A stretch of DNA of 56,050 bases, from NCBI RefSeq assembly GCF_001434575.1, contig NZ_AZDA01000133.1, positions 1 to 56,050 of the forward strand, read 5' to 3'. Below are positions 1-56,050 of the stretch, piece by piece (the first letter of the stretch is position 1; each line of letters opens with the position of its first letter). This DNA is from Loigolactobacillus bifermentans DSM 20003 (GTDB taxonomy: Bacteria; Bacillota; Bacilli; Lactobacillales; Lactobacillaceae). The notes beneath the pieces were generated by a model. It was not told the DNA's origin and searched no databases. It was given only the letters and a program-made list of their open reading frames with translations. The position numbers were made by a program, and so were the translations under genes.

Positions 1-1
1 T

Positions 2-334
2 TGGTCCAAAATTGTGCGGTATGCCGATATTAAACCTCGTATGAATAATTCGGGTACCACATTGTGGCGGACCACGACGATTTTAACGTCAGCGCAAAAG
101 CAAGCCTTCATGGCACAGTATGCGCGTGTGGCACAGGTATCGGAAGCACAAGTCGTGGCAAATGTGCAGCGCTATATGCCGTTTTTGTTATTACGTGCCT
201 TAGCCTGGTGCGCCCGCTTATTGGTGGATTATGAGCACAAACCAATTCAAAATCCTGAGATTTACGCCAAATGTCAACAGTATTTGCAGCCGGAATTTCT
301 GACGCAATTGTTTAAAAAGAACGGAATTGATTAA
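2..334 (+). CDS. Unidentified protein, C-terminal part only (cut by window edge)
   Basis: The frame is open from base 2, so the gene starts outside the window; the GTG at 14 and the ATG at 41 are probably internal. About 110 C-terminal residues are visible. They are soluble and helical, with the stretch RYMPFLLLRALAWCARLL near the middle and no cysteine cluster or catalytic signature that I can name. The stop overlaps the start of the next gene (TAATG at 332-336), so it belongs to the same operon as the selenium genes. A phosphotransferase (APH-like) C-terminus is a weak possibility from general appearance only. I do not assign a function. Confidence 0.6.
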   Translation, partial: WSKIVRYADIKPRMNNSGTTLWRTTTILTSAQKQAFMAQYARVAQVSEAQVVANVQRYMPFLLLRALAWCARLLVDYEHKPIQNPEIYAKCQQYLQPEFLTQLFKKNGID

Positions 335-975
335 TGGTGAAGCAAGCATATCTTATTTTTTCAAAGGTCCCAACGGCTGGTTTCTCCAAAACACGTTTAA
401 GCCCGGCCTATTCACCGCAAGTAGCGGCTGAGATCCAGGCGGTTTTATTACAGCGATTGCTGACGGCGGCTTTGCGGTTACCAGCAACGCAAGTCTTTCT
501 GGCTTATCGTGCGGCTAATGCTACTGCTAGTACGGCATTTTTGGCACAATTACCGGCAGCTGTAACAGCTTTTCCGCAAGTTAAGGCGTCACTGGGAACA
601 GCAATGGCAGTGGCCTTGCAACAGGTGCGTCAGCAAGGGTATCAGCAGGTGGTGTTAACCGGCAGTGATATTCCAGGCTTAACCACCGCCATTTTGCAAC
701 AAGCATTTGATCAATTGACAGCGCATTCGGTGGTGCTCGGACCTAGTCCAGATGGTGGTTATTATTTGATTGGGAGCCGGCAATTGGATTTAACGCCTAT
801 TTTAGAAGCAGAGACAGCTTGGAGCACGGATAGTGTATTGAAAGTAACTCAAAATAGATTAGAACAGCGTGCCGTGACCTATGCCATGTTGCCAACTTTA
901 GGCGATATTGACACAGCGGCCGATTTAAAAAGAGAGGGCGGCGATTTATTTGCCACAAGTCATTTTAGATTGTGA
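334..975 (+). CDS. TIGR04282/DUF2064-type glycosyltransferase-like protein (rSAM/selenodomain-associated transferase 1)
   Basis: 213 aa. The N-terminus carries the family pattern IFSKVPTAGFSKTRLSP, the counterpart of the nucleotide-binding loop in nucleotidyl-/glycosyltransferase A folds. GSDIPGL in the middle is the likely metal/nucleotide-binding acidic motif, and LGPSPDGGYYLIG is also typical of the family. The family name records repeated co-occurrence with radical-SAM and selenium-associated genes, which fits this operon; the substrate is unknown. The start ATG overlaps the previous stop by one base, and the 3' end overlaps the nucleoside hydrolase by 26 bases, suggesting translational coupling. 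Family call is good; role in selenium metabolism is inferred from context only. Confidence 0.75.
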   Translation: MVKQAYLIFSKVPTAGFSKTRLSPAYSPQVAAEIQAVLLQRLLTAALRLPATQVFLAYRAANATASTAFLAQLPAAVTAFPQVKASLGTAMAVALQQVRQQGYQQVVLTGSDIPGLTTAILQQAFDQLTAHSVVLGPSPDGGYYLIGSRQLDLTPILEAETAWSTDSVLKVTQNRLEQRAVTYAMLPTLGDIDTAADLKREGGDLFATSHFRL

Positions 976-1798
976 TAATACTTTTGGTTTAGCAGGGCAT
1001 GATATTGATGATGGCCTTGCGTTAGCCCATTTATTACGAATGCCAACCGTAGATGTGCTAGGGGTGACCTTAACTTATGGGAATGGGACGTTAGCACAGG
1101 TGACGCAACAGACCAAGCTGTTATGGGAAGCGGCTGATTTAGAGCTACCGTTTTATGTTGGGGCCAGTAGTGAAGTGGATGTAACATCTGCCGCGGTGCG
1201 TTATTTAGTGAAAATAGTGCGCCAACACCCACAAGAAATCACCATTGTTGCGACAGGTTCGTTAACCAATCTAGCAGCAGCGCAGCAATTATGGCCTGGC
1301 TTTTTAAAACAAGTCAAACAATTATATATAATGGGCGGTGCGTTTGGGCCGATGACCATGGGACAACAAGTGGTAGATGAATTAAACTTTTCAGTCAATG
1401 ATACAGCTGTGAAAACAGTGTTAAGTGCAGCAGAACGACCAATTATCGTGAGTGGTTCGTATATCCATGACTTTGTGACGTTCTGGCCTGATCAGCCGAC
1501 AAATTGGCTGGCTGAACAAATTCAAAATTGGCAAGTTTATAACGAAAAGCAGTGGCAATTGGCAGGGTTTATTAATTGGGACGGCATGACCGCCACTAGT
1601 TTGACCCAGCCTGACTTATTCACTTGGCGGGATGAAACCGTTGAATTAAATGCGACGGCTTTAGAAAAAGGGTTGCTGATTCCAAAAGCAACGGGAACTT
1701 GTCAGTTGAAGTTAGTCACTGGTATTCAAAATCCGGCAGCATTAACCGCCAGTTTACTAGCAGATATGCACTTTTTAACAGCGCAAGCGGAGGGATAA
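950..1798 (+). CDS. Inosine/uridine-type nucleoside hydrolase
   Basis: 282 aa from a TTG start at 950, which gives the natural family N-terminus (PQVILDCDNT). The N-terminal acidic cluster DCDNTFGLAGHDIDDGLAL is the calcium-binding aspartate motif of the IUNH family, here with a short insertion between its two halves. VATGSLTNLAAA and YIMGGAF are further family motifs. These enzymes cleave the N-glycosidic bond of ribonucleosides. It lies between the TIGR04282 protein and selD with no promoter gap, which is unusual company for a salvage enzyme. It may act on a selenium- or sulfur-containing nucleoside, but that is speculation; the family assignment itself is firm. Confidence 0.8.
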   Translation: MPQVILDCDNTFGLAGHDIDDGLALAHLLRMPTVDVLGVTLTYGNGTLAQVTQQTKLLWEAADLELPFYVGASSEVDVTSAAVRYLVKIVRQHPQEITIVATGSLTNLAAAQQLWPGFLKQVKQLYIMGGAFGPMTMGQQVVDELNFSVNDTAVKTVLSAAERPIIVSGSYIHDFVTFWPDQPTNWLAEQIQNWQVYNEKQWQLAGFINWDGMTATSLTQPDLFTWRDETVELNATALEKGLLIPKATGTCQLKLVTGIQNPAALTASLLADMHFLTAQAEG

Positions 1799-1801
1799 AA
1801 G

Positions 1802-2851
1802 ATGACGGAAACGGCAAAATTTGCAGCAGAGCAATTAATTGTTTGTGGCGGTTGTAATGCCAAAATGGGGCCTGGTAATTTAGCGGATATTTTAGCCAAA
1901 TTACCAGCTAATAAACGTGATGATGCCTTATTAGTCGGCTATGACACCACCGATGATGCAGCAGTTTATCAAATCGATGCGGAGACCGCATTGATCCAAA
2001 CGTTGGACTTCTTTCCATCAATGGTGAATGACCCTTATTTATTCGGTAAAATTGCGGCTACAAATGCGTTAAGCGACGTATTTGCAATGGGTGGCGATGT
2101 GTTGACTGCGTTAAACATTGTTTGCTTCCCAGAAGACATGAATCGGCATATCTTGGAGAAAATTTTGCAAGGTGGTCAAGAAAAGGTCAAGGAAGCCGGG
2201 GGAATTTTAGCTGGCGGCCATTCGATCCATGATCGATTACCTAAGTATGGGTTAGCCGTAACGGGTAAAGTGGCACCGAATCAAATTTTACGCAATGATA
2301 CAGTACGGCCAGGGGATGCCTTGATTTTGACCAAGCCATTAGGGGTGGGTATTGTCACCACCAGTTACAATGCCGGAGCGGCCAGTGAAGCTGCTTTTCA
2401 GCAAGCAGTCGACTCAATGCAAACATTGAACAAATATGCAGCGGATGTGCTGAAGCAACATCAGGTGACCAGCTGTACAGACGTCACCGGCTTTGGCTTG
2501 GCAGGACATTTAAGCGAAATGTTACACGGCCAGTTACAAGCCACCATTGAAGCAGTTGACTTGCCGATGATCCCAGATGCATATACTTGTGCAGAAGAAT
2601 TTTTAGTCACGGCAGGTGGGCAACGCAATCGTAATTTCCTACAAGACAAGATCAAGTTTGAACTAGATGATTATGCACTGGAGGAAATTGTTTACGATCC
2701 ACAAACCTCAGGTGGTTTATTGGCTAGCGTGCCAGCAGATCAGGTGGCCACTGTTGTCGCTGATCTGAAGCAAGCTGGTGTGACAGCAAATTGTATCGGC
2801 CGTGTGACGGAAAAAGCGGCTGATGACCCAATTGAAATAATTGTCAAATAG
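1802..2851 (+). CDS. selD: Selenophosphate synthetase (selenide, water dikinase)
   Basis: 349 aa, normal length. SelD makes selenophosphate, the selenium donor for Sec-tRNA, from selenide and ATP. The active-site motif is CGGCNAKMGPG: Cys18 stands where many homologues have Sec or Cys, and Lys21 is the conserved lysine. YDTTDDAAVY supplies metal-binding aspartates, LAGGHSIHD is the glycine-rich segment, and TDVTGFGLAGHL plus YDPQTSGGLL are further signatures. The start follows GGAGGG at good spacing, three bases after the preceding stop. It uses Cys, so it does not itself require Sec insertion. Followed directly by yedF. Confidence 0.97.
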   Translation: MTETAKFAAEQLIVCGGCNAKMGPGNLADILAKLPANKRDDALLVGYDTTDDAAVYQIDAETALIQTLDFFPSMVNDPYLFGKIAATNALSDVFAMGGDVLTALNIVCFPEDMNRHILEKILQGGQEKVKEAGGILAGGHSIHDRLPKYGLAVTGKVAPNQILRNDTVRPGDALILTKPLGVGIVTTSYNAGAASEAAFQQAVDSMQTLNKYAADVLKQHQVTSCTDVTGFGLAGHLSEMLHGQLQATIEAVDLPMIPDAYTCAEEFLVTAGGQRNRNFLQDKIKFELDDYALEEIVYDPQTSGGLLASVPADQVATVVADLKQAGVTANCIGRVTEKAADDPIEIIVK

Positions 2852-2866
2852 AAAGGACGTTTCAAC

Positions 2867-3544
2867 ATGTCAGAAAACTTAGCGAAAATAGATGCTTTAG
2901 GTCAGGCTTGCCCGATTCCAATTATTCGGACTAAAAAGGCATTGCGCGACCACAACGAAGTCGAGATCTTAGTGGATACAGATGTTTCAACTCAAAATCT
3001 TGAAAAAATGGCCAAACAGTTAAACTATCAGTATGCCATGAAGCAATTGGCACCTGATCAATTTCAAGTCAATATTGCCAAGGCTGGTACCACAACAGCA
3101 ACTGCCCCGACGACACCAGCGGCAACGGTCACTGCTAGTACGCCGACTGATGGCGATGCTGATCAACCACATATTGAAAGCTCAGAAGCCGGCCAAATTC
3201 GGTTGTCACAAGGCTATACGGTGGTGATCAATACCAATACCATGGGTCAAGGTGACGAAAAGTTAGGGCAAACGTTATTAAAGAGTTTTGTCTATTCATT
3301 GACAGAACAGGATGTTTTGCCAGAATACATTTTGTTTTATAACGGTGGCGTTCAGTTAGTTGCTGAAGGCTCTGATTCAGTTGAAGATTTACAGGCTTTA
3401 GCAGCACAAGGGGTTAAGATCTTATCTTGTGGGGTTTGTATCAACTATTTCGATTTAAAAGAAAAAATGGCAGTTGGTGAGATCACCAATATGTTCCGAA
3501 TCGTAGAAATCATGCGCAAGTCGCAACGGTTAGTGCGGCCATAA
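2867..3544 (+). CDS. yedF: YedF-type selenium metabolism protein (TusA-like plus DsrE-like domains)
   Basis: 225 aa. Residues 1-75 form a TusA-like domain with the sulfur/selenium-carrier motif CPIPI near residue 15. A Thr/Ala/Pro-rich linker covers about 80-100, and the C-terminal half is a DsrE/F-like domain containing LSCGVCINYF. YedF proteins of this two-domain form co-occur with selD and are thought to carry selenium; the biochemical role is less well defined. It sits between selD and a second putative carrier (DUF3343), forming a compact delivery module. SD sequence GAAAGGA precedes the ATG. Confidence 0.9.
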   Translation: MSENLAKIDALGQACPIPIIRTKKALRDHNEVEILVDTDVSTQNLEKMAKQLNYQYAMKQLAPDQFQVNIAKAGTTTATAPTTPAATVTASTPTDGDADQPHIESSEAGQIRLSQGYTVVINTNTMGQGDEKLGQTLLKSFVYSLTEQDVLPEYILFYNGGVQLVAEGSDSVEDLQALAAQGVKILSCGVCINYFDLKEKMAVGEITNMFRIVEIMRKSQRLVRP

Positions 3545-3566
3545 TTTTCATAAAGAAGGTTATCAA

Positions 3567-3842
3567 ATGGATCAAGAATTTGGCTTAGTGGTATTTGATG
3601 AAACCCATGAGGCGATTAAAAGTGAGACCCTAGTCAAAGCGCAGCAGATCAAGGCGCGGGCGTTAACCACACCTGGCCAGATCACAGCTGGTTGTGGCTT
3701 AAGCCTACGCTTTGCGCTGGCGGATCTGCCGAAAATCAAGGCCTTTTTACAGGCAGAACAGATCCATTATCAAGCCGTTTATCATGGTGAACGCCATGGT
3801 CTCAAAAGTGACTATCAATTATTGTTTAAATATGAGGGGTAA
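3567..3842 (+). CDS. DUF3343 protein, putative Se/S carrier-like
   Basis: 91 aa. The family signature TTPGQITAGCGLSLRFAL is present with a single central cysteine (Cys43), the probable chalcogen-binding residue. DUF3343 proteins are small and usually sit beside selD, yedF or a SufS/Csd-type enzyme. SD sequence AAGAAGG lies upstream of the ATG at 3567, and selB begins six bases after the stop. A role passing selenium between the desulfurase-like enzyme and SelD is a reasonable inference, not demonstrated by the sequence. Confidence 0.85.
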   Translation: MDQEFGLVVFDETHEAIKSETLVKAQQIKARALTTPGQITAGCGLSLRFALADLPKIKAFLQAEQIHYQAVYHGERHGLKSDYQLLFKYEG

Positions 3843-3848
3843 TCTGAA

Positions 3849-5729
3849 GTGGAACACATTGTCATTGCGACTGCCGGACACGTTGATCACGGCAAAACAA
3901 CTTTGATTCGTGCCTTAACCGGCATTGAAACCGACACAACCAAGGAAGAAAAGCGGCGTGGGCTTACCATTAATTTAGGGTTTGCTTATTTTGATCTGCC
4001 CAGTCATCAACGTGTGGGCATTGTTGATGTTCCAGGGCATGAAAAGTTTCTGAAAAACATGATTGCTGGCTTGTCCGGTATTGATCTCGTGTTACTGGTC
4101 GTCGATGCAGGTGAAGGTGTGATGCCACAAACCCGTGAACACGCCGCTATTTTACGCTTGCTAGGCATCACCAACTTTATTGTGGTATTAACCAAGGTGG
4201 ATACTGTTGACCCAGAAATGTGTGACTTAGCCATTGAGGATATTCAAGAAACCTTTCAAGGGACCGTGATTGCGGATGCACCAATTGTGAAAACAGATGC
4301 AGTCAGTGGCACTGGATTGCCTGAATTAGTACAATTAATGGACCAAACAGTGGCTAAGTTACCGCAACGCCACAATACAGGGCGCCCACGACTGAATGTG
4401 GATCGGGTCTTTTCACTAAAAGGGTTCGGGACAGTTGTGACGGGTACGTTGTTAGATGGGGCGATTCATACTAATGATGACCTAGAAGTTTACCCCAACG
4501 GTGTTTTAGCCCACGTGCGTAACATTCAGGTGCACGATCAAGACGAAACAGTTGCCTTACCGGGCCAGCGTACCGCGTTAAATTTAAATATTAAAGCAGA
4601 TCAAATTGCTCGCGGGGATGTTTTGACTTTACCGGAGAATGTCCAACCAAGCTGGATGCTGGATTTGGCGTTACAAACCTTGGATCTACCAGAAGCGGCA
4701 CTGACCATGCAAGAGCGTGTCCGTTTGTATATTGGCGCCCGAGAAGTGTTAGGGCGAGTCTACCCGTTAGGGACAGATGAGTTAAAACCGAATGAGCAGG
4801 CCTTGGTTCAAATTCGGTTAGAAGAACAAGTTGGCGTTAAAAATGGTGATCGGTTTATTATGCGGACCTATTCGCCAATGCACACGATTGGCGGGGGACA
4901 AGTGTTGGCAGCCAATCCGAAACGGCACCACCGCTATGAACAGCCGATTTTAGAAACCCTGCATATTCGGCAAGCAGGTGAGGCAGCGGCTATTTTAACG
5001 GATTTCATTCATAAGCAGCCTGCTTATTTTGTAACGGTAACGCAAGTGATGGATTTGTTAAATGTAAGTGAAACAGTGGCGACGACTTTACTCACTGCAC
5101 AAGTCACACAAGGAACATTGGTCCAATTTGGTAAAAGCTATGCGGTCCAAGCCAAATTGGTTGCTTTAAAACAACAATTGATCACCTTGTTAGGCGATTT
5201 CCATCAGCATAATCCGCTGGTAGCTGGTTTATCGCGGGCAGAATTAATGTCTCGATTGGCCGATTGGACCCAAACGCAAACCGTAACACCGATTTTTGAT
5301 TATTTTGTGCAACAGCAGGTCATTAAGGAACAGGCTGGCTTAGTAGCTCTAGCTGATTTTGAGCCACAGTTTACGCCGGCACAACAAGCCATTAAACAGG
5401 CCCTATTAGTGCAGTTAACCCAGGCCAATTTGATTCCGTCTGCCATCACTGATTTAGTGGGAACGGATCGCCAAAAGCGACAGGTTTTAAATGGCCTGAT
5501 CAATACGGATGTGGTATTGTTAAACTCGGATTATGTCATGGCAACAACCAGTTACCAACACACCATTGAACGGGTGACACAATTTATTCAGCGTGAAGGT
5601 GAGTTGAGTTTGGCCGATTTTCGGGATATTACCGGTTCTAGCCGGCGCTATGCCATGATGATCTTGGAACGAATGGATAAGGATGGCATTACCCAACGTG
5701 TGGCGAATAAACGGGAATTGAAGGGATAA
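3849..5729 (+). CDS. selB: Selenocysteine-specific elongation factor
   Basis: 626 aa, GTG start. SelB is the EF-Tu-like GTPase that brings Sec-tRNA(Sec) to UGA codons followed by a SECIS hairpin. Visible are G1 (GHVDHGKT, residues 10-17), G3 (DVPGHEKF) and G4 (TKVD), then EF-Tu-like beta-barrel domains, and a C-terminal half of about 250 residues with repeated winged-helix character that binds SECIS RNA. The N-terminus AGHVDHGKTTLIRALTG distinguishes it from EF-Tu. The next gene starts one base after the stop. Its presence with selA and selD implies decoding of UGA as Sec somewhere in this genome; the target genes are not in this window. Confidence 0.96.
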   Translation: MEHIVIATAGHVDHGKTTLIRALTGIETDTTKEEKRRGLTINLGFAYFDLPSHQRVGIVDVPGHEKFLKNMIAGLSGIDLVLLVVDAGEGVMPQTREHAAILRLLGITNFIVVLTKVDTVDPEMCDLAIEDIQETFQGTVIADAPIVKTDAVSGTGLPELVQLMDQTVAKLPQRHNTGRPRLNVDRVFSLKGFGTVVTGTLLDGAIHTNDDLEVYPNGVLAHVRNIQVHDQDETVALPGQRTALNLNIKADQIARGDVLTLPENVQPSWMLDLALQTLDLPEAALTMQERVRLYIGAREVLGRVYPLGTDELKPNEQALVQIRLEEQVGVKNGDRFIMRTYSPMHTIGGGQVLAANPKRHHRYEQPILETLHIRQAGEAAAILTDFIHKQPAYFVTVTQVMDLLNVSETVATTLLTAQVTQGTLVQFGKSYAVQAKLVALKQQLITLLGDFHQHNPLVAGLSRAELMSRLADWTQTQTVTPIFDYFVQQQVIKEQAGLVALADFEPQFTPAQQAIKQALLVQLTQANLIPSAITDLVGTDRQKRQVLNGLINTDVVLLNSDYVMATTSYQHTIERVTQFIQREGELSLADFRDITGSSRRYAMMILERMDKDGITQRVANKRELKG

Positions 5730-5730
5730 C

Positions 5731-6879
5731 ATGATTTATTTAGACAATGGTGCAACAACTTTAAAAAAACCGAAAACTGTAGCAGATGCGGTGTATCAAG
5801 TGCTTGCTAGCAATGCGTATGCCAATCCGTCACGTGGGGCTTACCCAGCCGCAATCAAGGCACATGAGGTGGTTTATCGTTGTCGTCAGTTATTAAAAAC
5901 GTTATTTCATGCGCCTGATGAAGCGTTGATTGCCTTCACCAATAATGCCACTGAAGCCTTGAACTTTGCCATTAAAGGGTTATTAAAACCAGGCGACCAT
6001 GTGATCAGCACCGTGTTTGAGCACAATTCGGTTTTGCGACCGCTCTATCAAATGGCCGATCAAGGCGTGACGCATACGTTGATCGGTCTTGATGCTCAAA
6101 CAGGGGCCTTAGCGGTTGACCAGCTGGAACAGGCGCTCCAACCTAATACCAAGATGGTGGTGTGTACCCATGCCTCAAATGTCACCGGTTATCGGTTACC
6201 AATTGATCAGATCAGTGCGTTTTGTCAGCGGCATCAGCTGCTGTTTGTGTTAGACACTTCGCAAACGGCTGGTAATACGCCAATCGATATGCAGGCGCAA
6301 GGGATTGATGTCTTATGTTTTACCGGGCATAAGTCACTTTACGGTCCGCAAGGTACAGGTGGGATTTGTTTCCGGAAAGCTTTACCGATTGAACCCTTGA
6401 TTTCAGGTGGCAGTGGGGTCGACTCTTTTAATCACCATCAGCCAGCTTTCTTGCCGGAGGCACTCGAGGCAGGCACGTTAAATGTTCCAGGCATTGCAGG
6501 CTTGGCGGCAGGTGTTCAATACTGCCTTGATCAAGGCGTCACTCAGCTTGGTCAGCAAGCGGTCAAACTAGCAGATGAATTTGCGGCGGCAATGGCTGAA
6601 TTACCGCTGGTCACCTTGTATTCGCATCCTGAAGTGGACCATGTGGGCACCGTTGCCTTAAACGTCGGGTATGTGAATGCAGCTGAAATTTCGGATTTAT
6701 TAACAGAGCACGACATTGCCACGCGTCCAGGGGCACACTGTGCACCTGTGATTCATGAGACCTTACACACGGTTGAACAAGGTATTGTGCGGTTTTCATT
6801 TTCAAGTTTTAATACGCAGGCGGAAACGCAGGCGGCCATTCAAACCATGCAAGGCATTGTGGCCTTGGCGAAGGGGTAA
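5731..6879 (+). CDS. Cysteine desulfurase / selenocysteine lyase family aminotransferase (class V)
   Basis: 382 aa. PLP-dependent enzyme. The start YLDNGATTLKKP is typical of the Csd/SufS-like subgroup; TNNATEALN binds PLP phosphate, and FTGHKSLYGPQGTGG contains the Schiff-base Lys201 after His200. RPGAHCAPVIH carries the catalytic Cys337 on a short loop, as in group II enzymes. The reaction is removal of sulfur or selenium from cysteine or selenocysteine to form a per(seleno)sulfide. Placed between selB and selA, it most likely supplies selenium for selenophosphate, although a general sulfur role cannot be excluded. The start is one base after the selB stop. Confidence 0.9.
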   Translation: MIYLDNGATTLKKPKTVADAVYQVLASNAYANPSRGAYPAAIKAHEVVYRCRQLLKTLFHAPDEALIAFTNNATEALNFAIKGLLKPGDHVISTVFEHNSVLRPLYQMADQGVTHTLIGLDAQTGALAVDQLEQALQPNTKMVVCTHASNVTGYRLPIDQISAFCQRHQLLFVLDTSQTAGNTPIDMQAQGIDVLCFTGHKSLYGPQGTGGICFRKALPIEPLISGGSGVDSFNHHQPAFLPEALEAGTLNVPGIAGLAAGVQYCLDQGVTQLGQQAVKLADEFAAAMAELPLVTLYSHPEVDHVGTVALNVGYVNAAEISDLLTEHDIATRPGAHCAPVIHETLHTVEQGIVRFSFSSFNTQAETQAAIQTMQGIVALAKG

Positions 6880-6885
6880 TTTTTG

Positions 6886-8274
6886 ATGAAGCAGAATCTT
6901 TTTGCGGCGTTGCCGGCAATGAATACATTGATGCAGTCACCAGCAGTCAAAACATTGTGTGATCAATATGGTTATACGTTGGTCAAACATACAGTGCAAC
7001 ATGTTTTGACGCACTGGCGCAGCCAGATCAAAGCAGGCGATGAAACGGAGCCAACTTTGGCGTTATTGGTGCAACAGATTCAAACGGCGGTTCATGAAAA
7101 AGGGGATATGTCCCTACGGCATGTGGTCAATGCGACTGGCGTGGTACTACACACTAATTTAGGCCGGGCCGTATTAAGTCCAGCGATTCGGGATACGTTT
7201 GAACAAGTCGCATTTGGCTATTCAAATTTGGAATACAATCTCGCTGAGAAACAACGCGGACAGCGGTACCATCATACCGAGCGCTTACTGCAGGAAATTA
7301 CGGGTGCTGAATCTGTTTTAGTTGTGAATAACAATGCAGCAGCCGTGATGTTAGTGTTGGATACCATGGTCCAACAACAAGAAGTGATCGTTTCCCGTGG
7401 TGAACTTGTGGAAATCGGGGATTCTTTCCGAATTCCGGATATTATCACCCGTGGCGGTGGTCTTTTGAAAGAAGTCGGGGCGACCAATAAAACCCACTTG
7501 TACGACTATGAACGGGCGATCACGGAAACCACAGGGGCTTTGTTAAAAGTGCACACCAGTAATTACCGCATGGTCGGGTTTGCGGAGTCAGTGGCCACAG
7601 CAGACTTATCGCAATTAGCACACGCGCACCATTTACCACTGATCAATGATCTTGGGAGTGGGTTGTTAGTCGATCTACAGCCTTATGGCTTGCCAGCTGA
7701 ACCTTTGATCAAAGAGGAATTAAAGTATGCCGATGTCGTGACATTCTCAGGCGATAAGCTACTAGGGGGACCGCAAGCTGGTATTATTGCCGGTAAAAAG
7801 GAATACGTGGATCAGATGAAGCACAATCAGTTAACGCGGGCGTTACGGGTGGATAAGCTGACCCTAACAGCTTTAGAGGCAACCTTACACCTTTATCAAA
7901 ATCCAGATAAATTACTAGAAAATGTGCCAACATTACGCATGATCACCCAATCAGAAGCCACTTTGGCCAACCATGCGGTTGATTTCATGCAACGCTTATT
8001 GGAATTGCCAACGTTACAGGTCAGCCACATTAAAGGGGAATCCCAAGTAGGCGGTGGTTCTTTCCCAGGGTATACGTTGCCGACTTATTTGGTCACGGTG
8101 ACCACACCGTTGTATTCTGCTACAAAGCTGGAAGCAGCGCTACGCTTAGGCAAACCGGCAATTGTCGCACGAGTTGAAAATGACCAGTTGCAATTTGATG
8201 TGCGAACCTTAACGGCCACTGATGATGAACTGATCATTCAACGTTTAAAGGAGTTGGTTAGCCGCGATGCTTAG
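6886..8274 (+). CDS. selA: L-seryl-tRNA(Sec) selenium transferase
   Basis: 462 aa, full length. SelA converts Ser-tRNA(Sec) to Sec-tRNA(Sec) using selenophosphate in a PLP-dependent decameric complex. Evidence: NATGVVLHTNLGRA in the N-terminal part, VNNNAAAVML for PLP-phosphate binding, SRGELVEIG, and TFSGDKLLGGPQAG with the PLP lysine at about Lys291. The ATG at 6886 is preferred over the TTG three bases earlier because AAGGGG at 6871-6876 is well spaced from it. The 3' end overlaps the next start by 8 bases. With selB and selD this makes a complete protein set for Sec insertion. Confidence 0.96.
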   Translation: MKQNLFAALPAMNTLMQSPAVKTLCDQYGYTLVKHTVQHVLTHWRSQIKAGDETEPTLALLVQQIQTAVHEKGDMSLRHVVNATGVVLHTNLGRAVLSPAIRDTFEQVAFGYSNLEYNLAEKQRGQRYHHTERLLQEITGAESVLVVNNNAAAVMLVLDTMVQQQEVIVSRGELVEIGDSFRIPDIITRGGGLLKEVGATNKTHLYDYERAITETTGALLKVHTSNYRMVGFAESVATADLSQLAHAHHLPLINDLGSGLLVDLQPYGLPAEPLIKEELKYADVVTFSGDKLLGGPQAGIIAGKKEYVDQMKHNQLTRALRVDKLTLTALEATLHLYQNPDKLLENVPTLRMITQSEATLANHAVDFMQRLLELPTLQVSHIKGESQVGGGSFPGYTLPTYLVTVTTPLYSATKLEAALRLGKPAIVARVENDQLQFDVRTLTATDDELIIQRLKELVSRDA

Positions 8275-8662
8275 ACGAATTGGACGCTGTGTCATTTTGA
8301 TTTTACAGTTGCTTCTGGTTGGCTTACCCTTTTTATTTCGCGATCTGTTCAACACCCATTTAGGGTTTATGCGGGAAATTTTATTTCTCAACGAAAATTA
8401 TCCGATTTGGCTGATTTGGATCGTCGCTGGCGTGGTTTTATTTGTGACCATCGGTTTACTAGGCTGGGCCCACCATCGCATTCGAAGCAAGTATGATTGG
8501 CTCGAATGGTGCTGGCTGGCGCTATTAGCAGTCTTATTAGTGGGTATCGGTGCTTATTTCTGGCACGCACCTGAATTTATTTATGATCTATTGGTGTTAA
8601 GCGGTGCAGTGTTCAGTCAATTGATTGTTGTGAAATTACATTTTAAAAAGGTTGTTGTCTAA
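8267..8662 (+). CDS. Small integral membrane protein of unknown function in the selenium operon
   Basis: 131 aa. Four hydrophobic segments are visible at about residues 7-24, 46-66, 80-98 and 105-124, separated by short basic or mixed loops (for example WAHHRIRSKYDWLEW). No conserved catalytic motif is apparent, and its only cysteines are near the ends of membrane segments. It overlaps selA by 8 bases and is followed by TAATG at the rhodanese gene, so it is co-translated with selenium genes. Transport of a selenium compound or anchoring of the rhodanese are possible roles; I do not recognise the family. Confidence 0.7.
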   Translation: MLRRIGRCVILILQLLLVGLPFLFRDLFNTHLGFMREILFLNENYPIWLIWIVAGVVLFVTIGLLGWAHHRIRSKYDWLEWCWLALLAVLLVGIGAYFWHAPEFIYDLLVLSGAVFSQLIVVKLHFKKVVV

Positions 8663-8688
8663 TGTTTTGGCGTTGGGAGAAAATCAAA

Positions 8689-8985
8689 ATGAATATCACG
8701 GTGACAGAACTGGCCCGACGGTTACAACAGCCCATTCAGTTGCTGGATGTGCGCCGACCAGATGAATATTTTGCGGGGCACATTGACCAAGCCCTCAATG
8801 TGCCCTACGAAGTGATCCGTTATTTACCTGCCCAAATTTCTAAGACACAGCCCGTTTATCTGATCTGTACTGGCGGTGTCCGAAGTGTTTGGGCAGCTAA
8901 AAAGCTGCAACAGCAAGGCTACCAAGTGATTAATGTGCTTGCTGGTATGGACGCTTGGACAGGCCCAGTTGTCACTGGTCAATAA
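8689..8985 (+). CDS. Single-domain rhodanese-like protein
   Basis: 98 aa from ATG 8689, which has GGGAG nine bases upstream; an earlier in-frame ATG at 8662 overlaps the previous stop and would add nine residues. The rhodanese fold is shown by LLDVRRPDEYFAGHI, then the active loop CTGGVRS with catalytic Cys60 followed by Arg65, and WAAKKLQQQGYQVINVLAGMDAW. Rhodaneses carry sulfur or selenium as a cysteine persulfide or perselenide. As the last gene of the selenium operon it is a candidate selenium carrier, although many such proteins handle sulfur in general. Confidence 0.85.
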   Translation: MNITVTELARRLQQPIQLLDVRRPDEYFAGHIDQALNVPYEVIRYLPAQISKTQPVYLICTGGVRSVWAAKKLQQQGYQVINVLAGMDAWTGPVVTGQ

Positions 8986-9015
8986 GGCGAGCAAGCAGAT
9001 TGTGAGAATAACCAC

Positions 9016-9044
9016 TTGACGAAACCGGTTTAGTTCGTTATAGT
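9016..9044 (+). promoter_or_regulatory. Promoter of the proS T-box leader
   Basis: TTGACG at 9016-9021, a 17-base spacer, and TATAGT at 9039-9044. It immediately precedes the T-box leader, so proS is transcribed separately from the selenium operon. Confidence 0.75.
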
Positions 9045-9049
9045 GAGAG

Positions 9050-9275
9050 ACAATTAAATAAGTTATTTGATTGGACTAGTAAAGAGGCACTCGATTTGCC
9101 AGGAAAGAGCAGTTGCTGAGAAGCTCAAAAATCGATCTCTTGAACCTACCATGTTGAAATGCAGGGATAAACCTGCACGTTTAATTAAGCGCTAATTAAT
9201 TTTGAGATGTAAAGCATTGCTTTGAATGAGGGTGGTACCGCCTAATGGGTCCCTCAAATAAGCAATGCTTTTTAT
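9050..9275 (+). promoter_or_regulatory. T-box leader controlling proS
   Basis: The conserved T-box sequence TGGTACCGC lies at 9234-9242 within AGGGTGGTACCGC. It is embedded between AAAGCATTGCTT (9212-9223) and its complement AGCAATGCTTT plus a T-run (9262-9274), the competing terminator. Upstream is a long stem-I-like region. GAA-CCT-A at 9142-9148 offers a proline CCU triplet as the specifier, which fits the downstream gene. Uncharged tRNA(Pro) would stabilise the antiterminator and switch proS on. The class is certain; the specifier is my reading without folding. Confidence 0.9.
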
Positions 9276-9303
9276 TTTCCACAAAAAATATGAGGTGAAC
9301 AGA

Positions 9304-10734
9304 ATGGCAAAAGACTTTGTAAAAGAAATTACCGCACGTGATGATGACTTCGCAAAATGGTATACCGACACTGTATTAAAGGCAAAAATGGCAGATTATT
9401 CACCAGTTCGTGGTGCCATGATCATCTTGCCTTACGGCTATGAAATTTGGGAAAGCATTAAGCATAGTTTTGACAAATTGATCAAGGCAACCGGCCATGA
9501 AGACATGGTCATGCCGATGCTGATCCCAGAATCATTGTTGCAAAAAGAACAAGAGTTGATCAACGGTTTTGCCCCTGAAGTCGCTTGGGTGACCCAAGGT
9601 GGGACTGAACAGTTACAAGAACGCTTAGCCGTTCGACCAACCTCAGAAGTGTTATTCAGTGATTATTATGCGAAAGTGGTTCATTCATACCGCGACTTGC
9701 CATTGAAGTACAACCAATGGGTAAGTGTCATGCGTTGGGAAAAGACCACACGGCCATTTTTGCGGACCTCAGAATTCTTCTGGCAAGAAGGCCATACGGT
9801 GCATGCAACTGCAGCTGAATCGCATGCAGAAACCTTACAGATCTTAGATGACTATGAAAAAGTGGTCAGCGAGTACTTAGCCATTCCAGTGGTAAAAGGG
9901 CAAAAGACTGAAAGTGAAAAATTCGCCGGTGCAAAAGAAACCTTCACGTTAGAATCAATGATGGCAGATGGTCGTGCCTTACAGTCGGCCACTTCACATG
10001 ACTTTGGGGATAAATTTGCTAAGGCATTTGACATTAAATACTTGGATAAAAATGGTGAACAACAATATGGTAACCAAACGTCATGGGGCTTGTCGACACG
10101 GATCATTGGCGGCTTGATCATGGTTCACGGTGACGATCGTGGTTTGAAATTACCACCTAAGGTTGCACCAACTCAAGTTGAAATTATTCCAATTGCACCA
10201 AATGATGACGTGCTTGCCAAAGCTGACGAGATTCAAGCAGCATTAAAGGCTGCTGGTATCCGGGTTGATATGGATCATAGTGATAAGAAGCCAGGTTGGA
10301 AGTTTAGCGAATACGAAATGCGCGGTGTGCCAGTTCGTTTGGAAATCGGCCCACGTGACCTTGCCAACGCCCAAGTTGTTTTGGCACGTCGGGACACAGG
10401 CGAAAAGACCAGCGTTGCCATTGCTGATTTAGCGACTGAAGTACCTGCCTTGTTAGATGCCATCCAAAAGAACCTTTACCAGCAGGCTGCTGAACATTTA
10501 GCCAGCCACACTTATACCGCAACAACCTTTGATGAATTCAAAGAAAAACTAGGCAACCACAATGGTTTTGTCAAAGCAATGTGGTGTGGGGATGAAGCTT
10601 GCGAAAAGGCAGTTAAGAAAGAAACCAAAGCAGGTTCACGTTGTATCCCATTTGAACAAGAACATTTAAGCGACCATTGTATCTATTGTGGCAAACCAGC
10701 TGATAAGATGGTGGTTTGGGCACAAGCTTACTAG
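9304..10734 (+). CDS. proS: Prolyl-tRNA synthetase, eukaryote/archaea-like type
   Basis: 476 aa from ATG 9304, preceded by GAGGTGA; an upstream in-frame TTG in the terminator region is rejected. Class II motifs: motif 2 around MRWEKTTRPFLRTSEFFWQEGHT and motif 3 around GLSTRIIGGLIMVHGDDRGL. The anticodon-binding domain follows (PTQVEIIPI onward), and the C-terminal extension contains WCGDEACEKAVKKE and DHCIYCGKPA, a Cys-containing zinc-like tail. The absence of the INS editing domain and the short N-terminus identify the type-3 enzyme rather than the longer typical bacterial ProS. It charges tRNA(Pro) in the cytoplasm and is controlled by the T-box. Confidence 0.95.
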   Translation: MAKDFVKEITARDDDFAKWYTDTVLKAKMADYSPVRGAMIILPYGYEIWESIKHSFDKLIKATGHEDMVMPMLIPESLLQKEQELINGFAPEVAWVTQGGTEQLQERLAVRPTSEVLFSDYYAKVVHSYRDLPLKYNQWVSVMRWEKTTRPFLRTSEFFWQEGHTVHATAAESHAETLQILDDYEKVVSEYLAIPVVKGQKTESEKFAGAKETFTLESMMADGRALQSATSHDFGDKFAKAFDIKYLDKNGEQQYGNQTSWGLSTRIIGGLIMVHGDDRGLKLPPKVAPTQVEIIPIAPNDDVLAKADEIQAALKAAGIRVDMDHSDKKPGWKFSEYEMRGVPVRLEIGPRDLANAQVVLARRDTGEKTSVAIADLATEVPALLDAIQKNLYQQAAEHLASHTYTATTFDEFKEKLGNHNGFVKAMWCGDEACEKAVKKETKAGSRCIPFEQEHLSDHCIYCGKPADKMVVWAQAY

Positions 10735-10757
10735 GCTGTGACCTATATAATAGGTAG

Positions 10758-10785
10758 AAAAGAATCCAATTGCGGATTCTTTTTT
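10758..10785 (+). terminator. Intrinsic terminator after proS
   Basis: Perfect stem AAAAGAATCC (10758-10767) / GGATTCTTTT (10774-10783) with a six-base loop and continuing T-run. Confidence 0.9.
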
Positions 10786-10814
10786 ATTTTGTTCAAAAAA
10801 CTTTGAAAAAGGGG

Positions 10815-10843
10815 TTGTTATTCTGAGGCCTATCTTGTAAGAT
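10815..10843 (+). promoter_or_regulatory. Promoter of the S10 ribosomal operon
   Basis: TTGTTA at 10815-10820, a 17-base spacer, and TAAGAT at 10838-10843. It gives a leader of about 160 bases before rpsJ. Confidence 0.65.
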
Positions 10844-10870
10844 AGATAAGGTGCTGATTTCAAAGAATGA

Positions 10871-10967
10871 TGCACCCCCTAATTGTTACAATTAAGGGAG
10901 CACAGATGTGAAAGGTTGCGACACACCCGGCCGCTTTGCCATGGCGGAGTGTGTCGGGAATTTTCAC
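10871..10967 (+). promoter_or_regulatory. Structured leader of the S10 operon
   Basis: Two hairpins can be drawn by eye. The first pairs TAATTG with CAATTA around 10880-10892, flanked by C-rich and G-rich arms. The second is long: GTGAAA (10908-10913) with TTTCAC (10962-10967), CGACACAC (10919-10926) with GTGTGTCG (10949-10956), and CCGC (10931-10934) with GCGG (10944-10947). The position matches known r-protein autoregulatory leaders (L4-type control of S10 operons), but identity with a named Rfam family was not tested. Confidence 0.55.
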
Positions 10968-11008
10968 GGAGCTAGTTCATTTTAAAAACGAACGAAGGAG
11001 GGAAAAAC

Positions 11009-11317
11009 ATGGCAAAACAAAAGATTCGGATCCGTCTTAAGGCATACGAACATCGCGTCTTAGACCAATCTGCAGAAAAGATCGTCGAAACAGCTAAACG
11101 GACAGGGGCTGCAATTTCAGGCCCAATTCCATTACCAACTGAACGTACATTGTACACAGTTATTGCTGCGACACATAAGTTCAAGGACTCACGTGAACAA
11201 TTTGAAATGCGCACACACAAGCGTTTGATCGACATCATCAACCCAACACCTAAAACGGTTGACGCCTTGATGAAGTTAGACTTACCAAGTGGTGTGGATA
11301 TCGAAATTAAATTATAG
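11009..11317 (+). CDS. rpsJ: 30S ribosomal protein S10 (uS10)
   Basis: 102 aa, first gene of the S10 operon. [18 protein letters not shown] at the N-terminus and [25 protein letters not shown] at the C-terminus are standard S10 sequence. It is part of the 30S head, and in bacteria also joins the NusB antitermination complex. Strong SD GAAGGAGGG. Confidence 0.98.
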
Positions 11318-11347
11318 TTCAAATACAATTAAATTGGAGGTGTACTC

Positions 11348-11986
11348 ATGGCCAGAAAAGGAATCTTAGGAACAAAAGTAGGGATGACACAGATCTTCAC
11401 TGACAACGGTGAATTGATCCCAGTTACAGTCATCAAGGCAGAACCAAACGTTGTCTTACAAGTGAAGACAGTTGAATCTGACGGTTACGAAGCATTACAA
11501 GTTGGTATCGACGATATGCGCGACGTTTTGTCTAACAAACCTGCTAAGGGTCATGTTGCAAAAGCAAAAACGGCTCCTAAGCGCTTCATTCGCGAATTTC
11601 GCGACATCGCTTTAGGAGATATCAAAGTAGGAGACGAGATCAAAGCTGATACTTTTGAAGCTGGTGAAATCGTCGACGTAACGGGTACAACGAAGGGTCA
11701 CGGTTACCAAGGCGTTATCAAGAAGAACAACCAACGTCGTGGACCTATGGCACACGGTTCTCGTTATCATCGTCGTCCTGGTTCATTGGGTGCGATCATC
11801 AACCGCGTTTTCCCTGGTAAGCAATTACCTGGTCGGATGGGTAACAATACTGTTACGATCCAAAACTTGGAAGTCGTTCGTGTTGATACAGACCGTAACG
11901 TTATTTTGATCAAAGGTAACGTTCCTGGTTCAAAGAAGTCATTAATTACAATTAAAGACGCTGTTAAAAATACAGCTAATAAATAA
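11348..11986 (+). CDS. rplC: 50S ribosomal protein L3 (uL3)
   Basis: 212 aa. [17 protein letters not shown] is the classic L3 start, and [19 protein letters not shown] with [11 protein letters not shown] form the central extension reaching the peptidyl transferase centre. Early assembly protein binding the 3' end of 23S rRNA. Spaced 30 bases after rpsJ. Confidence 0.98.
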
Positions 11987-12009
11987 TTTGGGAAGGGAGG
12001 AAAATTTAA

Positions 12010-12633
12010 ATGCCTACAGTTACATTATATAAACAGGATGGCAGCCAAAATGGTGACGTTACATTAAACGACACAATTTTCGGTATTGCCCCTAACGATA
12101 ACGTTGTTTTTGATGCTGTCATCATGCAACGTGCATCTTTACGTCAAGGTACACATGCTGTTAAAAACCGGAGCGCTGTTCGTGGCGGTGGTAAGAAACC
12201 ATGGCGTCAGAAAGGTACTGGCCGTGCTCGTGCTGGTTCAATTCGCGCCCCACAATGGCGTGGTGGTGGTACGGTCTTTGGCCCTACACCTCGCTCATAC
12301 AGCTACAAATTACCTAAGAAGGTTCGTCGCTTAGCATTGAAGTCTGTTTTGTCACAAAAAGTGATCGATGAAAAGTTAGTCGTTGTTGACGCTTTACAAT
12401 TCGACCAACCAAAAACAAAACTCTTCGCTGAAAGCTTGAAGAACCTGGACGTTCAAACGAAAGCATTAGTAGTTCTTGAAGATGGTAATGATCAAGCTGC
12501 TTTGGCTGCACGTAACTTGCCAAATGTTACTGTTTTATCAGCAGATGGCGTTAACGTGTTAGATGTTGTAGCTAACGATAAATTAATCCTGACTCAAGCT
12601 GCTCTCGCTCAAGTAGAGGAGGCTCTTGCATAA
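12010..12633 (+). CDS. rplD: 50S ribosomal protein L4 (uL4)
   Basis: 207 aa. [24 protein letters not shown] is the extended loop lining the exit tunnel, followed by the globular domain. In several bacteria L4 also represses its own operon through the S10 leader, which fits the structured leader upstream. Its stop overlaps the rplW start by one base. Confidence 0.98.
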
Positions 12634-12917
12634 TGGAATCACGTGATGTAATTTTACGTCCGATGGTGACTGAACAGTCAATGGCCATTATGGACGACAA
12701 GAAATATACCTTTGAAGTTGACGTTCGCGCGAACAAGACGCAAGTTAAATATGCCGTTGAAGAAATTTTCGATGTTAAAGTTAAAAAAGTTAACATCTTA
12801 AACGTTCGCGGTAAACAAAAGCGTCAAGGCCGTTATGTTGGTATGACCAAAAAACGCCGCAAAGCAATCGTCGCTTTAACTGAAGATTCAAAAGAAATTA
12901 AGATTTTTGAAGACTAA
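12633..12917 (+). CDS. rplW: 50S ribosomal protein L23 (uL23)
   Basis: 94 aa. [26 protein letters not shown] and [12 protein letters not shown] are L23 hallmarks. It sits at the tunnel exit and docks trigger factor and SRP. Translationally coupled to rplD by the TAATG overlap. Confidence 0.98.
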
Positions 12918-12953
12918 TTCAGACTAAAATCTCATTCATAGGAGGGAAACAAC

Positions 12954-13793
12954 GTGGGTATTAGAGTATACAAACCAACCACAAATGGTCGCCGGAATAT
13001 GACCAGCTCTGACTTCTCTGAAATTACGAAGACAAAGCCTGAAAAGTCATTAACCGAATACACGACAAAAACTGCTGGCCGTAATTCATATGGTCACATT
13101 ACAGTTCGTCATCGTGCCGGTGGTCATAAACGTCAATACCGTTTGATTGATTTCAAACGTCTTAAAGACAATGTACCAGCTATTGTAAAAGCAATCGAAT
13201 ACGATCCAAACCGGTCAGCAAACATTGCATTATTGCAATACACTGATGGGGTTAAAGCCTACATCATTGCACCTAAAGGCTTGGAAGTTGGTATGAAAGT
13301 TCAATCTGGTGTCGATGCCGATATCAAAGTTGGTAACGCATTGCCATTAGCTAACATTCCAGTTGGTACAATCATTCATAACATCGAATTAAAGCCAGGT
13401 CATGGTGCACAATTAGTTCGTTCAGCCGGTGCTTCTGCACAGATCTTAGGTAAAGAAGGCAAATACGCCTTGGTTCGCTTAGGCTCAGGTGAAGTTCGGA
13501 TGATCTTGGTAACTTGCCGCGCTACAATTGGTGCAGTTGGTAACGAACAACATGAATTGATCAACATTGGTAAAGCAGGCCGTAAGCGCTGGTTGGGTAT
13601 TCGTCCAACAGTCCGTGGTTCTGTTATGAACCCTAACGATCACCCTCATGGTGGTGGTGAAGGTAAAGCCCCAATCGGTCATCCATCACCAATGTCACCA
13701 TGGGGTAAGAAGACCCTTGGTAAGAAGACCCGTAATTCTCGTAAGCAGTCATCTAAGTTCATCGTTCGTGGCCGCAAACGGGGCAAACATTAA
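12954..13793 (+). CDS. rplB: 50S ribosomal protein L2 (uL2)
   Basis: 279 aa, GTG start. [18 protein letters not shown] in the N-terminal RNA-binding domain and [15 protein letters not shown] with the functionally important histidine near the C-terminus. It is needed for subunit joining and peptidyl transfer. Confidence 0.98.
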
Positions 13794-13841
13794 TTTGCTA
13801 ATTACATTCGTTAAAACATCCAGTACAAAGGAGGTTTCATA

Positions 13842-14117
13842 ATGAGTCGGAGCTTAAAAAAAGGACCATTTGCCGATGATCATTTACTGAAAAAAATTGC
13901 TGCGCAAGCAGATCAAGATAAGAAGACTGTTATTAAAACTTGGTCACGTCGTTCTACGATTTTCCCAAGTTTTATCGGTTACACGATTGCCGTTTACGAC
14001 GGTCGTAAACACGTACCAGTTTTCGTTCAAGAAGATATGGTCGGACATAAATTAGGCGAATTCGTTCCAACACGGACTTTCCATGGTCATGCTGGAGACG
14101 ATCGTCGCACTAAATAG
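13842..14117 (+). CDS. rpsS: 30S ribosomal protein S19 (uS19)
   Basis: 91 aa. [18 protein letters not shown] start and [20 protein letters not shown] end are characteristic. Located in the 30S head near S13. Confidence 0.98.
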
Positions 14118-14135
14118 GCGAGAGGAGGATAATTC

Positions 14136-14483
14136 ATGTCAGAACAAGTTACTGAAGCTCGTGCAACTGCTAAAACTGTTCGGATTGCCGCCCGCAAAGC
14201 TCGCTTAGTGATCGACTTAATCCGTGGTAAGAGTGTTGCCGAAGCAAGTGCGATTCTTAAGTTCACCCCACGTGGTGCTTCACCTGTTATTGAAAAGGTG
14301 TTAAACTCAGCAATCGCAAATGCCGAAAACAACTTCGACTTAGACGCTGAAAACTTGGTTGTAACAGAAGCCTATGTTAACGAAGGACCAACTTTAAAAC
14401 GGTTCCGTCCTCGTGCCAAAGGTTCTGCTTCACCAATCAACAAACGCACATGCCACGTTACCGTGGTTGTAGCTGAAAAATAA
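14136..14483 (+). CDS. rplV: 50S ribosomal protein L22 (uL22)
   Basis: 115 aa. [19 protein letters not shown] and the C-terminal hairpin [20 protein letters not shown], which lines the exit tunnel at the macrolide-sensitive constriction, identify L22. Confidence 0.98.
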
Positions 14484-14496
14484 GGAGGGATAACGC

Positions 14497-15255
14497 GTGG
14501 GTCAAAAAATTAATCCACTTGGTTTACGAGTTGGTATTTCTCGTGACTGGGATGCAAAATGGTATGCCGAAAAAGACTACGGCAAACTCTTAAATGAAGA
14601 TTTGAAAGTTCGTAGCTTTATCGCAAAACGCTTAGCTGACGCCTCTGTCTCCCGTGTTGAGATCGAACGTGCAGCAAACCGTGTCAATGTTTCAATTCAC
14701 ACTGCTAAACCTGGTATGGTTATTGGTAAGGGTGGCGCTGAAGTTGAAAACTTACGTAAACAATTAAACACTTTAACTGGCAAGCGGGTCCACATCAACA
14801 TTGTTGAAATCAAACAACCTGATTTGGACGCTCACTTAGTCGGTGAAAGTATCGCACAACAATTGGAAGCTCGTGTTGCCTTCCGTCGTGCCATGAAGCA
14901 AGCAATCCAACGGACAATGCGTGCTGGCGCTCACGGTATCAAGACAATGGTTTCTGGTCGTTTGAATGGTGCTGATATTGCCCGTAAAGAAATGTATTCA
15001 GATGGGACTGTTCCATTGCATACATTACGCGCTGATATTGATTATTCATGGGACGAAGCAACAACAACTTATGGTCAATTAGGGGTTAAGACGTGGATCT
15101 ACCGCGGCGATATCTTAGCTGGCCAAACTCATGGTGACTCTATCAAAGATAATGCACCATCACAAAATAATCGGAACAACCGTCGCAACAACCGTGGCGG
15201 CAACCGCAATAACGGTCGTAACAACCGTAATCAAGGCACGAGAGGAGGAAACTAG
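14497..15255 (+). CDS. rpsC: 30S ribosomal protein S3 (uS3) with Asn/Arg-rich tail
   Basis: 252 aa, GTG start after GGAGGG. The KH domain motif [18 protein letters not shown] and the C-terminal domain ending in the [10 protein letters not shown] region are normal; together with S4 and S5, S3 forms the mRNA entry channel. Unlike the usual length of about 215-225 aa, it carries roughly 35 extra C-terminal residues made almost only of Asn, Arg and Gly. The tail is low-complexity and probably disordered, and likely contacts RNA. The gene ends two bases before rplP. Confidence 0.97.
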
Positions 15256-15257
15256 AC

Positions 15258-15692
15258 ATGCTAGTACCTAAACGTGTAAAGCACCGTCGTGAATTTCGTG
15301 GCCACATGCGTGGTGAAGCGAAAGGCGGTAAGAAAGTTGACTTTGGCGAATATGGTTTACAGGCATTAGATTCCTCATGGATCACTAACCGCCAAATTGA
15401 AGCAGCCCGTGTTGCTATGACACGTTATATGAAGCGTGGTGGGAAAGTTTGGATTCGTATTTTCCCTCATAAGTCATATACATCTAAAGCAATCGGTACC
15501 CGGATGGGTTCTGGGAAAGGTGCTCCAGAAGGTTGGGTAGCACCTGTTAAACGTATGAAGGTAATGTTCGAAGTAGGTGGCGTTTCTGAAGAAGTAGCAC
15601 GTGAAGCATTACGTCTTGCATCTACGAAGTTGCCAGTTCGTTGCAAGATCGTAACACGTGAGGAAGTAGGTGGCGAATCAAATGAAGGCTAA
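15258..15692 (+). CDS. rplP: 50S ribosomal protein L16 (uL16)
   Basis: 144 aa. [19 protein letters not shown] start and [19 protein letters not shown] loop are typical; it positions tRNA near the A site. The 3' end overlaps rpmC by 11 bases. Confidence 0.98.
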
Positions 15693-15879
15693 AGAAATTA
15701 AAGACTTAACCACTGCTGAAATGCTTGACCGCGAAAAAGAATATAAAGAAGAATTATTTAATCTTCGCTTCCAATTAGCCACAGGACAATTGGAAAATAC
15801 GGCACGTTTAAAACAAGTGCGTAAAAATATTGCCCGGATCAAGACAGTATTGCGTCAACAAGAATTAAACAAAGACTAG
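15682..15879 (+). CDS. rpmC: 50S ribosomal protein L29 (uL29)
   Basis: 65 aa from ATG 15682 ([15 protein letters not shown]), the normal L29 start; an upstream in-frame GTG at 15670 is rejected because it would only add four residues inside rpl[22 protein letters not shown] is the family core. Located near the tunnel exit with L23. Confidence 0.95.
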
Positions 15880-15918
15880 TCGTAAACACACCTTAGATTG
15901 AATAGGAGGTCAAACATT

Positions 15919-16194
15919 TTGAGCGAAAAGAACGAAACGCGTAACGCACGAAAAGTCGTTCAAGGCCGGGTTGTATCCGATAAAGCGGATAAGACAATCA
16001 CAGTTGCGGTACAAACTACAAAGCAACATAGCACTTATGGCAAGCGGATTCGCTATACCAAGAAGTACTATGCACATGACGAAAACAACGAAGCAAAAAC
16101 CGGTGATGTCGTTAAGATCATGGAAACTCGTCCATTGTCTGCATCAAAGCGGTTCCGCTTAGTGGAAATCGTCGAAAAGGCTGTTATTTTATAA
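15919..16194 (+). CDS. rpsQ: 30S ribosomal protein S17 (uS17)
   Basis: 91 aa from TTG 15919, chosen because AGGAGG at 15904-15909 is correctly spaced and the protein then begins [31 protein letters not shown] and [22 protein letters not shown] are S17 motifs. It binds 16S rRNA early in assembly. Confidence 0.95.
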
Positions 16195-16226
16195 ATCTGA
16201 ATTATTAACGAAGGAGGGACTTTTCC

Positions 16227-16595
16227 GTGATTCAACAAGAAAGTCGTTTAAAAGTCGCTGATAATTCTGGTGCTCGTGAAATTTTAACCATCAAGATTTT
16301 AGGCGGTTCACGCGTAAAAACAGCGAATATCGGTGATATTATCGTTGCAACGGTTAAACAAGCAACACCAGGTGGCGTTGTCAAAAAAGGCGACGTTGTA
16401 AAGGCGGTTATCGTTCGGACCAAGACAGGCGCACATCGTGCCGATGGTTCCTACATCAAATTTGATGAAAACGCAGCAGTTATTATTAATGCTGATAAGA
16501 GCCCGCGAGGAACACGTATCTTTGGACCAGTTGCCCGTGAATTACGTGACAGCAACTTTATGAAGATTGTTTCCTTAGCGCCAGAAGTACTCTAA
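16227..16595 (+). CDS. rplN: 50S ribosomal protein L14 (uL14)
   Basis: 122 aa, GTG start. [18 protein letters not shown] and the [13 protein letters not shown] core, with [11 protein letters not shown] at the C-terminus, identify L14, part of the subunit interface. Confidence 0.98.
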
Positions 16596-16627
16596 GCAAC
16601 AATCTTTTTAAAGAAGGAGGCAATTTC

Positions 16628-16936
16628 ATGTTCGTAAAGACTGGCGACAAAGTCCGCGTCATTAGTGGCAAGGATAAGGGTAAAGAAGGTACAGTAACCA
16701 AAGCTTTACCTAAAACTGATCAAGTGGTTGTCGAAGGTGTTCATATCATTAAAAAACACCAAAAGCCAAGTGCTGGCCAACAAGGCGGCATTGTTGAAAA
16801 GGCTGCTCCAATCCACGTATCAAACGTTGCATTGCTTGACCCAGAAACAAACGAACCTACCAAAGTCGGCGTAAAGGTCGAAGATGGCAAGCGCGTTCGT
16901 TATGCTAAAAAATCTGGCAATGTTATCGATAAATAA
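16628..16936 (+). CDS. rplX: 50S ribosomal protein L24 (uL24)
   Basis: 102 aa. [20 protein letters not shown] is the KOW motif. L24 is an assembly initiator for the large subunit. Strong GAAGGAGG SD. Confidence 0.98.
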
Positions 16937-16959
16937 TAAACTGAAAGGAGGAAAAATTA

Positions 16960-17502
16960 ATGGCTAACCGCTTGAAAGAAAGATACCAAAAAGAAATTAC
17001 ACCTGCATTAGTTGAAAAGTTTAGTTACGCTTCAGTTATGCAAGCACCAAAAGTTGACAAAATCGTGTTGAACATGGGTGTTGGTGACGCTGTATCAAAT
17101 GCTAAGAACTTGGACAACGCCGTTGCCGAATTAGCATTGATCGCCGGCCAACAACCTATGATCACTAAGGCGAAGAAATCAATTGCCGGCTTCCGGTTAC
17201 GTGAGGGCATGCCAATTGGTGCCAAAGTTACATTACGTGGGGAACGCATGTATGACTTCTTAGACAAGTTGATCAACGTTTCATTACCACGTGTTCGTGA
17301 CTTCCATGGTGTTTCTACCCGTTCTTTTGACGGTCGCGGGAACTACACTTTAGGTATCCGTGAACAATTAATTTTCCCAGAAATTGATTACGATCAAGTA
17401 GATAAAGTCCGTGGTTTGGATATTGTTATCGTAACAACCGCCAACACAGATGAAGAAGCACGCGAATTGCTGAAACAAATCGGCATGCCGTTTGCAAAAT
17501 AA
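16960..17502 (+). CDS. rplE: 50S ribosomal protein L5 (uL5)
   Basis: 180 aa. [19 protein letters not shown] start, [12 protein letters not shown], and [17 protein letters not shown] are standard L5; it binds 5S rRNA and contacts the P-site tRNA. Confidence 0.98.
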
Positions 17503-17518
17503 AAGGAGGTAATTAATC

Positions 17519-17704
17519 TTGGCTAAAAAATCAATGGTCGCAAAGCAACAACGTCCTGCTAAATTCTCATCGCAAGCTTATACGCGGTGCGAACGCTGTG
17601 GTCGTCCACATTCTGTTTATCGTAAATTCCATTTATGCCGGATCTGCCTTCGTGAATTAGCACATGCTGGTCAAATTCCTGGCTTGAAGAAAGCTAGCTG
17701 GTAA
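17519..17704 (+). CDS. rpsN: 30S ribosomal protein S14, zinc-binding type (uS14)
   Basis: 61 aa, TTG start after AAAGGAGG. Two CxxC pairs, CERC (Cys24, Cys27) and CRIC (Cys40, Cys43), show the zinc-binding short form, here located in its native spc-operon place between rplE and rpsH. Confidence 0.97.
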
Positions 17705-17732
17705 AAAGTCTAACTCAAGGGAGGTTACATTA

Positions 17733-18131
17733 ATGGTCATGACTGATCCGATTGCAGATTACTTAACCCGCATTCGTAACGCCAACATGGTGCGTCACGA
17801 ATCTCTGGAAGTACCTGCATCAAACATGCTTAAAAGCATTTCAGAAATCTTAAAGCGTGAAGGTTTCATTCGCGACGTTGAATACGTTGACGATGACAAA
17901 CAAGGAATTATCCGTGTATTCCTGAAATACGGTAAGGATAACGAACGTGTTATCTCCGGTTTAAAGCGTATTTCCAAACCTGGTTTGCGTGCTTATGTCA
18001 AAGCAGACGCTGTACCTAAGGTCTTAAATGGTTTAGGTATCGCAATCTTGTCAACTTCTGAAGGTGTTATCACTGATAAAGAAGCTCGTGCAAAGAGTGT
18101 CGGCGGCGAAGTACTCGCTTACATTTGGTAA
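17733..18131 (+). CDS. rpsH: 30S ribosomal protein S8 (uS8)
   Basis: 132 aa. [16 protein letters not shown] start and [23 protein letters not shown]-terminal segment are characteristic. In E. coli S8 represses the spc operon; no comparable site was looked for here. Confidence 0.98.
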
Positions 18132-18160
18132 TAATCTGATTAAATAAGGAGGTGTAACAC

Positions 18161-18697
18161 GTGAGTCGTATTGGTTATAAAGTTGTAAAAGTACCTGAAA
18201 AGGTAACTGTTACTACAAACGGTAATGATGTAACTGTTAAAGGGCCAAAGGGTGAATTAACTCGTACTTTCAGTCCATTGATTGAAATGACCCAAAAAGA
18301 CGGTGAAATCAGTTTCGAACGTAAGGATAGTGGCAAAAAGAGCCGTGAATTACACGGTACTACGCGCGCTAACTTAGCAAACATGATCGAAGGCGTCACA
18401 ACTGGCTTTGTTAAAAAGTTACAGCTTGTCGGTGTCGGTTATCGTGCCCAATTGCAAGGCAAGAAATTGATCTTGAACGTTGGTTACTCTAACCCCGTTG
18501 AATTAGAAACACCTGAAGGTTTAGCTTTAGAAGTTCCTTCAAACACAGAAATTAACGTTTCTGGTATTTCTAAACAAGAAGTTGGCCAGTTTGCTGCTGA
18601 AATCCGCAGCATCCGCTCACCTGAACCTTATAAAGGTAAAGGGATTCGTTACGTCGATGAATATGTTCGTCGTAAAGAAGGTAAAACTGGTAAATAA
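18161..18697 (+). CDS. rplF: 50S ribosomal protein L6 (uL6)
   Basis: 178 aa, GTG start after [22 protein letters not shown] start and [28 protein letters not shown] end are diagnostic for L6. Confidence 0.98.
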
Positions 18698-18739
18698 TGC
18701 AGCTTAGGCTGAAACAATAAAATTTAAGAGGTGAACATT

Positions 18740-19099
18740 GTGATTTCGAAACCAGACAAGAATAAAACACGCCAAAAGCGCCATTTGCGTGTTCGTGGTA
18801 AGATTTCTGGTACTGCTGAGCGCCCACGCTTGAACATTTATCGTTCTAATAAAAACATCTACGCGCAATTAATTGATGACGTAGCGGGTGTGACGCTAGC
18901 AAGTGCCTCGACATTGGACAAAGAAGTGAATGCAGAAGGAACTAAGACTGAACAAGCGCAAGCTGTCGGTGCTTTAGTTGCTAAACGCGCGGTTGCAGCA
19001 GGTCACGAAAACGTGGTCTTTGATCGTGGCGGTTACCTGTATCACGGTCGTGTTCAAGCTTTAGCAGAAGCTGCACGTGAAAACGGCTTAGACTTTTAG
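18740..19099 (+). CDS. rplR: 50S ribosomal protein L18 (uL18)
   Basis: 119 aa from GTG 18740; AGAGGTG at 18727-18733 is the SD for this start, so the in-frame GTG at 18731 inside the SD is rejected. [20 protein letters not shown]-like sequence and [21 protein letters not shown] identify L18, which binds 5S rRNA. Confidence 0.95.
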
Positions 19100-19120
19100 G
19101 AAAAGGAGGAATAACCATTT

Positions 19121-19627
19121 ATGACAACAACGTTTATTGATCCAAGTAAGTTGGAATTAGAAGATAATGTCGTATCGATCAACCGGGTTACTAAGGTTGT
19201 AAAAGGTGGACGTCGTCTTCGTTTCGCTGCCATCGTTATTGTTGGCGATCACAACGGTCACGTTGGCTTTGGTACTGGTAAAGCACAAGAAGTCCCAGAA
19301 GCCATTCGTAAGGCCGTTGAAGATGCTAAGAAGAACTTGATCGAAGTTCCAATCGTTGGCACAACAGTTCCTCATGAAGTCATTGGCCGTTTTGGCGGTG
19401 GCCGCGTCATGATCAAGCCTGCAATCGCCGGTTCTGGGGTTGCTGCTGGTGGCGCAGTACGTTCTATTATGGAACTTGCTGGGGTTGCTGATGTTACAAG
19501 TAAGTTCTTAGGTTCACATACGCCAATTAACGTCGTACGTGCAACTATTGATGGGTTAAAACAATTACGGCGTGCCGAAACAGTTGCTGAACTTCGCGGC
19601 ATTCCAGTTGAACAATTAAATAACTAG
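19121..19627 (+). CDS. rpsE: 30S ribosomal protein S5 (uS5)
   Basis: 168 aa. [22 protein letters not shown] and [20 protein letters not shown] are S5 motifs, followed by the C-terminal domain with [13 protein letters not shown]. Involved in accuracy and mRNA entry. Confidence 0.98.
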
Positions 19628-19640
19628 GAGGGCGAACTTC

Positions 19641-19823
19641 ATGGCACAATTAAAAATTACGTTGAAGCGTAGTGTGGCACATCGTAAGCCTGCACACCGC
19701 AAGATCGTGAAAGCTTTAGGACTTGGCCGTGTAAACAGCTCTGTCGTATTGCCAGATAACGCTGCAATTCGGGGAGCAGTTACTAAAATTGCTTACCTAG
19801 TAGACGTTGAAGAAGCAAAATAA
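19641..19823 (+). CDS. rpmD: 50S ribosomal protein L30 (uL30)
   Basis: 60 aa. [25 protein letters not shown] is typical. SD GGAGGG; 13 bases after rpsE. Confidence 0.96.
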
Positions 19824-19845
19824 CTAGCAAGGAGGTGCCGATTTA

Positions 19846-20280
19846 ATGGATTTGCATAACTTACAGTCAAGTGAAGGCTCTCGCCACGTACGCAATCGTG
19901 TAGGCCGCGGGACTTCATCCGGTAATGGTAAAACTGCTGGTCGTGGCCAAAAAGGTCAAAAGGCTCGTGGCAAAGTGCGTCTAGGTTTTGAAGGTGGCCA
20001 AATGCCTTTATTCCGTCGTATGCCAAAACGCGGTTTCTCTAACATTAACCGTAAAGAATATGCATTAGTTAGTCTTGAAGACTTAAATCGTTTCGATGAC
20101 GGAACTGAAGTAACTTCAGCTTTGCTAGTTGAATCAGGTTTAGTTAAAAAAGAAAAAGCTGGTATCAAGCTTTTGGCTAACGGTAAACTCACCAAGAAAT
20201 TAACTGTAAAGGTAAGTAAAGCATCAGCTGCTGCGAAAGCTGCTGTTGAAGCTGCTGGCGGTAAAATCGAGGTGATTTAA
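19846..20280 (+). CDS. rplO: 50S ribosomal protein L15 (uL15)
   Basis: 144 aa. The glycine/arginine-rich start with [20 protein letters not shown] and [18 protein letters not shown] are L15 hallmarks. Its stop overlaps the secY start by one base. Confidence 0.98.
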
Positions 20281-21578
20281 TGCTGTCGACCATCAAAAAT
20301 GCTTGGCAAGTAAAAGATATTCGGAATCGGATTCTTTTTACGTTGGGTGTTTTATTCATTTTTCGTCTCGGAACCCAAATTACGGTACCAGGCGTTAATG
20401 CAAAAGCACTGACTTCGATTGCTTCGTCAGGATTAGTCAGCATGTTGAACATGTTTGGCGGTGGTGGTCTAACGAACTATTCGATCTTCTCAATGGGTGT
20501 TTCGCCTTACATTACGGCACAGATCGTGGTCCAACTGTTACAGATGGACATTGTGCCAAAATTTGTGGAGTGGAGTAAACAAGGGGAAGTCGGAAGACGC
20601 AAATTAAATCAGGTCACACGTTACTTAACAATCGTGTTAGCCTTTGTGCAATCAATCGGGATCACTGCTGGGTTTAACGCCCTCAGTGGTCTTGGTCTGG
20701 TTAAAAATCCAAACATTCAAACCTTTGTGATGATTGGGGTTATCTTAACCGGTGGTACGATGTTAGTAACGTGGATGGGTGATCAGATTACTGATAAAGG
20801 TCTTGGCAACGGGGTCTCGATGATTATTTTTGCAGGGATCGTAGCCCGGATTCCAAACGGGATCCAGCAAATTTACCAACAGTGGTTCGGTACAAATCCA
20901 GACACAACTCAGTTCTGGCTATACATACTTTATGCTGTTGTTTTATTGATCGCAATTTTGATCGTTGTTACAATCGTCACTTGGGTTCAACAAGCTAATC
21001 GGAAAATCCCAATTCGTTATACGCGGCGGGCTTCCGATGCTGGCGACCAAAGTTACTTACCTTTAAAAGTTAACGTAGCTGGCGTAATTCCAGTTATTTT
21101 TGCAAGTTCGTTTATCGCAACGCCCCAAACGATTTTACAAGCTTTTCAAAATGCACATTCTGAGGACACGTGGTTCCAAGTCATGAATCAGATTTTTAGT
21201 ATGACCACTATTCCAGGTGCGATTCTATATACGTTCTTGATTATCGTTTTCACGTTCTTTTATGCGTTTGTACAAGTTAATCCGGAGAAAGTTGCGGAGA
21301 ATTTGCAAAAACAAGGTAGTTATATTCCGAGTGTTTGGCCCGGTAAAGAAACGCAACATTATATCTCAGGTACGCTGATGCGGTTGAGTACTGTGGGATC
21401 CATCTTCTTAGGTGTTGTTGCTTTATTGCCGATTTTAGCGGCTAATATTTGGAATCTACCGGAATCAATTGGATTAGGCGGCACCAGTTTACTGATTGTC
21501 GTTGGGGTTGCGCTTGAAGCAGCCCGTCAAATCGAAGGTTTAATGATGAAACGGCATTACGTCGGCTTTATTCGTTAG
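20280..21578 (+). CDS. secY: Preprotein translocase channel SecY
   Basis: 432 aa, about ten membrane segments. It forms the protein-conducting channel with SecE and SecG. The first cytoplasmic helix and TM1 (RNRILFTLGVLFIFRLGTQITVPG), the plug region, GIRIPNG-type loop IARIPNGIQQ, NRKIPIRYTRR in the cytosolic loop that contacts ribosome and SecA, and the end EAARQIEGLMMKRHYVGFIR are all standard. Translational coupling to rplO through TAATG is the usual spc-operon arrangement. Confidence 0.97.
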   Translation: MLSTIKNAWQVKDIRNRILFTLGVLFIFRLGTQITVPGVNAKALTSIASSGLVSMLNMFGGGGLTNYSIFSMGVSPYITAQIVVQLLQMDIVPKFVEWSKQGEVGRRKLNQVTRYLTIVLAFVQSIGITAGFNALSGLGLVKNPNIQTFVMIGVILTGGTMLVTWMGDQITDKGLGNGVSMIIFAGIVARIPNGIQQIYQQWFGTNPDTTQFWLYILYAVVLLIAILIVVTIVTWVQQANRKIPIRYTRRASDAGDQSYLPLKVNVAGVIPVIFASSFIATPQTILQAFQNAHSEDTWFQVMNQIFSMTTIPGAILYTFLIIVFTFFYAFVQVNPEKVAENLQKQGSYIPSVWPGKETQHYISGTLMRLSTVGSIFLGVVALLPILAANIWNLPESIGLGGTSLLIVVGVALEAARQIEGLMMKRHYVGFIR

Positions 21579-21730
21579 CTTTGATGGCTTAAGAAGAGAT
21601 AAAAGGGAATCTGGTTCGACGACATGGAATTTTTTTGAAAAATCCCATTGTTTTGTTGACGACGGATGGCCTTTTGTCTCTTTTTTTAATATAATAAGGA
21701 TATAACTTGTTTCTAATTTGAAAGGGGTAA

Positions 21731-22390
<660 letters not shown>

Positions 22391-22414
22391 GTTTGAAATA
22401 AGTTTAATTGGGAC

Positions 22415-22443
22415 TTGCGTCGATTATAACCTTCTGCTATAAT
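22415..22443 (+). promoter_or_regulatory. Promoter of infA-rpmJ-rpsM-rpsK-rpoA-rplQ
   Basis: TTGCGT at 22415-22420, an exact 17-base spacer, and a perfect TATAAT at 22438-22443. It gives a leader of roughly 190 bases before infA. Confidence 0.85.
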
Positions 22444-22503
22444 ATTAAAGGTTATCTGTTCAATCCTGTCATTTTGGATTGATATGACAGTGAAGGCAAA
22501 AAA

Positions 22504-22601
22504 GGTGAGTGCATTCGCCCTCACCATTTTTATGTGTTGAATTGATGCGGTGCAAGAGTCCCGGGCATAACACTGCGCGATGGCTTTTGCTATGGCGCAG
22601 T
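22504..22601 (+). promoter_or_regulatory. Structured infA leader with two hairpins
   Basis: Hairpin one: GGTGAG (22504-22509) with CTCACC (22520-22525), preceded by an A-run and followed by ATTTTTA, like a weak attenuator. Hairpin two: ACTGCGC (22572-22578) with GCGCAGT (22595-22601), extended inside by ATGGC/GCTAT around a TTTT loop. The SD GGAAGGAGGG of infA follows at 22624-22633. The function is not known; the layout suggests translational or transcriptional feedback. Confidence 0.5.
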
Positions 22602-22642
22602 TTATAGCTGTAACCACATTTGTGGGAAGGAGGGATTTCTGT

Positions 22643-22861
22643 TTGGCCAAAGATAATGTAATCGAAGTGGAAGGTAAAGTTGTTGATACATTGCCTAACG
22701 CAATGTTCAAGGTAGAACTTGAGAATAACGCAACGATTCTCGCCACCGTTTCCGGTAAGATCAGAATGCATTACATTCGTATTTTGCCAGGTGATCGTGT
22801 GACTGTCGAATTATCGCCATACGATTTAACACGCGGCCGGATCACTTATCGTTTCAAGTAG
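22643..22861 (+). CDS. infA: Translation initiation factor IF-1
   Basis: 72 aa from TTG 22643, the exact family length and preceded by GGAAGGAGGG; longer in-frame extensions are rejected. [25 protein letters not shown] and [29 protein letters not shown] form the S1-like OB fold. IF-1 blocks the A site during initiation. A TTG start on a structured leader probably keeps translation low. Confidence 0.96.
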
Positions 22862-22941
22862 TGATCGGAACGAGCGGATATCTGTTTCAAAGGTAGATGA
22901 CTTTTGCTTCCGCAAAAGTCTGCGATCAATGAGAATTGATC
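22862..22941 (+). promoter_or_regulatory. Mutually exclusive hairpins between infA and rpmJ
   Basis: TGATCG (22862-22867) can pair with CGATCA (22923-22928), enclosing a perfect 9-bp hairpin GACTTTTGC (22899-22907) / GCAAAAGTC (22912-22920) with a TTCC tetraloop. Alternatively GATCAAT (22924-22930) pairs with ATTGATC (22935-22941). Because both use GATCA at 22924-22928, the two folds exclude each other. The SD of rpmJ lies just downstream. Confidence 0.5.
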
Positions 22942-22971
22942 AACGGACAACGTACTGAGGAGGTATTTACT

Positions 22972-23088
22972 ATGAAAGTACGACCATCAGTAAAGAAGAT
23001 GTGCGAACACTGCCGTGTCATCAAACGCAAGGGCCGTGTTATGATCATCTGCTCTGCTAACCCGAAACACAAACAACGTCAAGGGTAA
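22972..23088 (+). CDS. rpmJ: 50S ribosomal protein L36 (bL36), zinc form
   Basis: 38 aa: starts [20 protein letters not shown] and contains a Cys-Cys-Cys-His zinc ribbon (CEHC, then Cys27 and His32). SD GAGGAGG upstream. Smallest gene of the cluster, in its usual place before rpsM. Confidence 0.97.
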
Positions 23089-23120
23089 TCTAAAATTCAT
23101 TTAAATGGAGGTGCAATTTA

Positions 23121-23486
23121 ATGGCTCGTATCGCAGGAATTGATTTACCACGTAACAAACAAATCGTTATCGGTTTAACTTATATCTTCGGGATCGGGAA
23201 TACAACTGCTCATAAAGTATTAGCAGCTGCTGGTGTACCAGAAAACGTTCGCGTTTCTGATTTAACACCTGAACAAGAAGATAAGATCCGTGTTGAAGTT
23301 GATAAGGTTAAAGTTGAAGGTGATCTTCGCCGTGAAGTCAACTTAAACATCAAACGTCTTCAAGAAATCGGTTCTTACCGTGGCATGCGTCATCGTCGTG
23401 GGTTACCAGTTCGTGGTCAACACACAAAGAACAATGCGCGTACTCGTAAGGGCAAAAAAGTTTCAATTGCCGGTAAGAAGAAATAA
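23121..23486 (+). CDS. rpsM: 30S ribosomal protein S13 (uS13)
   Basis: 121 aa. [21 protein letters not shown] start and [20 protein letters not shown] end are diagnostic. It forms intersubunit bridges and contacts P-site tRNA. Confidence 0.98.
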
Positions 23487-23510
23487 CTCAATAAGGGAGG
23501 TTAGCAATTA

Positions 23511-23900
23511 ATGGCAACTCGAAAAACAACACGTCGTCGTCGGGTCAAAAAGAACATCGAATCAGGCGTCGCACATATCCACTCTACTTTTAACAACACC
23601 TTGATCATGATCACAGACCCTCAAGGGAATGCAATTGCATGGTCTTCAGCAGGTGCCTTAGGTTTTAAAGGTAGTCGTAAATCTACACCATTTGCTGCAC
23701 AAATGGCCGCAGAAGCCGCAGCAAAAGCTTCAATGGAATTTGGTATGAAGTCTGTTGAAGTAACAGTTAAAGGTCCAGGTTCAGGTCGTGAAGCAGCGAT
23801 TCGTTCACTCCAAGCAACTGGTTTGGAAATTACCGCTATTCGTGATGTAACACCAGTTCCTCATAATGGTTCTCGTCCTCCAAAGCGCCGTCGTGTTTAA
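23511..23900 (+). CDS. rpsK: 30S ribosomal protein S11 (uS11)
   Basis: 129 aa. [22 protein letters not shown] and [21 protein letters not shown] are S11 motifs; ends [12 protein letters not shown]. Platform protein of the 30S subunit. Confidence 0.98.
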
Positions 23901-23905
23901 TGTGA

Positions 23906-23939
23906 GTACGGTTCATTTTGAGTTTGAACTGAAACGTAC
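23906..23939 (+). promoter_or_regulatory. Hairpin upstream of rpoA
   Basis: GTACG (23906-23910) pairs with CGTAC (23935-23939), and GTTCA (23911-23915) with TGAAC (23925-23929). It lies in the 87-base rpsK-rpoA gap and lacks a T-run, so it is more likely a processing or regulatory structure than a terminator. Confidence 0.4.
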
Positions 23940-23987
23940 GTCATGTTTTAAACAACACTTCTCGTTTTGAAAGGGGTAAGAGACTAA

Positions 23988-24926
23988 ATGATCGAATTTG
24001 AGAAGCCAAACATTACCAAGGTTGACGAAAGCACAAATTACGGTAAATTTGTGGTTGAACCACTAGAACGTGGCTACGGGACAACATTAGGTAATTCATT
24101 ACGGCGGATTTTGTTGGCATCTTTACCAGGTGCTGCCGCTACTAGTGTTCAAATTGATGGCGTCTTACACGAATTCTCAACCATCGATGGTGTAACGGAA
24201 GATGTTACCCAAATCATTTTGAACATCAAAAAGCTAGCTTTGAAGTTGGAATCTGACGATGATAAAACCGTTGAGATCGACGTCCAAGGGCCAGCGACCG
24301 TAACTGCTGGTGATATCGAAGCCGACAGTGATGTTGAGGTTTTGAATCCGGATCTTTACATCTGCACAGTTGCTGAGGGTGGGCATTTCCATGCTCGTAT
24401 GACTGTTCGTAAGGGTCGCGGTTATGTTGCTGCTGAAGGAAATAAAGTAGACGATATGCCGATTGGTGTTTTACCAATTGATTCGATTTATACCCCGATC
24501 AGTCGTGTCAATTATCAAGTTGAAAGTACCCGTGTTGGGCAACGCAACGATTTTGATAAATTAACACTGGATGTCTGGACAAATGGTTCCATTAATCCAC
24601 GAGAAGCCATCAGTCTTGCCGCTAAGATCCTCACGGAACATCTTGATATCTTTGTCAACTTAACTGATGAAGCGAAAAACGCTGAAATCATGGTCGAAAA
24701 AGAAGAAACACATAAAGAAAAGATGCTTGAAATGACAATTGAAGAACTTGACCTTTCGGTTCGTTCTTATAACTGTCTCAAACGTGCTGGTATCAACACG
24801 GTTCAAGAATTAACCAACAAGACTGAAGCTGATATGATGAAGGTCCGCAACTTAGGCCGGAAGTCATTAGAAGAAGTCAAAGCTAAATTAGCTGATCTTG
24901 GCCTTTCTTTACGTAAAGAAGACTAA
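23988..24926 (+). CDS. rpoA: RNA polymerase alpha subunit
   Basis: 312 aa. The N-terminal assembly domain includes [23 protein letters not shown], and the C-terminal domain (about 245-312) contains the helix-hairpin-helix [22 protein letters not shown] that binds UP elements and activators. Normal Firmicutes length. SD GAAAGGGG. Confidence 0.98.
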
Positions 24927-24977
24927 GCCAACTTTCGATCGCTTTGCCGATCAACTATCAAAGGAGGGAATCCATTA

Positions 24978-25361
24978 ATGAGTTACCGTAAATTAGGTCG
25001 CACAAGTTCTCAACGGAAAGCTTTGTTACGCGATTTAACATCTGACTTAATCATGAACGAAAAAATCACGACAACAGAAGCACGTGCCAAAGAAGTTCGC
25101 TCAACGACTGAAAAAATGATCACTTTAGGTAAAAAAGGTGATTTATCTGCACGTCGTCAAGCAGCCGCTTTCTTACGCGACGAAATTGCTGATGTTCATG
25201 AAGACGGCGATCAAGTAGTCGTTCAAACTGTTTTACAAAAATTATTTGACGACGTAGCACCTCGCTACACTGATCGTAACGGTGGTTATACACGCATTTA
25301 CAAGACAATGCCTCGTCGTGGTGACGGCGCACCAATGGTTGTTTTACAATTTGTAGACTAA
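24978..25361 (+). CDS. rplQ: 50S ribosomal protein L17 (bL17)
   Basis: 127 aa. [20 protein letters not shown] start, EARAKEVR, and the C-terminal [13 protein letters not shown] are standard. Last gene of the block; followed by a structured RNA. Confidence 0.98.
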
Positions 25362-25377
25362 TCATGAACTTCACGAA

Positions 25378-25394
25378 TCGTTAGTTTCTAACGA
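25378..25394 (+). promoter_or_regulatory. Small hairpin after rplQ
   Basis: Perfect TCGTTAG / CTAACGA with a TTT loop, 17 bases after the rplQ stop and without a T-run. It may protect the mRNA 3' end or be part of the following structured element. Confidence 0.45.
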
Positions 25395-25409
25395 CATGAA
25401 CATATAAGG

Positions 25410-25538
25410 ATCACTTCCAAATTACTATAGACCAGAGTGTTATGATGTTGGTTAGTTGTTTTTCCAAGTCTAGCTCGACGGTTGTCACAATAGTGGACTT
25501 TTGCCCTATTGTGTCGTAATTCGGGAAGTGATTTTTTT
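25410..25538 (+). ncRNA. Candidate L17 downstream element ending in a terminator
   Basis: A long closing stem pairs ATCACTTCC (25410-25418) with GGAAGTGAT (25524-25532) and AATTAC (25420-25425) with GTAATT (25516-25521). Inside, CACAATAG (25486-25493) pairs with CTATTGTG (25506-25513). A T-run follows at 25532-25538. The position directly after rplQ in a lactic acid bacterium matches the published L17 downstream element; I did not run a covariance model, so the family name rests on position and overall shape. Confidence 0.6.
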
Positions 25539-25701
25539 GTGCTTTCGATTTCGTTTCAGGATGGGGATAGGTGCTGACTAAGCCGTTTTTGAAATAATCG
25601 CGTTAGAATGAAACTGCTACCTTTTCGGAAGTAAGCGTTCATGTTATCATTATTGATGTGTAATTATTTTAAATTTTAAAGCGAAAAAAGGTGTCAGGCG
25701 A

Positions 25702-26550
25702 TTGGCAAATATTATTGAAGTCACGGATCTTAGCTACCATTATCCACAAATGGAACAGCGCCCAGCGCTTCAACACGTGAATTTTACAGTGCAAGCCGGC
25801 GAGTGGCTGGCAATTATTGGACATAACGGAAGTGGCAAGTCGACGCTGGCGAAGTCTTTGGATGGTTTGTTGACGCCTGACCCACAAAATAAAGGCGAGA
25901 TCAAGGTTGCTGGCCTGACGTTAACCGATGAGACCGTTTGGCAGATTCGTGCCAAAATTGGCATGGTCTTCCAAAATCCAGACAACCAGTTTGTAGGGGC
26001 CACGGTGGAAGATGATGTGGCTTTTGGGCTGGAAAATCGTGGGGTGCCGCGGCCTGAAATGCAGGAACGCGTGCATGCGGCGCTGAAGCGGGTGCGGATG
26101 ACCGAATTTGCTGATCGGGAACCAGCCCGGTTATCTGGTGGTCAAAAGCAACGGGTGGCGATTGCAGGCATTATTGCGCAACGTCCGGATATTATTATTT
26201 TAGATGAATCGACAAGTATGCTCGATCCTAAAGGTCGGGCAGAAGTGCTGGCAACCGTGCGCCAACTCAATCAAGAAGATCATTTAACGGTGATCTCCAT
26301 TACGCACGATATTGATGAAGCGGCCCAAGCTAATCGGATCGTGGTGTTAGATGACGGTCAGGTAAAGGAAACTGGTACGCCAGCTGAAATTTTTGCTTAC
26401 GGGGAACGGCTTATTGAAATGGGGCTAGATGTGCCTTATGCAGAGCGCTTAAAAACAGCTTTGCGGCAAGTCGGCGCTGACGTGCCCAAGCAATATCTTA
26501 CAGAGGAAGGAATGGCGGATTGGTTATGGACATCACATTCAAAGATGTAG
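25702..26550 (+). CDS. ecfA1: ECF transporter ATPase A1
   Basis: 282 aa, TTG start. Walker [12 protein letters not shown]-loop [10 protein letters not shown], signature [13 protein letters not shown], and Walker [14 protein letters not shown], where Ser replaces the usual Pro after the catalytic Glu, a common feature of EcfA1. With EcfA2 and EcfT it forms the shared energising module for vitamin-binding S components encoded elsewhere. The 3' end overlaps ecfA2 in another frame. Confidence 0.94.
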
Positions 26551-27404
26551 CTTTCACCTATCAGGCTGGCAGTCCGTTTGCCAGTGACGCCTTAACGGAT
26601 ATTAATTTAACCATTCATGATCAGGCTTTTACAGCGATTATTGGGCACACAGGCAGTGGCAAGTCCACACTGGTGCAACACCTTAATGCGTTGTTAAAAC
26701 CGTCTGCAGGGACTGTGACGATTGGTGAACGGGTGATTACCCCGGAAACAGACAATAAAAATCTAAAGCCGATTCGGCAAAAGGTCGGAATGGTTTTTCA
26801 ATTTCCGGAAAATCAGTTGTTTGAAGAAACCGTCGCGAAGGACATTGCTTTTGGCCCCATGAACTTTGGGGTCAGTGAGGCAGATGCGTTGCAACGTGCC
26901 ACTGAAATGGTTCAGCTGGTTGGCTTGGATACCCAGTATTTGGAACGGTCACCATTTGATCTATCCGGTGGGCAAATGCGCCGGGTGGCCATTGCAGGGG
27001 TTTTGGCAATGAAGCCAGAAGTATTGATCCTCGATGAGCCTACAGCAGGGCTTGATCCAGTTGGTCGGCGTGAGATCCTCGGGATGGTCGAGCGGCTCCA
27101 TCGTGAGCAGCATTTAACTGTGGTGTTGATCACCCATTTAATGGAAGATGTCGCCGCTTATGCCGATCAAGTCGTGGTCATGGATCGCGGTCAAGTGGCC
27201 AAAACAGGCACACCACAAGCTGTTTTTCAAGATGTGGCCTGGTTACAAAGTCATCAGCTCGGCGTACCTGAAACAGCGTTGTTTGCCGAAAAATTGAAAC
27301 AACGTGGTTTTCAGTTTGAGCAATTACCATTAACGGAAGCCGCCTTAGCAGCAGCCCTTGCGCCACAGCTACCGTTAACTAAACGAGGTGCAACGGATGA
27401 ATAA
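26526..27404 (+). CDS. ecfA2: ECF transporter ATPase A2
   Basis: 292 aa from ATG 26526 ([15 protein letters not shown]), the usual EcfA2 start; an in-frame TTG at 26520 is less likely. Walker [12 protein letters not shown]-loop [10 protein letters not shown], signature [13 protein letters not shown], Walker [14 protein letters not shown]. Its start lies 25 bases inside ecfA1, and its stop overlaps ecfT by 8 bases, so the three subunits are tightly coupled. Confidence 0.94.
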
Positions 27405-28188
27405 ATTGATATTTGGGCGTTATATTCCTGGGGATTCTTTTATTCATCGACTTGATCCACGGGGCAAATTACTGTTGAGTTTTTACTTTATTGGGATTAT
27501 TTTCTTGGCGCACAATTGGCAAAGCTATTTGCTCCTTTTCTTGTTCACCATGTTTGCCGTGTTAATGTCGCGCGTTAATTTAGGTTTCTTTATTCGCGGG
27601 GTACGGCCACTGATCTGGCTGATCCTGTTTACCGTGATCTTACAGATCTTTTTTACCCGCGGTGGGCATTTATATTGGCACTGGGGACCGTTGGTGGTCT
27701 CCCAATATGGTTTAGTCAATGGTGGTTATATTTTCATGCGTTTTGTGTTGATCATTTTCATGTCAACTTTGTTAACGTTAACGACACCGCCATTACAGTT
27801 GTCGGATGCCATCGAATCGATTTTAAAACCCTTTAAAGTCTTTCATTTGCCAGTTTATGAAATTGCGTTAATGATTTCCATTGCGTTACGCTTTGTGCCA
27901 ACCTTAATGGATGAAACTGAAAAAATTATGAATGCGCAACGCGCCCGTGGGGTGGATTTTGGCAGTGGTAGTTTAAGCCAAAAAATGCGTGCGATTATTC
28001 CGCTATTGATTCCGTTATTTGTGAATTCCTTTAACCGGGCTGAAGATTTGGCAACGGCCATGGAAGCACGCGGTTATCAAGGTGGTGAAGGACGAACCAA
28101 GTACCGTGTGCTGACTTGGAAAGGTCAAGACACGCTTGCTGTTGCGGCCTTTGCCGTCATTACCGGATTACTGATCTGGTTACGCTAA
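27397..28188 (+). CDS. ecfT: ECF transporter transmembrane subunit T
   Basis: 263 aa from ATG 27397, with GAGGTG just upstream. Several membrane segments follow [31 protein letters not shown] and [10 protein letters not shown] are the two Ala-Arg-Gly coupling helices that insert into the ATPases, which is diagnostic for EcfT. Confidence 0.94.
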
Positions 28189-28212
28189 TTTTAAAAAGAA
28201 GGACGTTTAAGA

Positions 28213-28989
28213 ATGCCAGTAACACATTATAAAGTCACATTAATGTATGATGGAACTCATTTTGCGGGGTATCAAGTGCAACCGCATCAACGGACGGTTC
28301 AAGGTGTCGTTGAGCAAGCCCTTGCTAAAATGGCAAAAGTTGAACAACGAATTCCCATCAACGGTTCAGGTCGAACCGATGCTGGCGTGCATGCTTACGG
28401 ACAAGTCATCAGTTTTGACTTTCCGTTTTTTATTGCCGCCGAAGGGATGCGCAAAGCATTAAACAGTTTATTACCGTTGGATACGCAAGTTTTAGCCTGT
28501 GAAGTGGTCCCATCCGATTTTCATGCACGGTTTGATGCAACCGGCAAACGCTATCGTTATCGGGTGAACTTGGATTATTATACGAATCCATTTCGCCGGC
28601 TTTATACCGGGCATTGGAAGTGGCCGATGCAGCCTGAATTAATTGAAGCGGCAATTGGTGATTTCGTCGGTACCCATGATTTCACCAGTTTTGCGGCAGC
28701 CGGCGGTAGCATTGAAAATAAAGTGCGCACGATTTATGATGCCAAAGTGACGGTTGACCAAACCCAAAATGAATTGATCTTCGATTTTTATGGCAATGGC
28801 TTTCTTTATAATATGGTCCGCATTATGGTAGGGGTGCTGCTGGAAATTGGTGGTAATCGCCGGCCGCTACACGATATTCAGCGTTTATATCAAGTTAAAG
28901 ATCGGCGGCAAGCTCGCTTAACAGCAGCGGCCAGTGGTCTTTATTTGATGCAAGTTTACTATGGTGATGGCCCAGCAGATTTAAAATAA
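28213..28989 (+). CDS. truA: tRNA pseudouridine(38-40) synthase
   Basis: 258 aa. [20 protein letters not shown] start and [14 protein letters not shown] with the catalytic Asp are definitive. It modifies U38-U40 of the anticodon arm. The gene follows ecfT by 24 bases, the normal order in lactobacilli. Confidence 0.96.
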
Positions 28990-29013
28990 AAGCGGTTTTA
29001 TATAAATCTTCAT

Positions 29014-29041
29014 TTGTAAATCTTGAATTTTCGTGTAAAAT
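29014..29041 (+). promoter_or_regulatory. Possible promoter for the polysaccharide-control genes
   Basis: TTGTAA at 29014-29019, a 16-base spacer, and TAAAAT at 29036-29041, about 45 bases before the Wzz-like gene. Moderate match only. Confidence 0.4.
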
Positions 29042-29084
29042 CTGTTTATGAGAGCTTTTTTTGATTGTATTATGGAGGTAATTC

Positions 29085-29852
29085 ATGAATGAAACGGTAG
29101 ACTTAGAAAATATCTTTGGCATCCTGAGGAAACACGTGAAATTGATTTTAGGCGCAATCGTCATTTTCCTCTTTGCCACTTTTTTGGTGTCTTTTTTCCT
29201 AATGACGCCAAAGTACAGTGCTTCGACAGAAATTTTGGTAAATCGTAAGCAAACTTCTGAAGCATTGCAAGCGCAGCAGGTTCAAACGGATGTCCAAATG
29301 ATCAATACTTATAAGGACATTATTGTCAGTCCAAGTATTTTGAAGAACGTTAATCGACAACTACATAAAGAAACCAACTTTAAAGGGACTACTGACGATT
29401 TAAAGAGTGAAATCAGTATTACTAGCCAACAGAATTCACAGGTTTTTTCAATTACTGTCAAGGACCAAGACCCTTATGATGCTGCTAGTATTGCTAATAC
29501 CACAGCAACGGTCTTTAAAAGTAAAGTCGGTAAAATGATGCAGATCAATAACGTATCGATTATTTCCAAGGCACAGCCTGATACTACGGCTGTTTCACCG
29601 CGCTTGAAATTGAATTTATTAATTGGCGCCGTGCTAGGGTTATTGATTGGTGTCGGGATTGCGTTCCTACGCGAATTTACGGATAAGACAGTTAAATCTG
29701 AAGAATTCTTAACGGAAACATTAGGCCTGACTAGCTTAGGGATTATTCATGAAATGACCTCGAATGAAGTTTCAAAGCATTCAGAAATTATTGGACATGC
29801 TGCAGCAACTAACAGTCATGTGGCGAAGACACATGCAGAAAGAAGGGTGTAG
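29085..29852 (+). CDS. Wzz-family chain-length regulator / tyrosine kinase modulator
   Basis: 255 aa. Two membrane segments, at about residues 18-42 and 174-193, flank an extracellular region of about 130 residues, the classic Wzz/CpsC layout. TPKYSASTEILVNRK after TM1 and the proline-bearing AVSPRLKLNLLIGAVLG before TM2 are typical. Such proteins control polysaccharide chain length and activate the partner kinase encoded next. Upstream is an AT-rich promoter region. Confidence 0.88.
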   Translation: MNETVDLENIFGILRKHVKLILGAIVIFLFATFLVSFFLMTPKYSASTEILVNRKQTSEALQAQQVQTDVQMINTYKDIIVSPSILKNVNRQLHKETNFKGTTDDLKSEISITSQQNSQVFSITVKDQDPYDAASIANTTATVFKSKVGKMMQINNVSIISKAQPDTTAVSPRLKLNLLIGAVLGLLIGVGIAFLREFTDKTVKSEEFLTETLGLTSLGIIHEMTSNEVSKHSEIIGHAAATNSHVAKTHAERRV

Positions 29853-29853
29853 G

Positions 29854-30600
29854 ATGGCATTATTTCGGCGTAAGAAAAAGAAGCTCGAAACCACGAGTAT
29901 GCAGCATGGGGTTTCATTGATCACTGTTAATGATCCGACATCAGTTGTTTCAGAACAATTTCGGACAATTCGCACCAATATTCAGTTTTCTGCAGTGGCT
30001 TCAAAATTAAAAACCTTATTAGTCACTTCGGCAGGTCCTTCTGAAGGAAAGTCAACGGTCAGTGCTAACTTAGCCGCCACTTGGACGGCACAAAATACCA
30101 ACGTTTTGATCGTTGATGCTGATTTACGTCGGCCAACGGTGCATCGGACATTTGGTTTAAGTAACAATCAAGGGCTCACCACGTTATTGACTAATCCAGA
30201 AGTGAAATTAGATCAGGTGATCATGCAAACAGCTGTGAATCATTTGTATGCCTTGCCAAGTGGTCCCATTCCGCCTAATCCAGCTGAATTGTTAGGGTCA
30301 GAGCGAATGGATAAATTGATGCAGATCCTTAAAAATAGTTTTGATCTTGTGTTGTTTGATGTACCTCCTGTTATTTCTGTAACAGATGCGCAAATTATGG
30401 CGAATAAGGTCGATGGCGTTATTTTAGTCACACCACAAGGCCTTGCTGAAAAAGGCGCTGTCATGAAGTCTAAAGAGCTTTTAGAGGCGGTCCATGCCAA
30501 TATCTTAGGGGTTATCATGAATCGGGTTCATGCTGAAGGAACCGGTGGCTATTATGGTGGCTACTATGGCGGTTATTACGGAACCGATGATAAGAAATGA
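29854..30600 (+). CDS. Tyrosine-protein kinase (BY-kinase) of polysaccharide biosynthesis
   Basis: 248 aa from ATG 29854, with AGAAGGG upstream; longer starts inside the previous gene are rejected. Walker A SAGPSEGKSTVSANLA, Walker A' VLIVDADLRRP, and Walker B LVLFDVPPV mark a CpsD/Wze BY-kinase. The tail is tyrosine-rich (YYGGYYGGYYGTDD), the autophosphorylation cluster. ATGA overlap with the next gene couples kinase and phosphatase. Confidence 0.93.
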   Translation: MALFRRKKKKLETTSMQHGVSLITVNDPTSVVSEQFRTIRTNIQFSAVASKLKTLLVTSAGPSEGKSTVSANLAATWTAQNTNVLIVDADLRRPTVHRTFGLSNNQGLTTLLTNPEVKLDQVIMQTAVNHLYALPSGPIPPNPAELLGSERMDKLMQILKNSFDLVLFDVPPVISVTDAQIMANKVDGVILVTPQGLAEKGAVMKSKELLEAVHANILGVIMNRVHAEGTGGYYGGYYGGYYGTDDKK

Positions 30601-31370
30601 TCGATTTACATTGTCATATTTTACCAGGTGTTGATGATGGCGCTAAGAATACACCGTTTGCCTTAGACATGGCGCGGGAAGCAGTTCGTGAAGGCATTAC
30701 GCATATTTTGGTCACCCCGCACCATTTAGATGGTGAGTATGTGAACCACAAACAGGATGTATTGACGCAAACGGCGGCATTTCAAACGGCGTTGGCAACA
30801 GCCAACATTCCGCTAACCGTTTTTCCAGGCCAAGAAGTTCATTTAAATGGCAACTTGCTGCAGGCCATTGCCAGTGGCGATGTCTTATTTGCAGATACGG
30901 GAAATCGTTACTTAATGTTGGAATTCCCGCATCAAGCTGTGCCAGCATATGCCCAACAAATGATTTTTGACCTGCAGTCACAGGGCATTGTTCCGGTGAT
31001 CGTGCACCCAGAGCGCAACGTTGCCATTCAACAGGACCCGCAATTGTTGTATGATTTTGTGTCAGCCGGCTGTTTAACGCAATTAACGGCCAGCAGCTAT
31101 CTAGGGGTGTTTGGGGAACATGTTGAAACCTTTACCCAACAAATTATTGATGCTGGCATGGGCTATATCTTTGCCTCAGATGCGCATAATTTAAAAGGGC
31201 GTAACTTCCGGATGGATCGCGCCTTTGCGAAATTAACTCAGCATAATGGCCAAGCTGCTGCTGATTTAATGGCGCAACATGCCAAACAAATTATCAACGG
31301 CGAGCCCGTTGCCCCCAATGATTTTCAAATGATCCAAACGAAGAAAAAGAAACGCTTTTTCTTCTTCTAA
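30597..31370 (+). CDS. PHP-family protein-tyrosine phosphatase (CpsB/Wzh type)
   Basis: 257 aa. Metal-binding motifs of the PHP fold: IDLHCHILPGVDDGA at the start, LVTPHHLDG, PGQEVHL, VIVHPERN, and FASDAHN. It removes phosphate from the BY-kinase tail. No glycosyltransferase, flippase or polymerase gene follows; the operon ends at a terminator and is met by a minus-strand gene. Confidence 0.93.
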   Translation: MIDLHCHILPGVDDGAKNTPFALDMAREAVREGITHILVTPHHLDGEYVNHKQDVLTQTAAFQTALATANIPLTVFPGQEVHLNGNLLQAIASGDVLFADTGNRYLMLEFPHQAVPAYAQQMIFDLQSQGIVPVIVHPERNVAIQQDPQLLYDFVSAGCLTQLTASSYLGVFGEHVETFTQQIIDAGMGYIFASDAHNLKGRNFRMDRAFAKLTQHNGQAAADLMAQHAKQIINGEPVAPNDFQMIQTKKKKRFFFF

Positions 31371-31371
31371 A

Positions 31372-31393
31372 GTTGCCAAGTGGCAGCTTTTTT
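31372..31393 (+). terminator. Terminator after the phosphatase gene
   Basis: GTTGCC (31372-31377) / GGCAGC (31382-31387) with AAGT loop and T-run to 31393. Confidence 0.8.
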
Positions 31394-31404
31394 ATTTTGC
31401 CGAC

Positions 31405-31431
31405 AAAAAACGCCTGAAGCAGTTGCTTCAG
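31405..31431 (-). terminator. Terminator of the minus-strand membrane protein gene
   Basis: CTGAAGC (31414-31420) / GCTTCAG (31425-31431), followed on the minus strand by TTTTTT (31410-31405). Confidence 0.8.
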
Positions 31432-31444
31432 ACGTTATGGCCGG

Positions 31445-32170
31445 TTATTCCACGCCAACTTGTGATTTGCCAATCAGTACATCATTTGAGAAGGCTAAGC
31501 GAATGCTAGCTGTATCACTGCCTTCAATATTGGTGGTGTAGTGGCCGACGATTAAATCAGTTCCGTCGATCAAAGATTCTTCAAACGTATCAGGTTTCCC
31601 GAAGTCAGCTGTCATTTTCTGATAAGTCGTGGTTTGTAACGTAAAGTTATCATAATTTGTCACTGAGATCTGGGTGGCACGTTTGGTCAACTGATAATGT
31701 TCCAGTTGCTTGCGATAAATGCGACCATTGACCACGCTAACCGTGAATTTTGCGTTTGATTGCTGACTGTCAATGTTGGTCCAAGTCACAGTTTTAATGG
31801 CGTGCCCTTTTTCGGAACCTTTTTTCGTCTTAGCTGGTTCGCCATATTTTGTGACTAATTGGGTCAAACGCGCGCCACCTTGGCCTTTTTTCGTTAAATC
31901 GCCTAGTTTCAGTTGATCCATTGCCGTGCGGCTCCAATTCGTGTTGGTAGCGGTGGTGTCGTTGCCAGGTGTTGCCTTTTTGTGCTCATATTGTAATCGG
32001 CTTTGTTGTAGCTGGGCTTGCGTGGCCTGCTTTTTCCACATGATTCCCGCGAAAACGGCGCCTACAATCACTACCAACAACACGAGTAAGCCAAATGATT
32101 TGAAGAATTGTCGAACGTGATGTTGACGTTTAAGTTGCTGGACTGACTTTTTAGAACGATGAGTTGACAT
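31445..32170 (-). CDS. Membrane-anchored extracytoplasmic protein, DUF3862-like
   Basis: 241 aa. A basic N-terminus (residues 1-24) precedes one membrane helix (about 26-46), then a linker and an exported region with two similar halves: TQLVTKYGEPAKTKKGS and QKMTADFGKPDTFEE, each followed by beta-rich sequence. This BLIP/SmpA-like repeat with a short helix ending in YGxP/FGxP is seen in DUF3862-type proteins of lactobacilli. The function is unknown. SD GGAG lies upstream of the ATG at 32170. Confidence 0.75.
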   Translation of the reverse strand: MSTHRSKKSVQQLKRQHHVRQFFKSFGLLVLLVVIVGAVFAGIMWKKQATQAQLQQSRLQYEHKKATPGNDTTATNTNWSRTAMDQLKLGDLTKKGQGGARLTQLVTKYGEPAKTKKGSEKGHAIKTVTWTNIDSQQSNAKFTVSVVNGRIYRKQLEHYQLTKRATQISVTNYDNFTLQTTTYQKMTADFGKPDTFEESLIDGTDLIVGHYTTNIEGSDTASIRLAFSNDVLIGKSQVGVE

Positions 32171-32293
32171 AACAGCTTGGCTCCTTTATTGAACTTCTGA
32201 TTTCTATTTTAACGGAGAATTTGATTTAGGAAAAGGACTTTTATGGTTTTGTTGAACCTCGTACTATCTTTTCAAGAATATCGACGATTTAAA

Positions 32294-32322
32294 TTGACTT
32301 TTAAATAGGGAACCAGTATGAT
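32294..32322 (+). promoter_or_regulatory. Promoter of rplM-rpsI
   Basis: TTGACT at 32294-32299, a 17-base spacer, and TATGAT at 32317-32322. The remaining 90-base leader includes ATTGT/ACAAT pairing just before the SD, in the position of L13 leaders of other Firmicutes. Confidence 0.75.
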
Positions 32323-32412
32323 TGAAACTGGTATTTGTTTACCTCCCACAATTAAGCCCCGGAAACTTTATTGTAATTCAGGAAACAATACAGAAAAATG
32401 GAGGAAATGCTC

Positions 32413-32856
32413 GTGCGTTCAACTTATTTAGCAAAACCAGGCGAAATCGCCAAAGAATGGTTTGTCGTCGATGCTACGGATGTTCCGTTAGGTCGTCTTT
32501 CAACAGCTGTTGCAACAATTTTACGCGGTAAGAATAAACCAACTTTCACACCAAACGTTGATACAGGTGACAATGTCATCGTCATCAATGCTGGTAAAGT
32601 GGCTTTAACTGGCCGTAAAGCAGATCGTAAGATCTATTACCATCATACATTACACCCAGGTGGTTTAAAGCAAATCACTGCTGGTGAATTACGCGAAAAG
32701 AACCCTGTTCGCTTAATCGAAACTTCAGTTAAAGGGATGTTACCAAAGAACACTTTGGGGCATCAACAATTATTGAAGTTACACGTGTATGAAGGCGCTG
32801 AACATAAAAACGCTGCACAACAGCCAAAAACGTTAGACATTACTAACTTAATCTAA
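32413..32856 (+). CDS. rplM: 50S ribosomal protein L13 (uL13)
   Basis: 147 aa from GTG 32413 with GGAGG upstream; this gives the normal start [43 protein letters not shown] and [14 protein letters not shown] are L13 motifs. Confidence 0.96.
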
Positions 32857-32870
32857 GGAGGGGACAATTC

Positions 32871-33266
32871 GTGGCAGAAACAGTTCAATACATTGGCACT
32901 GGTCGTCGTAAAGACTCAGTTGCTCGAGTTCGCTTAGTACCAGGTACTGGTAAAATTACCATCAACGGTAAAGATCAAACAGAGTACATTCCATTTGCTA
33001 ACATTCGTCAAGATATGGTTCAACCTTTCGGTATTACTGAAACAGCTGGTAACTATGACGTTTTCGTTAACGTTAATGGTGGTGGCTTCTCAGGTCAAGC
33101 CGGCGCAATTCGTCACGGGATCTCTCGTGCCTTATTAAACGTTGATCCAGATTTCCGCGGCCCATTAAAACGTGCTGGTTTACTTACACGTGACCCACGT
33201 ATGAAGGAACGGAAGAAGCCAGGTTTGAAAAAAGCCCGCAAAGCTTCACAATTCTCAAAACGTTAA
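32871..33266 (+). CDS. rpsI: 30S ribosomal protein S9 (uS9)
   Basis: 131 aa, GTG start after [26 protein letters not shown] start and the basic tail [14 protein letters not shown], which reaches the P-site tRNA, identify S9. Confidence 0.97.
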
Positions 33267-33290
33267 TATACCCGTTATATCAATGTTTTC

Positions 33291-33323
33291 AAAAAGCACT
33301 TGCCATGTGGCAGGTGCTTTTTT
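33291..33323 (+). terminator. Terminator after rpsI
   Basis: AAAAAGCACTTGCC (33291-33304) / GGCAGGTGCTTTTT (33309-33322) with loop ATGT. Confidence 0.93.
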
Positions 33324-33344
33324 GTTAATCAGAAAGCAGCAGTT

Positions 33345-33396
33345 AAGAGCAGTCCCATCTTCCGCTTTGTTAGAAGATGGGACTGCTCTTATTTTA
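33345..33396 (+). terminator. Perfect 18-bp hairpin, possible second terminator
   Basis: Arms 33345-33362 and 33373-33390 are perfectly complementary (AAGAGCAGTCCC... and its complement) around a 10-base loop, followed by ATTTTAT. It lies between rpsI and the convergent lipoprotein gene and may be a dispersed palindromic repeat. Confidence 0.6.
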
Positions 33397-33414
33397 TATA
33401 ACGATTAATTTAAA

Positions 33415-33944
33415 TCACTGTTGCACGATACTACCATCATCGTAAACGATGACACTCATGGCTGTTTTGGTCATCGTCGTTGAGCTTTTTGAAATGGCTT
33501 TGACGAAATAGCTACCATCGTCGGAGGAAAGGCAGCCCCAGACCCAATCACCGCCGTTATTGCCATATTTGCTTCTGCTGCGGCAACTGCTTCATCACGA
33601 CCATGGATGACACTTCTAGGGCGAGATGCTTGTGTTTCTGATGGTGCACTTGATGCTTCAGTAGCAGCCGCCGAGCTAGCCGTTGATGCCGATTTAGCAG
33701 CTGCAGTTTCCGATGCTAATGTTGCGTCAAAAGAGGACTGCTCAGCACTTTCACTGGCAGCCTTAGCTGAACTGCTTTCAGTTTTGTGCGCTGCAATTGA
33801 CTTAGCCTTCGCACTGGCTTCAGCGCTACTTGCCACTTTAGCTTTAATAGATGAATTATTTTGTGCCGCAGCATGGTTAGTGCCACATGCTGCTAAAGAA
33901 AAGGCCAATAAGCCAATACTGAATAGGCCAACTAATTTTTTCAT
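33415..33944 (-). pseudogene. Ala/Ser-rich lipoprotein, probably frameshifted near its C-terminus
   Basis: Start ATG at 33944 with GGAGG upstream. The signal peptide MKKLVGLFSIGLLAFSLAAC ends in a lipobox, so the protein is membrane-anchored and lipidated. An Ala/Ser/Lys/Glu-rich stalk follows for about 100 residues. As written, the frame ends at 33471 in an unrelated tail. Adding one A to the AAA run (plus-strand TTT 33568-33570) restores AKYGNNGGDWVWGCLSSDDG and a coherent domain running to a stop at 33415-33417 (176 aa). This could be a real mutation or a homopolymer sequencing error. Function unknown. Confidence 0.65.
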
Positions 33945-34374
33945 AAAGATTCCTCCAAGATAATACCAACTTTTTAATCTGATTAATGACAATGCCTAAA
34001 TGAGTTATAGCGTGAACGGCCTTTTGTGATATCGAAGCAGCTTGCTGATTTAATCCTTCTATTGACAGATCAACAATCACCTGTGCTACTTGTTAGCAAC
34101 TTTTGGTTGACAGGCATTTTTCGTCAATATCGGTTGGGCAAATGGCCGTTATTTTTGTAAAGGAACATCGCTTTTTCCAAAAGTTATGAGTAGAAATCAC
34201 TCACTATAGTATAACGTATATTTGCAAGTGATTCGGTGCCTGACCTCATTTTATAAAAGCAGCGTGCTTTTTTTGTTTGGCCAAACGATCATTTTTAATT
34301 AGGTAAGAATGGTTGCGCTTTCAAAAACAATTTGCGATAGTAAGGTTAATTAAACAATTATTGAGGTAATGACA

Positions 34375-34536
34375 ATGAAGTATTTTCAATTAGATGGTCA
34401 TCACTATGAATGGTTAATGGAGGCAGTTGATACACGCAATCAGATTGGGGAGTCTTTGGTGATTTATCGAGAATGTGGTAGTGAAATAGTCGTTAGAGAT
34501 TTTAGACGAGGAGGTATCGCGTTTCAATGGGACTGA
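34375..34536 (+). CDS. Small protein of 53 aa, unknown
   Basis: Starts MKYFQLDGHHYEWLMEAVDT and ends GGIAFQWD; acidic and soluble. TTGAGGTAAT precedes the ATG by a few bases, and its 3' end overlaps the exonuclease-like gene by 10 bases, so the two are probably co-translated. No family recognised. The 430-base region between it and the lipoprotein start (33945-34374) is AT-rich and holds divergent promoter-like tracts (TATAGT near 34205) but no gene I can support. Confidence 0.5.
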   Translation: MKYFQLDGHHYEWLMEAVDTRNQIGESLVIYRECGSEIVVRDFRRGGIAFQWD

Positions 34537-35903
34537 TTCAAGCAATCGAAGTGGTGTTGGCAAATGAGCGACAATTATTTAGGGTCGGCTGGCGGGTGCT
34601 ACAAGTGAATGCCAAGGCAGCCATTATTGACTTTGCAACTGGTTATGACAATCATGTGACAGCGATTGCCAAAACACATGTCGGTTATATGGTGAATTTT
34701 AGTGATGGTTCAGCACAACCATTCACACAAGCACTTGTCGTTCAGGCTTATGATCATGAAGCAAAACTCGATCAATTTCAGCCACAGGCCCAATTTCAAG
34801 ACGTTGCGTTTGAGGTACAAATGGCAAATGTGCGTCAACTATTAATTGCAGGCTATCCGCCGATGCAAGTGATAGGTGGGCAGTTATTTAAGTCGGAATT
34901 TTTTGAACAGGTAGGTCAAATTGATGAGATCGAAATGCAGATGAACATGTTAACGATTCGGCATGATGGTCATCAAAGTCTGCAGATTGCTGCTAAAAAA
35001 ATTAAACAACGTTATTTAAGTGCCGAAGTGAAGGCCCGTTATCCGCAGCTTGATGATGATAAGATTAAATTATTTCATCAGTTGGGTGCTGGGTTGTTGG
35101 CGAACATCAATTACATTGACGCGGTGCCACAAAATTATGTGGTGCTAGATTGTGAGTTTGCCCAACGTCAAGCAAATGACCAAGCGGGGCTAACGACAGG
35201 AATCAAACAGCTTGCGGCTATGAGTTACTGTAATCATGAACAGGGTACACTCTTTTTTAATCAATATATTTTTGATAGCCGTTACACGGATGCGACGTTG
35301 CTGGCTGGCTTAAAGGCAACCAATCAAACGTATACTGATTTTCAGGTACAAGGGGCCAGTTTGGTGGTGATCAAAAAGTTCATTCATGAGGTATTGGCCA
35401 AAAGTCAGTGCCTTGTTTTTTACGATTGCAGCAATGATCTGAAGCATCTGAGAGCAGCGTTGAAAACACATCACTTGCAATTAACAGCTTATGAAATTGA
35501 GGTTCTCAATCGGCATTTTGATGTGTTTGATTTAGAAGCCCAAATTGTAGCGTGGGAAAAAGCACAAGGTTTGTCGAATGTGCAAGCACCTTCTTTGCAC
35601 ACTGTTTCGATTCTGTTCGGTATTTACAATCACCATCGCCACAATGCGTTATGGGATGTTGCCACGATTCAACAAACGTTGGTGAAGTTTAGCGTCTTTT
35701 CAAAACGCGCCGTTTGTTCTGTTACGCGACCACAACCGCTTGTCGTGAATCCAGCCACATCAAAACGGAAACGGCGCTATGATTATGCGCAAATTTGGCG
35801 TTTATATCAGGAAGGCTCAACTGCAGCTGAGATTGCGTCAATGATCGATGGTAATGCTGGCTCAATTCGACATATTGTTCACAAGTTAAAGGCACACGCG
35901 TAA
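34527..35903 (+). CDS. DEDDh exonuclease-like protein with C-terminal HTH domain
   Basis: 458 aa. Residues about 1-190 contain no motif I recognise. From about 205, VVLDCEFA supplies the first Asp and Glu of a DnaQ-like exonuclease; YDCSNDLKHLRAAL the second Asp; and HNALWDV (His-x4-Asp) the last two catalytic residues. The C-terminus after a basic linker (SKRKRRYDYAQIWRLYQEGSTAAEIA) is a helix-turn-helix of the Hin/terminase-small-subunit kind. Good GAGGAGG SD. It therefore pairs a nuclease with a DNA-binding tail. Substrate and role are unknown; no phage or restriction genes are adjacent. Confidence 0.7.
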   Translation: MGLIQAIEVVLANERQLFRVGWRVLQVNAKAAIIDFATGYDNHVTAIAKTHVGYMVNFSDGSAQPFTQALVVQAYDHEAKLDQFQPQAQFQDVAFEVQMANVRQLLIAGYPPMQVIGGQLFKSEFFEQVGQIDEIEMQMNMLTIRHDGHQSLQIAAKKIKQRYLSAEVKARYPQLDDDKIKLFHQLGAGLLANINYIDAVPQNYVVLDCEFAQRQANDQAGLTTGIKQLAAMSYCNHEQGTLFFNQYIFDSRYTDATLLAGLKATNQTYTDFQVQGASLVVIKKFIHEVLAKSQCLVFYDCSNDLKHLRAALKTHHLQLTAYEIEVLNRHFDVFDLEAQIVAWEKAQGLSNVQAPSLHTVSILFGIYNHHRHNALWDVATIQQTLVKFSVFSKRAVCSVTRPQPLVVNPATSKRKRRYDYAQIWRLYQEGSTAAEIASMIDGNAGSIRHIVHKLKAHA

Positions 35904-35979
35904 ACCCGTACCACCACTTGCGTAGGTCAATTCAGGAAAAGAATCCATATAAAAGTTGAAATGTTGAAACTGGCAAAAA

Positions 35980-35999
35980 TCTAAGCGCTATCATATAAT
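35980..35999 (+). promoter_or_regulatory. Catabolite-response-like site overlapping the cydA promoter
   Basis: TCTAAGCGCTATCA at 35980-35993 matches the CcpA cre consensus at every position except the second (C instead of G). A perfect TATAAT follows directly at 35994-35999; the -35 (TGGCAA at 35971) is weak. Binding by CcpA would cover the promoter and repress cydABCD on preferred sugars. Confidence 0.6.
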
Positions 36000-36051
36000 G
36001 AAACTAGCACAATCATATCATGCACAACTTTATTGAGAAAGGATGGTTAGG

Positions 36052-37482
36052 ATGTTTACTTTGGGAATGAGCATGTTATCGCTAGCCCGCTTTCAATTTG
36101 CAATGACAACGGTCTTTCACTTTTTCTTCGTACCGTTTTCAATTGGAATGGCCTTGGTAACCGCAATTATGGAAACATTATACGTCTTAAAAAAAGACAA
36201 GCTCTACCGGAAAATGGCACAGTTTTGGGGGAAGATCTTCTTACTGAGTTTTGCAGTTGGGGTGGTCACTGGTATTATTCAAGAATTCCAATTTGGAATG
36301 AATTGGTCTGATTATTCACGTTTTATGGGGGATATTTTTGGCGCGCCGTTAGCGATTGAAGCGTTGCTGGCATTTTTCATGGAGTCCGTGTTTATTGGAC
36401 TTTGGCTGTTTACTTGGGATCGGTTTAAGCCGGCACTGCATGCAGCAATGATTTGGCTAGTGATGTTAGGCAGCAGTATTTCTGCACTGTGGATCTTAAC
36501 GGCCAATAGTTTTATGCAACATCCCGTGGCCTATCGGTTAGCTGACGGTCGCGCTGAAATGGCAAGCTTTGCAGGCTTACTGCGGAATCCGCAATTGTGG
36601 GTGGAATTTCCCCATGTGATTTTTGGGGCCTTTACCACTGCGGCGATGGCGGTGGCCGGGATGTCGGCTTGGCGTTTACTGAAAAAGGATCATGAGGACT
36701 TTTACAAGCGTTCCTTGAAAGTCAGTTTGTGGTTAGCGTTGATTTGTTCATTAGGCACGATTGCTGTTGGGGATGCGCAATCTCAGTTCATTATTAAAGA
36801 TCAACCGATGAAATTTGCGGCCACTGAAGGTATCTACAAGGACACCGGCAAGCGGGCACCTTGGTCGATTGTGGAAGGGATTGACGCCAAAGGGCACAAG
36901 GCCACTTGGAAAGTTGAAATTCCCGATATGCTGAGTGTTTTGTCTTATCACAAAACCACTGGGGCTGTGAAAGGCATGGACACTATTAACCAAGAATTAC
37001 ATGCCAAGTATGACGGCCAATACGGCAAGGATATGAACTACTATGTGCCACCGAAAACGTTGTTCTGGAGTTTCCGGGTGATGGCCGGCAGTGGCATGTT
37101 GTTCGCCTTAGTGTCCATTTTAGGTTTGATTGCTTTACGCGGTGATGGTCACCGGATCATGAAATGGCGTTGGTTGTTATACGTGCTGGGCATTTGTCTC
37201 TGGTTGCCATTTGCGGCGAATACCGCTGGTTGGTTGATCACGGAATTAGGGCGCTATCCTTGGATCGTGTACGGGCTGTTTACCATCGCCGATGCAGTTT
37301 CAAAGAGTGTGACGGCAGGCGAATTGTTATTCTCAAACATCACTTATTTCTTGATTTTCACGTTGTTAGGCGCTACGATGATTTTCTTTGCCCATCGCAC
37401 TTTGGTGGCTGGACCGGATGCTGATGCGCAAACTAAAGCACCGGTGGATCCATTTGCAAAGGAGGCATTCGCACATGACTAG
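36052..37482 (+). CDS. cydA: Cytochrome bd ubiquinol oxidase subunit I
   Basis: 476 aa from ATG 36052; GAAAGG at 36035-36040 fits this start and not the ATG at 36043. SLARFQFAMTTVFHFFFVPFSIG holds the first heme-ligand histidine; GRYPWIVYG lies near the C-terminus. The quinol loop is short, as in Gram-positive CydA. It oxidises menaquinol and reduces oxygen to water at the membrane; in lactic acid bacteria it usually needs external heme and menaquinone. It overlaps cydB by 8 bases. Confidence 0.96.
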   Translation: MFTLGMSMLSLARFQFAMTTVFHFFFVPFSIGMALVTAIMETLYVLKKDKLYRKMAQFWGKIFLLSFAVGVVTGIIQEFQFGMNWSDYSRFMGDIFGAPLAIEALLAFFMESVFIGLWLFTWDRFKPALHAAMIWLVMLGSSISALWILTANSFMQHPVAYRLADGRAEMASFAGLLRNPQLWVEFPHVIFGAFTTAAMAVAGMSAWRLLKKDHEDFYKRSLKVSLWLALICSLGTIAVGDAQSQFIIKDQPMKFAATEGIYKDTGKRAPWSIVEGIDAKGHKATWKVEIPDMLSVLSYHKTTGAVKGMDTINQELHAKYDGQYGKDMNYYVPPKTLFWSFRVMAGSGMLFALVSILGLIALRGDGHRIMKWRWLLYVLGICLWLPFAANTAGWLITELGRYPWIVYGLFTIADAVSKSVTAGELLFSNITYFLIFTLLGATMIFFAHRTLVAGPDADAQTKAPVDPFAKEAFAHD

Positions 37483-38485
37483 TTTACAGCTGTTATGGTT
37501 TTGCTTAATTGGACTGTTGTTCTCGATTTTCTTCATTTTAGAGGGCTTTGATTATGGTGTGGGCATGTCTGTCGGGTTGTTGGCGCATTCTGATGCTGAG
37601 CGCGATCAACTGATCCGTACCATTGGACCACACTGGGATGGCAATGAAGTTTGGCTGATCACAGCAGGTGGGGCAATGTTTGCCTCATTTCCTTACTGGT
37701 ATGCCAGCTTGTTTTCAGGCTTTTACATTTTACTGTTTTTAATTTTATTCAGTTTGATTATTCGTGGGGTCTCCTTTGAATTTCGGAGTCACGTAATCAG
37801 CAAAGCCGGGAAAAAGTTGTGGGAAACGGCCTTGATCTGCGGCAGCTTATTAACCCCATTTTTCTTTGGCATGTTGTTTACCGACTTAGTCCGCGGCATG
37901 CCCATCAATGGGCATGGCGATGTGATGGCCAGCCTTGGGGATTACGTGAATATTTTCTCCATTGTAGGCGGTGTCGCCATTGTGGTACTATGTTTGTTAC
38001 AAGGTTTGAACTTCATTCGCTTAAAGACCTTAGGGGCTGTGCGAGAAAACGCGCGTAAAATGGCGCAATGGCTATACGCAGTCTTATTTGTTGGGTTAGT
38101 GGTTTATGCGGGTTTACTGATTTTCCAAACAGATTTCTTCAGCAAACGGCCGCTTTCCAGTGGGTTGCTGGTGGTGGCTTTAGTGCTTGCCAGTGCCATT
38201 GCTTGGTTCGGCGTGCTTAAAAATCGCGAATGGCTGTCGATCATTGCCAGCAGTTGTGGTTGGCTCTTTCTGGTAGCGTTGCTGTTTAATGGCCTATTTC
38301 CACGGGTGATGATCGGCAATGAACCAGCACATAGCATTTTGATCAAAAACGCATCTTCAACGGAACATACCTTGGGGTTGATGACGATTGTGGCGGTGAT
38401 CTTAGTCCCAATCGTGCTCGTTTATGTGATTTGGAGTTATTATATTTTCCGCCATCGTGTGGCGGTTGAAAAAGTGGTGTTATAG
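37475..38485 (+). CDS. cydB: Cytochrome bd ubiquinol oxidase subunit II
   Basis: 336 aa from ATG 37475, preceded by AAAGGAGG inside the cydA end; longer in-frame starts are rejected. EGFDYGVGM and GPHWDGNEVWLITAGGAMFASFP are CydB signatures, with about eight membrane segments. Stop is followed immediately by cydD. Confidence 0.96.
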   Translation: MTSLQLLWFCLIGLLFSIFFILEGFDYGVGMSVGLLAHSDAERDQLIRTIGPHWDGNEVWLITAGGAMFASFPYWYASLFSGFYILLFLILFSLIIRGVSFEFRSHVISKAGKKLWETALICGSLLTPFFFGMLFTDLVRGMPINGHGDVMASLGDYVNIFSIVGGVAIVVLCLLQGLNFIRLKTLGAVRENARKMAQWLYAVLFVGLVVYAGLLIFQTDFFSKRPLSSGLLVVALVLASAIAWFGVLKNREWLSIIASSCGWLFLVALLFNGLFPRVMIGNEPAHSILIKNASSTEHTLGLMTIVAVILVPIVLVYVIWSYYIFRHRVAVEKVVL

Positions 38486-40228
38486 ATGATTGATGGACGG
38501 CTATTCAAATTGGCCGGGATCAAGCGAATTGGGCTGTGGCTCTTTTTGCTAACCGTGTTACAAGCAGGATTTATTTTAATACAAAGCCGTTCATTGGCTA
38601 CCAGTCTGGTATTGATCTGGCAGCGGCAAACACGCGCCCAACTACTTCCGTGGTTGGGCGTCTTTGCCGTTGCTTGGATTGGGCGCCAGGCGGTGTTATG
38701 GGGGAAGGAGCGACTGTTGGTGCACTATTCGCAAACCACTAGTCGTCACTTACGGGAACAATTATTGGGCAAGCTCTTTCAATTAGGACCGAGTCTTGTG
38801 GCGCGGAAGGGCACTGGCGATACGGTGACCTTAGCCATTGAAGGCATTGATCAAATTGAAAATTACCTCACGTTGATTTTGAATAAGTTGTTAAACTTAG
38901 GCTTGATCCCGTGGTTGTTATTGATCTATATTTTTGTTTTAAATGTCCGTTCTGGGGTTACGTTACTGCTAATTTTTCCAATTGTCATGCTCTTTATGAT
39001 GATCTTAGGGATAGCAGCGCAGCGTAAGGCCGGACACCAGTATGCCGGCTACCAGCGGTTGGCGAACCATTTTGTGGATGCTTTGCGGGGCTTACCGACT
39101 TTAAAGCGGCTAGGCTTAAGCGAGACTTATGCGGAGAATGTGTATCATGTGAGTGAAGATTACCGCAAAGAAACCATGAGTGTTTTGAAAATCGCAATTC
39201 TATCGACTTTTGCGTTGGATTTCTTTAATACTTTATCCATTGCCGTGGTGGCAGTCTTTTTAGGGTTGGACTTGATCAATGGCACCGTGCCCTATTTACC
39301 CGCACTAACGGTTTTAATTTTGGCACCAGAGTTTTACTTGCCGATTCGCGATTTTGCCAATGATTATCACGCCACCTTAAATGGCAAAAATGCGATGCAG
39401 GCATTATATGCTGTTTTGGAACAACCAGTGCCCAAACAGCGGACGTTATTAACTGACTTTTCAGGGTGGCAGGCGGATAGCCAGTTAACGTTTCAACAAG
39501 TTGCGGTCCAATACCCTGGTAGCACAGCCAGTGACTTGGCGCAAATCAGTTTTACCGCGCAAGGCTATCAAAAAATTGGGTTAGTTGGGCCTTCTGGTGG
39601 CGGGAAGTCCACCTTGATCGAAACGCTAGGGGGCTTTTTACAACCGGCGTCAGGGCAAATCGCGGTGAACCAGCAGCAGTTGCCGCATTTGGCACAAACC
39701 GCTTGGCAACAGAATGTGGTCTATTTACCGCAAAAACCGTACTTATTTCACACGACCATTGCGGAAAACGTCGCTTTTTATCAACCTGATGCTGAGGACG
39801 CTGCGATTGAAGCAGCTTGTACGGCTGCCGGATTAATGGATTGGATCCGCCGCTTGCCGGCAGGGTTCCAAACCGTTATCGGCACTGGCGGTCAAACCAT
39901 TAGTGGTGGGCAGGCGCAGCGGATCGCGTTGGCCCGCGCTTTTCTTGCGAACCAGCGGCGGATTTTATTACTTGATGAACCCACTGCCCATTTGGACCTG
40001 GAAACAGAGGCAGCGTTAAAAACAACCATGTTGCCATTATTAGACCAACATCTGGTCTTTTTTGCCACCCATCGGTTGCACTGGCTGCAACAAATGGACT
40101 ATGTCTTGGTGATTGACCACGGCGAATTAGTGGCGCAAGGTCGGCCAGCTGAGTTAGCCCAACAACCAGGGTTATATGCGGAACTGATACAACAATCACA
40201 ACAAAATGGGTTGGAGGTGCAAGCCTAA
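38486..40228 (+). CDS. cydD: Thiol/heme exporter ABC half-transporter CydD
   Basis: 580 aa. Six membrane segments in the first 310 residues, then an ATPase with Walker A GPSGGGKSTL, signature ISGGQAQRIALARA, and Walker B RILLLDEPTAHLD. CydDC exports cysteine or glutathione and is required for assembly of cytochrome bd. The ATG starts right after the cydB stop and its stop overlaps cydC by one base. CydD versus CydC was decided by order and by YLPQKPYLFH in the Q-loop. Confidence 0.9.
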   Translation: MIDGRLFKLAGIKRIGLWLFLLTVLQAGFILIQSRSLATSLVLIWQRQTRAQLLPWLGVFAVAWIGRQAVLWGKERLLVHYSQTTSRHLREQLLGKLFQLGPSLVARKGTGDTVTLAIEGIDQIENYLTLILNKLLNLGLIPWLLLIYIFVLNVRSGVTLLLIFPIVMLFMMILGIAAQRKAGHQYAGYQRLANHFVDALRGLPTLKRLGLSETYAENVYHVSEDYRKETMSVLKIAILSTFALDFFNTLSIAVVAVFLGLDLINGTVPYLPALTVLILAPEFYLPIRDFANDYHATLNGKNAMQALYAVLEQPVPKQRTLLTDFSGWQADSQLTFQQVAVQYPGSTASDLAQISFTAQGYQKIGLVGPSGGGKSTLIETLGGFLQPASGQIAVNQQQLPHLAQTAWQQNVVYLPQKPYLFHTTIAENVAFYQPDAEDAAIEAACTAAGLMDWIRRLPAGFQTVIGTGGQTISGGQAQRIALARAFLANQRRILLLDEPTAHLDLETEAALKTTMLPLLDQHLVFFATHRLHWLQQMDYVLVIDHGELVAQGRPAELAQQPGLYAELIQQSQQNGLEVQA

Positions 40229-41976
40229 TGTGGCAACAAGAGACATGGTTAAAGCCTTATTTGAAAAAGTACTGGCGGCTATTGGTGTTAACGTTAACGT
40301 TAGGCGGGTTAACCTTGATTTGTGGCAGTGCTTTAATGGTCACATCAGGTTATTTGATCAGTTTAGCGGCGCGCCAACCGGCTTCAATTTTAGTGATTTA
40401 TGTGCCGGTGGTGCTGACCCGGGCCTTTGGAATCGGGCGTCCGGTGTTACATTATCTGGAGCGGTTAACGTCCCATAATTGGGTCCTAAAAGTCACGTCA
40501 GATCTGCGCAAACGGCTGTTTCAACATGTGGCCCGTCAAGTCACATTTGCGGGAACGCAATTGGAAACGGGACGTGTGCTGAGTTTGCTGGCAGATGATA
40601 TTGACCATTTACAAAACCTGTATTTACGGGCCCTTTTTCCAACGGTTCTGAGTTGGGGGTTGGCGCTGTTGGTAACGATCGCGCTGGGCTATTTTAATGG
40701 CTGGTTAGGGTTATTTATGCTGGTGGTGCTCAGCTTATTGGTGGTTTGGCTGCCATTACTGGCGCTACAGCGGTTAACCTTTTATTTTGAGCAACAAAAA
40801 CAATTGCGGCGGCAGCAGTATACGGATCTCACCGATGCAGTGTTGGGTTTAGCCGATTGGGTCGGCACGACGCAACAAAATCGGTTTATCCAACAAGCGA
40901 TGCGGCCGTTTGGTAAATTACAGGCCAGTCGTCGCCGCATTCAGAACTTAGACCATACCCGCGACTTTTGGTTACAATTGATCAGCGGCGGGGTACTCGT
41001 TGTTTTGTTACTGTGGTTGGTTGGGCAAGCCCAACAACAGGCCGTTTGGGCTAACTGGGCGGCAGGCTTTGCGCTGGGATTGCTGCCTTTATTAGATGTG
41101 TTTGTGGCCATAAGTCAAAGCTTTGAAACCTTACCATTGTATTTAGATGCGGTGAAACACTTAAATCAATTGCCAGCAGCACCGGCAAATCAGTTTGCCC
41201 AGCAAACCATCCCAGTGACGCAACCACATACGTTGGCGTTGCAGCAGGTGACGTTTCGCTATTCCAAGGCACCACAGCCGATTTTTCAGAAGCTTCAGTT
41301 AACGATCCAGCCAGGTGAGAAGCTCGCAATTTTAGGCAAAAGCGGCATTGGCAAAACAACGTTGTTACAGTTACTGTTAGGCGATTTAACCCCTGAAGCA
41401 GGGGCGGTCACGTTAGATCAGGTGCCGATTCAGGCGTTACATGACCAGCGTTCCCAACTGGTCAGTGTGTTAGATCAAACGTCTTTCTTATTTAATACGA
41501 CGATTCGAAATAATTTAAGTCTCGGCAATTTAAAGGCAACCGAAGCAGACTTATGGCGCGTTTTGACCGCCGTTCAATTGGCAGAGATGATCAAAGCTTT
41601 GCCAGAGGGGCTTGATACCTCTGTTACTGAAGCAGGCGCCCGTTTTTCAGGCGGGGAGCAACAACGTTTGGTGTTGGCGCGGGTTCTGTTGCAAGATACG
41701 CCAATTGTGGTTTTAGACGAACCCACCGTTGGCTTAGACCCGTTAACCGAACAAGCATTGTTAACCTTAGTTTTTGATTTATTAACGGATAAAACAGTGA
41801 TTTGGGTCACCCACCATTTACAAGGGGTTGCTGCAATGGACCAAGTGGTCTTTTTACAAGCCGGTGGTATTCGCTTACAAGGTGCACCACAGCAGCTTTA
41901 CCAGGACAGTGCCTTCTTTAGGAAGCTTTATCAATTAGACCAAGGATTAAGCCTCGAAAACACACCCATTAATTAA
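40228..41976 (+). CDS. cydC: Thiol/heme exporter ABC half-transporter CydC
   Basis: 582 aa. Membrane domain with the CydC-type pattern LTRAFGIGRPVLHYLERLTSHN, then ATPase with Walker A GKSGIGKTTL, signature FSGGEQQRLVLARV, Walker B IVVLDEPTVGLDP. It is the partner of CydD. No terminator is obvious; the 313-base gap to the next ORF is AT-rich with only the leader described below. Confidence 0.9.
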   Translation: MWQQETWLKPYLKKYWRLLVLTLTLGGLTLICGSALMVTSGYLISLAARQPASILVIYVPVVLTRAFGIGRPVLHYLERLTSHNWVLKVTSDLRKRLFQHVARQVTFAGTQLETGRVLSLLADDIDHLQNLYLRALFPTVLSWGLALLVTIALGYFNGWLGLFMLVVLSLLVVWLPLLALQRLTFYFEQQKQLRRQQYTDLTDAVLGLADWVGTTQQNRFIQQAMRPFGKLQASRRRIQNLDHTRDFWLQLISGGVLVVLLLWLVGQAQQQAVWANWAAGFALGLLPLLDVFVAISQSFETLPLYLDAVKHLNQLPAAPANQFAQQTIPVTQPHTLALQQVTFRYSKAPQPIFQKLQLTIQPGEKLAILGKSGIGKTTLLQLLLGDLTPEAGAVTLDQVPIQALHDQRSQLVSVLDQTSFLFNTTIRNNLSLGNLKATEADLWRVLTAVQLAEMIKALPEGLDTSVTEAGARFSGGEQQRLVLARVLLQDTPIVVLDEPTVGLDPLTEQALLTLVFDLLTDKTVIWVTHHLQGVAAMDQVVFLQAGGIRLQGAPQQLYQDSAFFRKLYQLDQGLSLENTPIN

Positions 41977-42214
41977 AAAATTGATGAGAATTCGCGGCTA
42001 TGTGCAATTTTAAAAAGCAGTCCGATTAAAAATATTAAAGTAGATTTATCAAAATCTTTAAATTAACGCCTTTACTTTTCCTGAAAATATGCTTATTTCA
42101 ATTTACTTAAAAATACTTTCACTGTTTTTGAGTTTATGAGAGCAGTTCTTGTTAGATAATTCACGACAAACCGGGCTTGCGGTTTATTTTAGACCGTGGT
42201 AGACTGTTCGCATG

Positions 42215-42274
42215 CTCAAAAAGTTGAGTCATCACGCTGATGCTGGCTGGCGACAGCCGCAGTAAATTTTTTTG
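42215..42274 (+). promoter_or_regulatory. Attenuator-like leader before a small ORF
   Basis: CTCAA / TTGAG (42215-42228) is followed by GGCTG (42245-42249) / CAGCC (42254-42258) with loop GCGA, then TAAA and a T-run (42267-42273). The SD AAGGAGGG of the 69-aa ORF comes directly after the T-run. A possible -10 TAGACT is at 42200. This looks like a short transcription attenuator, with no recognised ligand class. Confidence 0.4.
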
Positions 42275-42289
42275 TAAGGAGGGTTTGTC

Positions 42290-42499
42290 GTGATTTTTAG
42301 TAAGGTTCAAGACTATGCAGTAGAATGCCTGTATCAGAAAGCAGGTCAGGTGATCTCCGAAAGACGCATTTGTCATAACACTACCAAAAAAGAAGCCAAA
42401 GCTCAGGCATTTAATCAACTTTGTGTAAATGGTCGGCATCATAATTTGTCGGTGGAAGATCTGATTGCAATTAAGGTCAAACCAACAATGGCTAAATAA
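42290..42499 (+). CDS. Small protein of 69 aa, unknown
   Basis: GTG start with AAGGAGGG eight bases upstream, and a strong terminator right after, so it is a monocistronic gene. Composition is basic and soluble: KKEAKAQAFNQLCVNGRHHN in the middle, two more cysteines (Cys13, Cys28). No family recognised. A longer frame on the opposite strand covers the same DNA but has no SD and is rejected. Confidence 0.6.
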   Translation: MIFSKVQDYAVECLYQKAGQVISERRICHNTTKKEAKAQAFNQLCVNGRHHNLSVEDLIAIKVKPTMAK

Positions 42500-42543
42500 G
42501 AAAAATAAACAGTGGGTTTCCACTTTTAAATTGAATTGACAGG

Positions 42544-42572
42544 GTTCTGACAATCGTCAGAACTCTTTTTTT
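42544..42572 (+). terminator. Terminator of the 69-aa ORF
   Basis: GTTCTGAC (42544-42551) / GTCAGAAC (42556-42563), loop AATC, T-run to 42572. Confidence 0.92.
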
Positions 42573-42600
42573 ATAATCTTGTGAGAATTCACAGCGATAA

Positions 42601-42629
42601 TTGACAGAAAATGTCAATTGAATTAGAAT
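42601..42629 (+). promoter_or_regulatory. Promoter of the amino-acid permease gene
   Basis: Consensus TTGACA at 42601-42606, a 17-base spacer, and TAGAAT at 42624-42629. TTGACA is itself the left arm of a dyad with TGTCAA (42612-42617), which could be an operator. Confidence 0.75.
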
Positions 42630-42722
42630 TAAATGTCTAACAAATTATAGAACGTTAATGTTGACATTAAATGGTGTATCAGAGGACAGCGAAAACTTAA
42701 TATTAAATGGAGGGAACAGGGG

Positions 42723-44147
42723 ATGAAATTTACCCGTGGAAATTTGTTTATTCGTAAGCAAATTGATCTCGATAAGATTCATGATTCAAAGCAGGGGCTG
42801 GAGAAGAACCTTTCTGCTTTCAGTTTAAGCATGATGGGCGTCGGGGCAATTGTCGGTTCCGGTATTTTTATTTTACCGGGGATTTTAGCCGCACAATATA
42901 CTGGACCAGGTGTCATGTTTTCCTTTTTATTGGCAGCCGTTGTATGTTCACTGGCCGCCTTATGTTATTCGGAATTTTCGTCAACCATTCCGTTAGCCGG
43001 TAGTGCTTATACTTATATTTACAGTATTTTTGGTGAGTTACTGGCCTGGGTGTTAGGCTGGGCGTTGATTTCGGAGTATCTTTTTGCCGTTTCATCGGTG
43101 GCGGTGAGTTGGTCGGCATATTTTCAAAATATTTTAGCAGGCTTTGGCCTAAAGCTGCCGACTTTTCTGTCAGCGGCGATCGGAACCAGTAGTGTGCACG
43201 GTGCTTTGTTTAATTTACCAGCGTTTATCATTGTACTGGTCATTGCCTTTCTGTTAACGGGCGGCGTAACGGAGTCTAGTCGCGTGAACAACGTCATGGT
43301 GCTGATCAAAATTGCTGTGATCGCGTTATTCGTCATTGTCGGGGCGTTTTACATTAAACCGGCAAACTGGCATCCCTTTTTACCATTTGGGGTAAACGGG
43401 GTGGTTTCCGGTGCAGCAGTAGCCTTTTATGCGTACATTGGTTTCGATGCGGTTTCAACAGCATCTGAAGAAGTTAAAAATCCACAACGGGACATGCCGA
43501 TTGGCATTATTGCGTCCTTATTGATCACCACCGTGTTATACACCGTCTTATCCACTGTGTTGACGGGGGTTGTCCACTACACCAAATTAGGGGTCGATGA
43601 TCCAGTGGCATTTGCCTTAAACCTGATGCATCAAAATTGGGTTGCCGGAATCGTGTCCGTTGGGGCCGTTGTTGGTATGACTACTGTGTTACTGGTCATG
43701 TCATACGGTGGGACGCGGTTGTTATTTGCAATCAGTCGGGATGGCTTGTTGCCAGCTAACTTACACAAACTAAATCGCAAATCACATGTGCCGGTGATCA
43801 ATACTTGGATTTTCGGGGTGATCGCAGCGGTTTTTGCGGCCATTATTCCATTAGATAAAATTGCAGAATTAGTTAATATTGGGACCTTATTTGCCTTTGC
43901 CATGGTGTCCTTAGGGGTCATTTTCTTGCGTAAAGATCCGGTATTAGGGCATGTGGAAAAGTCCTTTAAAGTGCCATTTTATCCAGTTTTGCCGTTGGCG
44001 TCATTTTTTGCTTGTTTGTACCTGATGACCCGCTTACGGCGCTTTACTTGGATCGCGTTTTTGATCTGGTTAGTGATCGGGTTAGTGGTTTACTTTACTT
44101 ACGGTTACCACCACAGTATTGCGCGGGAAACACAAACGGAAGATTAG
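42723..44147 (+). CDS. APC-family amino acid permease (cationic amino acid transporter-like)
   Basis: 474 aa, about 12-14 membrane segments. MGVGAIVGSGIFILPG in TM1 is the APC substrate-binding loop; YIGFDAVSTASEEVKNPQRDMPIGI after TM6 is typical of the CAT/YfnA subgroup. It probably imports an amino acid by proton symport; the substrate is not readable from sequence. Single-gene unit between a strong promoter and a terminator. Conserved start after GGAGGG. Confidence 0.88.
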   Translation: MKFTRGNLFIRKQIDLDKIHDSKQGLEKNLSAFSLSMMGVGAIVGSGIFILPGILAAQYTGPGVMFSFLLAAVVCSLAALCYSEFSSTIPLAGSAYTYIYSIFGELLAWVLGWALISEYLFAVSSVAVSWSAYFQNILAGFGLKLPTFLSAAIGTSSVHGALFNLPAFIIVLVIAFLLTGGVTESSRVNNVMVLIKIAVIALFVIVGAFYIKPANWHPFLPFGVNGVVSGAAVAFYAYIGFDAVSTASEEVKNPQRDMPIGIIASLLITTVLYTVLSTVLTGVVHYTKLGVDDPVAFALNLMHQNWVAGIVSVGAVVGMTTVLLVMSYGGTRLLFAISRDGLLPANLHKLNRKSHVPVINTWIFGVIAAVFAAIIPLDKIAELVNIGTLFAFAMVSLGVIFLRKDPVLGHVEKSFKVPFYPVLPLASFFACLYLMTRLRRFTWIAFLIWLVIGLVVYFTYGYHHSIARETQTED

Positions 44148-44263
44148 GCTAAAACAAATGATAATGTGTTTGGGGAATCCTTGGCTGATCTCATGTTGTA
44201 CAAGACGTTGTTGACATTGGTTGATTTAAGCCTAAATGTTACATCAGAAAACTTTTTAATCGT

Positions 44264-44305
44264 AAAATGCCACCTCACTCTAAATTTTGAGTCAGGTGGC
44301 ATTTT
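44264..44305. terminator. Bidirectional terminator between permease and glycyl radical enzyme
   Basis: AAAATGCCACCT (44264-44275) / AGGTGGCATTTT (44294-44305) with additional CTC/GAG pairing inside. Arms ending in A-run and T-run let it work for both convergent genes. The remaining 130 bases to the next stop show nothing further. Confidence 0.85.
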
Positions 44306-44439
44306 GCGTTAATACGCAGTGAGATGATACTTACGGATTGATCAAGCCGTGGTCAAATGGTATTCTTCGTTATTTCTGAGAACTTAAACGTATTTGATGA
44401 GCTGGTTAAATACAGCTGATGAGAAAGGAAAGTCTAAGC

Positions 44440-46893
44440 TTAGAAACGCTGTTCCGTCCGTTCGATAATATCGTCCTGGGTTTCTTTCGATAAACCGACG
44501 AAGAAAGCAGAATAACCGGCAACTCGGACAATCAAATCACGATGTTGCTTAGGATGCTTTTGCGCATCGATCAAGGTGGCACGATCAACGATATTGTATT
44601 GTACATGGTAACCGTGTAAACGGTTGAAGAAAGTCCGTAACAAAGCAACTAACTTCAAGCAAGATTCATCAGTACGCAGAATTTGAGGTGACATTTTCTG
44701 GTTCAATAAGACGCCACCTGTGATGGCCTCGGTATCCAGTTTAGCAACACTCTTGAAGACAGCTGTTGGACCGTTGATGTCCATTGCGTGTTCTGGTGAG
44801 CAGCCTTCAGCCAATGGTGACCGCGCATGACGACCATCTGGTGTTGCCAAGGTACTGTGACCTTGCCCCACGTTAGCGGAAATAGAACTAGTTCCGGCGT
44901 AACGGAAACCACCAATTGGTCCGCGTCCATAACGTGTGTTTTTATACTTACCAATTTCATCAATATATGGTTTGTAGGCATCAGCAATTAATTGGTCAAC
45001 ATAATCGTCATCATTACCATATTTTGGTGCATCGTTAAGTAACATTTGTCGGATTTTTTCACCAGCTTCACCGGCAAAATCAGACTGCAAAGCATCCCAA
45101 AGTTGTTCAGGCGTAAGCTGCTTTTCTTCAAAGACGAGTTTCTTAACAGCCGCCAGTGAATCTGCAAGGTTGGCGATCCCAACTTGTAATCCGGAGATAA
45201 AGTCATAGATTGGACCGCCTTCCTTGATTGTCTTGCCACGGCCGATGCAATCGTCGGTTAATGTGGAACAAAGAATATCAGGATAGCCTTGTTCAAGGAC
45301 CATATCACACGTATTTTCGATAATGACAGATTGACGGGTAATTTCACGCAAGGATTTGTCCCAAGCATCCATTAATTGTTGATAGCTAGTCATTTCTGGG
45401 AAGCGGCCGTAGTTTGGCAGCAGTTGCTTGCCAGATTCTGGATCAACCCCACCGTTCATCACGATCAGTAGTGTCCGTGGGAAGTTGACGAAGCTCATAC
45501 CGGTACAGCGGTAGCCCCACTTACCGGGAACAGCTGTTTCAACACAGCCAATAGAGGAGTAATTGTAGGCATCTTCCTGCTTAACGCCACGTGCGATAAA
45601 GGAAGGGATGATGACTTCATCATCATTGAAGGCAGGCATCCCAAGTCCTTCTTTAATAACTTGAACACAGGCCATCATAAAATCGTTACTCAGTCCTTTA
45701 TGATAACGTACGGTTAAGTTAGGCTGTGGTAAGTGTGCTTGCGCGATAGCTTGTAAAATCAGATAAGACATTGGATTAACGGCATCTTTGCCATCAGGGG
45801 TTTGTCCGCCAATGGTAATATTTTGGTACAATGGTGAGCCAGCAGAAAATTCGGTATGATGCCAAGAACGCACTTTATTGATCGTCAATGTCTTTAAGGC
45901 TAAGTTCGTGAGTAATTCAACTGCTTTTTCTGGTGTTGTCCGTCCAGCCTGCAGGTCAGCTTCGTAAAATGGATCGAGATATTGATCGACTCGTCCGTAA
46001 GAAACAGAGTGGCCATTAGATTCGATTTGTAAAATCAAGTGGACAAACCAGACGGATTGTACGGCTTCACGTAAAGTTGTTGCAGGTTCATAAGGTACTT
46101 TTTTCATAATTGCAGCGATGTCCAGCAGATTTTGTTTTTCTTCTGGATCAGTTTCGGTTGCTGCTTTCTTTTCGGCCAAGGCAACATAACGATCAGCAAA
46201 ATGACGAACTGCATCGATGACAATCAGACTAGATTGATAAAAATAGAGTTTCTTTTGATTGTCATAGTCGGTGAGATCAAGGGCATCCATTGCTGTTTTT
46301 ACGCGTTGTTCATACCACTTGAGACCTTTATTGATCAAGGATGTGTAATCAACTGCAATATGACCATCACCAGACGTAATATTACCGTCAGCCCCAATAA
46401 TACCTAAGTCATAAAAGACACGACTTTCTGGTGGAAAGGCGGCTAGGCCACGGTCTTCTAGCGTATTGTGTTTCCAAAACGGTGCAATTTCACGAAGCTT
46501 TTCCTTGCTGTTTTCAGAGATGTAGAAAACATCGCCAGAACGTTTTTCAAAGGTGTCGAGTTCATCGAGCACCCAGTTCATCGAATATTCTGGAAAGACG
46601 GGTGCCCAGCGATTGGATTGTGCTTGATTACCGACAATCAAAGTTTCTGGTTCGATGAAGATAGACATTTTATCTAAAATATGGGCCAACATTTTCGCAC
46701 GAAGTACATCAAGTTGTTCGTCTTGGTGTGCTTTGTAGGCTTCTGTTGCGAGCACAGCACGCTCTGGATCGACATAAGGCTTAGCATCGATAATTTTGTC
46801 ACGTAACTGATTCATACGATCGGTTAATTTTCCGAATTGCCCTTCTGCAATCGGGCTAAATGTCATGGTTTTCTTTGTTTCAACAGCATCCAT
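44440..46893 (-). CDS. Glycyl radical enzyme of the YbiW/PflF type
   Basis: 817 aa from ATG 46893, which follows AAGGAG (46909-46904); a TTG start 12 codons earlier is rejected because it would place that SD inside the gene. The active-site loop SSIGCVETAVPGKWGYRCTG holds thiyl Cys450 and Glu452; RVAGYSAFF near the end holds the radical Gly793. The loop matches E. coli YbiW closely as I remember it and differs from pyruvate formate-lyase (Cys-Cys), and lacks the Asp conserved after GCVEP in glycerol/choline-type enzymes. YbiW-type enzymes have recently been linked, from memory, to 1,5-anhydroglucitol-6-phosphate cleavage; this is unconfirmed here. Strictly anaerobic enzyme, activated by the divergent gene. 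Confidence 0.88.
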   Translation of the reverse strand: MDAVETKKTMTFSPIAEGQFGKLTDRMNQLRDKIIDAKPYVDPERAVLATEAYKAHQDEQLDVLRAKMLAHILDKMSIFIEPETLIVGNQAQSNRWAPVFPEYSMNWVLDELDTFEKRSGDVFYISENSKEKLREIAPFWKHNTLEDRGLAAFPPESRVFYDLGIIGADGNITSGDGHIAVDYTSLINKGLKWYEQRVKTAMDALDLTDYDNQKKLYFYQSSLIVIDAVRHFADRYVALAEKKAATETDPEEKQNLLDIAAIMKKVPYEPATTLREAVQSVWFVHLILQIESNGHSVSYGRVDQYLDPFYEADLQAGRTTPEKAVELLTNLALKTLTINKVRSWHHTEFSAGSPLYQNITIGGQTPDGKDAVNPMSYLILQAIAQAHLPQPNLTVRYHKGLSNDFMMACVQVIKEGLGMPAFNDDEVIIPSFIARGVKQEDAYNYSSIGCVETAVPGKWGYRCTGMSFVNFPRTLLIVMNGGVDPESGKQLLPNYGRFPEMTSYQQLMDAWDKSLREITRQSVIIENTCDMVLEQGYPDILCSTLTDDCIGRGKTIKEGGPIYDFISGLQVGIANLADSLAAVKKLVFEEKQLTPEQLWDALQSDFAGEAGEKIRQMLLNDAPKYGNDDDYVDQLIADAYKPYIDEIGKYKNTRYGRGPIGGFRYAGTSSISANVGQGHSTLATPDGRHARSPLAEGCSPEHAMDINGPTAVFKSVAKLDTEAITGGVLLNQKMSPQILRTDESCLKLVALLRTFFNRLHGYHVQYNIVDRATLIDAQKHPKQHRDLIVRVAGYSAFFVGLSKETQDDIIERTEQRF

Positions 46894-46929
46894 AATGAGA
46901 CATCTCCTTAAGGTCGACACGTTTAACAA

Positions 46930-46943
46930 TTCAAAACGTTTTA
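46930..46943 (-). promoter_or_regulatory. Possible catabolite-response site upstream of the glycyl radical enzyme
   Basis: TCAAAACGTTTTAA matches the cre consensus at about 12 of 14 positions and is nearly palindromic around ACGT. It lies about 40 bases before the start codon. Confidence 0.4.
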
Positions 46944-46976
46944 ATTAACTTGATTATAAACGAAATTTATCACGCT

Positions 46977-47006
46977 TTCGTTCGTAAATCAACCTTTACG
47001 AACGAA
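46977..47006. promoter_or_regulatory. Perfect 12-bp inverted repeat, likely operator
   Basis: TTCGTTCGTAAA (46977-46988) and TTTACGAACGAA (46995-47006), spacer TCAACC. It sits in the divergent region upstream of the glycyl radical enzyme. The inner CGTAAA-N6-TTTACG resembles the dyad before the SorC-type regulator. Confidence 0.75.
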
Positions 47007-47146
47007 TTTAAATGAATTTGCACAAATGTGCAGCCTAATTGATGCGCTAATGAACATTAATAAAATAGGAATCCTTAATAAAATCCGAATCACCATTGAT
47101 GTTGCGCAATCGGTACAGACAAGTTGAAAAAATGCCTTGCTAATAT

Positions 47147-47181
47147 ATTTCTAACGAAAATATTTTATTTACGTTAGAAAT
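47147..47181. promoter_or_regulatory. Perfect 10-bp inverted repeat before the activase
   Basis: ATTTCTAACG (47147-47156) and CGTTAGAAAT (47172-47181) with a 15-base AT-rich spacer that contains TTTACG at its edge. It ends 38 bases before the activase start. Confidence 0.65.
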
Positions 47182-47218
47182 AAAAAGTGCTACATTATTG
47201 ATGAAGGGGGCGCTAACG

Positions 47219-48007
47219 ATGTCTGACAAATTAGGTTTAATATTTAATATTCAAAAATTTAGTCTCAATGACGGCCCTGGCATTAGGACTGTCGTATTTT
47301 TTAAAGGTTGTCCTTTGCGGTGTAAGTGGTGCTCGAATCCCGAATCACAGTCCGGTGAGCAAGAAGAAATGTATGATGAGTCTAAGCAGAAAAATGTGAC
47401 AGTTGGTAAGTGGTACACAGTCGCTGAAGTCATGAAAGTTATTATGCAAGACATTGACTTTTATGAGGAATCTGGCGGTGGGGTGACATTATCCGGCGGG
47501 GAGATCTTTTTTCAACCCGCTTTTGTGACAGATCTTGCTAAGGCGTGTCATGAAGCTGGGATCCACGTGACCTGTGAAACGACTGGTTATGCCAATCCCC
47601 AAGTTTTTTTGGATCTTGCTCAGTATATTGACTTTATGTATTTCGACTGTAAACAGTGGGATTCTAAAAAGCACCAAGCGGGGACCAAAGTACGCAATGA
47701 ATTGATTTTGAAGAATTTGGAAGCGGCGATGCAACTGTCAAATTTGAAAGTTCAGGTTCGTATTCCTGTCATTCCTGGCTTCAATTACAGTGCTGATGAT
47801 GCGCGGCATTTTGGTGAATTATTCAATAAAATTCATGTGCCAGCGGTCGAATTGTTACCATTCCATCAATTTGGTCTGAAGAAATACGCGGAGCTACATC
47901 GTGAGTATGCGTTGAAAGATGTAAAGCAATTACAAGTCAGCGATTTAGAGAACTTTCAAAAGATTCTCCAGGAAGCTGGAATCGATGCCACTGTAAATGG
48001 CTGGTAG
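47219..48007 (+). CDS. Glycyl radical enzyme activating enzyme (radical SAM), compact form
   Basis: 262 aa from ATG 47219 with GAAGGGGG eight bases upstream. FSLNDGPGIRTVVFFKGC precedes the CX3CX2C cluster site (Cys31, Cys35, Cys38), followed by the S-adenosylmethionine motif LSGGE. It lacks the inserted ferredoxin-like domain with two extra clusters found in most activases other than PflA, including E. coli YbiY; only about 25 residues separate the cluster from the next helix. GGEIFFQP replaces the common GGEP. Divergent partner of the glycyl radical enzyme. Confidence 0.9.
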   Translation: MSDKLGLIFNIQKFSLNDGPGIRTVVFFKGCPLRCKWCSNPESQSGEQEEMYDESKQKNVTVGKWYTVAEVMKVIMQDIDFYEESGGGVTLSGGEIFFQPAFVTDLAKACHEAGIHVTCETTGYANPQVFLDLAQYIDFMYFDCKQWDSKKHQAGTKVRNELILKNLEAAMQLSNLKVQVRIPVIPGFNYSADDARHFGELFNKIHVPAVELLPFHQFGLKKYAELHREYALKDVKQLQVSDLENFQKILQEAGIDATVNGW

Positions 48008-48249
48008 TTAAGCAGTAACAGGCAAACGTAAGACGCAGCGGTGCTGTGGAAGCTTTGCGGATTATTCTAAGGATCGTGAGCAATCTCGCAACGCATGTCT
48101 GTGGTGGGAAATCACGGTGTTTTTTAAATACGATTCAGACCTTAATGTTTAAATCATGTCGCTCGACTGATTGATCTAAAAATCGATGTCGAACAAGTGT
48201 CTGTGTCATCATAGGTGGTGATGGCGCATGATGATTAAATTTCAGCTGT

Positions 48250-48277
48250 AGCTAGATCCTTAGGGTCTAGCTTTTTT
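48250..48277 (+). terminator. Terminator downstream of the activase
   Basis: AGCTAGATCC (48250-48259) / GGGTCTAGCT (48263-48272) with one G-T pair, loop TTA, T-run to 48277. The 240 bases between the activase stop and this site contain short dyads (CATCAT/ATGATG near 48208-48233) but no gene I can support. Confidence 0.8.
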
Positions 48278-48380
48278 GATCTGTTGATCACGATCCAGGG
48301 CAAGCTTATTTCAAGTGAATGGCCTGGTGACAATTACGGTAAACGTAGGGGCTGTACTTTTCTGCTGCTAGTCAAGAAAA

Positions 48381-48494
48381 CCCAGGACTTCAGCCTTGGG
48401 ATGAATTGGCATTTTTGGCGAAGCCTCTGTAACTTGTAACTTGATTTTCAATGTATTGCGCTACAATGTTTTTAGAAACATTCCCTACAGTTCC
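48381..48494 (-). mobile_element. Remnant of an IS200/IS605-type transposase (TnpA) 3' end
   Basis: Reading the minus strand from 48494 gives 34 codons starting GTVGNVSKNIVAQYIENQ and ending at TGA (48392-48390). YIENQ matches the C-terminal catalytic-tyrosine helix of Y1 transposases. The stop is followed by an imperfect hairpin (48381-48400) of the kind seen at IS200/IS605 right ends. Upstream codons run into stops, so only a decayed tail remains. Confidence 0.5.
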
Positions 48495-48554
48495 AACTCG
48501 GTTCTTTAGAGCCGAGTAGTTGATGTTGTAGTGACAATGCCAAGGAAAATAGAT

Positions 48555-48640
48555 GACTTAAGGTGAGCTAAATAAATACGATTTAGTGGCTCGATCACCG
48601 AGCGCATGCCTAAGTCAAGTGGGCTTTATTTATTTTTTGT
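48555..48640 (+). other. Structured stretch upstream of the regulator
   Basis: GACTTA (48555-48560) pairs with TAAGTC (48611-48616); GGTGA (48562-48566) with TCACC (48595-48599). AT-rich repeats AAATAAATA and TTTATTTATTTT flank it, and a T-run ends near 48639. It could be a terminator-like fold, the left end of the decayed element, or a leader upstream of the regulator promoter. Confidence 0.35.
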
Positions 48641-48694
48641 GATAGGTTGACATTGCTGGTATGGGATTGATTTTTTGTAAAAAAAGTTTCAAAT

Positions 48695-48735
48695 GTAAAT
48701 GATTTGTTTACGTTCAATAAAATTTGTGCTAAATT
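48695..48735 (+). promoter_or_regulatory. Promoter and overlapping operator of the SorC-type regulator
   Basis: TTTACG (48707-48712), a 17-base spacer, and TAAATT (48730-48735). GTAAA (48695-48699) and TTTAC (48707-48711) form a dyad over the -35, resembling the CGTAAA/TTTACG core at 46983-47000. Autoregulation is likely. Confidence 0.6.
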
Positions 48736-48753
48736 GAACATGAGGTGATTGCA

Positions 48754-49707
48754 ATGTCAGATAAACAAGATGACTTGATGGCTAAGGTGGCTTATTTATA
48801 TTACATGAAAGACCAGACCCAAGCTCAGATTGCACGGGCAATCAATGTTGATCGCTCAACTGTTAGTCGATTGTTAAAAAAAGCGCGTCGTAGCGGTGTT
48901 GTGACCATTCAAATCAATCATTCAAGTACGGGATTGTTTGAAATCGAAGAGCAGCTCAAAAATGGCTTTGATTTAGAACAAGTCGTGGTGATTCCCTCTA
49001 CTGAGGGCGATTCTGTTGATGAACGTAATCAACGTCTTGCTGCGGCAGCGGCTCGTTACTTAAAACGTGTCATCAAACCGCACGCTAAAGTCGGCTTTGC
49101 ATGGGGAACGACACTTGCAGGCATGATTGGTCAACTTGATCATCCGGTGCATACAAATGCACTATTTGTACCATTGGTAGGTGGTCCGAGTCCTGAAAAT
49201 GCAAAATATCATGTGAATGGTATCGTTTATGATGCGGCCAGACAATTTGGTGGCGAGAGTCTTTTCGTCGATGCAGCAGCAGTGCAAGAGTCTAAGCTGT
49301 TACGAGATGGCATTATGGCGTCCCAGTATTTTCAGCGAGTTCGTCGTGCTTGGGAGCATCTTGATTTGGCATTTGTAGGAATCGGTGGTGCGTTAAAAAA
49401 AGGAACAAGTCGCTGGCGTGACTTATTGACTGCAGAAGATATTGATAGCTTGAGTGATCGTGAGGTTATTGGCGATTGCTGTTGCACTTTCTTCGATCGT
49501 AATGGGAAAATATTACGTGGTGAGTTACTATCACGTACCATTGCAATCAGTCCTGAGCAATTGCGAGTAACGCCGAATACGGTTGCAGTCGCACGTGGTC
49601 TTTCTAAGGCACCTGCAATTAAAGCTTGCTTGCAAATGGATCTGATCAATACGCTGATTACTGATCAGCAAACGGCAGAGCGAATCTGTGAACTTGCACA
49701 TCTATGA
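48754..49707 (+). CDS. SorC/DeoR-type sugar-binding transcriptional regulator
   Basis: 317 aa from ATG 48754 after GAGGTGA; the GTG nine bases earlier lies in the SD. The HTH spans about residues 20-45 (TQAQIARAINVDRSTVSRLL), then the sugar-phosphate-binding domain with KVGFAWGTTLAGM, VPLVGGPSP, and VGIGGALKKGTSRW. Family members bind phosphorylated sugars or sugar acids. Located beside the glycyl radical operon with a matching operator at its own promoter, it most likely regulates both. Confidence 0.88.
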   Translation: MSDKQDDLMAKVAYLYYMKDQTQAQIARAINVDRSTVSRLLKKARRSGVVTIQINHSSTGLFEIEEQLKNGFDLEQVVVIPSTEGDSVDERNQRLAAAAARYLKRVIKPHAKVGFAWGTTLAGMIGQLDHPVHTNALFVPLVGGPSPENAKYHVNGIVYDAARQFGGESLFVDAAAVQESKLLRDGIMASQYFQRVRRAWEHLDLAFVGIGGALKKGTSRWRDLLTAEDIDSLSDREVIGDCCCTFFDRNGKILRGELLSRTIAISPEQLRVTPNTVAVARGLSKAPAIKACLQMDLINTLITDQQTAERICELAHL

Positions 49708-49882
49708 GCTGAGAAATATGAACGATGCTTACAGATCGTCATCAATACGCAACAGATTTTAGATGATGAATAGGCTGTTTTTAAATGAATGAAGCGGGCG
49801 TTAAATGCAAATCTGAATCGTAATGAAGATGGGCAAGCAACACTTTGACAGGGTGCCGTGAACAAAATAGCTTCTTCAATGA

Positions 49883-49912
49883 AGTGTTGTGTATTCAGAC
49901 AACGCTTTTTTT
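49883..49912 (+). terminator. Terminator after the regulator
   Basis: AGTGTTGT (49883-49890) / ACAACGCT (49899-49906) with one T-G pair and T-run to 49912. The rest of the 418-base gap to fabH holds the fabH promoter; a 66-codon frame at 49845-50045 overlaps this terminator and has no SD, so it is not called. Confidence 0.8.
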
Positions 49913-50017
49913 GATTGTGCCAAGATCAATTCACTTGCCGCTGGTGAGGGAACACTCTATTATGAAGCAAGGATTAGACAAAAAGTTTAACAAATCGTCA
50001 AATTTTGCGGGGACTAC

Positions 50018-50046
50018 TTGTCGAAAAGCCAGTCCTTACTTATAAT
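50018..50046 (+). promoter_or_regulatory. Promoter of the fabH-acc operon
   Basis: TTGTCG at 50018-50023, a 17-base spacer, perfect TATAAT at 50041-50046. An imperfect dyad TTTAAC/GTCAAA lies just upstream (49987-50003), a possible operator. Confidence 0.8.
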
Positions 50047-50125
50047 GTAAGTTTGGAAGAATTAAAAGTGCCTTTGAGGCAATGAAACGATAAATAACAG
50101 TTAAGTCATAGAAAGCAGGTATGAA

Positions 50126-51106
50126 ATGGCATATGTAACCCTTCGTGATACGGCGCATGTGGTGCCAGAAACGGTGGTGACCAATGATGATCTCGCCAAG
50201 TTAATGCCAACGAGTGATGACTGGATCCAAAGTCACACCGGTATTAAAACCCGGCATGTGGCGATCAACGAAAACACCTCCCAGTTGGCTGCAAAGGTCG
50301 GTCAAAAGTTGTTGGCTCAAACGCACGTGGCGCCAACGGACATTGATTTGATCATTGTGTCAACCATTACGCCGGATTCCTTAACACCATCAACGGCGTG
50401 TTTGGTGCAGGCTGCATTAGGTGCGACCAATGCGTTTGCATTCGACATCAGCGCCGCTTGTGCGGGCTTTATTTTTGGGTTGACCACGGCGGCCCAGTTT
50501 TTACGCAGTGGTCAGTATCGGCGGGCGTTGGTGATTAGTGCGGAAACCAACACTAAAATGATGGATTGGCAAGATCGCACCACAACTGTGTTCTTTGGGG
50601 ATGGTGCTGGTGGGGCGTTGCTAGAAGCGACTGATGATCCCACCCAAGAAAGTTTTGTTGCGGCAAAATTAGCTACAGATGGGGCGCAACATGAAACCAT
50701 TGAAAGCGGCAAAATTGCACCGTTGGCAACAGCGACGGATGCCCATCATCAACCAAGCCTAACGCCGTTTACCATGCAAGGTCGGGATGTGTTCACCTTT
50801 GCAACAGAAGTGGTGCCGCCACATATGCAGGCTTTATTAGCTGCGAATCAGTTAACCGCAGCTGACATCGATTTGTACGTTTGCCATCAGGCTAATTTAC
50901 GGATTATCGAAAAAATTGCGGCCACGTTGCACCAGCCGATGTCAAAATTTGCAACGAATGTGACGACTTACGGCAATACGTCTTCGGCTGGGATCCCAAT
51001 GGCATTAGATCAAGCCCTTGCGCATCAGTTTACTCGGCAGCGTAAAGTGATGTTAACGGGTTTTGGCGCCGGTTTAGCATATGGTAGTGTGATCTTGACT
51101 TTATAA
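50126..51106 (+). CDS. fabH: 3-oxoacyl-ACP synthase III
   Basis: 326 aa. It condenses acetyl-CoA or another primer with malonyl-ACP to start fatty-acid synthesis. Catalytic triad: Cys112 in DISAACAGF, His in YVCHQANLRI, and Asn in YGNTSSAGIP. The loop DDWIQSHTGIKTRH is the usual FabH N-terminal motif. First gene of an operon whose other genes encode only acetyl-CoA carboxylase; no fabD, fabG, fabF, fabZ or acpP is present here, so those must lie elsewhere. Confidence 0.95.
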   Translation: MAYVTLRDTAHVVPETVVTNDDLAKLMPTSDDWIQSHTGIKTRHVAINENTSQLAAKVGQKLLAQTHVAPTDIDLIIVSTITPDSLTPSTACLVQAALGATNAFAFDISAACAGFIFGLTTAAQFLRSGQYRRALVISAETNTKMMDWQDRTTTVFFGDGAGGALLEATDDPTQESFVAAKLATDGAQHETIESGKIAPLATATDAHHQPSLTPFTMQGRDVFTFATEVVPPHMQALLAANQLTAADIDLYVCHQANLRIIEKIAATLHQPMSKFATNVTTYGNTSSAGIPMALDQALAHQFTRQRKVMLTGFGAGLAYGSVILTL

Positions 51107-51121
51107 AAGTGAGGGGTAGCT

Positions 51122-51529
51122 TTGGATACAAAAGCGTTAGCCGAAATTTTAGAAACGTTAAAACAAAGTGGGTTTGCAGAAGTAGAGCTGGATTATCAAG
51201 ATTGGCATTTACATGTTCGCCAAGGGACTGTGTCAGCAATGCCGACTGAGCCTGTTGCAGCACCACCGGCCACTGTACCGCAAGCGGGTGAAACAGTGGT
51301 GAAAAGTCCGTTAGTGGGGATCATGCACTTAGCTGACGAACAACAGCAGCCTTTTGTAACAGTGGGACAAACCGTTGAAAAAGGCACGATTTTAGGCCAA
51401 GTGGAAAGCATGAAGCTTTTCAATGAGATCAAAAGCCCAGTTGCTGGGAAAGTCCAGCAAATTTTGGTGCAGGATCGGGCCGGTGTGGCGTATAATGCCC
51501 CTTTATTTGTCCTACAAGAGGTTGACTAA
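51122..51529 (+). CDS. accB: Acetyl-CoA carboxylase biotin carboxyl carrier protein
   Basis: 135 aa, TTG start after GAGGGG. An N-terminal helical part, a Pro/Ala-rich linker (about 42-60), and a C-terminal biotinyl domain with the modified lysine in VESMKLFNEI. It carries carboxyl groups between AccC and AccAD. The stop overlaps the accC start by one base. Confidence 0.94.
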   Translation: MDTKALAEILETLKQSGFAEVELDYQDWHLHVRQGTVSAMPTEPVAAPPATVPQAGETVVKSPLVGIMHLADEQQQPFVTVGQTVEKGTILGQVESMKLFNEIKSPVAGKVQQILVQDRAGVAYNAPLFVLQEVD

Positions 51530-52830
51530 TGTTCAAGAAAGTCCTAATTGCCAATCGCAGTGAAGTGGCACTGCGCATTATCCGTGCTTGTCAGCAGTTG
51601 CAAATTAAAACGGTTGCCGTCTACGCCCAAGTGGAAGCTCAGGCGCCTTTTGTGCAGGCCGCTGACGAGGCGATTTGTATTGGACCGGATACGGCCAGCA
51701 GCACCTATTTAAAGCGTGAAGCGATTTTAATGGCTGCGATTATTACTGGCGCAGATGCCATTCATCCTGGGTACGGTTTTTTAGCCGAAGATGCCCTATT
51801 TGCAGAAATGTGTGCAGAGTGTCAGTTAACGTTGATCGGGCCGTCGCCAGCCATGATTCGGTTAATGGCGGATAAAGCTGCGGCTAAGGCTTACGTTCAG
51901 CAAAAAGGGGTGGCAGTGATCCCCGGCGCTGCCAATGTTACCCCGGCGCAATTGCCTGCGGTAGCCGCTGCCATTGGTTTTCCATTGATGCTAAAGGCTA
52001 GCCTCGGGGGGGGCGGTAAAGGGATGCGGTTGATCCAATCAGCTGCTGAATTACAGCAAGACTACCATTTGATTCGTGAGGAAGCGCGGCAGGCTTTCTT
52101 AAGTGATGCCGTGTATTTAGAAAAGTATTTGCCTCACGCCCGGCACATTGAGGTCCAGATCTTAGTCGATCACGCAGGCCATATTCAGATTTTTGGTGAT
52201 CGCGAATGTAGTTTGCAAGTCAATCATCAGAAAATTATTGAAGAAAGCCCGGCCAGTTGTTTGACGGACGTAGCGCGTCAGCAACTTTATCAGGCCACAG
52301 AACGAGTGTTACAAGGCCTGGCTTATTGTGGCGTAGGCACTTTGGAATTCTTATATGCGCAAGGGCAATTTTACTTTTTAGAAATGAATACGCGTTTGCA
52401 AGTGGAGCACGGTGTCACGGAGTTAACCACTGGGAAAGATCTTGTGGTCCAACAAATTGCGGTTGCCGCTGGTGCCACCATCCCCACTCGGCAGCTGGCA
52501 TTTCAAGGCCATGCCATTGAAGTGCGCTTAAATGCCAATGGTGCCGGTGATTTGCAGCAATTTCAGTTGCCAACCACGGTTCGGATTGAAACCGGGTATC
52601 AAGCGGGGATGGCGGTGTTACCTTATTACGATGCGTTATTGGCTAAACTGCTGGTTTGGCAACCAACACGTGAGGCGGCGATTACCAAGTTGCAGCAGGC
52701 ACTGCAGCAAGTCACCGTCAGGGGTGTTCAAACAAATTTGAAGTTGTTACAACAGTTATTGGCGGATCCACGTTACCAAGCCAATCAAGTGGATATTCAT
52801 TTTTTAAAAGATTTTCACAGGCCGGATTAA
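51529..52830 (+). CDS. accC: Biotin carboxylase
   Basis: 433 aa. The start FKKVLIANRSEVALRIIRAC (usually ...RGEIA...), the ATP-grasp loop KASLGGGGKGMR, and EMNTRLQVEHGVTE identify AccC. The last motif normally reads EHPVTE; Gly replaces Pro, a mild oddity. HPGYGFLAED is conserved. It carboxylates biotin on AccB with ATP and bicarbonate. Confidence 0.95.
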   Translation: MFKKVLIANRSEVALRIIRACQQLQIKTVAVYAQVEAQAPFVQAADEAICIGPDTASSTYLKREAILMAAIITGADAIHPGYGFLAEDALFAEMCAECQLTLIGPSPAMIRLMADKAAAKAYVQQKGVAVIPGAANVTPAQLPAVAAAIGFPLMLKASLGGGGKGMRLIQSAAELQQDYHLIREEARQAFLSDAVYLEKYLPHARHIEVQILVDHAGHIQIFGDRECSLQVNHQKIIEESPASCLTDVARQQLYQATERVLQGLAYCGVGTLEFLYAQGQFYFLEMNTRLQVEHGVTELTTGKDLVVQQIAVAAGATIPTRQLAFQGHAIEVRLNANGAGDLQQFQLPTTVRIETGYQAGMAVLPYYDALLAKLLVWQPTREAAITKLQQALQQVTVRGVQTNLKLLQQLLADPRYQANQVDIHFLKDFHRPD

Positions 52831-52849
52831 TTTGAAAGGAAGTGATCGC

Positions 52850-53641
52850 ATGGGACATATGCCAGCGGCAGGGACTTGGCAGGCTTGTCCACAGTGCGGT
52901 GAGCATCATCACCGCTTGGAATGGGCCCCTTGGCAGATCTGTCCAAGCTGTGGCTATTACCAACGGTTAACGGCGCAACAACGACTGACACAGTTAGTGG
53001 ATCAGGGGACATTTCAGCCTTTGCCAGACCTTGCAATGACAGCAGCGACCACTGGTTTTCCAGATTATGCGGCCAAGTTGGCCACAGCTCAGACTAAAAC
53101 GGGGTTGGCCGAAGCGATTGTTGTCGGACAAGCTGCGATTGATCAACAAGTTTGTGTGATTGGGATCATGGACAGTCACTTTATGATGGGCAGTTTAAAT
53201 CAAGTGGTGGGCCAAAAGATTTGTCAGCTGTTTGAAGTTGGCAGCCAGCGCCAATTGCCAGTGGTATTGGTGACTGCTTCTGGTGGGGCACGGATGCAAG
53301 AAGGCTTAGCGGCCTTAACCCAAATGAGCTTAACATTGGCGGCCAAGTCGGCGTTTGACGCGCAAGGTGGGTTTTCCATTAACGTGCTCACCGACCCCAC
53401 CATGGGCGGCGTTACTGCTAGCTTTGCATTGCAGGCCGATATTTTGTTAGCGGAGCCAGCTGCCACCATTGGCTTCGCCGGCCGACGGGTGATCGAGCAA
53501 ACCGATCAGGTGCAATTACCGGCTGATTTTCAATCTGCAGAACAATTGTTGACCCGAGGTATGCTGGACGCAGTGGTGCCGCGAGCACAGTTAAAAGCGC
53601 AGTTGGCACAACTCTTACGTTTAGGGGGAAAAAGCGCATGA
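52850..53641 (+). CDS. accD: Acetyl-CoA carboxylase carboxyltransferase beta subunit
   Basis: 263 aa from ATG 52850, with AAAGGAAG upstream; the in-frame TTG at 52832 precedes the SD. Zinc ribbon CPQC and CPSC at residues 14-34, then SGGARMQEGLAALTQM and TDPTMGGVTASFA forming the oxyanion-hole region. It transfers the carboxyl group to acetyl-CoA with AccA. ATGA overlap with accA. Confidence 0.94.
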   Translation: MGHMPAAGTWQACPQCGEHHHRLEWAPWQICPSCGYYQRLTAQQRLTQLVDQGTFQPLPDLAMTAATTGFPDYAAKLATAQTKTGLAEAIVVGQAAIDQQVCVIGIMDSHFMMGSLNQVVGQKICQLFEVGSQRQLPVVLVTASGGARMQEGLAALTQMSLTLAAKSAFDAQGGFSINVLTDPTMGGVTASFALQADILLAEPAATIGFAGRRVIEQTDQVQLPADFQSAEQLLTRGMLDAVVPRAQLKAQLAQLLRLGGKSA

Positions 53642-54399
53642 TGCAGGACGCGTTAAAAAAAATTCGTGGGGCACACTGGTTAAGTAGCGACGCGGTGATC
53701 CAACAATTATGGCCTGATTTTTTTCGTCTAAAAGGGGATCGCTTAGTCGCCGATGATCCTGCTTTAACGGTGGGGTTTGGTCAATTTGAGGGCCAAACTT
53801 GTTTGGTTGCCGGTGTCAATCGTGGGCAGACCTTAACGGAACGACAGACTTATCGCGGTGGCGCCGTGGCACCAACCGGCTATCGCAAATTTAGTCGCGG
53901 GTTAAAATTAGCCATGAAGCGTCACTGGCCGGTGATCACGTTGATCAACATGCCAGGAGCCGATGCCAGCTTGGCAGCTGAAAAACAAGGCCAAAGTCAA
54001 GCAATTGCGGCGGCCATTCAGTTAATGGGCCAATTAACGGTGCCTAACATTGCGGTTTTTTTAGGCGAAGGTGAAAGTGGCGGCGCTTTAGCTTTAGCCA
54101 ATAGTAATCGCGTGTTCATGTATCAACACAGTCTCTTTTCCGTGGCCTCACCAGAAGCCATGCAGGCTATTTTAAAGCGGCCAGTTGGGGAAGTGGACCA
54201 ACTGCTACCGATTACGGCCCAAGCATTACAACAGCAAGGCTTGGTGGATGCTGTTTTGCCAGATACAGATGCGAATACCATGGTTGCGGCGTTAAAAACA
54301 CAGTTGCAGACTGCGTTAATGCAGCTGGCTGATCAGACACCACTACAACTACAACAACAGCGGTTGACTAAATTTCAACAATTACAAACATTAGTTTAG
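53638..54399 (+). CDS. accA: Acetyl-CoA carboxylase carboxyltransferase alpha subunit
   Basis: 253 aa. GGAVAPTGYRKFSRGLKLAM, TLINMPGADASLAAEKQGQ, and GEGESGGALALANSNRVFM are alpha-subunit motifs. Two adjacent ATGs occur (53638 and 53641); the first overlaps the accD stop. Last gene of the operon, followed by a strong terminator. Confidence 0.94.
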   Translation: MMQDALKKIRGAHWLSSDAVIQQLWPDFFRLKGDRLVADDPALTVGFGQFEGQTCLVAGVNRGQTLTERQTYRGGAVAPTGYRKFSRGLKLAMKRHWPVITLINMPGADASLAAEKQGQSQAIAAAIQLMGQLTVPNIAVFLGEGESGGALALANSNRVFMYQHSLFSVASPEAMQAILKRPVGEVDQLLPITAQALQQQGLVDAVLPDTDANTMVAALKTQLQTALMQLADQTPLQLQQQRLTKFQQLQTLV

Positions 54400-54403
54400 C
54401 CTC

Positions 54404-54445
54404 AAAAAAGGCCTGATTTTCAATTTGAAAATCAGGCCTTTTTAT
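54404..54445 (+). terminator. Terminator after accA
   Basis: Arms 54410-54423 and 54425-54438 are complementary (GGCCTGATTTTC... and GAAAATCAGGCC), flanked by an A-run and a T-run. Confidence 0.92.
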
Positions 54446-54672
54446 TTTGGGATACGACGCCCTAAACAATCTGTTTACAAATGCACAATCTTGCTAGCCG
54501 AATCAGCGAATGAACTTATTGAATGAAAAGTACGAATTAATTTAATATTTTATTTTGATGAATATTTCACTGAAACTATTGAAAAAATGCGGTATTTCGG
54601 GAACTATATCATATTTAAATAGTGGCTATAAAAAGATGATATTTCAAATCTATTAAGTCTCAGCTTAGAATC

Positions 54673-54704
54673 AAATTGTGATCACGTGATTAATTACACA
54701 ATTT
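54673..54704. promoter_or_regulatory. Dyad upstream of the MaoC gene
   Basis: AAATTGTG (54673-54680) and CACAATTT (54697-54704) are perfect inverted arms; the interior contains the palindrome ATCACGTGAT (54681-54690). It lies 36 bases before the start codon. The rest of the AT-rich gap (54446-54672) holds a TATATC/TATTTAAAT tract near 54605 but no clear promoter pair. Confidence 0.55.
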
Positions 54705-54739
54705 AACAAAATGATGATTCCAATCTGGGAGGCAATATT

Positions 54740-55177
54740 ATGACAAAACAGTATGACATTATTTATGAAGATCAGCTTGAAGTCGGGATGAAGGACACCT
54801 TATCTAAAAAAATTACAGCAGCAGATGTTGATAAGTTTGTTGAAGTAACCGGCGATCGTAATCCGATGCATACCGATGATGAATTTGCAAAAGCAACCCA
54901 ATTTGGTGGCCGAATCGCACACGGTATGATCTCGGCAGGCCTGATTTCGGCCGTGCTGGGTATGAAAATACCCGGACCAGGCGCTATCTATTTAGGCCAA
55001 ACCTTAACGTTTAAGGCACCGGTACATTTTGATGATGTTTTATCTGCTACCGCAGAGGTTGTGCAGATCGATCAAAAGAAAAAGTTTAAAATTGCGACTT
55101 TGGATACGAAAGTGGTCAATCAAAAGGGCCAAGTTGTTACTGAAGGCACTGCAACGATTATTCCAGCACAACGTTAA
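54740..55177 (+). CDS. MaoC-like (R)-specific enoyl-CoA hydratase
   Basis: 145 aa. The hot-dog-fold hydratase motif is clear: TGDRNPMHTDDEFAKATQFG with catalytic Asp and His, then RIAHGMISAGLIS. It is close in length to PhaJ, which hydrates trans-2-enoyl-CoA to (R)-3-hydroxyacyl-CoA. Start ATG follows GGGAGG. It is followed by an enoyl reductase gene, so together they can dehydrate and reduce acyl-thioesters. It could serve acyl-CoA or acyl-ACP substrates. Confidence 0.88.
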   Translation: MTKQYDIIYEDQLEVGMKDTLSKKITAADVDKFVEVTGDRNPMHTDDEFAKATQFGGRIAHGMISAGLISAVLGMKIPGPGAIYLGQTLTFKAPVHFDDVLSATAEVVQIDQKKKFKIATLDTKVVNQKGQVVTEGTATIIPAQR

Positions 55178-55201
55178 ATTAAAATTTTGGAGGATCAGAT
55201 T

Positions 55202-56041
55202 ATGACAAAAATGATTGAAGTAAAACCGGTATTTAAGGGGAATGTAGCTCGCTCAGTAAATCCAGCGGGGTGTCATCAGGAAATTTTAAATCAAATTAAA
55301 TACGTAGAAGCGAAAGGCCGCTATGAAGGGCCTAAAAAGGTTTTAATTTTAGGTGCTTCTTCCTCTTATGGCCTAGCAACCCGGATCACAACAGCCTTTG
55401 GCGCGCGGGCAGATACAATTGGTGTCTCTTTTGAACGTGGTCCCAAGGATGAAGAAAAGTTAGGCTCTGCTGGTTGGTATAACAATATTTATTTCCGACA
55501 AGAGGCCGAGAAAAAGGGCTTAATTGCTAAAAACTTTATCGGTGATGCTTTTAGTAATGCGATGAAGGAACAAGTGATCGATTACATTAAAACAGAATTT
55601 GGTGGCAAAATCGATTTATTGGTTTATAGCTTGGCTTCACCAAAGCGGATTGATCCAAATGAGCCAGAAAAAGTTTACACAAGTGTGATCAAACCTATTG
55701 GGCAATCGGTTTCCGGTAAGAATATTAATTTAGAAACGGAAACTTTAGATGACGTTACTATTGAACCAGCAAACGATCAGGAAATCGCCGATACCATTAA
55801 AGTAATGGGCGGTGAAGATTGGGAATTTTGGATCGATGCCCTGAAAGCAGCTGATGTGTTAGCTAACGGTTTTAAAACGACCCTTTATTCTTACATTGGA
55901 ACAGACGTAACAGATGCGTTTTATCATTCCGGAACGTTGGGTCAGGCTAAAACAGATGCTGAAAAACATGCCCATGCGATTCAAAATAAAATTAATCGCG
56001 CGTTTTATAATCAAGTTAGCCAAATACTTTTAGCTAATTGA
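55202..56041 (+). CDS. FabV/TER-type trans-2-enoyl-(CoA/ACP) reductase, C-terminally short
   Basis: 279 aa from ATG 55202, preceded by GGAGGAT; an in-frame TTG at 55187 contains the SD. FKGNVARSVNPAGCHQEIL, LGASSSYGLATRIT (NADH-binding loop), GWYNN, YSLASPKR and VMGGEDWEFWIDAL are all FabV/TER motifs. The catalytic pair Tyr-x8-Lys is intact in FYHSGTLGQAK. The family is about 395-400 residues, but a TGA stop at 56039-56041 removes the last 110 or so, starting at the expected RAFVSVNKG region. Either a truncated pseudogene, a frameshift past the window, or an unusual short form. Confidence 0.75.
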   Translation: MTKMIEVKPVFKGNVARSVNPAGCHQEILNQIKYVEAKGRYEGPKKVLILGASSSYGLATRITTAFGARADTIGVSFERGPKDEEKLGSAGWYNNIYFRQEAEKKGLIAKNFIGDAFSNAMKEQVIDYIKTEFGGKIDLLVYSLASPKRIDPNEPEKVYTSVIKPIGQSVSGKNINLETETLDDVTIEPANDQEIADTIKVMGGEDWEFWIDALKAADVLANGFKTTLYSYIGTDVTDAFYHSGTLGQAKTDAEKHAHAIQNKINRAFYNQVSQILLAN

Positions 56042-56050
56042 TAAAATAAA

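Follow-up and report, generated by a model that had tools for sequence, protein, structure and literature searches.

Layout of the sel operon at the contig end

The window (the whole analysed stretch of 56,050 nucleotides from contig NZ_AZDA01000133.1 of Loigolactobacillus bifermentans DSM 20003, a member of the Lactobacillaceae, as had been proposed) begins with a run of 11 ORFs on the forward strand, positions 2-8985, where all genes named in a preliminary description were found in their places (Table 1). The distances between successive ORFs are -1, -26, 3, 15, 22, 6, 1, 3, -8 and -1 bases, and the named genes pass curated models, in agreement with the description of selD, selB, selA, yedF, the DUF3343 gene and a Csd-like lyase gene as one operon; the gaps range from -26 to +22 bases. 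The genes for the TIGR04282/DUF2064 protein, the nucleoside hydrolase, the membrane protein and the rhodanese, as well as the kinase fragment, are additions to that description. SelA, SelB and SelD are all present, intact and above the curated cut-offs. The lyase also matches the SclA model, with 332.9 bits, below its cut-off of 525.

Table 1. Features at the beginning of the window
Feature	Position	Strand	Remark
IS1380-family insertion sequence end	1..55		assembly breaks here, apparently inside a kinase gene
Reading frame cut by the contig end	2..334	+	from about base 56, encodes the C-terminal portion of an APH-family kinase
TIGR04282/DUF2064 CofC-like protein	334..975	+	member of the embedded module; 168.4 bits, cut-off 134
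Nucleoside hydrolase (IU_nuc_hydro)	950..1798	+	member of the embedded module; PF01156, 121.1 bits, cut-off 34.2
SelD, selenophosphate synthetase, Cys form	1802..2851	+	TIGR00476, 376.6 bits, cut-off 125
YedF, TusA-like selenium metabolism protein	2867..3544	+	TIGR03527, 205.4 bits, cut-off 110
DUF3343 / putative Se-S carrier	3567..3842	+	PF11823, 73.4 bits, cut-off 25
SelB, selenocysteine-specific elongation factor	3849..5729	+	TIGR00475, 357.6 bits, cut-off 242.25
Class V aminotransferase-fold cysteine desulfurase / possible selenocysteine lyase, EF2568 type	5731..6879	+	TIGR01977, 388.7 bits, cut-off 377
SelA	6883..8274	+	TIGR00474, 579.3 bits, cut-off 267.9
Membrane protein without family	8267..8662	+	3' part of the embedded module; no Pfam/NCBIfam match
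Single-domain rhodanese	8662..8985	+	final gene of the embedded module; PF00581, 56.3 bits

The SelD motif reads CGGCNAKMGPG, with Cys at the place where the Alloiococcus SelD has TGA, so this is the Cys form, as had been proposed. The claim that none of the operon genes carries an in-frame TGA also holds for all 11 ORFs. A scan for a target within the window gave, on the minus strand, three frames of at least 120 codons with a single TGA and at least 40 codons on either side. There is no tRNA gene within the window; selC and the target had been expected outside it, and they were indeed located on two other contigs, C109 and C100, respectively.

The first 55-56 bases of the window are repeated where contig C92 ends and on plasmids of Loigolactobacillus, Pediococcus and Limosilactobacillus. 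On two plasmids, these first bases and the tail of C100 flank an IS1380-family transposase gene, and in C100 as well as in the window the element is bordered by TACCA. The kinase fragment has no family match itself, while its intact relative in Loigolactobacillus iwatensis (L009:5463-6464) matches PF01636; a by-eye comparison with the latter identifies the end of C100 as the N-terminal part. Hence, one kinase gene has apparently been split between C100 and the window by a copy of the IS1380-family element. In L. iwatensis, the gene order is unbroken through prd, the module and sel. Given this order, and because the halves of the kinase gene end C100 and the window, prdB is placed approximately 16 kb upstream of selB. 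The cluster lies on three separate contigs: C100 and the window are apparently joined, on the grounds of the two halves of one gene and the iwatensis order, whereas the placement of C109 in the same cluster is inferred.

selC, prdB and the candidate target of the machinery

A genome-wide scan for the Sec tRNA, run as a refutation test that looked for the absence of selC from the genome, did not refute the Sec reading: selC was found at C109:28191-28283 (67.4 bits, gathering cut-off 47), and ARAGORN also calls a tRNA-SeC there. Seven more places in the genome match the tRNA-Sec model, all below the cut-off. With SelA, SelB and SelD above their cut-offs and selC in the genome, the machinery is complete, as had been claimed. 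The same contig encodes PrdC (603.8 bits, cut-off 490; no internal stop), and genes for an Xaa-Pro-type peptidase, an ornithine cyclodeaminase-family protein and a POT-like transporter adjoin prdC and selC. Contamination was considered and rejected, as the fusA on C109 is 93-95% identical to the fusA of seven congeners, with the next-best match in the genome at 29%, and the GC content is similar in C100 (43.0%), the part of C109 (42.7%) and the window (44.1%).

C100 carries prdA, prdB, prdD, prdE-like and proline-racemase-family genes. PrdA (TIGR04480, 939.2 bits, cut-off 700), PrdB (TIGR04483, 401.8 bits, cut-off 300, with TGA read as Cys) and PrdD (339.5 bits, cut-off 320) exceed their cut-offs; the best model for the racemase gene is proline racemase, with 513.7 bits, below that model's cut-off of 556. 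PrdA contains Thr-Cys with Cys 420, which we take to be the proprotein cleavage site. In prdB, there is an in-frame TGA at codon 151. This codon is TGA in 12 of the 13 lactobacillar genomes read and TGC in the thirteenth; the count leaves out a fourteenth row, which is a second copy of genome G287. A passage of PMC13188914 gives UxxC as the Sec motif of D-proline reductase.

A hairpin with a bulged U begins 16 bases 3' of the TGA. In 12 distinct sequences, codons +7 to +11 counted from the TGA are synonymously invariant, while over the whole prdB 12 of the 152 scored codons are invariant, and the chance of a five-codon invariant run anywhere in the gene is 0.00024. The folding energy was discarded as evidence for a SECIS, the stability being ordinary (z = -0.53; 60 of 200 shuffles equally stable). 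The six core pairs never vary, hence there is no covariation, and an Rfam search for SECIS yielded two irrelevant sub-threshold matches only. The hairpin with its five invariant codons is a candidate SECIS.

Taken as a whole, the gene content almost certainly represents a complete bacterial selenocysteine-decoding system serving a Stickland-type D-proline reductase. In the proposed scheme, SelD would make selenophosphate, the lyase, DUF3343 protein and YedF perhaps handing on selenium; SelA would make Sec-tRNA(Sec), and SelB bound to the hairpin would bring it to the UGA of prdB. Proline, supplied by peptides or ornithine, would then be racemised, and PrdA/PrdB would reduce D-proline to 5-aminovalerate with electrons arriving via PrdC, so that proline would be an anaerobic electron sink. 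The purpose of the system had been described as unknown; this is superseded by the selenoprotein gene prdB on C100, which belongs to the same cluster on the far side of the contig break.

If the sel genes chiefly served another selenoprotein, for example formate dehydrogenase, PrdB would be incidental. Three molybdopterin-family matches occur in the genome, and the genome-wide searches for possible selenoprotein families covered only PF00384, PF07355, PrdC and SelD. However, none of the three matches has an internal stop, and FdhA was ruled out as a Sec target, since it has Cys in NCARVCHSATVHG, at what we take to be the usual Sec place. Moreover, PrdC and SelD have no TGA, a GrdB-family search of the genome returns PrdB alone, and selB and prdB share a contig in 10 other genomes of the family, all of which makes this alternative highly improbable.

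The insertion sequence raises another alternative, a decaying machinery with selenophosphate put to other use, as the upstream kinase gene is broken and the IS1380-family end just 5' of the operon could alter read-through transcription. We consider it very unlikely, as the SelD, YedF, SelB, SelA, PrdA, PrdB and PrdD frames are open, the TGA of prdB apart, and reach the cut-offs of curated models, selC still scores as given above, and prdB retains both the TGA and the hairpin. The broken kinase gene, in turn, belongs to the embedded module, and three of the 12 Sec genomes lack the module's TIGR04282 gene.

The module surrounding the sel genes

The sel genes sit within a YdjY/YnjB/TIGR04282 module. 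It comprises a YdjY-domain protein (128.2 bits), two VTT-domain proteins, a secreted two-rhodanese protein and an ABC transporter with a binding protein that scores 369.9 bits with PRK11622, and also holds TIGR04283, the APH-family kinase, TIGR04282, the nucleoside hydrolase, the membrane protein and rhodaneses. In eight of the 11 other module stretches, the membrane-protein homologue follows the nucleoside hydrolase gene and is itself followed by the rhodanese homologue. Curated models currently label such module genes as arsenosugar biosynthesis glycosyltransferases.

Escherichia coli ydjXYZ-ynjABCD together with ynjE likewise have YdjY-domain, two VTT-domain, YnjB-type ABC and two-rhodanese proteins, a likeness of names and models that draws on presumed functions of the ydj/ynj proteins. 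The module adds TIGR04283, the APH-family kinase, TIGR04282 and the nucleoside hydrolase to this set.

TIGR04282 is found in 13 of the 397 family genomes, all 13 with SelD and four of them without Sec decoding, where SelD was scored in 52 of the 397. On plasmids, TIGR04282 had no match at E 1e-12, and hits to the binding protein came from 58 plasmid records at E 1e-40. In three of these neighbourhoods the ABC genes are accompanied by a nucleoside hydrolase gene (one case) or by VTT, rhodanese and FAD-oxidoreductase genes (two cases), with no gene annotated as TIGR04282.

Passages in the literature show a TIGR04282 gene next to an iodate-reduction island (PMC8801600), include selABD in a fitness list where YdjX and YdjZ show no significant change (PMC8803141), describe ydjXYZ-ynjABCD and ynjE as FNR-activated in E. 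coli (PMC3688515), name among the references a study of DedA and selenite resistance (PMC3836016) and use an ynjE knockout for persulfide work (PMC12042036); these passages contain no link of the module to SelD. In a passage of PMC5322559, a glycosyltransferase gene is associated with yedE in one species, and it may be related to the module.

It is conceivable, if rather doubtful, that the module is an unrecognised selenium system, which would either import and process a selenium compound for SelD, or convert selenophosphate to a seleno-sugar or seleno-nucleoside. It would then accompany SelD with Sec decoding or with a molybdenum-hydroxylase selenium cluster alike, the sel operon having become embedded in it in Loigolactobacillus. 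If so, the link between SelD and the module would give a function to uncharacterised genes.

Distribution and parallel systems

SelB and tRNA-Sec score above the cut-offs in the same 12 of the 397 family genomes, which bears out, for this family, the earlier statement that Sec decoding is rare in lactic acid bacteria. Eleven of the 12 have PrdB with a single TGA, and prdB and selB are on one contig in 10 of 11 genomes, 5.2-16.2 kb apart. In the twelfth Sec genome (G033), GrdA and GrdB frames, named by eye, contain TGA and lie beside sel, and the twelfth PrdB genome (G224) has TGC instead of TGA and no SelB above the cut-off.

For the earlier remark that selenium traits in lactic acid bacteria are more often of the molybdenum-hydroxylase type, the counts come from the 52 genomes, a hand-picked, non-random set: SelD occurs with SelB in 12 and without it in four. 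In the latter, SelD lies in a molybdenum-hydroxylase-like cluster that also holds YedF and the EF2568-type lyase, with DUF3343 in three of the four. These clusters, and the rhodanese gene in our operon, could suggest that selenium goes to the cofactor of a Se-dependent molybdenum hydroxylase or to tRNA 2-selenouridine. However, there is no yqeB, yqeC or hydroxylase gene among the 11 ORFs, and the search for MnmH in the operon gave only weak, partial matches of the single rhodanese domain (at most 26.3 bits, cut-offs at least 219.75). SelA, SelB and selC are not known to have a role in either trait. This route is thus scarcely probable compared with Sec decoding for D-proline reductase.

Parallels to the prd/sel cluster are already in print. 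Region R1 of the Ligilactobacillus salivarius megaplasmid pMP1046A (PMC4165912; NZ_CP007647.1) shares prdA, CBO2463, prdB, prdD, prdE-like, proline racemase, TauE/SafE protein, yedF, DUF3343, selB, lyase, selA, prdC, selD and tRNA-Sec genes, whereas it is megaplasmid-borne, has an extra yedE and an APC permease, and lacks the embedded module in the stretch read. A table in PMC4165912 lists its prdB as a probable pseudogene; NZ_CP007647.1 now names its product PrdB. The 21-kb Terrisporobacter plasmids (PMC10564238; NZ_CP154621.1) likewise unite prdA, prdB, prdC, prdD, selA, selB, selD, the lyase, DUF3343 and selC in a single replicon, but belong to Clostridia, are plasmids, and have another gene order and a LysR-type regulator.

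Enterococcus gilvus pCR1A carries in one run the Xaa-Pro peptidase, peptide transporter, prdC, prdA, CBO2463, prdB, prdD, prdE-like and racemase genes, as well as selD, yedF, DUF3343, selB, lyase and selA; it differs in being a 0.9 Mb plasmid, with neither tRNA-Sec nor the embedded module in the stretch fetched. L. iwatensis JCM 18838 (NZ_RHNP01000036.1; G068, L009, L076, L077) has the same order prd-module-sel up to proS, and its PrdB is 94% identical to that of C100. There, the kinase gene is intact and the cluster is not adjacent to fusA and rpsJ, a pair separated by 1.0 kb in that genome.

Sec decoding in Lactobacillaceae is not an orphan system, as each of the 12 genomes with the machinery also encodes a Stickland-type reductase whose gene contains an in-frame TGA, and selenium-dependent electron disposal on proline is predicted in these lactic acid bacteria.

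Selenocysteine genes within and outside the window

The preliminary description had reported a run of selenocysteine-machinery genes and, seeing no target for them, placed selC and the selenoprotein gene elsewhere. The run exists as claimed (11 ORFs, with gaps of -26 to +22 bases), with additional genes found at either end. The window is all of contig C84 in a genome of 3.13 Mb and 147 contigs, and both missing elements proved to lie outside it. The proposed genome-wide tRNA-Sec scan found selC on contig C109 (67.4 bits; gathering score, 47), where it is also called by ARAGORN; its neighbours encode an Xaa-Pro-type peptidase, an ornithine cyclodeaminase-family protein, PrdC, a secreted two-rhodanese protein and a POT-like transporter (the last named by eye). 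The proposed search of selenoprotein families ruled out FdhA (contig C63), which is a Cys form, and gave a single place for the GrdB family (PF07355), on contig C100, where prdB has an in-frame TGA as codon 151 (translation ...MTAG-U-GTCHRTAV...). The best explanation is that selenocysteine decoding serves the D-proline reductase PrdB.

Features of the sel, prd and related regions (L-numbers denote compared stretches)
Feature	Sequence	Positions	Content
sel operon	window	2-8985	kinase fragment, TIGR04282, nucleoside hydrolase, selD, yedF, DUF3343, selB, EF2568-type lyase, selA, membrane protein, rhodanese
Downstream genes	window	9265-10734	proS-like ORF; ribosomal protein genes lie beyond it (named by eye)
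Module parts	window	334-1798; 8267-8985	
Module part	L046	6940-15253	
Module, other stretches	L115-L125		
IS1380-family ends	window	1-55	
IS1380-family ends	L046	15978-16030	
prd genes	C100		prdA, CBO2463-domain gene, prdB, prdD, prdE-like, proline-racemase-family gene, TauE-family gene
TauE/SafE-family gene	L046	5774-6658	membrane protein, after racemase gene
tRNA-Sec	C109	28191-28283	
selC region	L047 (C109)	10199-20000	fusA, then proline-supply genes, prdC, selC
SelB of L. iwatensis (G068)	C30	8531-10396	
Glycine-reductase-type cluster of G033, by sel	L078	14565-18893	GrdE-like, GrdA-like, GrdB-like, thioredoxin-reductase-like (named by eye)

The sel genes are surrounded by a module of YdjY, VTT, YnjB-type ABC, TIGR04283, APH-family kinase, TIGR04282, nucleoside hydrolase, membrane protein and rhodanese genes. 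The N-terminal part of its kinase gene lies at the end of C100 and the C-terminal part at the start of the window. The terminal sequence of C100 is found again where C109 ends, and the window start where C92 ends; a Pediococcus damnosus and a Loigolactobacillus backii plasmid each have an IS1380-family transposase gene between these two sequences, and in this genome TACCA lies just outside each of the IS ends. Judging from these sequences, an IS1380-family copy appears to split the kinase gene in this strain, breaking the assembly. L. iwatensis has an undivided kinase gene, with its prd, module and sel genes in a single continuous run. There is good support for joining C100 to the window; given the split kinase gene and the L. 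iwatensis order, prdB would end approximately 16 kb before selB, the IS not counted. The preliminary description missed prdB because the contig break falls in the kinase gene, leaving prdB on C100.

That C109 lies just upstream of this cluster is inferred from two genes, fusA (on C109) and rpsJ (in the window), which are 0.5-1.0 kb apart in six of seven congeners, and on separate contigs in the seventh. As fusA is followed here by proline-supply genes, prdC and selC, whereas it lies that close to rpsJ in those six, an island at the junction is suggested.

Candidate SECIS hairpin and distribution in Lactobacillaceae

Beginning 16 bases past the UGA, the prdB sequence CUGCCGUGAUCGUGCAG folds into a candidate SECIS hairpin whose stem has six base pairs, or seven in six of the rows; one U is bulged out, and the loop is four bases long. 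Among 12 distinct lactobacillar prdB genes with a TGA (13 rows, two from one genome), codons +7 to +11 are invariant, the whole gene having 12 invariant codons of 152 scored; a run of five occurred in 0.00024 of shuffles. Against a SECIS, the folding energy is unremarkable (z -0.53) and none of the six core pairs varies. The hairpin sequence is absent from prdB of genome G224, which has TGC.

Since paralogues match weakly nearly everywhere (at E 0.001, SelB in 397/397 and tRNA-Sec in 393/397 family genomes, and each in 13 or 14 of 14 controls), only matches over curated cut-offs were counted in the family (n = 397) and control (n = 14) genomes. SelB passes in 12 of the 397 genomes and tRNA-Sec in the identical 12. 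PrdB also passes in 12, namely 11 SelB genomes, all 11 with exactly one TGA, and G224, where the Sec codon encodes Cys and both SelB and tRNA-Sec are below the cut-off; Fisher tests on these co-occurrences ignore relatedness and are indicative only. The Cys-form gene of G224 (L057/L081) stands in a prdC-prdA-prdB-racemase cluster. The prdB-selB distance is 5.2-5.5 kb in nine genomes and 16.2 kb in L. iwatensis, the genes being on two contigs in G000. The SelB genome without PrdB over the cut-off, that of the congener G033, has GrdA-like and GrdB-like frames (named by eye), one TGA each, approximately 4-5 kb past selA. An additional GrdB-like match with one TGA, under the cut-off, occurs in six PrdB genomes.

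In each of the nine other lactobacillar prd-sel stretches that were compared, the racemase gene is followed by a TauE/SafE gene; neither L081, the stretch with Cys-PrdB, nor L078, the one with the Grd genes, gave a match. The product of this gene is possibly a selenium or sulfur transporter.

The module around the sel genes

The module block lies between the TauE-family gene and selD in L. iwatensis and in this genome; eight further lactobacillar prd-sel stretches in the comparison (L010, L011, L028, L079, L082-L085) lack it there. It stands separate from sel genes in 11 further 20-kb stretches, all having the ABC transporter, TIGR04283, kinase, TIGR04282, nucleoside hydrolase and VTT protein; secreted rhodanese is present in 10, the YdjY-domain protein in seven, and in eight the nucleoside hydrolase is followed by a membrane protein and rhodanese like those ending the window operon. 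Judged by this standalone order, the sel genes of the window lie within the module, between nucleoside hydrolase and membrane protein.

TIGR04282 is over the cut-off in 13 of 397 genomes (nine of the 12 SelB genomes and G050, G081, G108 and G170). SelD, scored in 52 non-randomly chosen genomes of the 397, passes in 16, the 12 SelB genomes and precisely the same four, and hence in 13/13 TIGR04282 genomes, which are spread over three genera and should not be taken as 13 separate events. SelD without TIGR04282 occurs in G033, G105 and G106. In the four additional genomes SelB and tRNA-Sec are not over the cut-off, and SelD is accompanied, by eye from translations, by a molybdenum-hydroxylase-like gene, yqeB/yqeC-like genes, yedF and an EF2568-type lyase, with DUF3343 near it in three. 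The co-occurrence of SelD and TIGR04282 could be explained by a common anaerobic lifestyle: an excerpt of PMC3688515 names E. coli ydjXYZ-ynjABCD and ynjE as genes switched on by FNR, an anaerobic regulator. In favour of a selenium role of the module, the reference list of PMC3836016 has an entry dealing with DedA and resistance to selenite.

Published systems and probable transfer

The prd-sel pairing itself is already known in print: excerpts describe an equivalent pairing in L. salivarius JCM1046, with prdB a probable pseudogene (PMC4165912), and on Terrisporobacter plasmids (PMC10564238). Four surveys and reviews (PMC5029168, PMC13188914, PMC5322559 and PMC2432076), searched by term, deal with proline reductase or with other selenium traits in passages that do not name selenocysteine decoding in Lactobacillaceae.

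In the midpoint-rooted SelB tree (24 rows), the 13 Lactobacillales rows form a single group (100/100), separate from 11 Clostridia-type rows. G033 groups with Companilactobacillus, away from both remaining Loigolactobacillus rows. The row from the L. salivarius plasmid, on a long branch, joins Bombilactobacillus and G106. The 21.7 kb Terrisporobacter plasmid NZ_CP154621.1 (L112) carries selD, selA, selB and tRNA-Sec and also, in prdB, a target for them; this portable kit for decoding is already described in print (PMC10564238). prdB and selB occur together on plasmids of L. salivarius (five records), Enterococcus (six) and Terrisporobacter (eight), and the pair has likely been transferred.
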